Positions 1 to 42,730 of a stretch of 42,730 nt of DNA are shown piece by piece. A program made the position numbers and the translations under genes. Below the pieces are notes generated by a model. That model was given only the letters and a program-made list of their open reading frames with translations, was not told where the DNA came from and ran no database searches. Numbering within the stretch: the first letter of the stretch is position 1; every line of letters begins with the position of its first letter. This stretch comes from a virus. The DNA lies in the IMG/VR virus record IMGVR_UViG_3300042484_000777, positions 1-42,730 of that record. One strand, given 5' to 3'.

Positions 1-476
1 TGAGGATTGTCAACTGAGCGATACGTTGTAGATATCCTATCATTGGGTTCGCCACTGCCAGTTTTTAAAATTAGCGGGCCCAACTTTCCCTTGCGATAAC
101 TCTCGTCTGGAAAGTTTAAATCTTGTGGACTTAGTACGCTAAGTGTCCAAACATAATTGTATGTTGCAAAATTATGTAGCACGTTTGGAAACGGCGGAGT
201 GCCAGGAACATTGACAACTGTCTTGGCTGCTTGTATTAATTTTTCTGGATTAAAATCAGCAATTTTAGGAACTATATCAATAAGAGATTTTAATTGTCCA
301 GGTATTGCGTTAGTTAATGAGCCAGCTAGATTGCCAGCGCCAGCTAGTGCGGCATTTTTTAAACTGTCTAATGATGCTCCTGCTGTTTGTAATCCTGATA
401 CTACACCAGAGCCGTTAACTGCATTTTTAACTGCGTTAGTTGCTGTAGTCGCAGCCGATGTAATGTCAAATGCCAT
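1..476 (-). CDS. Putative baseplate structural protein, N-terminal part (runs off window)
   Basis: The minus strand is open from an ATG at 476 to the window edge, giving 158 codons without a stop. The first 60 residues are rich in Ala, Asn and Gly with little sequence complexity, as in the N-terminus of the gene at 780-1766. From about residue 100 a more ordered part begins (NFATYNYVWTLSVL, then a motif around PDESYRKGKLGPLIL). It starts 4 bases after the stop of gp53, so it belongs to the same baseplate transcript. I do not recognise a T4 counterpart with certainty. The low-complexity leader followed by a beta-rich part fits a baseplate or tail-tube-end protein. The gene is real on the grounds of the long open frame, tight spacing and neighbours; the function is inferred from context. 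Confidence 0.7.
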   Translation of the reverse strand, partial: MAFDITSAATTATNAVKNAVNGSGVVSGLQTAGASLDSLKNAALAGAGNLAGSLTNAIPGQLKSLIDIVPKIADFNPEKLIQAAKTVVNVPGTPPFPNVLHNFATYNYVWTLSVLSPQDLNFPDESYRKGKLGPLILKTGSGEPNDRISTTYRSVDNP

Positions 477-480
477 ACTA

Positions 481-780
481 TTAGTTACCTAGTACTTGTT
501 TCAAACTACTATTTTTAGGAAGGTAAATTTGTGTTCCAGGAACAAAGTCCCATATAGGATCTTGAAGCACATCTAAATTACGTTGTATAAACACCCACCA
601 CAAATTAGAATCTTCATACAAGTCATATGCCAACAAATCTGGTCTATATGTATATTGAGGTTCAATTGTGTACAAGTAATCATCAGATTCTGCACTTACT
701 GGTCTAATAGTCAGCGTATCTAAATAATTTTTTGTAATGTCTGTTTTGTACCACGGACTGTGGTTATTGTATTGAGCCAT
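481..780 (-). CDS. gp53: Baseplate wedge protein gp53
   Basis: This 99-residue protein matches the T4 gp53 family of baseplate wedge subunits. The recognisable core is YDLYEDSNLWWVFIQRN followed by the DPIWDFVPGTQIYLP stretch near residues 75-90, where a Trp-Trp pair and a G-T-x-I-Y-x-P motif are typical. It is about half the length of T4 gp53, as in short marine T4-like versions. Its ATG overlaps the stop of the upstream gene in a TAATG arrangement, so translation is probably coupled. In T4, gp53 joins wedges to the hub during baseplate assembly. The family call is confident from motif reading alone. Confidence 0.88.
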   Translation of the reverse strand: MAQYNNHSPWYKTDITKNYLDTLTIRPVSAESDDYLYTIEPQYTYRPDLLAYDLYEDSNLWWVFIQRNLDVLQDPIWDFVPGTQIYLPKNSSLKQVLGN

Positions 781-1766
781 TATACATATCCTTTACTTAC
801 ATAAGCACCATTTACAAATTGTTGTAAACTAAACTGTCTTACACTTTCTCTACTGTAGACTGGCATTATAGTAATAGTTAGGTCGCTTTTAACTGGTACG
901 TGACTATCTCTTGATGCAGACATACCACCAGGGCCGCCGCCAACTAAACTAGACAAACTAGATATTACACCTGCACCTGCACCGATAGTTCCCAAGGCAG
1001 TGGCCGCGCCTCTTGCGCCAAATGCGCCAGCAACACCTGCTAATTGATTTGCAGTTTGTGATATTCCACCAAGACCGCCACTCACAGCTGATACGTTTGT
1101 ACTGATGTATTGCACATCTTTAGGCAATGTCATGCTAAAACTTTTTACAACAACTGGAACATTTCTAAAAACGTGATCACCATACGCACTAAAATTTAAT
1201 ATAGGAGGTGGGTTACCTTGGAACGCTGTGTCGCCAGTAAACATTTTAGTAACTGATCTTAAAAAATGAACTACCGCAATCCAGTATTTGGCTTGCACAC
1301 CATCTTCAACATTAAACTCGCCAGTAATTTGAATGTCGCTTACACGACTATTTTGATATGCTTGAAATTGATAGTTTTGATGTGTTACTGGAATTTCATT
1401 ATAGGTTGCTGTGCTTGTGATTGCTATTGTGGGAGTGTAAGGAAAAATTAATCCGCCTGCATCTGTTAATGGTTGTAGTATTGGGCTTTTGTCAAAAAAG
1501 CTACCTGATGGCATACTGAGTCTCGCACGCCAATCTGTTGATGAATCTGTTCCGCCAAATGTTGCGGACGCATTAACTATTTTGCCAATTGACTCTCCAC
1601 CAAGTGGCAAATTTATACTTCGAATACTGCTGAGTAACTTGGCCGGATTTGATAAATTACTAGTCAAGGCGGAGCCTAAATTAGCCACTGTGTTTAGTGC
1701 TCCGGCAGCTTGACCCGCTATTTGTTGGGCCGTTGCTAAACCACTTGCTAAATTAAAATCTGCCAT
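780..1766 (-). CDS. Baseplate tail-tube cap/initiator, gp48/gp54 family
   Basis: The 328-residue protein has a low-complexity Ala/Asn/Gly-rich N-terminus and then a conserved block. That block contains IFPYTPTIAI, a THQNYQFQAYQNS stretch, a KMFTGD motif, GNPPPILNFSAYGDHVF, and LPKDVQYIST. These are features of the T4 gp48/gp54 proteins, which cap the baseplate hub and start tail-tube polymerisation. T4 gp54 is 320 and gp48 364 residues, so length does not separate the two. The start at 1766 has a good ribosome site (AGGAG about 8 bases upstream on the minus strand). It is the first gene after the late promoter at 1786-1793. The C-terminal quarter (Gly/Ala-rich, then VKSDLTITIMPVYSRES) looks like a flexible arm. 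Confidence 0.8.
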   Translation of the reverse strand: MADFNLASGLATAQQIAGQAAGALNTVANLGSALTSNLSNPAKLLSSIRSINLPLGGESIGKIVNASATFGGTDSSTDWRARLSMPSGSFFDKSPILQPLTDAGGLIFPYTPTIAITSTATYNEIPVTHQNYQFQAYQNSRVSDIQITGEFNVEDGVQAKYWIAVVHFLRSVTKMFTGDTAFQGNPPPILNFSAYGDHVFRNVPVVVKSFSMTLPKDVQYISTNVSAVSGGLGGISQTANQLAGVAGAFGARGAATALGTIGAGAGVISSLSSLVGGGPGGMSASRDSHVPVKSDLTITIMPVYSRESVRQFSLQQFVNGAYVSKGYV

Positions 1767-1785
1767 TTCTGTCTCCTATGACTAA

Positions 1786-1793
1786 TATTTAGT
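1786..1793 (-). promoter_or_regulatory. Late promoter candidate (ACTAAATA) for the baseplate genes
   Basis: On the minus strand the octamer ACTAAATA lies 20 bases before the ATG at 1766 and leaves room for a start site followed by the AGGAG ribosome site. It agrees with the NNTAAATA motif found before other structural genes in this window and with the T4 late promoter TATAAATA. Its outer base touches the -35 box of the divergent sigma70 promoter. Confidence 0.6.
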
Positions 1794-1821
1794 TGACTTT
1801 TTAATGTGCGTAGTTTATAAT
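1793..1821 (+). promoter_or_regulatory. Sigma70-type promoter of the gp55-47-46 operon
   Basis: TTGACT at 1793-1798 and TATAAT at 1816-1821 are separated by exactly 17 bases, almost the perfect bacterial consensus. The predicted start near 1828 lies before the ribosome site GGAGA (1831-1835) and the ATG at 1843. This also excludes an upstream in-frame ATG at 1804, which would fall before the transcript start. It is the only strong sigma70 promoter I found in the window, as expected for genes needed before late transcription. Confidence 0.8.
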
Positions 1822-1842
1822 ATAACATCCGGAGAACGATTA

Positions 1843-2685
1843 ATGACATTGATACCAAGAGCACCAAAGGTTAATTACCTAAACAACAAAGATTTATTAG
1901 AAGAAATACACCGTTCTAAAAACACATACTGTAGCTACGAACAGCCAGAATATCATCAGTATGATATTATTTTGCCCGCAGTTGAAAAAATCAATATCAG
2001 AACTGTTGCAGAAGCCAAGCGGGCACAGGCAAAGAGATTGGGAGATCAAGAGTATGCTCGAAGAAAATCTCTTGGTGAAAAAGTCAAGCAAGCAGACTGC
2101 GAAGTTGACTATAAAAAGATACCAAAAACTGGTTTAATTTTTAGGATTATGACTTTTGATCATATTCCCTTGAACAATGTACGTAAAAAGAACCCTAAAA
2201 GTCTTGCAGATCATAGAGATAAAGTGAATTTTCCACCTTTTCAACATTGGAAATTTAATGACGCAGAAGAACTAGTATGCGTGGGCAAAAGCCATTGGCA
2301 AGGCAGTTTAGACAAGGGCAAATTCAACAAAGACCACGGGCAAATTACAAATACACTAGCAAGAATGTATATCAAACTGTGTGAACGCTATGCTACTCGT
2401 GGCAATGTTCGTGGATATACCTATAATGATGAGATGCGGGCACAGGCAATACTGCAACTTACTCAAATTGGCTTGCAATTCAATGAAGCAAAAAGTAATA
2501 ATCCATTTGCCTACTTTACAGCGGCAGTGACCAACAGTTTTGTTAGAATTATCAACATTGAAAAACGTAATCAAAACATACGAGACGACATGTTGGAAAT
2601 GAACGGCATGAATCCTAGCTATAGTAGGACCGGTGCTGGTGAACATGCGGCCGCATTAAAGAGGCATAACGAGGAAATTGAATGA
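1843..2685 (+). CDS. gp55: Late-transcription sigma factor gp55
   Basis: This 280-residue protein contains the hallmark of T4 gp55-like late sigma factors near its C-terminus: a NPFAYFTAAVTNSFVRIIN segment, then EKRNQNIRDD and a G-x-x-PS motif. In T4, gp55 replaces sigma70 on host RNA polymerase and recognises the -10-like TATAAATA of late promoters, working with gp33 and the gp45 clamp. T4 gp55 is 185 residues; here about 100 extra basic residues precede the sigma core. The start at 1843 is chosen over an in-frame ATG at 1804 because of its ribosome site and the promoter position. The stop overlaps the start of gp47 (ATGA). Confidence is high for the family, lower for the role of the extension. 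Confidence 0.9.
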   Translation: MTLIPRAPKVNYLNNKDLLEEIHRSKNTYCSYEQPEYHQYDIILPAVEKINIRTVAEAKRAQAKRLGDQEYARRKSLGEKVKQADCEVDYKKIPKTGLIFRIMTFDHIPLNNVRKKNPKSLADHRDKVNFPPFQHWKFNDAEELVCVGKSHWQGSLDKGKFNKDHGQITNTLARMYIKLCERYATRGNVRGYTYNDEMRAQAILQLTQIGLQFNEAKSNNPFAYFTAAVTNSFVRIINIEKRNQNIRDDMLEMNGMNPSYSRTGAGEHAAALKRHNEEIE

Positions 2686-3692
2686 GTTTATTCAAAAAAG
2701 TAGCGTGTTTCACAGACATACACTTTGGATTAAAATCCAATAGTTCAACACATAATCAAGATTGTGAAGATTTTGTAGATTGGTACATTGCCAAGGCTAA
2801 GGAGGAAGGTTGTGACACTGGAATTTTTATGGGCGATTGGCATCACAATCGCAACAGTCTTAATATTACTACTATGGACTATAGCCTTAGAGCCCTTGAA
2901 AAATTGGGACAGGCTTTCGATAACTTTTATTTCTTTCCTGGTAATCATGATCTTTACTACAAAGACAAGCGGGACATTCACTCAGTTGAATTTGGAAAGT
3001 ATATCCCCGGAATCACCGTTGTACATGAACCTACTACTATTGGTGATGTTACTTTATGTCCGTGGCTCGTGGGTGAGGAGTGGAAAAGTATAGGCAAGAA
3101 AGGTGGCAAGTATATATTTGGTCACTTTGAATTGCCCAGCTTTTTTATGAACGCAATGGTGCAAATGCCGGATCACGGTGAAATTAATTTAGATGCTTTT
3201 AAAAATTATGAACTGGGCTTTAGCGGACACTTTCATAAACGCCAACAAAAAGGCAATATGATTTATATTGGCAATGCATTCCCACACAACTATGCAGATG
3301 CATGGGACGACGAACGTGGAATGATGGTTTTAGAGTGGGGAGGAAAGCCAAAATACCACACTTGGGATTTACAACCCACCTTTAGAACTGTTAAACTAAG
3401 TCAGTTAATTGACGAAGCCGCAACTATTATTAAACCCAAGCAACATTTACGGGTTGCTTTGGACATTGACATTAGTTATGAAGAAGCAAGTTTTATCAAA
3501 GAAAAGTTCTTGGGTGATTACAGCATTAGAGAATTAACTTTGATTGCAGAAAAGAAAGAAGTTGAAATTAATACTGACATTGACATACAATCATTTGAAA
3601 GTGTGGATCAAATTGTTAGTAATCAACTTGTTAGCATTGAGAGTGATAAGTTCAGCGCAAAGACGCTACTGGAAATTTATAACAGTCTATGA
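2682..3692 (+). CDS. gp47: Recombination endonuclease subunit gp47 (Mre11-like)
   Basis: The 336-residue protein shows the Mre11/SbcD metallophosphoesterase motifs in order: TDIHFG (D12, H14), GDWHHN (residues 51-56), GNHD (87-90), GHFE (147-150) and SGHFHKRQ (GHFH 182-185). With gp46 it forms the nuclease-ATPase complex that resects DNA ends for recombination-dependent replication in T4-like phages. Length is close to T4 gp47 (339). It overlaps gp55 upstream and gp46 downstream by 4 bases each (ATGA), so the three are translated as one unit. All metal-binding residues I can identify are present, so it should be active. Confidence 0.95.
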   Translation: MSLFKKVACFTDIHFGLKSNSSTHNQDCEDFVDWYIAKAKEEGCDTGIFMGDWHHNRNSLNITTMDYSLRALEKLGQAFDNFYFFPGNHDLYYKDKRDIHSVEFGKYIPGITVVHEPTTIGDVTLCPWLVGEEWKSIGKKGGKYIFGHFELPSFFMNAMVQMPDHGEINLDAFKNYELGFSGHFHKRQQKGNMIYIGNAFPHNYADAWDDERGMMVLEWGGKPKYHTWDLQPTFRTVKLSQLIDEAATIIKPKQHLRVALDIDISYEEASFIKEKFLGDYSIRELTLIAEKKEVEINTDIDIQSFESVDQIVSNQLVSIESDKFSAKTLLEIYNSL

Positions 3693-5470
3693 GTATAAAA
3701 ATTAAAGACCTAACGGTCAAAAACTTTATGAGTGTGGGTAATCAAACCCAAGCTGTGGATTTTGGCAAGCAACAACTGACCTTGGTATTGGGTGAGAACT
3801 TGGATCAAGGTGGTGATGATAATGGTAGTCGTAACGGTACTGGTAAAACTACCATTGTGAACGCACTGAGTTATGCATTATACGGTGTTGCACTGACCAA
3901 CATTAAAAAAGACAACCTAATTAACAAAATCAACGGCAAAGGCATGCTGGTCATGCTGAGTTTTGACAAGGATGGTGTTAGTTATAGGATTGAGCGTGGT
4001 CGCAGACCAAATCTTCTCAAGTTTTACGTCAATGATGTGGAACAAGACACAGAAGAAAGTGATGACGCACAAGGTGATATGCGTGAAACGCAAAAAGATG
4101 TGGATGAACTGTTGGGCATGAGTCACGACATGTTCAAACACATTGTTGCGTTGAATACCTACACAGAACCATTCTTAAGTATGCGGGCCAATGATCAACG
4201 TGCAATTATTGAGCAGTTGTTGGGCATTACCTTGCTTAGTGAAAAGTCTGAAGCATTAAAAGAACTAATTCGCATCTCAAAAGATGAAATACAACAAGAA
4301 AGCGCCAATATTGAAGCCGCTAAAAAGTCTAACGAAAAGATTCAACAAAGTGTGGACAGTTTAACCACTAGGCAAACTGCTTGGTACACGCAACAGGCTA
4401 CAGATTTAGAGAAAATTGGCAAGGCCATTAATGAACTGCACAGTGTAGACATTACAAAAGAACTAGAACAACACACCAAGCTCAAAGCATATGATGAGCA
4501 TAGTGCAAAAATTAAAAGTTTAAACAAAGAAAAGGCCACTTTAGAAAGTGCAATTATTCAAGCTGAAAGAACTGTAAAAAAATATACTACAGAACTTACA
4601 ACATTGGATAATAAAACATGCCATGCTTGTGAACAACAACTGCATGACCACAAGCATGAGGAAATGACTGCTCTTGCTAATAAAAATTTAAAAGAGGCAA
4701 CGACTTATTTTAATAAGGTCACAGCAGACCTAGCAAAAATCAACAAAGAGTTGACTGCAATTGGTGACATTAATGGTAGGCCAAAAACATATTACGATAC
4801 TTTAGAAGAAGCACTAAAGCATCAAAACAATTTGACTACTTTAGAAAGTCAGTTGGTCAAACGTGCTGAAGAAATTGATCCTTATCAAGAACAAATTGAC
4901 GACTTACGTAACACTGCTATGCAGGAAATTACGTGGGATCATGTGAACGAGTTGACTAACTTAAAAGAACATCAAGAGTTCTTGCTCAAGTTGCTCACAA
5001 GTAAGGACAGCTTTATACGGAAAAAGATCATTGATCAGAATTTAGCTTATCTTAATAACAGATTGACCTACTATCTCGACAAGATGGGACTACCGCATAC
5101 TGTTGTGTTCCAAAACGACTTGGCTGTGGAAATCACGCAACTTGGGCAGGATCTAGACTTTGATAATTTGAGCCGTGGTGAACGTAATAGACTTATACTT
5201 GGCTTGTCATGGAGTTTCCGTGACGTATGGGAAAGTTTATATCAAAGTATCAACTTGTTGTTTGTTGATGAACTTATTGATAACGGATTAGACGCAAGTG
5301 GTGTTGAAGGTGCATTGGCTGTACTTAAAAAGATGGCTCGTGAACGTAATAAAAACATTTACTTGATCAGTCACAAGGATGAATTGATTGGTCGTGTTAA
5401 TAATGTTCTAAAAGTTATTAAAGAAAATGGATTTACATCATATGCAAACGATGTGGAGTATGTAGATTAA
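3689..5470 (+). CDS. gp46: Recombination endonuclease subunit gp46 (Rad50-like ATPase)
   Basis: The 593-residue protein has the SMC/Rad50 plan. The Walker A is GSRNGTGKTT (residues 46-55), in a loop enlarged by a GGDDNG insertion. Two long charged helical arms flank a zinc hook C311-x-x-C314. The ABC signature is LSRGERNR (around 494-501), and the Walker B is LLFVDE (D527, E528). In T4 the gp46/gp47 complex resects DNA ends during recombination and replication. Length is near T4 gp46 (560). It follows gp47 with a 4-base overlap. Nothing essential is missing. Confidence 0.95.
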   Translation: MSIKIKDLTVKNFMSVGNQTQAVDFGKQQLTLVLGENLDQGGDDNGSRNGTGKTTIVNALSYALYGVALTNIKKDNLINKINGKGMLVMLSFDKDGVSYRIERGRRPNLLKFYVNDVEQDTEESDDAQGDMRETQKDVDELLGMSHDMFKHIVALNTYTEPFLSMRANDQRAIIEQLLGITLLSEKSEALKELIRISKDEIQQESANIEAAKKSNEKIQQSVDSLTTRQTAWYTQQATDLEKIGKAINELHSVDITKELEQHTKLKAYDEHSAKIKSLNKEKATLESAIIQAERTVKKYTTELTTLDNKTCHACEQQLHDHKHEEMTALANKNLKEATTYFNKVTADLAKINKELTAIGDINGRPKTYYDTLEEALKHQNNLTTLESQLVKRAEEIDPYQEQIDDLRNTAMQEITWDHVNELTNLKEHQEFLLKLLTSKDSFIRKKIIDQNLAYLNNRLTYYLDKMGLPHTVVFQNDLAVEITQLGQDLDFDNLSRGERNRLILGLSWSFRDVWESLYQSINLLFVDELIDNGLDASGVEGALAVLKKMARERNKNIYLISHKDELIGRVNNVLKVIKENGFTSYANDVEYVD

Positions 5471-5471
5471 C

Positions 5472-5726
5472 ATGGAACAAGATGAAGTATTGCACGCCGA
5501 GCTTATGCAGGCGTTTAGCAAATATTTTAAAGCTAATCAACGATGGATCAATACGGGAACACGTATTGCTGGTCGAGAAGTTCGCTATTGGCTCAGTGAG
5601 ATTAGAAGATTATGTAGCTTACGAAGAGAACACGTAAGAGCATGGCGCAAAGAATTAGACGAAATTAAAAAGCAAAAGAAAGAAATCCAAAAGGCACAGG
5701 CAACAGGCACAGACACAACTAACTAG
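5472..5726 (+). CDS. Small basic helical protein of unknown function
   Basis: An 84-residue protein starting 1 base after the gp46 stop. It appears all-helical and strongly charged. The middle (REVRYWLSEIRRLCSLRREH) is Arg-rich, and the tail is Lys/Glu-rich (ELDEIKKQKKEIQKAQ), likely a short coiled coil. The polar Thr-rich end is probably disordered. No family is recognised. The position directly behind gp46, with no separate promoter, suggests a role in DNA metabolism or simply co-expression with the recombination genes. An AGGAG-like site is poor, so translation is probably coupled to gp46. Confidence 0.75.
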   Translation: MEQDEVLHAELMQAFSKYFKANQRWINTGTRIAGREVRYWLSEIRRLCSLRREHVRAWRKELDEIKKQKKEIQKAQATGTDTTN

Positions 5727-5729
5727 TTG

Positions 5730-6155
5730 ATGACATGGTATTATCAAGACACAATTATAGAAGAACTACCGGAAGATTGCGTAGGATTTGTGTACTTGAT
5801 AACAAATGTCATCTCTGGCAGAAAATATATAGGCAAAAAATTAGCCAAATTCTCTAAAACATCATACAAAGTAGTAACACTTAAAAACGGTACTAAGAAA
5901 AAGAAGAAGATTCGCAGTAAAATTGACAGTGACTGGCGTGAATATTACGGCAGTAACTTGGAATTAAATGCAGATGTTCTAAAATTAGGCAAAGACAAAT
6001 TCAAAAGAGAAGTATTATACTACTGTAAAAGTAAAGCTGAATGTAGTTATATTGAGGCCAGAGAACAATTCACCCACAAAGTATTAGAATCTAAAGACTA
6101 TTACAACGGACAGATCAGCGTTCGTGTACATGGCTCGCACATTTTAAAATCATAG
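5730..6155 (+). CDS. GIY-YIG-type nuclease
   Basis: The 141-residue protein carries a GIY-YIG-like nuclease core at its N-terminus: GFVYLITNVISGRKYIGKK, with VYL in place of GIY and YIG intact. Then come a REYYGSN motif (residues ~71-77) and a later Glu in SYIEAREQF that could be the metal-binding residue. A Lys-rich loop (KNGTKKKKKIRSK) separates them. T4-like phages often carry free-standing GIY-YIG genes (the Seg family), and this one sits next to a highly structured non-coding region. I start at the ATG at 5730 rather than the TTG one codon earlier. It could be a homing nuclease or a domesticated repair nuclease; no DNA-binding tail like that of I-TevI is present. Confidence 0.75.
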   Translation: MTWYYQDTIIEELPEDCVGFVYLITNVISGRKYIGKKLAKFSKTSYKVVTLKNGTKKKKKIRSKIDSDWREYYGSNLELNADVLKLGKDKFKREVLYYCKSKAECSYIEAREQFTHKVLESKDYYNGQISVRVHGSHILKS

Positions 6156-6540
6156 GCACAACAAGCGGTACAACGCAAGCGTCGGCTAAATTCGGACGCC
6201 CTAGACCTGGATCTCGGATCGCAGGGATGGAAACCTCTTGCCGCTAAGAGTACTCAATCACTATCCTTAACAGGACGAAGATGGGATATGCCTTCATAAA
6301 CCCGTTTGATTGTTTGAAAATATTAAAAAAGGCTAAAAGATAGGGCAATGAGATAAAGCAACCCTAGGGTTATTGTACGTGACAATAGATGTATAATAAC
6401 TACCGTCATAAAGAAGACGTAGCTCGAGGTACCGGATGACCGCCTCTGTAATGCTATATTATTGTAATGGTGAGGCAACTCGCATAATGTTTCTTCTCCC
6501 GGCAACGGGAGAAGTATGGATCCACAATCTGCATAATATT
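6156..6540 (+). ncRNA. Structured non-coding region, possible phage ncRNA
   Basis: No credible reading frame fills 6156-6661. The sequence instead holds many local inverted repeats: GCGTC/GACGC (6179-6199), GATC-TCG-GATC (6210-6220), CTCTT/AAGAG (6235-6250), TATCC/GGATA with an inner CCT/AGG (6262-6289), the palindrome AACCCTAGGGTT (6360-6371), TATTGT/ACAATA (6371-6387), CTAC-GTC/GAC-GTAG with one bulged base (6400-6422), GAGG..CGG-ATGA-CCG..CCTC (6426-6446), GTGAG-GCAA-CTCGC (6470-6483) and a 9-bp GCAA hairpin (6493-6514). Several GNRA loops suggest an RNA with tertiary contacts. Strand and ends are not fixed; plus is assumed because it follows the gp46 operon. A TATAAT at 6392-6397 lacks a good -35. 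The known class, if any, is not recognised. Confidence 0.4.
6493..6514 (+). other. 9-bp hairpin with GCAA tetraloop
   Basis: CTTCTCCCG (6493-6501) pairs perfectly with CGGGAGAAG (6506-6514) around a GCAA tetraloop. There is no T-run behind it, so it is not a standard terminator. It is more likely a stable element of a structured RNA or a processing or stability signal. Confidence 0.65.
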
Positions 6541-6542
6541 TA

Positions 6543-6557
6543 AACTGCTTCGCAGTT
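6543..6557 (+). other. Short hairpin AACTGC-TTC-GCAGTT
   Basis: A 6-bp perfect stem with a 3-base loop, followed by an AT-rich but not T-rich stretch. It could be a weak terminator of the upstream transcript, since the late promoter candidate at 6562 starts just behind it. Confidence 0.4.
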
Positions 6558-6561
6558 AATA

Positions 6562-6569
6562 ATTAAATA
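6562..6569 (+). promoter_or_regulatory. Late promoter candidate (ATTAAATA)
   Basis: ATTAAATA fits the NNTAAATA motif of this window. It would start a transcript near 6576 with a leader of about 86 bases holding the tandem GUAA hairpins before the ATG at 6662. That leader length is like those before 17999 and 20347. The closer AATAAATA at 6650-6657 is less suitable because its start site would fall in the start codon. Confidence 0.4.
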
Positions 6570-6587
6570 CTTTTAGAAAAGAAAGAA

Positions 6588-6643
6588 ATGTGTTTAAGTG
6601 AAGCGTAAGCTGAACGCAAACACATGTGAGCGTAAGCTCACAT
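6588..6643 (+). other. Tandem GUAA-tetraloop hairpins in the leader of the 6662 gene
   Basis: The first hairpin pairs ATGTGTTT (6588-6595) with AAACACAT (6618-6625) and has an inner AGC-GTAA-GCT (6602-6611). The second is a perfect 8-bp stem, ATGTGAGC (6624-6631) with GCTCACAT (6636-6643), around GTAA. They share bases 6624-6625, and each ATGTG arm can pair with either CACAT arm, so alternative folds exist. The gene behind has no Shine-Dalgarno sequence, so these folds may govern its translation. Confidence 0.6.
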
Positions 6644-6661
6644 CAAAACAATAAATACCAT

Positions 6662-7612
6662 ATGAAAGTTCATGACATTATATCAGAAGCGCCAGGATTA
6701 GGTACTGCGATTAAAGCAGGAGTCAATGCCTTCAAGGCGGCTAGAACAAGTGCCCCAGCAGTAGCACAGACTGTGGCAAAGAAAGCAACATCTACCAGCA
6801 TCAAATCATTAGATGATATCATAAAGATGACTCCTGAAAAATTAGCTAAGGTGCCTAAAGACGCATTAGAGCCATGGGGTAAAGCTGCCGCTGATGCAAA
6901 AAATTATAAGGCAATGGATAAGATTGCCAATGTTTTAGGCAAAGACACAAGAACAGTATATCAAAAGATTGCTCCAAATCTTATTGGTGGGAAATCCATA
7001 GCCCCAGAAGTATTGGCAGCTCAAGCTCTTAAAAGTTCATCACTGGCTGGAAAATCAGCAGACGTAGTAAAATTGGCAGCTACTCTAGAACTAACTCAAG
7101 AAACTGTAAAGTACTGGAGTCGTTCTAGCGACTTAGATAAAAAATTAGCGGCTGGTGAAATAACTCAAGAAGAATATAATAAACAACTACAACAATTACG
7201 TGGTCAATTTATTGTTGGAGTAGTTGCTCCATGGGCAACAATGGCAATATTGAAGTATCCAGCAAAACTATTAAAAATTGTTCCTGGTGCAATGAAACTA
7301 GTGGGATTTCCAAATGCCGCTGAAGTAATTTCAATCCTAGCCAAACGTGGCGCTCAAGTTGCGTTACTTGCATGGTTTGGAAGTGATGCTGGTAAAAAAT
7401 GGCTAACTGATCTTGTTGGTGAAAGTTTTATTGGAGCACTGGGCGACATTCCAGCAATGGCTGGCCAAGTATATGATGTACTTCAAGCTGGCGCACAAGT
7501 TGCAACAGGCAATACTCCAGCGGGATTTACGCCAAGCAGTGACGAAGTTGGTGGCGGGTCAGGAAAATACATAGACCCATTTAAGGGTACTAGTAGAGAA
7601 GGCGGATTATAA
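6662..7612 (+). CDS. Putative internal head protein with capsid-targeting-like leader
   Basis: A 316-residue protein starting MKVHDIISEAPGLG. This closely resembles the T4 capsid-targeting leader of the internal proteins (MKTYQEFIAE, cut by gp21 before Ala), with the protease motif I-S-E followed by Ala. The rest is Ala/Lys-rich and mostly helical. Residues ~190-240 contain hydrophobic stretches (FIVGVVAPWATMAILKYPAK and a Leu/Ala-rich segment ending in AWFG) that could insert in or contact membranes. The C-terminus is a Gly/Ser-rich tail. I choose the ATG at 6662, not the in-frame GTG at 6626, because the GTG lies inside a perfect hairpin and the leader motif starts at 6662. No enzyme domain is recognised. 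It is likely packaged in the head and perhaps injected with DNA (inference). Confidence 0.7.
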   Translation: MKVHDIISEAPGLGTAIKAGVNAFKAARTSAPAVAQTVAKKATSTSIKSLDDIIKMTPEKLAKVPKDALEPWGKAAADAKNYKAMDKIANVLGKDTRTVYQKIAPNLIGGKSIAPEVLAAQALKSSSLAGKSADVVKLAATLELTQETVKYWSRSSDLDKKLAAGEITQEEYNKQLQQLRGQFIVGVVAPWATMAILKYPAKLLKIVPGAMKLVGFPNAAEVISILAKRGAQVALLAWFGSDAGKKWLTDLVGESFIGALGDIPAMAGQVYDVLQAGAQVATGNTPAGFTPSSDEVGGGSGKYIDPFKGTSREGGL

Positions 7613-7633
7613 TAAAGGCAATCCGCTTTTTTT
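7602..7633 (+). terminator. Rho-independent terminator overlapping the gene end
   Basis: GCGGATT (7602-7608) pairs with AATCCGC (7620-7626), followed by seven Ts (7627-7633). The 5' arm lies in the last codons of the 6662 gene. The minus strand lacks a T-run after the stem, so it acts in the plus direction only. Confidence 0.85.
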
Positions 7634-7846
7634 AGTTAACTCAATATTGTCTTTAATAACTTCATTCATTACAAGTCTATCGTCCCTAGTGTAAGTATGG
7701 AACAGATCTTGACTACTAACTCCCCCACGCATGTACCAGCTGATACGAAAGATTTCATCTTTCAAGTCTCTGATATAAAGGTCAAAACTTTTTAAGTATG
7801 CCTCTAGTTCAGAGTCTGGGGTATAAATCAGCCTCTGGCGAAAAAA
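7607..7846 (-). CDS. -1 frame extension of the T4_baseplate-family protein (frameshift product tail)
   Basis: On the minus strand the -1 frame relative to the 7828-8667 gene is open from the slippery heptamer at 7846-7840 to a TAA at 7609-7607. This gives 77 codons past the slip. The product has a conserved-looking helical core, EIFRISWYMRGGVSS, then DDRLVMNEVIKDNIE, and ends KKSGLPLL. There is no ATG, GTG or TTG near the beginning. The possible starts are a CTG (7831) or an ATT (7828) overlapping the upstream TGA, so access by ribosomal frameshift is the simplest reading and gives a fusion of about 353 residues. Reinitiation at ATT is the alternative. The frame ends inside the convergent 6662 gene by 6 bases. 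The function by analogy is the T part of a G/GT tail assembly chaperone. Confidence 0.6.
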   Translation of the reverse strand, partial: FFRQRLIYTPDSELEAYLKSFDLYIRDLKDEIFRISWYMRGGVSSQDLFHTYTRDDRLVMNEVIKDNIELTKKSGLPLL

Positions 7847-8667
7847 TTTGATTGATCCAAAGTGACTTCAACTTTAGATTCATGTCCGCAATTACTGCAT
7901 TTTATATCTTGCTTGGGCATGTCCCACTGTGATTTGTTAGCTTCAAGTTTTTCTTTGATACGTTTAAAAAATTCCCTGTCGCTGTTTTTCAACCACTCAT
8001 CAATCATTTCAGGATCATCAACAGTTTCATTGCCAATTTGAACATTTTCAATGCTGGTTAAAAACAATTCTATTTGCATTTCAGCAATGCGTTTGTAAAT
8101 GTCGTCTTGTACTTGCTTCATTTGTTCATCGTCGCCAGCAGTTTCAGCTGTGCTTAACTGATATAACATTTTTTGAAGTTTGTAATTTTCCATATTAAAC
8201 TTTGTAATCTCACTATACTTCAAAGGTCTAATATTAATTGTAAGATCATCTATTTTAATCTTGCCGTCAAAGTTTACACTGCCAAAATATTCAATAACTT
8301 TGCCAAGATTAACAATGAATTCATTTTCAGTACTGCATTGTGGACAAGTGTGTGTTAGTTCCATTTCGTCGCCGTAAGTGGCAACACGTATGGCAACCAA
8401 CAATGCATCAACATCAATGCTGGGCATATCCCTGGCGTCTTTGATATATGGACAGCAACTTTCAACAACTTTAACTGTGGCTTCTCCGTTAAACAACGCA
8501 TCTGGAGTTTTAAAAATAATTTCATCCATGCCAGTCATGCCAAAAATAGGTGCATTGTTGTGGTCACCTTGTAATGCTCCTTCGGGATAGAACAATCCCT
8601 TGCTAGGCAGCGATATAAAGACTTTTGGCTGTCTAAAATATCTCTGTAAAGGGTTATTTGGGTTCAT
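7828..8667 (-). CDS. T4_baseplate-family protein (gp26-like), possible tail assembly chaperone
   Basis: The 279-residue protein begins with the family motif FISLPSKGLFYPEGAL, then MTGMDEIIFKTPDALFNGEA, and DVDALLVAIRVATYGDEMEL. Two Cys pairs (TCPQCSTEN near residue 107-115 and KCSNCGHES near 258-266) form zinc-ribbon-like elements. This is the T4 gp26/gp51 family involved in baseplate hub assembly. It has its own late promoter (8696-8703) and a good CGGAG ribosome site before the ATG at 8667. It is divergent from a tape-measure-like gene. The last residues before the stop (NFFARG) carry the slippery site described separately, so a minor longer product is likely. The zero-frame end NFF-x-x-G looks like a natural family terminus. 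Confidence 0.82.
   Translation of the reverse strand: MNPNNPLQRYFRQPKVFISLPSKGLFYPEGALQGDHNNAPIFGMTGMDEIIFKTPDALFNGEATVKVVESCCPYIKDARDMPSIDVDALLVAIRVATYGDEMELTHTCPQCSTENEFIVNLGKVIEYFGSVNFDGKIKIDDLTINIRPLKYSEITKFNMENYKLQKMLYQLSTAETAGDDEQMKQVQDDIYKRIAEMQIELFLTSIENVQIGNETVDDPEMIDEWLKNSDREFFKRIKEKLEANKSQWDMPKQDIKCSNCGHESKVEVTLDQSNFFARG
7840..7846 (-). promoter_or_regulatory. Candidate -1 ribosomal slippery site T_TTT_TTC
   Basis: In the zero frame the codons are AAT TTT TTC GCC, so the heptamer fits the X_XXY_YYZ rule exactly. It lies four codons before the TGA. Downstream, CAGAG and CTCTG could form a weak 5-bp stem; no strong upstream Shine-Dalgarno-like stimulator is seen. Confidence 0.55.
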
Positions 8668-8677
8668 TTTGTACTCC

Positions 8678-8685
8678 GATAAATA
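8678..8685 (+). promoter_or_regulatory. Late promoter candidate (GATAAATA) for the tape-measure/head operon
   Basis: GATAAATA lies 43 bases before the ATG at 8728. It recurs identically at 20239 and 27936. It is divergent from, and 10 bases away from, the minus-strand TATAAATA at 8696-8703, so the two transcripts would start inside each other's promoter region. Confidence 0.6.
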
Positions 8686-8695
8686 TAACTACAAG

Positions 8696-8703
8696 TATTT
8701 ATA
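8696..8703 (-). promoter_or_regulatory. Late promoter (TATAAATA, exact T4 consensus)
   Basis: On the minus strand the sequence TATAAATA is identical to the T4 late promoter -10 element and lies 29 bases before the ATG at 8667, with the CGGAG ribosome site between. It is the best single match in the window and anchors the looser NNTAAATA motif. Confidence 0.7.
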
Positions 8704-8727
8704 TACGCAGTTTTCTGGAAAAAAATA

Positions 8728-11364
8728 ATGGCATTAGATAAAGAAGATCTTAATAAACTAACGGACGCAATCAAAGCTGGACAAACTGGTAATTCTGGTG
8801 GATCTAGTGGAATATTGGGTGGCGGTGCTGACAAAGCCATTGCTGGTATAACTGCTCCTATGACAGCACTAGGTGAAGCAGTTGGTAACAACACTAAAGT
8901 TTTTGAAACATTAAGCAACACTGGCACTAATTTCAGTAATAATATAGATTTAATGAAGTTGTCAGCGGCCAACAGTCGCATGACGTTGGATGAACTGTCT
9001 AGCGTAGTACAAAAAAGCGGCAAGGACTTTTCTGGCTTAGGTGGCAGTGTTGCCAAAGGTGGTCAGGCATTTACAGAGTTTAGTAAAACATTCTTTGACA
9101 GTGGACTTACAGATAATCTGCGTCAAATGGGTTACACCAGTAAGGACCTTAATGAAGTGCTGGCCACACAAATTGGATTTCAAAAATCCACAACAGATAC
9201 TAGTGTAGCTGGACAAATTAAAACAGCGGCGGCGGCAGCTGATCTTGCTAACGAAATGGATCTTATTGCCAAACAAACAGGCAAGACACGTAAAGAACAA
9301 GAAGCTGGATTAGAAAAAGCCAAAGCTGATGGACAAATTGAAGCTAAGATGCGTCTTATTGGACTTACTCAAGGAGCAGACGCAGAGAAAGAAGCTAGAG
9401 CAGGATTTGCAAAACAATTAGCACAAGCACAGGCAATGGGCACTGATCAAATATTTAAAGAAATGTTTGCCACAGGAACTGTGCGTAGTCAAGAAGCCGC
9501 AATGCAAATGGGCTTGTTGGGTCAAGCAGCCAGAGAAACAGCAAACAGCGCAAAGGCATTGAGCACAGGTAATATTGCCGCTAGTCAGACTGCAATGGAA
9601 TCTGCTAAAGAAGGTAACTTAGCAAATCAAAGTAACAAGGCATTATTACAAGTAACAGCAGCCGGTGTTGGACCAGCGGCTGATATTATGAAAAAGAATA
9701 TTGAAACCAACGATGCACTGTTTCAAGGAGCTGCCAAAACTGCCAAAGCCATGGGCATTGAAATGGGCGAGGTAACAAAAGTATTAGGAGCTCAAAAGAA
9801 AGCAATTCAAGACGAACAACAAGCACGTAACGGTGCAACAAGTGCAATGATTGCTGTACAAAGTAGATTAGCTGATGCAAATGCCGCGGCAAATAATTTA
9901 GTACGTAGACCATTAATGACTGGTGAAGCAAACACACAGTTACAAGGTGTTGCAAATAGATTTTCGCAAGGTGTCAAGCCAGGTGAGTCTGCAACAACAA
10001 CTGCTGAAGGATATGCTGAAGCACTTAAGAGATCAGCAGCCGCAGGCGGGGAAAGCAAAGCACCCACTAGCAGTAGAACAAAATATGAAGCAATGGGCAC
10101 TGATGCTGGCATTGGTCGAGTTGTAACAGGTGCTGATAAACTTGCCGCTGGCGGCATTCAAGGCGCAGGAAAAGTGGCTGACAGAGTTGGAAATTTTGTT
10201 GCTGACGTTATGAACGTTAAAGAGATGAATGCAAATCTCAAAACTAGAGATGAAGGTACACTGGGTAAGACTGGACAAGTGTTTGAACCACAAGACTTTA
10301 TTGGTAAAGTGGCTAAAGGTGAAATGGTGCTTACACCTGAGCAAGCTAAAAAGTTTATGGAAGGTGCAAAGACAGAGGGCATTGCGGATGCTGTGAAAAA
10401 TCTTGGTGGCATGATGCCAGGAGGTGCCAAAGGCGGTGACGGTGCCGGATTTAGTCTAAGCAGTCTATCTAAAGAAATATCCACTTCTGTCAGTAGCGTA
10501 ACAAGTGGATCCACTACAACTAGAAGTGTACAAAATGACGAAAGCAAAGCCGCATCTAAAGAATTAGCCAATGTCAAAGAGCAATATGCCGCTGAAAGAC
10601 AAGCACTACTAGAAAAAACCAAAGCACAATTAGGTCCAGATGCCGGGCCAAGACAAGTACGTAATGCCATGCGTGATAGTGACGAAGGCAAAGCCATTGA
10701 AGAAAAATATAAAGCACTTAAAGAACCGTTGTACAAACAGATTGAAGAAGGTATTAGATGGGAAACTGAAACAAAAGCAGAGCAAGTAGAAGAAACTAAA
10801 AAATTTGTAAAAGAACAAGCAGATATTCTAAAAGTATCCAACAATGAAATGTTGGCAGTTCAAGAAACGGCTAGTATTGAAAAAGTTAATTTAGAAAAAG
10901 AAGTTACAGAAAAATTAGCAAGTATTAGTACTGGTGTTACTGATAAATTGGCATCACCTACAGCATCAGCCGTACCAAAATTTGACAAGTCAAAATTCAC
11001 AATGCCAACAATGGATCAGCTAACAATTGGTCCAGACGGAATGCCAAAAATTTCGGCAAAACCGCAAGCACAAACTATTCCAGCGGCAGTTAAAGCCGCA
11101 GAAAAACAAGCAAGTCCTGGTAAAAATATCAATCCAGAAACTGGAGAAGAGTATTCTCCAACAGCTGAACCCAAACCAGCAGACAAGAAAACTGCTGGAG
11201 TTGAAACTAAAACTGCTACTCTAGACGACGTGGCGAAATTATTATCTAGCTTAAATACTACTATGAAACAAGTTGCCACCGCGGCTAGCGAAACAAACAA
11301 TAAACTCAGTCAGCAAGTCAAAGCGACTAAAGCTATGAGCGGCAACGTACACGGAGCCACATAA
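8728..11364 (+). CDS. Putative tail tape-measure-like structural protein
   Basis: The 878-residue protein is mostly helical and rich in Ala, Lys, Glu and Gln. A Gly/Ser-rich N-terminus (residues ~20-40) is followed by long amphipathic helices. Near residues 522-545 is DFIGKVAKGEMVLTPEQAKK, which resembles the GE(F/M)V motif repeated in phage tape measures. Residues ~590-740 form a charged coiled coil, and the C-terminus has Pro-rich linkers and another helix. No enzymatic motif is seen. It faces the gp26-like gene with its slippery site, the typical neighbourhood of a tape measure. Its stop overlaps the portal ATG (TAATG). T4 gp29 is 590 residues with no clear similarity, so the tape-measure call is an inference; an internal core protein is the alternative. 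Confidence 0.6.
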   Translation: MALDKEDLNKLTDAIKAGQTGNSGGSSGILGGGADKAIAGITAPMTALGEAVGNNTKVFETLSNTGTNFSNNIDLMKLSAANSRMTLDELSSVVQKSGKDFSGLGGSVAKGGQAFTEFSKTFFDSGLTDNLRQMGYTSKDLNEVLATQIGFQKSTTDTSVAGQIKTAAAAADLANEMDLIAKQTGKTRKEQEAGLEKAKADGQIEAKMRLIGLTQGADAEKEARAGFAKQLAQAQAMGTDQIFKEMFATGTVRSQEAAMQMGLLGQAARETANSAKALSTGNIAASQTAMESAKEGNLANQSNKALLQVTAAGVGPAADIMKKNIETNDALFQGAAKTAKAMGIEMGEVTKVLGAQKKAIQDEQQARNGATSAMIAVQSRLADANAAANNLVRRPLMTGEANTQLQGVANRFSQGVKPGESATTTAEGYAEALKRSAAAGGESKAPTSSRTKYEAMGTDAGIGRVVTGADKLAAGGIQGAGKVADRVGNFVADVMNVKEMNANLKTRDEGTLGKTGQVFEPQDFIGKVAKGEMVLTPEQAKKFMEGAKTEGIADAVKNLGGMMPGGAKGGDGAGFSLSSLSKEISTSVSSVTSGSTTTRSVQNDESKAASKELANVKEQYAAERQALLEKTKAQLGPDAGPRQVRNAMRDSDEGKAIEEKYKALKEPLYKQIEEGIRWETETKAEQVEETKKFVKEQADILKVSNNEMLAVQETASIEKVNLEKEVTEKLASISTGVTDKLASPTASAVPKFDKSKFTMPTMDQLTIGPDGMPKISAKPQAQTIPAAVKAAEKQASPGKNINPETGEEYSPTAEPKPADKKTAGVETKTATLDDVAKLLSSLNTTMKQVATAASETNNKLSQQVKATKAMSGNVHGAT

Positions 11365-13085
11365 TGTCTTGGAAAAAGTATTTCACGCCCGTGGCAGTTA
11401 ATACTGCATCAAGCAATGTAAGCCCGTTATCCAATTCTTCAAGGGCAGGTCCAGCACGGACCAATTACAGCAGTTACTTGCCTGATGTTTACACTGGTAG
11501 CCCAAATCGTGTTGAACGCTATATGCAGTACGACACAATGGACATGGATCCAGAAATTAATGCTGCCTTGGACATATTAGCAGAATTTTGCACACAAAAG
11601 AACAAAGAAAATCAAACTAGTTTTAGTTTGGCATTTAGAAGCAAAGCCACTAGCACAGAGATTCGTGTGCTTAGAGAATACCTACAGCAGTGGGCCAAGT
11701 TACAAATATTTGAAACTCGCTTTTTTAGAGTTGTTAGAAATACATTCAAGTACGGTGATGTTTTCTTTATTAGAGATCCAGAAACTCAAAAATGGTTCTA
11801 TGTTGATCCATCTAAAGTTGTAAAAATTATTGTTAACGAAAGTGAAGGCAAAAAGCCTGAGCAGTATGTTATTAGAGATCTAGCGCCAAATTTTCATAAT
11901 TTGGTAATGACACAAATTCAACCAAACAGTCAGCAAACCAACAACAGAGGCAATAACTATGTTGCTGGTGGTGGCGCAAGAGGCATGACTGGTGCGTTCC
12001 CACAACAAACTGGTGATAGATTCAGTGTTGGCGAAAACGAACTGGCAGTGGACGCGGCGCACGTTATACATCTAAGTCTAAGTGAAGGACTTGACAACAA
12101 CTATCCATTTGGTAATAGCTTGTTGGAGCAAGTGTTTAAAGTTTACAAACAAAAAGAACTATTAGAAGATGCTATTCTAATATATCGTATACAACGTGCT
12201 CCAGAACGTAGAATATTTTACATTGACGTGGGCAACATGCCAAGCCATTTGGCCATGAGTTTTGTTGAACGTGTTAAAAATGAGATACATCAAAGACGTA
12301 TTCCTAGCCAAACAGGCGGTGGAGCAAACGTAATTGATTCAGCTTATAATCCCCTAAGTATCAACGAAGATTATTTCTTCCCACAGACAGAAGGCGGTCG
12401 TGGATCAAAAGTTGAAACGCTACCAGGCGGTACAAACTTGGGTGAAATTGACGATTTAAAATACTTTACCAACAAGTTGTTCCGTGCGCTACGTATACCT
12501 AGTAGCTACTTGCCAACTGGTGCAGACGATAGTCAAGCGCAATATAATGACGGTCGTGTGGGCACAGCATACATTCAAGAGTTGCGTTTTAACAATTATT
12601 GTATGCGTTTGCAAAGCCTATTACAAGGCACCTTTGACGAAGAATTCAAAAGATACTTGCACGAACGCGGTGTAAACATTGATTCTACACTGTTCGAAAT
12701 CAAATTTCAACCACCACAAAACTTTGCCGCATACCGTCAAGCAGAGGTTGATGGGCAACGAATAAACACATTTAACACACTTCAAGCTATACCTTACATA
12801 AGCAAACGCTTTGCTATGAAACGTTTTCTTGGCATTACAGACGAAGAATTGGCGGAAAACGAACGCTTATGGCGTGAAGAAAAAGGCACAGCAACTATTA
12901 CAGGTACTGATGCAAGTGGTGAATTGCGCAGTGTTGGTATTAGTGCCGCTGGCATTGATAGCGATTTGGAACTGGGCGACACAACAGCACCTGAAGATAT
13001 TGCACCACCCGAAGGAGCTGTTCCTCCAGGGACTGATACAGGTGTGGGCGTTACACCAGCGGCTGGCGCTGTGCCAGCGGCTTGA
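11364..13085 (+). CDS. gp20: Portal vertex protein gp20
   Basis: The 573-residue protein is a T4 gp20-type portal. Recognisable parts are YDTMDMDPEINAALDILAEF near residues 52-72, the VERVKNEIHQRR stretch, EDYFFPQTEGGRGSKVETLP around residues 331-350, LPGGTNLGEIDDLKYF, and the following KLFRALRIPSSYL. Twelve copies form the channel at the head vertex where DNA enters and the tail joins; it also nucleates prohead assembly. T4 gp20 is 524 residues; the C-terminal extension here is Pro/Gly/Ala-rich and probably disordered. It is coupled to the gene before it by a TAATG overlap and opens the classic 20-67-21-22-23 order. Confidence 0.93.
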   Translation: MSWKKYFTPVAVNTASSNVSPLSNSSRAGPARTNYSSYLPDVYTGSPNRVERYMQYDTMDMDPEINAALDILAEFCTQKNKENQTSFSLAFRSKATSTEIRVLREYLQQWAKLQIFETRFFRVVRNTFKYGDVFFIRDPETQKWFYVDPSKVVKIIVNESEGKKPEQYVIRDLAPNFHNLVMTQIQPNSQQTNNRGNNYVAGGGARGMTGAFPQQTGDRFSVGENELAVDAAHVIHLSLSEGLDNNYPFGNSLLEQVFKVYKQKELLEDAILIYRIQRAPERRIFYIDVGNMPSHLAMSFVERVKNEIHQRRIPSQTGGGANVIDSAYNPLSINEDYFFPQTEGGRGSKVETLPGGTNLGEIDDLKYFTNKLFRALRIPSSYLPTGADDSQAQYNDGRVGTAYIQELRFNNYCMRLQSLLQGTFDEEFKRYLHERGVNIDSTLFEIKFQPPQNFAAYRQAEVDGQRINTFNTLQAIPYISKRFAMKRFLGITDEELAENERLWREEKGTATITGTDASGELRSVGISAAGIDSDLELGDTTAPEDIAPPEGAVPPGTDTGVGVTPAAGAVPAA

Positions 13086-13091
13086 TAAATA
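13084..13091 (+). promoter_or_regulatory. Possible late promoter overlapping the portal stop (GATAAATA)
   Basis: GATAAATA includes the last two bases of the portal stop codon. A transcript from it would begin at about the ATG at 13097, so it would be leaderless for that gene or would serve the gene at 13373. The match to the other late promoters is exact, but the position makes use uncertain. Confidence 0.35.
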
Positions 13092-13096
13092 AACTT

Positions 13097-13339
13097 ATGA
13101 TACTGAGAGAATTATTTTATTTGGATCCTGAAACGCAACGAGTCAGCAACGACTTTCGTTTCAATTCAGCACGAGACATAGAAGAATTACAGCGTAGTGA
13201 CACACGTAAAACTAGATTGACATTGGGTCAAGTCAACGAATTACGCAAAGCATCTGAAGCACATATCTTAGAACAAGAAGAAGAATTGGAGTTTGTACAC
13301 GAAATGTACGGAGCAACTCCAGAGCCAGCAGCCGCCTAA
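13097..13339 (+). CDS. Small acidic helical protein between portal and core genes, unknown
   Basis: The 80-residue protein starts MILRELFYLDPETQRVSNDF. It is helical and charged, with an acidic stretch LEQEEELEFVHEMYG before a Pro/Ala tail. I start at the ATG at 13097; a TTG at 13082 in the same frame overlaps the portal end and is less likely. In T4 the small core protein gp67 (80 residues) occupies this slot, but the gp67-like sequence is in the gene at 14036, so this one is unassigned. A capsid or core role is inferred from position only. Confidence 0.65.
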   Translation: MILRELFYLDPETQRVSNDFRFNSARDIEELQRSDTRKTRLTLGQVNELRKASEAHILEQEEELEFVHEMYGATPEPAAA

Positions 13340-13371
13340 CTCACTAAAAGATAATTACTTTTAGGAGAGTT
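13338..13371 (+). promoter_or_regulatory. Hairpin covering the ribosome site of the 13373 gene
   Basis: CTAAAAG (13344-13350) pairs with CTTTTAG (13358-13364) around ATAATTA. AACTC (13338-13342) pairs with GAGTT (13367-13371) after small bulges. The AGGAG ribosome site (13363-13367) is largely inside the stem, so translation on long transcripts may be repressed. Confidence 0.5.
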
Positions 13372-13372
13372 T

Positions 13373-13957
13373 ATGCGCAGTTTTGTGTTTGGCAATGGCA
13401 AGAGCCGCCTCAATATAACATTTGATCAAGTAAAACCATACGGTAAAATCTACGCCTGTAATGCAGTTTATAGGGAGTACGCACCTGACTACCTAATAGC
13501 AGTGGACCCAAAAATGATAGTAGAAATTGCAGGATCTAACTATCAAATGGAGCATGAAGTATGGACAAACTCCAATAGTAGATATAAAGATTTTACTGGA
13601 TTTAAGTTTTTTAATCCCAGTTTAGGATGGAGTTCTGGACCCACAGCACTGAATCTTGCCACACAACATCAAGCTGATGAGATTTACATATTTGGATTTG
13701 ATTATGAAAGTCCCACTGGACTTTTAAACAATGTGTATGCAAACACTCCCAACTACAAACGATCTGAAGAGCCAGCAACATTTTACGGTAACTGGACTAG
13801 GCAAACAGAGACAGTGATAAAAGAAAATAAAAAAACTAAATACTTTCGAATAGTGGAAAATAAGTTTTATGATCCACAATGGCATTATCCAAACTTTAGA
13901 CACTTGACGTATGACAATTTACGTGAAGTCATGTTGTCTTGGAGTAAAAATGCCTAG
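13373..13957 (+). CDS. Rossmann-like protein, possibly glycosyltransferase-related
   Basis: A 194-residue protein starting MRSFVFGNGKSRLNITFDQV. The GNGKS motif after a beta strand, then IYACNAVYREYAPDYLIAVD, and later ADEIYIFGFDYES, resemble the Rossmann-like arrangement of the GT42 sialyltransferase and MptE/DUF115-type families (G-N-G-x-S, then N-x-x-Y, then P-D-Y-x-x-x-x-D). These are weak similarities read by eye. It sits among head genes, between the small 80-residue gene and the core gene, and has its own good AGGAG site within a hairpin. The base composition is like its neighbours. It might modify a capsid or host glycan, or be a moron gene; the function is open. Confidence 0.7.
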   Translation: MRSFVFGNGKSRLNITFDQVKPYGKIYACNAVYREYAPDYLIAVDPKMIVEIAGSNYQMEHEVWTNSNSRYKDFTGFKFFNPSLGWSSGPTALNLATQHQADEIYIFGFDYESPTGLLNNVYANTPNYKRSEEPATFYGNWTRQTETVIKENKKTKYFRIVENKFYDPQWHYPNFRHLTYDNLREVMLSWSKNA

Positions 13958-13992
13958 AATCATGCCATTATAACACATATTTCGTCATAATA

Positions 13993-14000
13993 TGTAAATA
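13993..14000 (+). promoter_or_regulatory. Late promoter candidate (TGTAAATA) for core and capsid genes
   Basis: TGTAAATA lies 35 bases before the ATG at 14036, with a TAGGAG ribosome site between. A 7-bp hairpin ACATATT/AATATGT (13975-13995) precedes and overlaps it by three bases. It would give a strong separate transcript for the gp67-like, 21, 22 and 23 genes. Confidence 0.55.
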
Positions 14001-14035
14001 TTACTGACAGCTCACAATCTATAGGAGATTTAAAA

Positions 14036-14911
14036 ATGACTGACCGTTCAAAATTTGAGCAGATGCTCGAACATCTTATTAATGAAGATGAACAAAAAGC
14101 TAAAGAATTATTTCATGACATCGTGGTTGCAAAGTCACGTGAGATTTATGAAACTCTAATTTCTGAAGACTTTGATGAAGGCATGATGCCTGATGAAATG
14201 CCAGCTGAAGAACCAGAAATGGAAGCCAGCGACGAATTTTCCGGCGATGACGCAACCGACGACATGATGGGCGACATTGAAGGTGGAGATGAAGAAGAAG
14301 GTGGTGACATGGGTGGTGACGACGTATCACTAAGTGGTGGTGACGTTGATGAACTACAAGACCGTGTTGTGGACCTAGAAGATGCATTAGATGCATTACG
14401 TGATGAATTTGAAAGCCTAATGGGCGGCGAAGAAGGTGGCGATGACATGGGCGGTGATGACATGGGTGACGAACCAGTTCCTGAAATGGACGGTATGTCA
14501 CAAGAAATGCCAGCAATGGAAGTTCGTGATGACGACGAAGATGAAGATAACAACAACAACACAGATGAAGCTTTCATTCGTGAATACGTAGAAAAAGTTA
14601 CAGCAGCCAAAGGTGGCGATGACGGTGCAAATACAAAAAGCACAGTAGCTAAAAAGAATGACATGGGTGGTACAAGTGGTAACCTAAACAAAGCATTTGC
14701 TGACAACGGCAAAGGTGGAACACAAGGTGGTTTACTAAACCCAAGTACTAAAGATTTGAATTCAGGTAACGTAAATGTTCCTGGAGGCAAAGCAGGCGTG
14801 AAGCACCTAAAAACTGTTTCAGGCGGACACGGTGCAGAGAAGAAAAGCACTGGTGACAATGGCGCAAATACCAACAGCCCAATTAATGGTGCTCCAGGTA
14901 GAGCGAAGTAA
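14036..14911 (+). CDS. Prohead core protein, gp67-like with long acidic and Gly-rich tail
   Basis: The 291-residue protein begins with a helical segment FEQMLEHLINEDEQKAKELF then HDIVVAKSREIYETLISE. It resembles the start of T4 gp67 (alternating Leu/Ala with KLF or ELF and a following Ala-rich helix). Residues ~45-180 are extremely acidic (Asp/Glu/Gly/Met), with a short heptad segment (VDELQDRVVDLEDALDAL) embedded. The last 110 residues are Gly/Asn/Lys-rich and basic. T4 gp67 is only 80 residues, so this is a much enlarged version, probably shredded by gp21 during head maturation. It lies directly before the protease gene (7-base gap). The family assignment is moderately certain. Confidence 0.7.
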   Translation: MTDRSKFEQMLEHLINEDEQKAKELFHDIVVAKSREIYETLISEDFDEGMMPDEMPAEEPEMEASDEFSGDDATDDMMGDIEGGDEEEGGDMGGDDVSLSGGDVDELQDRVVDLEDALDALRDEFESLMGGEEGGDDMGGDDMGDEPVPEMDGMSQEMPAMEVRDDDEDEDNNNNTDEAFIREYVEKVTAAKGGDDGANTKSTVAKKNDMGGTSGNLNKAFADNGKGGTQGGLLNPSTKDLNSGNVNVPGGKAGVKHLKTVSGGHGAEKKSTGDNGANTNSPINGAPGRAK

Positions 14912-14918
14912 TTAGCAT

Positions 14919-15554
14919 ATGCAAAAGATGAACTATCTTCGTGAGAACCTCAGCTTTGACCAAGCCCGTATGGTGGTTGAGTCTGAGGGTGAAAACGGGA
15001 AAAACTTGTACATGAAAGGTATCTGTATACAGGGCGGCATTAAAAATGCTAACCAACGTGTATATCCTGTAGACGAGATTGAGCGAGCTGTCAAAACTTT
15101 GAACGATCAAATTACTGGCGGATATAGTGTACTAGGCGAAGTAGATCATCCAGATGACTTAAAAATAAATTTGGACCGTGTTAGCCACATGATTACTGAA
15201 ATGTGGATGGACGGTCCAAATGGTTATGGAAAGTTCAAGATTCTGCCAACTCCAATGGGCCAACTAGTGCGAACTATGTTGGAATCCGGCGTAAAGTTGG
15301 GAGTTTCCAGTCGAGGCTCAGGTAACGTCAGTGGTGACGGAACTGGAAGAGTCAGCGATTTTGAGATTATCACAGTAGATGTGGTAGCTCAACCCAGTGC
15401 ACCAGGTGCATATCCAACACCAATTTACGAACACTTAATGGGAACAAGAGGTGGTCTTAATGCCTTGCGTATAGCGCAAGAGGTGAAGGGTGACCCTAAA
15501 GCACAGCGTTATCTTAAAGAGAGCTTATTAGGTATAATAAGCAAGCTCCAATAA
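14919..15554 (+). CDS. gp21: Prohead core protease gp21
   Basis: The 211-residue protein has the length and motifs of the T4 prohead protease (MEROPS S80-type, T4 gp21 212 residues): GGYSVLGEVDHPDD with His77, and GVKLGVSSRGSG with the active Ser at 130 or 131. The following FEIITVDVVAQPSAPGA supplies the third conserved block. It cuts scaffold, core and capsid proteins after (I/L)-x-E. Two in-frame ATGs (14919 and 14928) are possible; neither has a clear ribosome site, so translation may be coupled to the gene before it. Confidence 0.92.
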   Translation: MQKMNYLRENLSFDQARMVVESEGENGKNLYMKGICIQGGIKNANQRVYPVDEIERAVKTLNDQITGGYSVLGEVDHPDDLKINLDRVSHMITEMWMDGPNGYGKFKILPTPMGQLVRTMLESGVKLGVSSRGSGNVSGDGTGRVSDFEIITVDVVAQPSAPGAYPTPIYEHLMGTRGGLNALRIAQEVKGDPKAQRYLKESLLGIISKLQ

Positions 15555-15567
15555 AAAGGAGAATCAC

Positions 15568-16662
15568 ATGTTGGATGTTTTAAAAAATCTATTTGAGAAC
15601 AATGTGATTTCTGAGGAACTCAAAGCTCAGATTGAGGAATCATGGCAAACTCGTGTAAACGAGAATCGTGAAGCTGTCACTCAAGAGTTAAGAGAAGAGT
15701 TTAGTCAACGATATGAACACGATCGTCAAGTGATGGTAGAAGCCATTGACCGCATGGTCAGTGATCAACTAGCACCTGAAATTGCTGAATTTATTGAAGA
15801 CCGCGCTCAGTTAGCCGAAGCTAAAGCCAAGTATGCAGTTAAGATGAAACAAGATGCACAGGTTATGAAGGAATTCGTAACTCGTCAACTAGCTTCTGAA
15901 GTAAGAGAATTGCATGAAGACCAAAAAGTCATGGCTGATAAATTCTTCAAACTAGAAGAATTTGTAGTAGAAGCACTAGCCAATGAAATTGCCGAGTTTT
16001 ATAAAGACAAGCAGGATCTAGCTGAAACGAAAGTTCGCTTGATCCGTGAAGGTAAAAAACAACTTGCTGGTATTAAATCTGAGTTTGTAAGTCGCGCAGC
16101 CAAGATGGTTGAATCTGTAGTTGAGACTAGTTTGAAGAATGAACTAACACAACTACGTGAAGACATTGACGCCGCACGTAAAGCAGACTTTGGACGTAAA
16201 ATATTCGAAGCTTTTAGCAACGAATTCCAAACAAGTTACATTAATGAAAAATCAGAAACTGCAAAATTGCTCAAGGTCATAGACAAGAAACAATTTGACG
16301 TTGTTGAGGCACAAACTGTTGCCGTGACAGCACAAAAAATTATAGAAAGCAAAGAGGCAGAGATCCGTGCATTGAAAGAAAGCATGGTGAGAAAATCAAC
16401 TATGGGTGAACTATTGGCACCGTTAAATTCGGACCAAAAAGAAATCATGGGTGAATTATTAGAAAGTGTGCAGACCGCAAAACTGCATGACAGTTTTAAC
16501 AAGTATTTGCCTACAGTAATTGAAGGCAATGCTCCGCAGAAGAAACAGGCTCTTGTAGAGGCAAAAGAAATTACAGGAAATAAAATTTCCAACAGCAACC
16601 GTAGCAGTGAGAACGACAATAACATCGTTGATATTCGTCGACTCGCTGGACTAAAAATTTAA
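15568..16662 (+). CDS. gp22: Prohead scaffold protein gp22
   Basis: The 364-residue protein is almost entirely charged helix and coiled coil (Glu, Lys, Ala, Gln, Arg), lying between the protease and the major capsid gene as T4 gp22 does. It contains many potential gp21 cleavage sites of the type I-x-E or L-x-E (for example IAEFI, LAEAK), as expected for a scaffold that is degraded to small peptides. It is longer than T4 gp22 (269). The ribosome site AAAGGAG is good. The C-terminus ends VDIRRLAGLKI, which resembles gp22 ends that bind the shell. The call rests on position, composition and these motifs. Confidence 0.88.
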   Translation: MLDVLKNLFENNVISEELKAQIEESWQTRVNENREAVTQELREEFSQRYEHDRQVMVEAIDRMVSDQLAPEIAEFIEDRAQLAEAKAKYAVKMKQDAQVMKEFVTRQLASEVRELHEDQKVMADKFFKLEEFVVEALANEIAEFYKDKQDLAETKVRLIREGKKQLAGIKSEFVSRAAKMVESVVETSLKNELTQLREDIDAARKADFGRKIFEAFSNEFQTSYINEKSETAKLLKVIDKKQFDVVEAQTVAVTAQKIIESKEAEIRALKESMVRKSTMGELLAPLNSDQKEIMGELLESVQTAKLHDSFNKYLPTVIEGNAPQKKQALVEAKEITGNKISNSNRSSENDNNIVDIRRLAGLKI

Positions 16663-16673
16663 GGAGAATTTAA

Positions 16674-17843
16674 ATGTCAGAACTACTACACGGCCGTTGG
16701 CAGGAAACTAAAGAGGCCCTACTTGAAGGCCTACAAGGTACCAAGCGCACAGTTATGTCAACTACTCTCGAGAACACTCGCAAGTATTTGTCAGAATCTG
16801 CTTCAACTGGTTCTACTTCTGCCGGCAACGTCGCAACACTAAATCGCGTGATCCTTCCAGTGATCCGTCGCGTTATGCCTACCGTTATTGCTAACGAGTT
16901 AGTAGGTGTACAACCAATGACTGGTCCAGTTGGTCAAATCCATACACTACGTGTTCGCTACAGCGATACACTAAGTGGTACATATGGTGCTACTGCTGGT
17001 GAAGAGGCATTGAGCCCATTCAAGATTGCTGAAGGCTATTCCGCTAATAACGGTTCAGCTGTAACAGCCGCAGCCACAGCAGCCTTAGAAGGTGCCGCTG
17101 GTAAGCGTATGTCTATTCAGATCTTGAAACAAACAGTTGAAGCTAAGACACGTAAGTTATCAGCTCGCTGGACTTTCGAGGCTGCTCAAGATGCACAAGC
17201 CCAACAAGGCATTGACATCGAAGCAGAAATCATGGCTGCTTTAGCTCAAGAAATTACTGCTGAAATTGATCAAGAGATCATTTCTTCATTAACAACTTTA
17301 GCTGGTACACAAAACCGTCAACAATACGACCAAGCTGCCGTTAGCGGTACAGCAACATTCGTAGGTGATGAACATGCTGCCTTGGCAGTTATGATCAACC
17401 GCGTTGCTAATACCATTGCCCAACGTACACGTCGTGGCGCTGGTAACTGGGCAGTTGTAAGCCCAACAGCATTGACAATTCTACAAAGTGCTACAACTTC
17501 TGCGTTCGCAAGAACAACAGAAGGTACTTTCGAAGCACCTACAAACACTAAGTTTGTTGGTACATTGAATGGCGCAATGAAGATTTATGTTAATACCTAT
17601 GCACAAAACGACACAATCGTTGTTGGCTACAAAGGTACAGCTGAAAGTGATGCAGCCGCATTCTATTGCCCATACATTCCATTGATGAGCAGTGGAGTTG
17701 TTCTTGACCCAACAACATTCGAACCAGTCGTTTCATTCATGACACGTTATGGTTATGTTGAGTTGTCAAACACAGCAAGTTCTTTAGGTAATGCCGCTGA
17801 TTACCTAGGTACAGTTACTATTGCTAACGCAGTATTCAGCTAA
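16674..17843 (+). CDS. gp23: Major capsid protein gp23
   Basis: The 389-residue protein is a T4 gp23-type HK97-fold major capsid protein. Conserved features are LNRVILPVIRRVMPTVIANE near residues 56-75, VGVQPMTGPVGQIHTLRVRY, LSARWTFEAAQD, and GNWAVVSPTALTIL. It is clearly shorter than T4 gp23 (521), with the N-terminal region before the LNRVILPV block about 55 residues long. A likely gp21 cut site is L-S-E41 before S42; L-L-E18 before G19 is another. It has the strong AAGGAG ribosome site expected for the most abundant protein and is followed by a strong terminator. Confidence 0.95.
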   Translation: MSELLHGRWQETKEALLEGLQGTKRTVMSTTLENTRKYLSESASTGSTSAGNVATLNRVILPVIRRVMPTVIANELVGVQPMTGPVGQIHTLRVRYSDTLSGTYGATAGEEALSPFKIAEGYSANNGSAVTAAATAALEGAAGKRMSIQILKQTVEAKTRKLSARWTFEAAQDAQAQQGIDIEAEIMAALAQEITAEIDQEIISSLTTLAGTQNRQQYDQAAVSGTATFVGDEHAALAVMINRVANTIAQRTRRGAGNWAVVSPTALTILQSATTSAFARTTEGTFEAPTNTKFVGTLNGAMKIYVNTYAQNDTIVVGYKGTAESDAAAFYCPYIPLMSSGVVLDPTTFEPVVSFMTRYGYVELSNTASSLGNAADYLGTVTIANAVFS

Positions 17844-17871
17844 TCAACATACCGAAAGGTTGTAGATTATG

Positions 17872-17898
17872 AAAGGGACTCTTCGGAGTCCTTTTTTT
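17872..17898 (+). terminator. Rho-independent terminator with UUCG loop after gp23
   Basis: GGACTC (17876-17881) pairs with GAGTCC (17886-17891) around a TTCG loop closed by C-G, followed by seven Ts (17892-17898) and preceded by As. This is a textbook terminator ending the head operon 28 bases after the gp23 stop. Confidence 0.95.
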
Positions 17899-17904
17899 AT
17901 TCCA

Positions 17905-17912
17905 GCTAAATA
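17905..17912 (+). promoter_or_regulatory. Late promoter candidate (GCTAAATA) for the first fibre operon
   Basis: GCTAAATA follows 6 bases after the gp23 terminator. It would start a transcript near 17918 with an 80-base leader that can form ATTCAC/GTGAAT (17922-17938) and GCGG/CCGC (17945-17960) hairpins before the AAGGAG site and the ATG at 17999. Confidence 0.6.
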
Positions 17913-17998
17913 CATAGTAATGATTCACATGGGGTGAATTTTATGCGGAAATCCAACCGCGTACGGTCTAGAACGCCGTTATTCTTAAGGAGAACAAA

Positions 17999-18379
17999 AT
18001 GGGACGTCCAATTAATAAAAGATGGTTTGGCACAACAGGTACTGGTACAGGTACTGGAAAATTTTCAGGCAACAACTTGCCTATTAGATTTAAACTAGGT
18101 GGCACAGTATACGAAGGTTACATTACTAAGCAAACAGGTAGCAACCGTTATAGAGTAAGTACTGACGATGGCTCAACTGCCACAGGTACTGTATATTTAA
18201 AAAATGCAATTCTTCCAGCAAATAATGGCGAAGGAGCCTTAGTAGGTTTCTTTAACGGCAGTGCTACACTTATTAGAGATCTAAGAAGTAGAATTGCTAT
18301 TGATTATAGTGGTGTAAGATACAAGTGGACATTATCAGATGACTCTACTGAAACATTAATTATATTAACAGCTATCTAA
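17999..18379 (+). CDS. Small virion structural protein, unknown
   Basis: A 126-residue protein starting MGRPINKRWFGTTGTGTGTG. A short Gly/Thr repeat leads to a beta-rich body (FKLGGTVYEGYITKQTGSNR, later SGVRYKWTLSDDSTE). It is the first gene after the gp23 terminator and its own late promoter, with a strong AAGGAG site. Similar short proteins with the MGRPINK start occur near capsid genes of T4-like aquatic phages, in my recollection, without known role. A head decoration or virion surface protein is a reasonable guess. Confidence 0.75.
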   Translation: MGRPINKRWFGTTGTGTGTGKFSGNNLPIRFKLGGTVYEGYITKQTGSNRYRVSTDDGSTATGTVYLKNAILPANNGEGALVGFFNGSATLIRDLRSRIAIDYSGVRYKWTLSDDSTETLIILTAI

Positions 18380-18380
18380 T

Positions 18381-19382
18381 ATGTCAAAAGTTGTCAAAGT
18401 ACAAGATGGTAACTATCGCATAGTTACACAACTTAATGGTACAATTACTTTAGATACCGGGGCTCAACTTGGTAGTGTAATTGTTACGGGTGATTTGGTT
18501 GTATTGGGTAATACCACTACAGTTGATTCTGAAACTTTGACAATCAAAGACAACATTGTTTATATAAACGTGGGTGAAACTGGCAACGGTATCACTTTAG
18601 AAAAAGCGGGACTTGACATTGATCGAGGAAATCGTGGTGTAGTAAGTTTTTACTACAATGAAAATTTATCTCATATCAAAAACGATGGCACGATTGGTGT
18701 TGGGTCTTTCAGCTTGATTCACAGTTCAGGAAATGAAGTAAACGAAATATCAGGATTAAATGTGGGTTCTCTAAACACTCAAATAACTGGTGGCTGGAGA
18801 GACTTAACAATATACACGGGCCCAACAGTGGGCGGTGGAACACTTTCAGTTAGTGGCACACCAGATTACGAATTACGTGTGACAGATGATGATGACATTC
18901 CAAACAAAAAATTTGTTAACGACTATGTGGCAGCGGCAAGCGGACAAGCACTAGTTGACCAATTTTATAGATTTAACAGCGCAACATCAACTAGATACAA
19001 TACTGGTGGTAGAGCATATGACACTGGTGCTGGCGATGCAGCCAGCAAAATTGTATTTGAAGTTGACGGGCAAACACAAGGTCAATTTGATCTTACAGGA
19101 TTCTCTGTAAACGATATAACAATTAATGACACTGTAATATCAACCACAGTGTCAAACGCAAATTTAGAATTACGTCCAAACGGTAGTGGTCTTGTGCAAA
19201 TACAATCAGCAGTTGCACTAGCTGATTTGGCTTCAGATCCAAGTTCAACCAGTGGACAAAACAAACTATATAGTAAAGCAACGCAAGGCCCTGGCGGCAC
19301 TGGCATTAATTTTGTAAACGCTACTACATCTGGTGAATTAATCAGCAGTAAGAAAGCGTTGCTTTACGCATTACTATTTTAA
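18381..19382 (+). CDS. Fibre-like virion protein
   Basis: The 333-residue protein carries modules shared with the large fibres downstream. GDLVVLGNTTTVDSETLTIK near residues 36-55 is the G-N-x-x-V-x-G-T-T-T-V block also present at 27963 and 20347. Near residues 246-275, TISTTVSNANLELRPNGSG-type sequence matches the repeat in the 2300-residue fibre. Between them, PNKKFVNDYVAAASGQALVD resembles short coiled segments of fibres. The C-terminus ends SSKKALLYALLF. It is probably a beta-rich trimeric fibre or collar component. It starts 1 base after the preceding stop and is followed by three small genes of the same kind. Confidence 0.75.
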   Translation: MSKVVKVQDGNYRIVTQLNGTITLDTGAQLGSVIVTGDLVVLGNTTTVDSETLTIKDNIVYINVGETGNGITLEKAGLDIDRGNRGVVSFYYNENLSHIKNDGTIGVGSFSLIHSSGNEVNEISGLNVGSLNTQITGGWRDLTIYTGPTVGGGTLSVSGTPDYELRVTDDDDIPNKKFVNDYVAAASGQALVDQFYRFNSATSTRYNTGGRAYDTGAGDAASKIVFEVDGQTQGQFDLTGFSVNDITINDTVISTTVSNANLELRPNGSGLVQIQSAVALADLASDPSSTSGQNKLYSKATQGPGGTGINFVNATTSGELISSKKALLYALLF

Positions 19383-19391
19383 GGAACCAGC

Positions 19392-19712
19392 ATGGCAATC
19401 GAAAGCACACTAATTACAAGCACTCCAACAGCAATTTTCACTTGCCCAGCAGGTCAAGAATTTGCCTTAACAACCATGTTCTTTTGTAATTATAGCGGAT
19501 CAGATGTTGTTTTACAATCATTGAATTTGGTGCCAAGCGGTGGATCTGCAAGTGCTACAAATAGAATTGTACATAATTTAACTATACCAGCTGGCGAAAC
19601 ATTTACATTTGACAGTGAAAAAATTATTTTAGGTTCAGGTGATTTTGTCAGTGCAGTTGTGGATGCGGATACTAGATTAAACGTGACGTTCTGTACATTA
19701 AGAGTTAGCTAA
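19392..19712 (+). CDS. Small beta-sandwich-like virion protein
   Basis: The 106-residue protein starts with MAIESTLITSTPTAIFTCPA and is made of alternating beta strands, with a central IPAGETFTFDSEK turn. The plan (short strands, IPAG in the middle, final VTFCTLRV strand) resembles the 110-residue protein at 27253, which also has an IPAG turn and ends in a SVLEI strand. This is a small virion protein next to fibres, perhaps a fibre connector. The family is not recognised. The AAGGAA site before the ATG is adequate. Confidence 0.72.
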   Translation: MAIESTLITSTPTAIFTCPAGQEFALTTMFFCNYSGSDVVLQSLNLVPSGGSASATNRIVHNLTIPAGETFTFDSEKIILGSGDFVSAVVDADTRLNVTFCTLRVS

Positions 19713-19713
19713 T

Positions 19714-20217
19714 ATGAAGTTTTTAAAGAAATTACAACTGGCAAAAAAGAATCTTACTGACGACAGAATTGCTGTTGACGCCAATTCATTGGTGTACTTT
19801 GAATCAACTAATGCAATAAAATTGCCAATTGGTACAACAAATCAACAACCTGGACAAAGCGGTAATACAGTTACTAGTCCAGCTAATGGTATGGTTAGAT
19901 ATAATTCTAGTACTAATGAATTTGAAGCACGTCAGAATGGTGCTTGGCGAAATGTTAGATTTAAAGAAGCAACAACAATTACACAACAAAGTGCTGGTAC
20001 CGGTGACGGCACTGAAACAAAATTTGGACCTTTAAGTCCAGTTCCAACGGCGGCACAAAACGTTTTAGTATTAGTTGAAAACGTCATGCAAATAGCAACA
20101 ACAAACTACACCTTGGTACAAAACCCAGGCGGATATGCCGCTGGTTGGTACATTTCCTTTACCAGTGCAGTACCCGTTGGCAAACCTGTAACAGTACTAC
20201 ACGGTTTCGACCAGTAA
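19714..20217 (+). CDS. Short fibre-module protein with QRP/RYN block
   Basis: The 167-residue protein has a helical start (MKFLKKLQLAKKNLTDDRIA). Then comes the fibre module KLPIGTTNQQPGQ, GMVRYNSSTNEFEARQNGAW, seen also in the 2300-residue fibre and in the gene at 39639. It ends with a beta domain, GDGTETKFGPLSPVP then VLVENVMQIATTNYTLV, of the type found at the end of the large fibre. It lies 1 base after the previous gene and ends the first small-gene group. Likely a fibre-associated connector or a short fibre. Confidence 0.72.
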   Translation: MKFLKKLQLAKKNLTDDRIAVDANSLVYFESTNAIKLPIGTTNQQPGQSGNTVTSPANGMVRYNSSTNEFEARQNGAWRNVRFKEATTITQQSAGTGDGTETKFGPLSPVPTAAQNVLVLVENVMQIATTNYTLVQNPGGYAAGWYISFTSAVPVGKPVTVLHGFDQ

Positions 20218-20238
20218 ACCCCCTTTATTCCAATTTCC

Positions 20239-20246
20239 GATAAATA
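20239..20246 (+). promoter_or_regulatory. Late promoter candidate (GATAAATA) for the giant fibre
   Basis: GATAAATA is identical to the copies at 8678 and 27936. It lies 100 bases before the ATG at 20347 and opens a structured leader. Confidence 0.6.
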
Positions 20247-20281
20247 TATTTGCACACGCTAAACTAAGTTTGGCTGGGCTA

Positions 20282-20337
20282 TTAGACTGTGGTAAACCCG
20301 CAATGTAAGGTGGTTATCCGTGTAACACGGTGTCTAA
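20282..20337 (+). other. Structured leader of the giant fibre gene
   Basis: TTAGAC (20282-20287) pairs with GTCTAA (20332-20337), enclosing a CCGTG-TAA-CACGG hairpin (20318-20330) and a GTGG/CC-rich segment. The closing stem ends next to the AAGGAG ribosome site, so folding may affect translation start. Confidence 0.45.
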
Positions 20338-20346
20338 GGAGAGCGT

Positions 20347-23300
20347 ATGGCCATTGGTCGAATTTCCGGTCCGCTCTTGAAAGAAGATTTGCTTCGTGAT
20401 GAAGTAAATTTGGCTTTTGAGACGAACCTACTGTATCTTGATGTTAATACCCATGCCGCTGATGTTGCAAGTAATCCGCTGGATTCAACCTTGTGGACTG
20501 GTAACATTGGTATTAGAAATACCAATCCCGCTTATCCCTTAGACATAACAGGCACACTTCGTGCAACAAACATCAGAGGCGGATTGCTGGATATTGACAA
20601 CGTCAATATTAATGGCAACACTATCACTACCAGCGTTGGTGGATTGATATTAGACACAGCCACAAACTCTGACAATGTAACAATCAACAGTGACGTATTA
20701 ATCAACGGTAACTTACATGCTACTGGTAGTATTACTGCTGACGGGTCATTAACACTGGGTGATGCAAATACAGACAACGTGGTATTTGCCGCAGACATCA
20801 ATAGTGACTTTTATCCAAACATCACTGACACTTATAATTTAGGTGGCACTAGCAAACGCTGGAACAAAGCACACTTAGCAATAGCAGAAATTGGTGATGT
20901 TTATGTATCTAGCAGTACAGTTACTAGTAGCTTAACCAATGGCAATTTAAATTTAAACAGCAACGGTTCTGGATTTGTTGTAATTAACGGTTCGTTGACT
21001 ATCAGTTCTAACGGCACTGTATCTTTACCAAGAGACATTACTGTAGGTGGAAATTTAACAGTAGTTGGCGATATCATTGGCGGCCCACTACGCACTGACG
21101 ACATACAAATTGTTGGCAATAGAATTGAAACAACAAGTTCAAATAGCAATTTTGAAATTAATACAGTTGGTACTGGTTCAATTGAATTATTGGCAAATTC
21201 AAACGTAACTGGTACATTTGGAGTTAGTGGACTATCAACACTGGCTCAAGCACAGATTAGTGACTTAACTAGTGGTCGTGTGACATATGCCAGTACTAGC
21301 GGTAGGCTAGTTGACAGCGGTAACTTGACATTTAGCGGAACAACATTAACAGTTACTGGTAACGAAACAGTGACTGGGTTGGCAACTCTAGCACAGGCTC
21401 AAGTTAGTGATTTAACTAGCGGTCGAGTAACATTTGCTGGAACAAGTGGAAGACTTCAAGACAGTAGCGCACTAACATTTGCTAACGGTACATTAACTGT
21501 AGGAACAAGTGTAAGTGTAAGTGGCACTGGCGGCGATATCACAATGACTGGTGGTAATATCACTGGTGTTGGTAACATATCAACCGTTGGATTATCTGTA
21601 AGCAACAATGCAACTATCAGTGGTACATTATATGTAACTGGTGATATTGTAGGTGGTCCATTACGCACAGATGACATACAGATTGTTGGTAATAGAATTG
21701 AAACAACCAGTTCAAATAGCAATTTTGAAATCAATACAGTTGGTACTGGCACAATTGAATTGTTGGCAAATTCAAACGTAACTGGTACGTTTGGTGTAAG
21801 TGGTCTATCAACATTGGCTCAAGCACAGATAACTGACTTAACCAGCGGTCGTGTAACATATGCCAGTACCAGCGGCAGATTAATTGACAGCGCAAATTTT
21901 ACTTTCAATGGCTTTACTCTAACTGTAACTGGTGACGAGACAGTAACTGGAACAGCAACAGTAGGTAATTTAGTTGTAAACGGATCTACCACACTTTCTG
22001 GTCCAATAGCTACTAATGATAATTTAACTGTTGGCGGAACACTGTACGTAACTGGTGATATTGTAGGTGGTCCATTACGTACAGATGACATACAGATCGT
22101 TGGCAATAGGATTGAAACTACTGCCACAAACAGCAACTTTGAAGTTAATACTGTTGGCACTGGTAGCATTGAATTGCTGGCCAACACAAATGTTACTGGC
22201 AACTTGGGTGTAAGCGGCAATGTTGATGTAACTGGTAACATTACACTAGGCGGTAATATCCGCATTGGTGACACAACTCTTGATACAATCAATGTAGTTG
22301 CAGATTTTACCAGTGATCTAGTACCAGATGTAGGTAACTCATTTGATCTTGGTACTGGCACAAAACCTTGGCGAGTAATCTACGCCGCAGAATTTAATAA
22401 TGGTGTTATTCGTATTGACGATAACATTATTACAACCACAGTTTCAAATGCTAATTTAGATTTACGTGCTAATGGAACTGGCAATATAGTATTAGCCAAC
22501 CACGTAACTGTTGAGGGTGTAACAAGCACAGGCGCAACTGGTACCAGACAGTTTGTATTTGATACAAGTCCAACAATTAGCGGAGCAACATTAACTAACC
22601 ACGTAACTGTTGAAGGCGTAACAAGCACTGGAGCAACTGGTACTGGAAATATTGTATTTTCAGCAAGCCCAACTGTAACTGGAACGCTAACGATAACTGG
22701 TAATCAAACAGTTACGGGTACAATTACAACTAATAATTTAACAGTAAACGATAATGCCACAGTAAGTGGAACACTATACGTAACTGGTGATATTGTAGGC
22801 GGTCCATTACGTACTGATGACATACAGATCGTTGGCAATAGAATTGAGACCACTGCTACAAATAGCAATTTTGAAGTTAACACAACAGGTACTGGCACAA
22901 TTGAACTACTAGCTGACACAAATGTAACTGGCAATTTAAATGTCAGCGGCAGTATAGATGTGGTTGGTGACATAACACTGGGCGGAAATATCCGTATTGG
23001 TGACACAACTTTAGATAGCGTTACAGTTGTTGCCGACTTTACCAGTGATTTGATTCCAAATACCAGCAATGAATATGACTTAGGTACCAGTGCAAAACAG
23101 TGGCGAGTATTAAATGCCGCAGAATTTAACAACGGTGTTATCCGCATTGACGATAACACTATTAAAACTACAGTATCTAATGCAAATTTAGAATTAGATA
23201 CAAATGGCACTGGGTCCATTGAATTACAATCTAATACTAACATCACTGGTAATATTACAGTAAGTGGTGGAACAACCAGTACTATTAATGGTATTACAAT

Positions 23301-26300
23301 TACTGGCACTACTATTGATTCTAATGACAGTTCTGGAATCACATTTACACCAATAACTACTTTTAATAGTGACGTTAACGTAGAAAATAATTTATACGTT
23401 AGAAATAAAACAACAACAAATGATTTACTAGTTGAAGGTAATTTAACAATACTAGGTACCGAAACGGTAATTAACTCTACATCATTTAGTATCACTGACG
23501 GATTGATCTATTTAGGTGAAGATAATCAATCCAATGTAATTGATTTAGGATTTGTTGCAAGTTATAATGATGGAACCTACCAACATACTGGGCTAGTAAG
23601 AGACGCCACTGACGGAAAATGGAAATTATTCAGTGGGGTTATAGATGAGCCAAGTTTAATTATAAATTTTAATCAAGCATCTTATGCAACATTAAAATTA
23701 GGCTCCCTTGAATCTAACAATATATTAGATTCTAGTTTGACTACTGGAAGAGTTGTACTAGCAGGAATAGATGGCAAATTAGAAGACAGTTCTAACCTCA
23801 CATTTAACGGATCTAATCTAGCAGTAAATGGATCTACTACAATAAGTGGTACGCTAACAGTAACAGGTGATATTGTAGGCGGCCCACTACGCACTGACGA
23901 CATACAAATTGTTGGCAATAGAATTGAAACAACCAGTTCAAATAGCAATTTTGAAATTAATACAACGGGCACAGGCACAATTGAATTACTGGCCAACAGT
24001 AAAGTTACTGGAACATTTGAAGCAACTGGTCTAAGCACACTAGCACAAGCACAAGTTAGTGATTTAATTAGTGGCAGAGTTATATATACCAGCACAAGCG
24101 GTCGTCTAGTTGACAGTCCAAGTTTAACATTTAATGGAACAACCCTAATTGTAACCGGCGATGAAACAGTCACTGGAACAGCAACCTTGGGCAATTTAGT
24201 TGTAAACGGATCTACAACATTAACTGGACCAATTACTACTAGCGACAATTTAACTGTTGGCGGAACATTATACGTAACTGGCGACATTGTAGGTGGCTCG
24301 CTACGCACATCTGACATACAAATTGTTGGCAATCGTATTGAAACAACAAGTTCAAATAGCAATTTTGAAATTAATACTGTTGGCACTGGTTCAATTGAAT
24401 TATTAACTAACTCAAATGTTACTGGAACGTTCAGTGTAAGCGAATTAAGCACACTGGCACAGGCACAAGTTACTGATTTAACTAGCGGTCGTATTACCTA
24501 TGCTGGTGCAAGTGGTCGATTGATTGATAGTGGTAATTTAACATTTAGCGGATCAACTCTAACTGTAACTGGAAATGAAACTGTAACTGGAACAGCAACA
24601 TTAGGCAGTTTATTAGTAAACGGATTTACAACATTAACTGGACCAGCAATTGCCAGTGACACGTTAACTGTTGCTGGAACACTATATGTAACTGGCGACA
24701 TTGTGGGCGGGCCATTACGCACAGATGATATACAAATTGTTGGCAATAGAATTGAGACCACGGCCACAAATAGCAATTTTGAAGTCAATACAACGGGCAC
24801 AGGCTCAATTGAATTACTTGCTGATACAAACGTAACTGGTAATTTAAATGTTAGTGGCAGTGTTGATGTTACGGGTAACATTACACTGGGTGGAAATATC
24901 CGCATTGGTGATACCACATTAGACAATGTCACAGTTGTTGCTGATTTCACCAGTGACCTAATACCAAATGCCAGCAATGAATATGACTTAGGCACAGCAA
25001 ACAAAGCATGGCGCAATGTTTACGCTGGACAAATTGACGTAGACGGTATTAGAATTGATACCACAACAATTAGCACAGTTAATTCAAATGCAAACTTGGA
25101 ATTGACACCAAGTGGCACTGGAATCGTTTACATTAACGGCACTGGTGCAATTAGAATCCCAACTGGTAATACATTTCAACGTCCAGCAACAGGCGAAGCT
25201 GGATTTATTAGATTCAACAATCAAACAAACAACATTGAAGCATGGAATGGTGTAACATTTGCTGGAATTAGCGGTGGATCAAGTAGCGATACTAACGGCG
25301 ACACATTAATTTCCTATGAAACTGGCGGAAACAACGAAGACATTATTAGATTCTTTACTGGTGTTGCTGGTCTAACAGCTGGAAGCAGTATTGGCAGTGT
25401 AGAGCAAGTACAAATTAGCAGTACTGGTCTAAATGTTATTAGAAACCTAACAGTTGGCAACGATTTTACTGTCACAGGCAATGCAACAATCAGTGAAATT
25501 ACAACTGACGATGTTCGTATCAGTGGCAACAGAATATCAACTACGCAAAGTAACAGCAATTTAGAACTAACATCAAATGGTGCAGGATTCGTTTTAGTTC
25601 AAGACACACTAAATGTAACTGAAAACTTATCAGTCACAGGTATTAGTACACTGACAAGTGCTGTCATAGATAATGTAACAATTAACAATGATTTAACAGT
25701 TACGGGCAATGCAACAATCAGTGAAATTACAACTGACGATGTTCGTATCAGTGGCAACAGAATATCAACAACACAAAGTAACAGCAATTTAGAACTAACA
25801 TCAAATGGTACAGGAGTAGTTTCTGTACAGGACACACTGAGTGTAGCAGAAGATTTGTCAGTAACGGGCACTAGCACATTAGCAAGAGCCAATGTAAGCG
25901 ACTTAACAGATGGTAGAATTACCTATGCTGGTGCTAGTGGTCGCTTAAAAGACAGTGCAAATTTAGCGTTCAACGGCACAACACTGGCATTAACTGGTAA
26001 TCAAACAATTAGTGGCACATTAACTGTTGGTGGAGTGGATGTTAGCGGAGCCGCATCATTTGATAATGTTGCAATTACTGAATTATTGGTAAATGGACGC
26101 ATACACATATACGATAACGTCATTGAAAACACATTAACCAATGATGATTTAATAATTCGTGCAAACGGAACTGGTAGAGTTATCATTGATGGTGCTGGAA
26201 CTTCAGAAGGTTCTGGAAATATCTACGCAACCGATCCTTTACTAACTTTAAACAGCGCCAAAACAACAAGCAACACATATGATAGCGGTATTATTATTGA

Positions 26301-27249
26301 ACGCGGCACTGACATTAACGTTGGTTTAATTTGGGACGAAAGCGAAGACCAGTTTGCATTTATAAGAACAATTGAACAAGGTACTGTAAAAGGCAATGTT
26401 GCTATTACTGGCTACCAAGATTTAACTGTTGGCACTGTAAAACTCAATAGTGAAACTGCAAGTAAAGTTACTTTCACTGATGCAAGCAAGTATGTAAGAA
26501 GTTTAGATACTGGAACTACTGCTTACGTTGATGGCGTTATTAAATTTAACACTGGAGCACAGGCAGCAATCCCAACTGGATCAACTGCACAACGTCCAGC
26601 AAGCCCACAAGAAGGCACAATACGTTATAACACAACTGTTCAACAGTTTGAAGGTTATGCAGACAGCAGTTGGCAAGCAATGGGATTTGGTGCAGGCACT
26701 GCTCCAAGCTATCAAGGCTTTTTGGCAGATGGTACACAGTTTGAATTTACACTAAATCAAGTGCCGCTAAGTAGCGCAGGTATTATTGTGGCAATTAACG
26801 GCGTTGTTCAAGAACCAGAAATTGCCTACACAGTTGATAATGCAATTTTACGCTTTATTGATGATACAAGCACAGTGGTTGCACCAGATGTTGGTGACAG
26901 AATTGACGTAAGATTCCTAAGTAAGCCAGCAGTAAGCACAGTTAGAACCAGTAACTTTACTGGTGACGATACTACAACAGCATTTGATACTGGCTATACT
27001 ATTGGCAGTATTGAAACAGTGTTAGTATTTGTCAACAGCATTTATCAAGACACAGATGTTTACTCAGTAAGTGGTAGATCTGTTGTATTTGACGAAGCTC
27101 CATATCAAGACGATAGAGTTAACATTGTTAATATCACAACAATAGTAGCACCAGATTTACCAACAAAAACTTACGTGGACCAACAGATAACTCAGGTAAG
27201 TAATACTGCTACAGACGATGCCATAGCATTTGCAATAGCACTAGGATAA
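20347..27249 (+). CDS. Giant repeat tail fibre (2300 residues)
   Basis: The N-terminus (MAIGRISGPLLKEDLLRDEV) is probably the attachment part. Residues ~236-1580 contain seven copies of a module beginning TLYVTGDIVGGPLRTDDIQI then VGNRIETTSSNSNFEIN. Copies come in two types, one continuing with LSTLAQAQ-SDLTSGR, the other with ITLGGNIRIGDTTLD. Two shorter tandem repeats follow (residues ~1710-1820). Near 2070 is the IPTGSTAQRP/IRYN module, then two beta modules with INGVVQ and VNSIYQ, and a C-terminus with LPTKTYVDQQI. There is no S74 chaperone domain. The repeats are beta-rich and suggest a long fibre shaft, likely trimeric. It follows a late promoter and a strong AAGGAG site. The call as a fibre is confident; the receptor is unknown. 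Confidence 0.85.
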   Translation: MAIGRISGPLLKEDLLRDEVNLAFETNLLYLDVNTHAADVASNPLDSTLWTGNIGIRNTNPAYPLDITGTLRATNIRGGLLDIDNVNINGNTITTSVGGLILDTATNSDNVTINSDVLINGNLHATGSITADGSLTLGDANTDNVVFAADINSDFYPNITDTYNLGGTSKRWNKAHLAIAEIGDVYVSSSTVTSSLTNGNLNLNSNGSGFVVINGSLTISSNGTVSLPRDITVGGNLTVVGDIIGGPLRTDDIQIVGNRIETTSSNSNFEINTVGTGSIELLANSNVTGTFGVSGLSTLAQAQISDLTSGRVTYASTSGRLVDSGNLTFSGTTLTVTGNETVTGLATLAQAQVSDLTSGRVTFAGTSGRLQDSSALTFANGTLTVGTSVSVSGTGGDITMTGGNITGVGNISTVGLSVSNNATISGTLYVTGDIVGGPLRTDDIQIVGNRIETTSSNSNFEINTVGTGTIELLANSNVTGTFGVSGLSTLAQAQITDLTSGRVTYASTSGRLIDSANFTFNGFTLTVTGDETVTGTATVGNLVVNGSTTLSGPIATNDNLTVGGTLYVTGDIVGGPLRTDDIQIVGNRIETTATNSNFEVNTVGTGSIELLANTNVTGNLGVSGNVDVTGNITLGGNIRIGDTTLDTINVVADFTSDLVPDVGNSFDLGTGTKPWRVIYAAEFNNGVIRIDDNIITTTVSNANLDLRANGTGNIVLANHVTVEGVTSTGATGTRQFVFDTSPTISGATLTNHVTVEGVTSTGATGTGNIVFSASPTVTGTLTITGNQTVTGTITTNNLTVNDNATVSGTLYVTGDIVGGPLRTDDIQIVGNRIETTATNSNFEVNTTGTGTIELLADTNVTGNLNVSGSIDVVGDITLGGNIRIGDTTLDSVTVVADFTSDLIPNTSNEYDLGTSAKQWRVLNAAEFNNGVIRIDDNTIKTTVSNANLELDTNGTGSIELQSNTNITGNITVSGGTTSTINGITITGTTIDSNDSSGITFTPITTFNSDVNVENNLYVRNKTTTNDLLVEGNLTILGTETVINSTSFSITDGLIYLGEDNQSNVIDLGFVASYNDGTYQHTGLVRDATDGKWKLFSGVIDEPSLIINFNQASYATLKLGSLESNNILDSSLTTGRVVLAGIDGKLEDSSNLTFNGSNLAVNGSTTISGTLTVTGDIVGGPLRTDDIQIVGNRIETTSSNSNFEINTTGTGTIELLANSKVTGTFEATGLSTLAQAQVSDLISGRVIYTSTSGRLVDSPSLTFNGTTLIVTGDETVTGTATLGNLVVNGSTTLTGPITTSDNLTVGGTLYVTGDIVGGSLRTSDIQIVGNRIETTSSNSNFEINTVGTGSIELLTNSNVTGTFSVSELSTLAQAQVTDLTSGRITYAGASGRLIDSGNLTFSGSTLTVTGNETVTGTATLGSLLVNGFTTLTGPAIASDTLTVAGTLYVTGDIVGGPLRTDDIQIVGNRIETTATNSNFEVNTTGTGSIELLADTNVTGNLNVSGSVDVTGNITLGGNIRIGDTTLDNVTVVADFTSDLIPNASNEYDLGTANKAWRNVYAGQIDVDGIRIDTTTISTVNSNANLELTPSGTGIVYINGTGAIRIPTGNTFQRPATGEAGFIRFNNQTNNIEAWNGVTFAGISGGSSSDTNGDTLISYETGGNNEDIIRFFTGVAGLTAGSSIGSVEQVQISSTGLNVIRNLTVGNDFTVTGNATISEITTDDVRISGNRISTTQSNSNLELTSNGAGFVLVQDTLNVTENLSVTGISTLTSAVIDNVTINNDLTVTGNATISEITTDDVRISGNRISTTQSNSNLELTSNGTGVVSVQDTLSVAEDLSVTGTSTLARANVSDLTDGRITYAGASGRLKDSANLAFNGTTLALTGNQTISGTLTVGGVDVSGAASFDNVAITELLVNGRIHIYDNVIENTLTNDDLIIRANGTGRVIIDGAGTSEGSGNIYATDPLLTLNSAKTTSNTYDSGIIIERGTDINVGLIWDESEDQFAFIRTIEQGTVKGNVAITGYQDLTVGTVKLNSETASKVTFTDASKYVRSLDTGTTAYVDGVIKFNTGAQAAIPTGSTAQRPASPQEGTIRYNTTVQQFEGYADSSWQAMGFGAGTAPSYQGFLADGTQFEFTLNQVPLSSAGIIVAINGVVQEPEIAYTVDNAILRFIDDTSTVVAPDVGDRIDVRFLSKPAVSTVRTSNFTGDDTTTAFDTGYTIGSIETVLVFVNSIYQDTDVYSVSGRSVVFDEAPYQDDRVNIVNITTIVAPDLPTKTYVDQQITQVSNTATDDAIAFAIALG
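21052..25092 (+). repeat. Seven-copy DNA repeat inside the giant fibre
   Basis: The module starts at about 21052, 21625, 22039, 22771, 23851, 24265 and 24679. The spacing 21625-22039, 23851-24265 and 24265-24679 is exactly 414 bases (138 codons). Copies share long near-identical stretches around GATATTGTAGGTGGTCCATT and differ mainly at third positions, so they can recombine or slip. Confidence 0.85.
25477..25809 (+). repeat. Two 105-bp near-identical direct repeats
   Basis: Positions 25477-25581 and 25705-25809 (228 bases apart) differ at only two of 105 bases. They encode the GNATISEITTDDVRISGNR module twice. The near identity including third positions points to a recent duplication or gene conversion. 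Confidence 0.9.
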
Positions 27250-27252
27250 AAA

Positions 27253-27585
27253 ATGTCAAATCAATTTAATAAAACGCTGAATACAAACATAGGAACTACA
27301 GAAACTACTGTGTACTCTACTGGAGCAACAACAAGAGCTACGGTTATTGGCATCAACATTGCAAATACCACAACAAATACTGTTTATGTGGATATAAAGT
27401 TGCGAGATGAAACCAGTACATCAGGATATATTGTAAAAGGTGCTGAGATTCCAGCAGGAAGTGCATTGGCCGCAATGGGCGGAGATCAAAAACTAGTCAT
27501 GGAACCCCTAAACTATTTGTTGGTCAATAGTGACACCGCTGCCAGCATAGATGTTATCGTATCAGTATTGGAGATCATATCATGA
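27253..27585 (+). CDS. Small beta-rich virion protein
   Basis: A 110-residue protein beginning MSNQFNKTLNTNIGTTETTV. Its beta strands are arranged around an IPAGSALAAMGGDQK turn, and it ends with DVIVSVLEI. This resembles in plan the 106-residue protein at 19392. Such proteins sit between fibre genes in T4-like aquatic phages, probably as connectors; no known function. It starts 3 bases after the giant fibre stop and its stop overlaps the next ATG (ATGA), so the group is co-translated. Confidence 0.75.
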   Translation: MSNQFNKTLNTNIGTTETTVYSTGATTRATVIGINIANTTTNTVYVDIKLRDETSTSGYIVKGAEIPAGSALAAMGGDQKLVMEPLNYLLVNSDTAASIDVIVSVLEIIS

Positions 27586-27932
27586 GTAACTACATAGGAA
27601 CTGCACCGGTCCCAAAAGAACTTAAAAAATTCTTTTACAAGTTGACCAGGAACGCAAATCAAGAATTAATTTATACCAAAGTGGCAATTGATTCTGACTC
27701 AGCCGCAAATATTGTGGTAAACGATCCTGATCTTCGTGTGGGAACTGAGCAACACGCTTTTCAAGGGTTCGATACTGACTATGTGGTTATTAACACAGAT
27801 GCAAATCATGAAATTGTGGACGCGGCATTGGGAGTATCGCAGTACAAGGTGCGAAATGACGACATCAACTATTATGTTGATGAAAACGGTAATTTAATCG
27901 CACGTATAAACCAAACATATAGTTATTCGTAA
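27582..27932 (+). CDS. Small fibre-associated protein, paralogue of the 41934 gene
   Basis: A 116-residue protein starting MSNYIGTAPVPKELKKFFYK. Its C-terminal end INYYVDENGNLIARINQTYS matches the end of the 123-residue protein at 41934 (YY-x-D-x-x-G, then R-x-N-x-x-Y-x-Y), though the rest differs. Both are followed, after a short gap, by a gene starting MADF-x-LGR. It is therefore part of a duplicated cassette. Likely a fibre connector; family not recognised. Confidence 0.72.
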   Translation: MSNYIGTAPVPKELKKFFYKLTRNANQELIYTKVAIDSDSAANIVVNDPDLRVGTEQHAFQGFDTDYVVINTDANHEIVDAALGVSQYKVRNDDINYYVDENGNLIARINQTYSYS

Positions 27933-27935
27933 CTT

Positions 27936-27943
27936 GATAAATA
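27936..27943 (+). promoter_or_regulatory. Late promoter candidate (GATAAATA)
   Basis: GATAAATA lies 20 bases before the ATG at 27963, giving a short leader with an AAGGA ribosome site. It separates the giant-fibre transcript from the 1252-residue fibre. Confidence 0.55.
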
Positions 27944-27962
27944 TCAACAAGGACTAAACAAA

Positions 27963-30900
27963 ATGGCAGATTTTAACCTAGGTAGACTTAGATTTGTATG
28001 GAAAGGCAACTGGGCCTTGGGTACAGCATATGTACGAGATGATGTCGTAAAATTCGGCGGATCGTCTTATGTTTGCGTAACCGCACATACCAGTGTAACT
28101 TCATTTGCTACAAACAGTAGCAAGTTTGAGCTTATGACTGAGGGCGGTACACCCACAACTACCTTGGGTGATATATCATATCGAGGATCAAGTGCTGATC
28201 AAAGGTTGGCCATTGGCACAACTGGACAAGCACTACTGGTTAGTAGTTCAGGTATCCCAGCTTGGACAGGTCTAGTTGAAGCACAAAATGTTTACTACGT
28301 CAGCGAAGACGGTAGTGATGCAAATGATGGTAAGAATTTAAACAAAGCCTTTAGAACTATCAAGTATGCTTGCAGTCAAGTAGTTGGACCTGCTGTGATA
28401 CAGGTCAAAACAGGTGTTTATCAAGAACAATTGCCGCTGGTAGTACCTGCTGGTGTTAGTGTTATCGGTGACAGTCAAAGAACCACTGAAATACAGCCAG
28501 TAAATATCTCAGCAACTGGTGCAACTCGTGTGGCCACAACTGGCGCTGGTACTAGTACAACAATCATTGTACAAAATAGTCAAACAACTGGTAATGAATG
28601 GCAAGTGGGTGCAACATTAAGCGGTACAGGAATTGGCGGCACTGTTACAATTACATCCATTGCAACCAATACACCAACAAGTGGCTTTACCACACTCACT
28701 GTGAGTTTCACAAGCCAAGCAGTCACTGCTGGCACAGTAACTATAATAAGCAATTACAGTGAAGGCACAATGTGGCAGTTGAGCAACGGTGCGTTGTTAC
28801 ACAAGATGTTTTTTACTGGCATGACTGGCTTTAGTCCAAGTTTGTCAGCCCCAGAAGATATACGTGAAGCCACAATCAAAGGTGTGTACGTAGCATTAAA
28901 CCCAGACAGCCCTATAACAAGTAAAAGTCCCTATGTGTTAGAATGTAGCAGTTTCAGTACAGGTGGTATTGGTGCTGTAGTTGATGGTGACGTACATGCC
29001 ACTGGCAACAAGTCAATCGTGTTTCACGCATACACTTGTATCAACAGTGATGGTGTAGGATTTTGGGTCAATGGACAAGGCAAAGCAGAAATTGTTTCAT
29101 GCTTTACTTATTTCTGCTGGTTTGGTTACACAACAACCAATGGCGGTAAGATTCGATCACTAAGTGGTAACAACAGTTACGGTCGATATGGTGTAGTCAG
29201 TAAGGGATTTGATGTCACAGAGACAACAATTGATGGAACTGTATATGGCAATCAATTGGAACACACGGCTCTAAGTAGAGTAGGTGAATTCACAGTCAAC
29301 GAAACAATTACTGGTGCATCAAGTGGTGCAGTTGGTACTATAACCAATGTGCAAACTGGTGCTAATAAATTATATTACAAAATTACCAGTGGTACGTTTA
29401 CAGCTGGTGAAACAATTACTGGTAGTACTAGTGGCGCAACAGCAACTATTGCCACTGGCGGAGTAACTGGACAAAAAGGCTTTGTACTTGTACTAACTGG
29501 GCTAGCCAGTGAGCCAAAAATTGGTGGATCAATTGAATTTACTACTGGTGACACCGGCAGTTATGTGATAAAGGCTGTAAGTGGCACTTATGTAAACAGT
29601 TCAAGTAGAATAATAGTGTCGCTTGCGGGTGAAAAAGTAACGGCCAGTACTGATGGTACTGCATTTAAGATTCGTTATGCATTCAGTCAATCAAGACTTA
29701 CTGGACATGACTTTTTAAGCATTGGCACTGGTAATGCAACACAGACCAATTACCCAGGCACGCCAAGTCTATTGCCAAGTCAAGCAAACGAAGTTATTGA
29801 AACGTATCCAGGTCGTGTGTTCTATGTAAGTACCGACCAAGACGGTAACTTTAGAGTAGGTGATTACTTCAAAGTTGACCAAGCAACTGGTAGTGCTACA
29901 CTTAATGCCAACGCTTTTGACTTATCTGGATTGACAAGTTTACGTTTAGGATCAATTGGTGCGCAATTAGGCGAGCTGGTTAGTGAATTTTCAAGCGATG
30001 ACACGCTAAGTGGTAATAGTAATTCAGCTGTGCCAACAGAAGCGGCTGTTAGAAATTACTTTCCACAGGTAGCAACAAACATTATTCCTAGTAATGACAA
30101 TAGTCAAGACTTAGGTAGTCCAAGCAAACGTTGGGCACACGTATACGTTGGTCCTGGAAGCGTAACCATTGGCACATTAACCTTAACAGACAATAGCGGT
30201 GCATTTACAGTTAGCAGTTCAACAGCTACACCGCCAACACTAAGCGTTCCAGAAATAAACACTGGCAGTGTTCGTTACTTCCAAAACAACATCATCGGTG
30301 GAAACAGTAACGAAGATATCATTATTGACACCAGTGGTACTGGTAAGTTACAAGTTTTAGCTGATTTAAATATGACTGGCACACTAAGTGGACCAGCTAC
30401 ATTCAATATTGACCCAGCGGCAGTGGGAGATAATACAGGTACTGTTGTTATCAAAGGCAATTTGCAAGTGGACGGCACAACAACCACAGTTAATTCAACA
30501 ACATTGACTGTTGCTGATAAAAATATTGTGTTAGGTAGTGGCGCTGCCAATGATGCGGCAGCTGATGGATCAGGTATCACTGTAGAATCTGGTGATGGTA
30601 ACAAAACACTTAACTGGGTTGACGCTACAGATGCATGGACATCAAGTGAAGATTTTAATTTATTAACTGGCAAAAGTTATGAAATTGCTGGTACTGTTGT
30701 ATTATCAAGTAGCGAAGTATTGGGTACACCAACTACAGCAACTCTTGCTGGAGCAGCCACAACATTAGGCATTGGTGGATCAAGCGGTACCGTAACAATT
30801 GGCAACGCAACAATTACTGCCACAAACGCAACATCACTAAACTTAAATGGTGCAAGTCCAAGTATCACCACTAGTAGTAATGGTACTGCCAGTGTGTTTA

Positions 30901-31721
30901 CAACAAATGCCTTAACTGGTAACTTGTTCAGCGCGGCAACTACAATAACATTGGGTTATAACAGCACAGCTGGATCGACGATTAATATTTCAACTGGTGC
31001 AGTTGGGTCAGGTAATACCAAAACAGTCAACATAGGTACTGGAGCGGCAGCAGGATCTACTACAACTGTCAACATTGGCTCAAGTACTGGCACAGCAACA
31101 GCACAAGTGTATGGTAAGTTGGCCATAATGGGATCAAGTACTGGCAGTGTTGGACTTCAAGCGGCAGCAAGTGCTGGATCAGCAACATACATACTACCTA
31201 ATGCATTGCCTGGAACTAGTGGATTTGCACTGGTCAGTGATACCAGTGGTAATATGAGTTGGGCGGCAGCTGGTGCAGCCATTACCACTGACACAAGTAC
31301 AACTACATTGTATCCCGCAATGAGTACAAGTACTAGCGGAAACTTCACAGCGGCCAAAGTAAACACTGGAATTACATTTAATGGCACAACTGGTGTACTA
31401 ACTACCAGCGGTGGCTTTGTTGAAAGTTCAAGTATAGCGTTAAAAGAAAATGTAAATCCAATTACTGGCGCATTAGACGCAATTATGAGTCTAGTTGGTG
31501 TTACATATGATCGTAAAGATGGTAGTAAACAGAATGAAGCTGGTTTAATTGCTGAAGCAGTGGAACAAGTTATTCCAAATATTGTAAGCAAGGATGCAAA
31601 TGGCAACGCTGAAGGTATTTACTACTCAAAACTAACAGCATACCTAGTAGAAGCTATTAAATCTCTAAAAGCTGAGATAGATCCGCTTAAGGAAGAAATT
31701 AAGAAGTTAAAGGGAGAGTAA
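27963..31721 (+). CDS. Tail fibre with beta-helix and C-terminal S74-type chaperone
   Basis: The 1252-residue protein starts MADFNLGRLRFVWKGNW. Residues ~1-60 resemble a small carbohydrate-binding module (W-x-G-x-W then Y-x-x-DDVV then YVCVTAH). Residues ~110-310 look like a beta-helix with an IKYACSQVVGPAVIQVKTG start. The middle is Gly/Thr/Ser-rich beta repeats, including a GNLQVDGTTTTVNSTTLTV block near residue 835. The last 98 residues, from about 1155, form a peptidase S74/endosialidase chaperone-type domain (SSIALKENVNPI, later GLIAEAVEQVIPN, a YSKL motif and a coiled-coil end). In known fibres this domain aids trimer folding and cuts itself off before the Ser, with a nearby Lys. A paralogous copy begins at 42319. 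Confidence 0.85.
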   Translation: MADFNLGRLRFVWKGNWALGTAYVRDDVVKFGGSSYVCVTAHTSVTSFATNSSKFELMTEGGTPTTTLGDISYRGSSADQRLAIGTTGQALLVSSSGIPAWTGLVEAQNVYYVSEDGSDANDGKNLNKAFRTIKYACSQVVGPAVIQVKTGVYQEQLPLVVPAGVSVIGDSQRTTEIQPVNISATGATRVATTGAGTSTTIIVQNSQTTGNEWQVGATLSGTGIGGTVTITSIATNTPTSGFTTLTVSFTSQAVTAGTVTIISNYSEGTMWQLSNGALLHKMFFTGMTGFSPSLSAPEDIREATIKGVYVALNPDSPITSKSPYVLECSSFSTGGIGAVVDGDVHATGNKSIVFHAYTCINSDGVGFWVNGQGKAEIVSCFTYFCWFGYTTTNGGKIRSLSGNNSYGRYGVVSKGFDVTETTIDGTVYGNQLEHTALSRVGEFTVNETITGASSGAVGTITNVQTGANKLYYKITSGTFTAGETITGSTSGATATIATGGVTGQKGFVLVLTGLASEPKIGGSIEFTTGDTGSYVIKAVSGTYVNSSSRIIVSLAGEKVTASTDGTAFKIRYAFSQSRLTGHDFLSIGTGNATQTNYPGTPSLLPSQANEVIETYPGRVFYVSTDQDGNFRVGDYFKVDQATGSATLNANAFDLSGLTSLRLGSIGAQLGELVSEFSSDDTLSGNSNSAVPTEAAVRNYFPQVATNIIPSNDNSQDLGSPSKRWAHVYVGPGSVTIGTLTLTDNSGAFTVSSSTATPPTLSVPEINTGSVRYFQNNIIGGNSNEDIIIDTSGTGKLQVLADLNMTGTLSGPATFNIDPAAVGDNTGTVVIKGNLQVDGTTTTVNSTTLTVADKNIVLGSGAANDAAADGSGITVESGDGNKTLNWVDATDAWTSSEDFNLLTGKSYEIAGTVVLSSSEVLGTPTTATLAGAATTLGIGGSSGTVTIGNATITATNATSLNLNGASPSITTSSNGTASVFTTNALTGNLFSAATTITLGYNSTAGSTINISTGAVGSGNTKTVNIGTGAAAGSTTTVNIGSSTGTATAQVYGKLAIMGSSTGSVGLQAAASAGSATYILPNALPGTSGFALVSDTSGNMSWAAAGAAITTDTSTTTLYPAMSTSTSGNFTAAKVNTGITFNGTTGVLTTSGGFVESSSIALKENVNPITGALDAIMSLVGVTYDRKDGSKQNEAGLIAEAVEQVIPNIVSKDANGNAEGIYYSKLTAYLVEAIKSLKAEIDPLKEEIKKLKGE

Positions 31722-31722
31722 A

Positions 31723-34557
31723 ATGACCAGTTCATTTAAAGGTTTAACTATTAATGATACTGGTAATCTAACACTGCCAAATGGTACCAGTTCTAATCGA
31801 CCTAGCCTTTACTCAAGCACGGCAATACAATGGACCAACACCGGCAGTCAAGCATATTCAGTAATAAGTGGATCCGGTGGAACTGTTAGTAACACAAGCT
31901 GGACATGTCCCACAGGCGTTACCAGCATTGAAGTACTGGTAGTTGCTGGTGGTGGACAAGGTGGCAGTAGCCACGGCGGAGGTGGCGGAGGTGGCGGAGT
32001 AATTTATAACAGTGCATTTCCCGTTACAGCTGGAACAGCATATACAGTTACAGTGGGCGCAGGTGGTTACCTTGCACAGTCTTCACCATCACAGAACGGA
32101 TCAAATAGTGTGTTTGGCTCATTAACAGCCATTGGTGGAGGTGCCGGAACAAACGAAGGTGGCGCTGGACTTTCTGGAGGATCAGGTGGCGGCGGTGGTG
32201 GCAAAGGCGGCGCAACATACAACGGCGGTGCTGGAACTATTGGTCAAGGCCATCCAGGTGGTAGAGGCACAGACAACTCTCCTTACAATGGTGGTGGCGG
32301 TGGCGGAGCAGGAGGTCCTGGGCAACCCGCTACAACAGCAGGTGGCTCTGGTGGCCCAGGTGTTCTGTACACTATTTCTGGAACACCAACTTACTACGCA
32401 GGTGGCGGGGGTGGCAACTGTTACGGACCCACTAGCGGCACCTTAATAGGTTTTGGTGGTGTTGGTGGTGGTGGCAATGGCGGCATTTATCAAACTGGTT
32501 CAACAACATCAGGAACAGCTGGAACAGCAAGTACTGGCGGTGGTGGTGGCGGAAATTCATTAGCCTCGGGCAATTTATACGGCATGGCTGGCGGATCAGG
32601 CATTGTTATTATTCGTTTTACTCTGGCAACTGCAACAACAATGGCCACTGGACAGACTAGATTTAATACTGCTACTGGAGCCTCTGAAGAATTTGGAACT
32701 ACTCAATGGTCACCGCAGTCAACAGGTGATAACATAGTAACTAATGGACTACTAGTACATCTGGATGCATCAAAATACGGTAGCAGTACTACTTGGCTTG
32801 ATTTAACTGGCAATGGCAACAACGGAACACTGACTAACGGAGTTACCTTTTCAACAAATTTTGTTAGTCAAGAATTTTTCACAACCAATGCAGGTTCAGC
32901 ACAAGACGGAAACAATACTACTGGTCTTGCTATAGGGTACGGCTCTGCAACTGTGGGAAGTGTAACTGCAGAAAACAGTGTTACTCCAACAAACGGAACA
33001 TACCAGTTGAAACTGGGTGGCTCTAATAACGGTGAGCGAGTTGACTATGCGTTCAATGTGACCGCTGGCAAGACATATGAAGTATCATACTACGCTAATA
33101 AGTATCAAGGGCAAAATTATTTCTTGTCATACGTAGCAACGACCAATTCAGGAGACAACATAGGCAGTGCAATTGGTTCAAGCGGCACATTTGCAATTCT
33201 CGACACTACTTGGACACGATATACAACAACATTCACAGCCACAACAACTGGCGTACATTACTTATGTTGGAGAATGGCCACTGGATCATCTCCATCAGTT
33301 ATTATGTATGTTGATCAAGTGAGTATTAAAGAAGTTGTAAACACTGCTGGTGCTCCAGCAATGGTTATGTCAGGTGGTAACGCTCTTATAAATTTAAATA
33401 CTAGTTCATATGCATTAGGAATTAGACGACAAGCAACATATGTAAGTTGGGCAATGGTGTTTGGCTCTGGAAGTTTAAATGTACCCAGTGACTGGAACGC
33501 AGATAGCTCAGGAGGAATGACTGTAAGATTTGGTTCTAATAATATTACATTTTTTGTTTATCCCAATAATAGTAGAATAAGTATTACGCAAACGATAGTC
33601 CCAGGAGTATGGTATCATATAGCCGCAGTCATGGACAACTATATGATGTATGTTTATCTTAACGGTCAACTAGTAGGCAGTCAAACATTAGCAAATGCAA
33701 TTGGTGCCAGTGGAGCATCGACTTTAAAAATTGGTCCAAGGGGCGACCAACCTGTAGATGCAACAGGCACTTCACTTCCAGGCGCTATTGGTTGTTTACA
33801 AATTTATGGTAGAACATTATCTCCAGAAGAAGTTAGACAAAATTACAATGCCCAAGCCAGCAGATACAACCAAACCCCCTTAGTTGATTATGATGATAAC
33901 AAGTGGCAAACTGTAAATTTATCTGAGGCAATGCGACCGAATCTTTGGGCGTTTACCAGTGGTTACGGCAATCAAAGCGTAACTAATGCCAGCGGTTACT
34001 TGCGCCTAGGCAACACTTCCTCTGGCAACAATGCGGCAAACTGGCAAGCTGTTATTCTTGACAACAACTTATTGGGATCAACGTCCTATGCACCTGGATG
34101 GAGAAGTTGGGAATCCACTTTTAGATTGGGTTACAGTTGGGGATGGAGCACTTGGAGTATTAGAACAGCGGCAACTACAACTGGACTTGCTGGTAACGGA
34201 GCAACAACTACTAGTAGCGCAACTACAACCACACAAGGTGGCGCATATTTTAGTGTTATGAACAACAGTTCCAACAATCTGCGTTACATTTATTATAATT
34301 GGTGGAACGGCTCAGCTGATACCAGTGTGGTTTTAGTAAATGCAAGTCCAGGATTTGCGGACTCTACTGTATGGCGAGTAACTGTAATTGAAGGCATAGC
34401 CTCAGTATGGGCTGGCAGTACACTGCTTGGTCGATGGGACTTGACCGATGACAGACTGTATGCAAATACTCCAGTAACCAAAGACACTCGTTGGTTATAC
34501 GTTCAAAATAATCAAAGTGAGTGTTTTACAGAACTTCGAACACTAAGGGTTAGATAA
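31723..34557 (+). CDS. Glycine-rich adhesin with LamG-like domain
   Basis: A 944-residue protein. The N-terminus (LTLPNGTSSNRP, then IQWTNTGSQAYSV) is shared with the next two genes. One glycine-rich domain follows (residues ~65-305; IEVLVVAGGGQGG to GGSGIVIIRF). A LamG/concanavalin-like domain starts LLVHLDASKYGSSTTWLDLT near residue 342. After about 40 residues it is interrupted by a jelly-roll-like insert (VTPTNGTYQLKLGGSNNG, ITV-like CBM strands), and LamG resumes around residue 545 (YVSWAMVFGSGSL, later WYHIAAVMDNYMMYVYLNGQ). The C-terminus is another beta domain with many Trp and Tyr. Such domains bind sugars, so a receptor-binding role is likely. It starts after a 1-base gap behind the 27963 gene and ends in a TAATG overlap. 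Confidence 0.78.
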   Translation: MTSSFKGLTINDTGNLTLPNGTSSNRPSLYSSTAIQWTNTGSQAYSVISGSGGTVSNTSWTCPTGVTSIEVLVVAGGGQGGSSHGGGGGGGGVIYNSAFPVTAGTAYTVTVGAGGYLAQSSPSQNGSNSVFGSLTAIGGGAGTNEGGAGLSGGSGGGGGGKGGATYNGGAGTIGQGHPGGRGTDNSPYNGGGGGGAGGPGQPATTAGGSGGPGVLYTISGTPTYYAGGGGGNCYGPTSGTLIGFGGVGGGGNGGIYQTGSTTSGTAGTASTGGGGGGNSLASGNLYGMAGGSGIVIIRFTLATATTMATGQTRFNTATGASEEFGTTQWSPQSTGDNIVTNGLLVHLDASKYGSSTTWLDLTGNGNNGTLTNGVTFSTNFVSQEFFTTNAGSAQDGNNTTGLAIGYGSATVGSVTAENSVTPTNGTYQLKLGGSNNGERVDYAFNVTAGKTYEVSYYANKYQGQNYFLSYVATTNSGDNIGSAIGSSGTFAILDTTWTRYTTTFTATTTGVHYLCWRMATGSSPSVIMYVDQVSIKEVVNTAGAPAMVMSGGNALINLNTSSYALGIRRQATYVSWAMVFGSGSLNVPSDWNADSSGGMTVRFGSNNITFFVYPNNSRISITQTIVPGVWYHIAAVMDNYMMYVYLNGQLVGSQTLANAIGASGASTLKIGPRGDQPVDATGTSLPGAIGCLQIYGRTLSPEEVRQNYNAQASRYNQTPLVDYDDNKWQTVNLSEAMRPNLWAFTSGYGNQSVTNASGYLRLGNTSSGNNAANWQAVILDNNLLGSTSYAPGWRSWESTFRLGYSWGWSTWSIRTAATTTGLAGNGATTTSSATTTTQGGAYFSVMNNSSNNLRYIYYNWWNGSADTSVVLVNASPGFADSTVWRVTVIEGIASVWAGSTLLGRWDLTDDRLYANTPVTKDTRWLYVQNNQSECFTELRTLRVR

Positions 34558-37187
34558 TGGCATCACAATTTCAATCAACAATTATAGAATCATCTAGTGC
34601 CATAAGTTTACCAGTTGGCACAACTGCACAACGACCTGGATACACAGTTATACAGTGGACCAATACTGGCAGTCAAGCATATACTGTACTAGCTGGTGCC
34701 ACACCAACACTGACCAACACAAGTTGGACTGCTCCTACTGGAGTAACACAGGTTGAAGTGCTTGTGGTTGCTGGTGGTGGAAGTGGCGGGTACTATCACG
34801 GAGCTGGTGGAGGAGCAGGTGGCGTAATTTATAATAATGCATTTGCAGTAACGCCAGGAACTAGTTACACAGTTACAGTTGGTGCTGGAGCCGCAACGCA
34901 AACTAGCTGGAGTGATCCTGCAAACTCAAGAGGCAGTAACAGTGTGTTTAGCACACTAACTGCTCTTGGTGGTGGTGGTGGTGGAAACTATGAGTATAGA
35001 TCAGGAGTTTCTGGCGGAAGTGGCGGTGGAGGAATGTATAGTGATGCCTCAGCTGGATCATTTGGAATTGGATACAGCGGTTCAGGCACAGCAGGCCAAG
35101 GTAATCCTGGCGGCAACAGTCTAGTAGTCAATGCATATCACGGCAGCGGCGGAGGTGGTGCAGGCGGCAGTGGCGGAGTCTCTCCATCAGCAAATATTGG
35201 TGGTGCAGGCGGCGTGGGTTTACAATTTAATATCAGTGGAACTCCAACTTACTATGCGGGTGGGGGTGGAGGTCACGGCAATAGTGCTAGCGGACTGGCT
35301 CTTGGTGGTCTTGGTGGAGGTGGCAATGGCGGATATAATACTAGTGGTGGTACTGTTACTGGAATTGCAGGCACAGCCAGTACTGGAGGTGGTGGTGGTG
35401 GCGGTGGCGGTGGCGCTGGCGCTGGTGGCGCTGGAGGAAGTGGCGTAGTTATACTTCGTTACTACACAACAGCCGCAGTATCTGGAATGACTCGTTATAA
35501 TAATGAGTTGGGCTATGTAGAAATTTACAATGGAAAAACATGGGCACCGTTAAAAGGTGCCAAAGTTAGCGAAAATCACGCAGGTATTGGGACCACAACA
35601 GGAACTCATGTGGTTGCTTCAAATTTAGGATATCGCACTCACACATTCTTTTCAGGAACTCATTCATTTATCCCATCTAAATCTGGATTTGTTGAAGTTC
35701 TAGTGGTTGCTGGTGGAGGCGGCGGTGGGTATGATGGTGCGGGTGGCGGTGGCGGTGGAGTTGTTTATACAGCAACATATCCTGTGGTAGCAAACACCAC
35801 ATATCCCGTAAGTGTGGGCGCTGGTGGCGCTGGATCTACTGTAATTACTATCACAGGTGTTAGTGGATCAAATTCATTCTTTGGCACAGCAGTAGCATAC
35901 GGTGGTGGCGGTGGAGCATCTCGAAATAGTGTTAATGGACTAGGCGGCGGAAGTGGTGGAGGTGGAGGTGGCCTTGGAAATACTCCACAAGGTGTTGCTG
36001 GACAGGGCATATTTGGACAAGGTAATACTGGAAGTGCTTCATACGATAACGGCTTGTCATCAGGATACGGTGCAGGTGGCGGCGCAGGTGAAACAGCCGG
36101 TGCTGCCGGAGAAAATCGTGGAGCCCGTGGTGGTCGAGGTTTAATGTATTCAATTAGTGGAATAGCAACTACATATGGTGGTGGAGGTGGAGGCGGACAT
36201 GCCAACACAAGCACTAGTGGTTTGGGTGGCGCTGGTGGTTTAGGTGGTGGTGGTGAAGGTGCATCATACCAACTCAATGCCACACCAGGCTTACCAAACA
36301 CTGGTGGCGGTGGTGGTGGTGGAGGCAGACAATCTAGTTATATTAACGGAGCCAATGGTGGCAGCGGAATAGTTATTGTTCGTTATCTCAGCACAGGCCC
36401 AACAAGTGTTGCACAAGAATTTACAACTGTGGGAACAAGTTATTGGACAGCTCCAACTGGCGTTACTCAAGTTGAAGCATTAGTAGTTGCTGGTGGAGGC
36501 GGTGGTGGAGAAGGTCACGGCGGTGGTGGTGGCGCTGGCGGATTAATTTACACTTCAGCATATCCCGTAACTCCAGGAACAGCATACACAGTCACAGTGG
36601 GCGCCGGCGGCGCAGTGAAACAAACTGGAGACAACTCTAACGGAAACGCTGGAAATAACAGCGTGTTTGCCACAATAACTGCAACTGCTGGCGGTTATGG
36701 CGCAGGCTACAGTGCTGGCGGCGGCAGCGGTGGTAGTGGTGGTGGCAGTGGCGGTGCCGCTGGTGGTGGCGGAAGCGCAACAGCAGGACAAGGTAATACT
36801 GGTGGCGGCGCAAACAGTATTACCAACGGTGGTGGCGGAGGCGGTGGTGGCGCTGGCAGTGCGGGCATATCTGCTTTAGGAGCATACGGCGGCAGTAGTG
36901 GTGGAGCATTTGGTGGAAACGGTGGCTCTGGATCGCCTTATGGAATAAGTGGCACAGCAATTTGGTATGCCGGCGGCGGTGGCGGTGGCGGCGAAGGTGG
37001 TGCTGATGAAGGTGATGGCGGACAAGGCGGGGGAGGCCGTGGCGGCAGTATAAAATATAATGCAGTTGCTGGTGCAGCCAATACTGGAGGTGGTGGTGGT
37101 GGTGGTGCCGCAGGTGGTGGTGGAGCAACACGTTTTGGAGCCGCTGGTGGTAGTGGAATAGTTATATTACGATGGGTTGCACCTTAA
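34557..37187 (+). CDS. Glycine-rich adhesin with three Gly modules
   Basis: The 876-residue protein has the leader SLPVGTTAQRP and IQWTNTGSQAYTVLAG. Then come three copies of the glycine-rich module, each opening VE(V/A)LVVAGGG and closing with GSG(I/V)VI(L/V)R. They lie at residues about 68-305, 380-620 and 640-875, joined by short beta linkers (TRYNNELGYVEIYNGKTW). The Gly runs are reminiscent of polyglycine-helix adhesin tips such as gp38 of T-even phages, but here they form the whole protein. No S74 or LamG domain. Coupled to the previous gene by TAATG. The receptor-binding role is inferred. Confidence 0.78.
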   Translation: MASQFQSTIIESSSAISLPVGTTAQRPGYTVIQWTNTGSQAYTVLAGATPTLTNTSWTAPTGVTQVEVLVVAGGGSGGYYHGAGGGAGGVIYNNAFAVTPGTSYTVTVGAGAATQTSWSDPANSRGSNSVFSTLTALGGGGGGNYEYRSGVSGGSGGGGMYSDASAGSFGIGYSGSGTAGQGNPGGNSLVVNAYHGSGGGGAGGSGGVSPSANIGGAGGVGLQFNISGTPTYYAGGGGGHGNSASGLALGGLGGGGNGGYNTSGGTVTGIAGTASTGGGGGGGGGGAGAGGAGGSGVVILRYYTTAAVSGMTRYNNELGYVEIYNGKTWAPLKGAKVSENHAGIGTTTGTHVVASNLGYRTHTFFSGTHSFIPSKSGFVEVLVVAGGGGGGYDGAGGGGGGVVYTATYPVVANTTYPVSVGAGGAGSTVITITGVSGSNSFFGTAVAYGGGGGASRNSVNGLGGGSGGGGGGLGNTPQGVAGQGIFGQGNTGSASYDNGLSSGYGAGGGAGETAGAAGENRGARGGRGLMYSISGIATTYGGGGGGGHANTSTSGLGGAGGLGGGGEGASYQLNATPGLPNTGGGGGGGGRQSSYINGANGGSGIVIVRYLSTGPTSVAQEFTTVGTSYWTAPTGVTQVEALVVAGGGGGGEGHGGGGGAGGLIYTSAYPVTPGTAYTVTVGAGGAVKQTGDNSNGNAGNNSVFATITATAGGYGAGYSAGGGSGGSGGGSGGAAGGGGSATAGQGNTGGGANSITNGGGGGGGGAGSAGISALGAYGGSSGGAFGGNGGSGSPYGISGTAIWYAGGGGGGGEGGADEGDGGQGGGGRGGSIKYNAVAGAANTGGGGGGGAAGGGGATRFGAAGGSGIVILRWVAP

Positions 37188-37207
37188 AAGACAATGGAAA
37201 TTAATAA

Positions 37208-39628
37208 ATGACAACTATTTTAAAAAATACGACTATAGCAGGCACTGGCCATTTAACGATTCCAGTTGGCACAACTAACCAACGCCCAGCAGTTAATACT
37301 TCAATTATACAGTGGACTAACACTGGAAGTCAAGCATATAACATATTATCTGGACCAACACCAACATTGACCAACACAAGTTGGACAGCACCACTAGGAG
37401 TTAATACTGTTGAAGTATTAGTAGTTGCTGGCGGTGGTGGCGGTGGTGCGCCCGCAGGCAGTGCTCCTTATACTGGTGGCGGTGGTGGCGCTGGTGGATT
37501 AATATACAATAGTGCATTTTCAGTAACTCCTGGTACTGCATACACTGTGACGGTGGGCGCTGGTGGAAGTGGAGCTAGCTCATCAGGCGGTATTGGCGGT
37601 AACGGAAATAACAGCGTTTTTGGATCACTAACTGCAATTGGTGGTGGTGGCGGCGGTGGATTAAATGCCACTTCAGGTGCAGTGGGGGGATCAGGTGGCG
37701 GCGGATCAAGTCCTGTGGTTCCGTATACAGTGGGTTCTGCAGGAACTGCGGGGCAAGGTAATGCAGGCGGACGAGGTTTTCAAGGAGCAAATTCAGGTGG
37801 CGGTGGAGGTGGAGGTGCTGGTGGTGCTGGAAGCGATGGACTAAATGCCATAGCTGGTGGGGGCGGCCTTGGTTTAAATTTTAATATAAGTGGAACTCCT
37901 ACTTGGTATGCGGGCGGTGGCGGCTCAAGTACAGAACTAACATCTGTTTATTCTATGGGCGGCATTGGAGGCGGTGGAGCAGGCGGCCAAGGTAATGGTT
38001 CTGCTGGAACTGCAAGTACTGGAGGTGGTGGTGGTGGAGCAAGTCGAGGTGTGTATAGTGGAGGAGCAGGTGGTAGTGGCGTAGTTATACTTCGTTACGC
38101 TAGTCTAAGCGATGGAACAGACACTAGATCTCTTGTGAGATACAATACTGATTTACGAGATGTGGAACTGTATGAAAATACAGCAACTGGCTGGCAAGCA
38201 CAGGATACTGCTAGAAACTTTGGCGGACATAATCTAGTAACTTACAGTGAACAATTTGACAATGCCGCTTGGACTAAAACCAACATATCAATAGTTGCTA
38301 ATAGTGTTCGAGCACCAGACGGTACATTAACTGCTGACACATGGGTTGAAAATACTTCTGCAGGTGTGCAACACGCGGTTAATTTGGCATCAACTGTTTC
38401 AGCAAGTCCCAACACATACTACACATTCTCAATATATGCAAAAGCCGCTGGTCGTACACGATTATATATTAATTTTAGCGATATTAATTTTGCTGGAAAT
38501 GCTTGGAACATGGATTTGTCGGCTGTAACCATATCTTTAAGTAGTAGTGGTTGGACTTCGGGCACCAGCAGTGCAACCATTACAGACGTTGGAAATGGTT
38601 GGAGACGAATAACTATCACTGGTCAAACAACTGGCAGTGTGACACAAGTTGGCCCATACATATATTTGGCCGATAATTCTGGAACAGTTAATTATACTGG
38701 TGACGGAACTTCTGGAGCATATTTCTGGGGAGCTCAAGTTGAAAGATCAAATACAGCAGGCCCATATGTGAGAACAACTACTGCATTAAGCCCAACACCA
38801 ACAGTACTAAATGGTTATAGAACACATACTTACACAACTGTGGGCACTAGTGGATTTACTCCAACAGTTACAGGCGATGTAGAAGTGCTTGTTGTTGCTG
38901 GTGGTGGTGGTGGATCAAACTACAATAGTGCAGGTGGTGGCGGTGCCGGTGGATTGATTTATAGACCCACATACCCGGTGATAGCAGGAAGAAGTTACAT
39001 AGTTACAGTGGGCGCTGGTGGCGTTGGTGCAATGACTCTAAGTGCTACCTACACCGACGCCATAGCCTCAGCTACTAGTGGCAGCAACAGTCAATTTGGA
39101 ACATTGATAGCAATTGGCGGTGGCCATGGTGGACAGGGCAATGTCCAAGGATCAAGAACTGACCAATATCCAAGTGCAGGTGGCAGTGGTGGCGGAGCAA
39201 GGGAATCCACTGGCACTGTAGGTGCCGCTGGCACAGCTGGTCAAGGTAATAGAGGAGGAGCTGGTGGTGTGTATAGTGGAAACTATCCAGGCGGAGGTGG
39301 CGGAGGTGCTGGAGCACCGGGCGGCGATGGAATTGATAACGTTATAGCAGGAGAAGGTGGTGCAGGCCTGCAATTTAGTATCAGCGGCACGCCCACATGG
39401 TATGCAGGTGGCGGCGCTGGTAGTACACAAGGTAGCGGAACTAACTCACCTGGAGGTCTTGGTGGTGGTGGTGCTGGCGGTGCTGGAACTGGTGGATCAA
39501 CGCAGAACGGAGTTTCTGGCACTGCAAATACTGGTGGTGGCGGTGGCGCTGGTGGATATAACAATACGCAATCCGTAGGTGGCAACGGTGGTTCAGGTAT
39601 TGTGATTGTTCGTTATAGATACGATTAA
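37208..39628 (+). CDS. Glycine-rich adhesin with CBM-like domain
   Basis: The 806-residue protein repeats the leader TIPVGTTNQRP and IQWTNTGSQAYNILSG. A Gly module follows (residues ~72-305). A beta linker leads to a jelly-roll CBM-like domain (from LVTYSEQFDNAAWTKTNIS near residue 350 to TGDGTSGAYFWGAQVERS near 505; the latter end is typical for this fold). A second Gly module occupies residues ~555-805. The NLVTYSEQFDNAAWTK-type start is common in phage tail carbohydrate-binding domains. It ends VIVRYRYD like the modules of the neighbours. It starts after a 20-base gap without a good ribosome site. Confidence 0.78.
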   Translation: MTTILKNTTIAGTGHLTIPVGTTNQRPAVNTSIIQWTNTGSQAYNILSGPTPTLTNTSWTAPLGVNTVEVLVVAGGGGGGAPAGSAPYTGGGGGAGGLIYNSAFSVTPGTAYTVTVGAGGSGASSSGGIGGNGNNSVFGSLTAIGGGGGGGLNATSGAVGGSGGGGSSPVVPYTVGSAGTAGQGNAGGRGFQGANSGGGGGGGAGGAGSDGLNAIAGGGGLGLNFNISGTPTWYAGGGGSSTELTSVYSMGGIGGGGAGGQGNGSAGTASTGGGGGGASRGVYSGGAGGSGVVILRYASLSDGTDTRSLVRYNTDLRDVELYENTATGWQAQDTARNFGGHNLVTYSEQFDNAAWTKTNISIVANSVRAPDGTLTADTWVENTSAGVQHAVNLASTVSASPNTYYTFSIYAKAAGRTRLYINFSDINFAGNAWNMDLSAVTISLSSSGWTSGTSSATITDVGNGWRRITITGQTTGSVTQVGPYIYLADNSGTVNYTGDGTSGAYFWGAQVERSNTAGPYVRTTTALSPTPTVLNGYRTHTYTTVGTSGFTPTVTGDVEVLVVAGGGGGSNYNSAGGGGAGGLIYRPTYPVIAGRSYIVTVGAGGVGAMTLSATYTDAIASATSGSNSQFGTLIAIGGGHGGQGNVQGSRTDQYPSAGGSGGGARESTGTVGAAGTAGQGNRGGAGGVYSGNYPGGGGGGAGAPGGDGIDNVIAGEGGAGLQFSISGTPTWYAGGGAGSTQGSGTNSPGGLGGGGAGGAGTGGSTQNGVSGTANTGGGGGAGGYNNTQSVGGNGGSGIVIVRYRYD

Positions 39629-39638
39629 GGTAAAATAA

Positions 39639-40592
39639 ATGTCAAAAACTCGTGCTAGCTCAGGACAAATAAAACAAAATCTAGTGTTTCAAGGTGACGC
39701 TGGCATAGTAATTCCTACTGGCTCAACTGCACAAAGAAACGCCAGTCCACAAGCTGGTGAAATAAGATACAACACAGATTTGAGTGCTTTTGAAGGCTAC
39801 ACTGGCACCACTTGGGGCAGTATGGGACCGTTCCCATTTGTGGTTGTGGAGTATTTTACTGGTGATGATACTACCTCAGAGTTTCCCCTAAGTCAAACAA
39901 TCAACAACAGTCAAAACATTGTTGTCACAATGAATGGTGTTACACTCACAGCTGAAGTGGACTTTGATCTCAGCTATCCCAACAGATTGAGATTTATTGA
40001 TCGAGACGGCAGTACTGTAAATCCGCCACCAGATGGTGCAGAAATTACAGTGCGTTGTTTTATTCCCGTGACAGCGGCCATGATTCCCTCTGGCAGTATT
40101 ACCACACAAGAATTAAGTGCAACGGGCACAAGCGGTCAAGTACTCAGCATAGATGCAAATGGTGCGTTGGACTTTATCACACTGCCGAGTCAAACACCCA
40201 CATTGGGTGGTGATTTAGAAGGCACAACTGCCAACGCACAGATCAAAGAAGATGTAGTTGGCATTAGAGAATTAGCAGTCAGTGACGGTGTAATGGGGCA
40301 AGTATTGGCCACAGATGGCGCTGGCAATTTGAGTTTTATCACAGTGGGGACTGGTGGAGGTGGTGCGGCCACATGGAGCGCAATCACTGGTAAACCCACT
40401 TTTGCCACAGTGGCATTTACGGGCAGTTACACTGATTTAACAAATTTACCAGTAACAACAACTGGGGCAAATGTAGAAGGCGGCGCGGCTTCTACATACT
40501 ATGACTCGATAGGGTTAAATATAGATGGAGGAGCATCAGCCTCAACATATACGCAACAAGACTTACTCTTAGATGGAGGCGGAGCAACATAA
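39639..40592 (+). CDS. Fibre protein with QRN/RYN module
   Basis: The 317-residue protein has near its start VIPTGSTAQRNASPQAGEIR and YNTDLSAFEGYTGTTW, almost the same as the module near the end of the giant fibre. A beta domain follows (TGDDTTSEFPLSQTINNSQN, then VTMNGVTL). In the middle is a repetitive Gly/Thr/Ala beta stretch (SGQVLSIDANGALDF, GQVLATDGAGNLSF). The end carries repeated DGG motifs (NIDGGASASTYTQQDLLLDG). Stop and next ATG overlap (TAATG). It is likely a short fibre or a fibre tip shared with other fibres. Confidence 0.78.
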   Translation: MSKTRASSGQIKQNLVFQGDAGIVIPTGSTAQRNASPQAGEIRYNTDLSAFEGYTGTTWGSMGPFPFVVVEYFTGDDTTSEFPLSQTINNSQNIVVTMNGVTLTAEVDFDLSYPNRLRFIDRDGSTVNPPPDGAEITVRCFIPVTAAMIPSGSITTQELSATGTSGQVLSIDANGALDFITLPSQTPTLGGDLEGTTANAQIKEDVVGIRELAVSDGVMGQVLATDGAGNLSFITVGTGGGGAATWSAITGKPTFATVAFTGSYTDLTNLPVTTTGANVEGGAASTYYDSIGLNIDGGASASTYTQQDLLLDGGGAT

Positions 40593-41845
40593 TGGCAAAT
40601 AAAATACAAGTACGAAGAGATACAACTGCAAACTGGACTAGCAGTAATCCCACGCTGAGCCAAGGTGAAATTGGCTATGAATTAAATACCGGCAAGATCA
40701 AAATAGGTACAGGAACTACAGCATGGAACAGTTTGGATTATCTAACTATTGCCACTAGCTCAGTTACAGGAACACTGACTTTCCCAGACAACACAGTACA
40801 AACCACAGCATGGCTGGGCAGTTTGGCCTACAGCAGTTTAACTGGATTACCCTCACTGGCCACTGTGGCCACAAGTGGCAGTTACAACGATTTATCAAAC
40901 AAGCCAAACATTGCTGGCACATATTCATTTAATGTTGCCGCTGATGACAGCAGTTTAAAAACAATCAATACAAACGAAACTGTTAAATTTATTGGTGCTG
41001 GCGGCATTACAACTGCCAGTGATGCTGAAGGAAATATAACAATTACTGGAACTACAACAGCAATAAGTTGGGGAGATATTACCAATAAAAATGGAGCTCA
41101 AGGACCATATAGCATAGCACTTGGACTAAATGCCAACGCAGGAACAAACGCAGTATCATTAGGACAAGACGCTGGATATTATAATCAAGGCAATGAAGCA
41201 TTGGCAATTGGCTACAGATCTGGTAATACCAATCAAGGCGCATCAGCGATTGCTATAGGTAGCACAGCTGGAAATAGTGGCCAAGGTGCTCGCGCTATAG
41301 CAATTGGTGAGTTTGCTGGTCAAACTAATCAGTCGGCTAATTCAATTATTTTAAATGCTACTGGATCTGCAGTTAATGGTGACGGGCCTGGTTTTCACGT
41401 TGCGCCAGTTCGTCAATCATTGGGAATTGCTTTACCAATTGCACAGTATAATACCAGTACTAAAGAACTTACCTATAGTGAAATTATTATTAATGGAACT
41501 ACTATTGCCGCAGTGGACAGTAATGTTGACCTACGATTAGATGCAAACGGCGAAGGTGCTGTTGACTTTGGCAGTATTAAAATAAAAAGAAATAATATTA
41601 TTGGTGTAAACAGCAATGAAGATATTGTTATTGATCCAAGTGGAACAGGCGGGGTCGTAGTAGTTGGTACGATTACAACTCAAGTGTACATTACTAGTAC
41701 TATTCCATTGGCATCAGCCGCAGGCGTTGGTGCAAGAGCATTTGTAACTGATGCCAATGCAACAACATTTGGCACTGCATATGTAGGTGGCAGTACCAAT
41801 AAAGTACCAGTCTGGAGTGACGGGTCTGCATGGTATATTGGATAA
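40592..41845 (+). CDS. Fibre with Mtd-type N-terminus and YadA-like repeats
   Basis: The 417-residue protein starts MANKIQVRRDTTANWTSSNP then LSQGEIGYELNTGKIKIGTG. This is the pattern of the N-terminal domain of major-tropism-determinant-like receptor proteins (I-Q-x-R-R-x-T-T-x-x-W, G-E-I-G-Y-E, K-I-G-x-G). Residues ~175-260 hold three to four copies of an A-I-A-I-G-x-x-A-G repeat (VSLGQDAGYYNQGNEALAIG, SAIAIGSTAGNSGQGARAIA). These resemble the left-handed beta-roll head repeats of trimeric YadA-like adhesins. The C-terminus (NNIIGVNSNEDIVIDPSGTG) is shared with the 27963 fibre. No diversity-generating system is visible near it. Confidence 0.8.
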   Translation: MANKIQVRRDTTANWTSSNPTLSQGEIGYELNTGKIKIGTGTTAWNSLDYLTIATSSVTGTLTFPDNTVQTTAWLGSLAYSSLTGLPSLATVATSGSYNDLSNKPNIAGTYSFNVAADDSSLKTINTNETVKFIGAGGITTASDAEGNITITGTTTAISWGDITNKNGAQGPYSIALGLNANAGTNAVSLGQDAGYYNQGNEALAIGYRSGNTNQGASAIAIGSTAGNSGQGARAIAIGEFAGQTNQSANSIILNATGSAVNGDGPGFHVAPVRQSLGIALPIAQYNTSTKELTYSEIIINGTTIAAVDSNVDLRLDANGEGAVDFGSIKIKRNNIIGVNSNEDIVIDPSGTGGVVVVGTITTQVYITSTIPLASAAGVGARAFVTDANATTFGTAYVGGSTNKVPVWSDGSAWYIG

Positions 41846-41901
41846 AATTAGATGAGTATGATAACAAATTTAGCACAGCTATCATGTTAATCCATTACAA
41901 C

Positions 41902-41909
41902 GGTAAATA
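41902..41909 (+). promoter_or_regulatory. Late promoter candidate (GGTAAATA)
   Basis: GGTAAATA lies 24 bases before the ATG at 41934, with a GAGGA site between. It opens the second copy of the small-protein/MADF-fibre cassette. Confidence 0.5.
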
Positions 41910-41933
41910 TAGTATGATGAGGACGAGATAAAA

Positions 41934-42305
41934 ATGCCCAGTTTAGCACGTAATCTAGCAGAAGGAACCGGCGGCGGAGGTAGTCAATACACTTTGCCCA
42001 CAGCCCTACACGCAATCAGCGTGGATGCGGATGGCATGTTGACCTATACCAAATCGCTTTATTCTAGCAGTGGCGGCACTGAAACTATAGATGTCAATTA
42101 CAACTTGCCTCAAGATGACTCAACGTTTTTTACCCTATTTGAAAATTACATTGATGACTACAATGACACTACGGGCAAAGCGTTGGGCACAACAAGATAT
42201 GAACAATGGTATCATGGCAGTAAGGATGTGTTTTATTACATAGACGATGATGGATATTTTTGTATGAGAACCAATAGTGCTTATACATATACTGGACCCA
42301 AATAA
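41934..42305 (+). CDS. Small fibre-associated protein, paralogue of the 27582 gene
   Basis: The 123-residue protein begins MPSLARNLAEGTGGGGSQYT. Its C-terminal end (YYIDDDGYFCMRTNSAYTYT) matches the end of the 27582 protein. The middle (NYNLPQDDSTFFTLFENYID) is its own. It follows a late promoter and a GAGGA site and stands 13 bases before the partial MADF fibre. It is taken to be a fibre-linked connector; family not recognised. Confidence 0.75.
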   Translation: MPSLARNLAEGTGGGGSQYTLPTALHAISVDADGMLTYTKSLYSSSGGTETIDVNYNLPQDDSTFFTLFENYIDDYNDTTGKALGTTRYEQWYHGSKDVFYYIDDDGYFCMRTNSAYTYTGPK

Positions 42306-42318
42306 TTAGGAAACGAAA

Positions 42319-42730
42319 ATGGCAGATTTTAGACTTGGTAGAATTAAATTCAAATGGCAAGGTCAGTGGCTTACTGCCACGGCCTACGTTGTTGACGACG
42401 TGGTTCGATTTGGCAGCAGTAGTTATGTTTGCGTAACAAATCACACCAGTGGAACATGGGCAACTGATTTATCTGCGGCCAAATGGGAATTGATGTTGGA
42501 AGGCGGAAGCCCAACAACCACATTGGGTGACATTATCTATAGAGGTTCCAGTACAGATCAACGAATAGCAATTGGCACTACGGGTCAAGCACTTATGGTC
42601 AGTAGTTCAGGCATTCCCGCGTGGACCGGCCTAGTTGAAGCACAGAACGTTTACTATGTAAGTGAAGATGGTAGCAATGCCAATGACGGTAAAAACTTAA
42701 ACAAGGCATTTAAAACAATCAAGTATGCAG
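42319..42730 (+). CDS. Second MADF fibre, N-terminal part (runs off window)
   Basis: From the ATG at 42319 the frame is open to the window end (137 codons). It begins MADFRLGRIKFKWQGQWLTA and is clearly paralogous to the 27963 fibre. From about residue 93, GIPAWTGLVEAQNVYYVSED and NDGKNLNKAF are almost identical in both. The N-terminal W-x-G-x-W/DDVV/YVCVT block and the beta-helix entry IKYA are preserved. At DNA level the copies differ mainly at third positions, so the duplication is not recent. The rest of the protein lies outside the window. Confidence 0.9.
   Translation, partial: MADFRLGRIKFKWQGQWLTATAYVVDDVVRFGSSSYVCVTNHTSGTWATDLSAAKWELMLEGGSPTTTLGDIIYRGSSTDQRIAIGTTGQALMVSSSGIPAWTGLVEAQNVYYVSEDGSNANDGKNLNKAFKTIKYA

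Follow-up and report, generated by a model that had tools for sequence, protein, structure and literature searches.

A 2300-residue modular protein gene from the virion region of a phage: conserved ends and in-frame replacement of interior modules

Introduction

How does a phage gene that is built largely from repeated modules change its length and content, and what might such a gene encode? The question is raised by a single open reading frame in an entire virus record of 42,730 bases (hereafter, the window), which may be an incomplete piece of a phage genome. A sequence-only reading of this DNA described the gene as a giant fiber gene with a 414-nt period and two alternating module types, proposed that it had grown by duplication of blocks, and suggested that it can lengthen or shorten by recombination. 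In our analysis, the gene has conserved ends and an interior assembled from recurring units, and in a close relative part of that interior has been replaced in frame, with the breaks lying in shared sequence. We describe its architecture, the age of its modules and its relatives in other contigs, and then consider what may have produced this pattern.

Results

Genomic setting

The portal and major capsid proteins of the window match the PHROG families portal protein and major head protein, respectively, and the best 15 of the 2483 records matched by the capsid protein are phages of 284–469 kb, with 63–69% identity. We read the source phage as T4-like and jumbo-related, the T4-like label being based partly on the gene order portal, protease, scaffold and capsid, which we take to be that of T4-like phages. 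The modular gene is located 2.5 kb beyond the capsid gene, and a gene with a Peptidase_S74 domain follows it at a distance of 0.7 kb (Table 1). Several other genes in the window have features of their own. Three adjacent large genes at 31723–34557, 34557–37187 and 37208–39628 (944, 876 and 806 aa) have similar glycine-rich products, in which VEVLVVAGGGG-type stretches recur, and look like tandem paralogs. In the protein encoded at 40592–41845, we found a Major tropism determinant N-terminal domain (PF18454, E = 1.9e-15) along with two weak alpha units (see below), and a small open reading frame at 5727–6155 starts with FVYLITNVISGRKYIGKK, which we take to be GIY-YIG-like.

Table 1. Coordinates of the modular gene, its parts and its neighbors in the window
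Feature	Coordinates	Strand	Basis
Major capsid protein (context)	16674..17843	+	PHROG and record matches
Whole gene, 2300 aa, putative fiber- or adhesin-type protein	20347..27249	+	Single ORF; no cysteine; T/G/N/S-rich
Conserved N-terminal cap, aa 1–75 (MAIGRISGPLL...)	20347..20571	+	Profile matches in relatives
Divergent first B copy (B0): gamma aa 133–174, alpha aa 183–220	20596..21048	+	Unit profiles; tree groups it with single B of short relatives
Module 1, type A with second beta unit, 573 nt	21052..21624	+	Opening map, unit profiles
Interval with most of A1 and A2; in L084, 340 nt of another module type	21213..21942	+	L084 alignment
Module 2, type A, 414 nt	21625..22038	+	Opening map, alignment
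Module 3, type B with spacer, 732 nt	22039..22770	+	Opening map
Part of opening 3 where L084 resembles window module 4, not module 3	22039..22185	+	Site comparison
Module 4, type B with long insert, 1080 nt	22771..23850	+	Opening map
Module 5, type A, 414 nt	23851..24264	+	Opening map, alignment
Module 6, type A, 414 nt	24265..24678	+	Opening map, alignment
Module 7, type B, core	24679..25176	+	Opening map
Near-C-terminal alpha-bearing repeat, copy 1	25448..25661	+	85% identical to copy 2
Near-C-terminal alpha-bearing repeat, copy 2	25676..25889	+	Repeat search
Beta unit without A opening, aa 1841–1884	25867..25998	+	Unit profiles
C-terminal cap, ends DDAIAFAIALG and stop	27214..27249	+	Like ending in L142–L146, L148
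Small downstream gene, synteny marker	27253..27585	+	Homologs in relatives
Tail-fiber-like protein with Peptidase_S74 chaperone domain (context)	27963..31721	+	Pfam and PHROG matches

Repeat architecture

Seven copies of a shared opening (GDI.GG.LRT.DIQI) were located at 21067, 21640, 22054, 22786, 23866, 24280 and 24694, spaced 573, 414, 732, 1080, 414 and 414 nt apart, and this map bears out the arrangement A A B B A A B of two module types, marked by LAQAQ (A) and NIRIGDTTLD (B). Of the six spacings, three are exactly 414 nt, as had been claimed, but only the last two are adjacent; likewise, the opening does recur in all seven modules, but TLYVTGDIVGGPLRTDDIQI is preserved exactly only in modules 2, 3, 4 and 7, with variants in modules 1, 5 and 6. 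Tandem Repeats Finder recovered a 414-nt array at 23860–24818 (score 1169), and among 300-nt copies, six match a seventh at 61–81%. The gene contains exact repeats of 65 nt, the greatest length found, and of 56 nt.

At the protein level, the interior consists of units of ~45–50 aa with spacers between them, for which profiles recognized 14 alpha, 7 beta and 4 gamma copies. Alpha is the heart of the shared opening, and an A module is made up of alpha and beta, a B module of alpha, gamma and a further alpha. The alpha units of the seven openings have E-values of 8e-27 to 2e-22 against the alpha profile, which measure likeness and are not an independent test because the profile was built from these units. 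The 414-nt period corresponds to an A module of 138 aa, without indels across modules 2, 5 and 6; module 1 is longer than the other A modules and contains a second beta unit. Earlier inspection had overlooked the divergent B copy with its gamma unit at aa 133–174, a degenerate beta unit at aa 1129–1162, and two copies of a repeat near the C-terminus that share 85% identity and start 228 nt apart (25448 and 25676), together with extra alpha and beta units. An alignment that puts the beta units of two A modules on gamma columns gives only a hint that beta and gamma may be alternatives in one slot.

Putative function of the product

The protein is rich in T, G, N and S, lacks cysteine, and is probably a surface fiber. 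This assignment draws on the nearby S74 tail-fiber gene, on beta-like sequence in fiber records, and on lectin-like domains in relatives: the beta unit resembles stretches of two records annotated as “tail fiber protein” and one annotated as “endo n acetylneuraminidase,” and the domains of relatives are described below. The virion location, fold and shaft length of the product are inferred. The 2300-aa protein itself matched no named tail-fiber family in PHROG, Pfam or the PDB sequences. Its seven PHROG matches are all of unknown function, Pfam gave weak matches below the cut-off and nothing more, and at E ≤ 0.1 neither a Peptidase_S74 domain nor any BACON model was among its matches. The PDB sequence search returned nothing at E ≤ 1, including the solved T4 fibers, to which no sequence relation was thus found.

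Structure prediction yielded no confident fold in either of two single-chain models. The model of the N-terminal cap with B0/A1 was set aside at a mean pLDDT of 50.5, while that of A2 and B3 reached 69.6. At E ≤ 0.001, the latter had one match in BFVD (9.6e-4, unnamed) and none in the PDB. At E ≤ 10, 11 of 12 PDB chains were phage fibers or phage/pyocin spikes, with T4 gp34 first at E = 5.6; given this best value, the structure matches are compatible with a fiber, and no more. On a second look, chitinase ChiW (Z = 4.3 over 60 residues) and the R2 pyocin spike (Z = 3.4 over 50 residues) were rejected as too weak.

Age of the module copies

The module copies are old and under purifying selection. 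Pairwise, the openings differ by dN of 0.008–0.19 and dS of 0.55 to 3.5, the A cores by dN of 0.07–0.17 and dS of 0.84–1.43, and the B cores by dN of 0.16–0.23 and dS of 1.0–3.0. Because the copies are old, recent change in repeat number is not shown in the window itself. The core divergence also speaks against the proposed block duplication: a simple AAB|AAB event predicts A1-A5, A2-A6 and B3-B7 as the closest pairs, whereas the closest A pair over the module cores is A1-A2 (82% nucleotide identity, against 78% for A1-A5, 78% for A2-A6 and 75% for A5-A6), and B3-B7 is the least alike B pair (67%, against 75% for B3-B4 and 72% for B4-B7), so that we rejected this scenario.

A tree of 54 gamma regions, from which gamma hits below 20 bits, regions shorter than 90 aa, ORFs without the N-terminal cap, and loci repeating a contig or a near-identical phage were excluded, places B3, B4 and B7 in one clade with the two later B copies of the relative L084 (100/99). 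Within it, the partner of B3, and likewise that of B4, is the L084 copy at the corresponding position, and therefore at least the B3/B4 duplication predates the split between the window and L084. B0 groups with the first B of L084 and with the only B copies of L148, L143 and L145, which are short genes (96/87); with B0 in this other clade, derivation of B3, B4 and B7 from the gene’s own first B is not supported.

Interior replacement in a close relative

The one near relative found, L084 (IMGVR_UViG_3300034082_000656, 11,786 bases), is incomplete and ends inside module 4. It aligns with window positions 10962–21212 at 95.1% identity over 10,260 columns and departs from the window inside the first opening, at offset 160 of module 1. 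There, 730 nt of the window are replaced by a 340-nt module of a third type, a difference of 390 nt that keeps the frame. L084 rejoins the window at 21943, before module 3, and continues at 87.5% identity to its end. Over the compared interval there are four openings in the window and three in L084; no beta unit was found with the window-built profiles in the available part of L084, and a search of the phage collection with its third-type module returned nothing at E ≤ 0.01.

The L084 copy of module 3 is itself mosaic. In its first 147 nt, the distinguishing sites favor window module 4 over module 3 by 17:4, and thereafter they favor module 3 by 91:8, a switch reached in 0 of 500 permutations, which deal the labels anew along the sites and ignore relatedness and selection. 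The partial module 4 of L084, compared with window modules 4 and 7, changes from 6:11 to 25:5, which is weaker (5 of 500 permutations); these are the two permuted among four mosaic comparisons made.

Divergence between the window and L084 is uneven along the compared region, with dS of 0.34 in the portal gene, 0.03 in the protease-like gene, 0.07 in the next gene, 0.06 in the capsid gene, 0.36 in the gene at 18381–19382, and 0 and 0.02 in the two genes just upstream of the modular gene, followed by 0.12 in the N-terminus of the latter and 0.27–0.56 in opening 1 and the B modules. Since the portal gene and gene 18381 are also affected, mosaicism is not special to the modular gene. Gene 18381–19382, another virion-region gene, has an alpha unit at 19101–19217 (E = 1.3e-13), and L084 differs most from it at 18750–19250 (84–88% identity between 95% flanks), suggesting that a similar exchange may act there.

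The gene family in other contigs

We define the family as virion-region genes with the MAIGRISG N-terminal cap. The capsid query gave at least 600 matching stretches, from which 80 loci were kept. With the cap profile, the window and 217 other loci (three phage records and 214 from IMG/VR, overlapping loci of one contig being counted) yielded 73 ORF rows, that of the window among them. Of these rows, the window and 18 others, all uncut, lie directly upstream of a homolog of the small downstream gene under a relaxed synteny rule, a stricter first rule having given 8 genes. L145 and L146 are 99.99% identical, and therefore at most 18 of the 19 syntenic genes are distinct. Their products measure 2300 (window), 1558, 1552, 1323, 1112, 1110, 501, 401, 401, 396, 355 (four), 354, 350 (three) and 293 aa. 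Among 76 loci fetched with the downstream gene, an uncut capped gene lies directly upstream in six (L142–L146 and L148), which is not a rate, the upstream side of the remaining 70 being outside the count.

Seven of the 19 syntenic genes, window included, have the ending AIAF(A/S)IALG and both neighboring genes in common, and the short relatives have similar ends and a single gamma unit. The 18 relatives contain at most four alpha, no beta and at most two gamma units, counts that are lower bounds because the profiles were built from the window. Pfam, run on 16 of the 19 proteins, window included, found LamG, a concanavalin-like domain, in L007, L052 and L068, and apart from these inserts no model for the family. 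In a PHROG scan of five relatives, L144 and L068 matched “baseplate wedge subunit” and “virion structural protein,” and L142 is similar to them by eye. Between like ends, L145 and L143 have a stretch of ~100 aa, in which a STFNLFNADASTINAFGAASTITIGA-type piece is repeated, that L148 lacks; this is another module gain or loss. A scan of bacterial and archaeal genomes gave five loci in two MAGs (L221–L225), in which capped genes lie in contigs labeled Neomarinimicrobiota and Rickettsiales; these may be phage contigs binned with bacteria.

Repeat number is thus not invariant among relatives, as L084 has one third-type module in place of two A modules and the 19 syntenic products range from 293 to 2300 aa. 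The proposal that the gene lengthens and shortens by recombination holds in that module content and length differ among relatives, but the changes observed are replacement of modules and a mosaic opening; near-identical repeats were not seen to be gained or lost.

Discussion

The interpretation that we favor, with somewhat better than even confidence, is that a T4-like, jumbo-related phage here encodes a fiber- or adhesin-type virion protein, and that the gene keeps its ends while its interior is recombined at shared openings. The openings would supply homology for ordinary phage homologous recombination, which could swap, add or remove modules while the ends stay in place. If the product forms a fiber shaft, such changes would alter its length or surface and hence host contact.

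Alternatively, in a static ancient array, the modules would have been inherited unchanged, and the contigs would differ because larger regions were replaced between diverged phages, the openings playing no special role. The dS between copies (0.55 to saturation), the pairing of B3 and B4 by position with L084 copies, and the uneven divergence of the portal gene and gene 18381 all agree with this, but one junction in L084 falls inside an opening, and the switch inside its B3 opening (0 of 500 permutations; weaker in B4, 5 of 500) is likewise at odds with it, and we regard it as rather unlikely. Misjoining of reads at repeats during metagenome assembly, in the window or in L084, is very improbable. 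Both are indeed single metagenomic contigs, L084 ends inside module 4, and the gene contains exact repeats of 65 and 56 nt; yet no exact repeat above 65 nt was found in the gene, the third module of L084 is no collapsed copy of window sequence and leaves the frame open, and length varies in independent contigs.

The product could be another long virion component, such as a baseplate-, neck- or whisker-type protein, and not a receptor-contacting tail fiber. We consider this a possibility worth keeping in mind, although on balance an unlikely one. In its favor, two of the five relatives scanned (L144 and L068) match the PHROGs “baseplate wedge subunit” and “virion structural protein,” the capsid gene is 2.5 kb upstream, and the available text on the Rak2-like jumbo phage CBB describes tail whiskers of ~119 nm whose role is unproven (PMC5259590). 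The baseplate labels, however, stem from annotation of shared segments, and the lectin-like LamG domain in three relatives and the fiber-type neighbors argue for a fiber.

There are precedents for such a gene. In all four of four coevolution replicates, the putative tail fiber gene of Enterococcus phage EfV12-phi1 (6.6 kb) acquired an in-frame tandem duplicate of a 1.8-kb segment (PMC6365445). It resembles our case in being a long putative fiber gene with in-frame length change, but its copies are recent, identical and from laboratory selection, whereas here old, diverged module types are replaced in natural contigs. In the T-even phage PP01, the distal tail fiber gene gp37 suffered deletions of 579–686 bp in four of four populations (PMC6027323), also an interior length change in a long-fiber gene, but by deletion in an evolution experiment, and the portion of the report at hand describes no module openings. 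The tail-associated BACON domain arrays of crAss-like phages grew by duplication and domain transfer (PMC6949934); they consist of another domain, and an eight-domain array there keeps a stable order, in contrast to the differing module content of near relatives here. By analogy, the gene may work like these systems. The clearest fiber length changes that we found in print come from laboratory selection (PMC6365445, PMC6027323), and in the portions of the literature consulted on the family and on natural repeat-number variation of fibers, we did not find this gene described. Virion proteins of cyanophages and Methylophilales phages, annotated as hypothetical, baseplate wedge initiator or tail fiber, have single units or interior segments in common with the family; the 2300-aa protein matched 64 records, in every case over less than 80% of its length and at below 60% identity.

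A more far-reaching idea, which we put forward as a doubtful conjecture, is that the ~150-nt opening, common to different module types, acts as a recombination socket for a pool of interior cassettes (A, B, the third type of L084, lectin-like and others) maintained in this phage group. The cassettes would move in frame from phage to phage and from one position to another within a gene, and perhaps also to and from other alpha-carrying virion genes.

Host-contact proteins are among the fastest-changing parts of phages. Here, natural contigs present one syntenic virion-region gene with an approximately eightfold length range and similar ends, and two junctions are located in sequence common to different modules. 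If the socket reading is true, it would represent a cassette-switching route to fiber diversity without a dedicated recombinase, and if the junction pattern holds, “recombine at the opening” would be a rule directly testable by long-read metagenomics.
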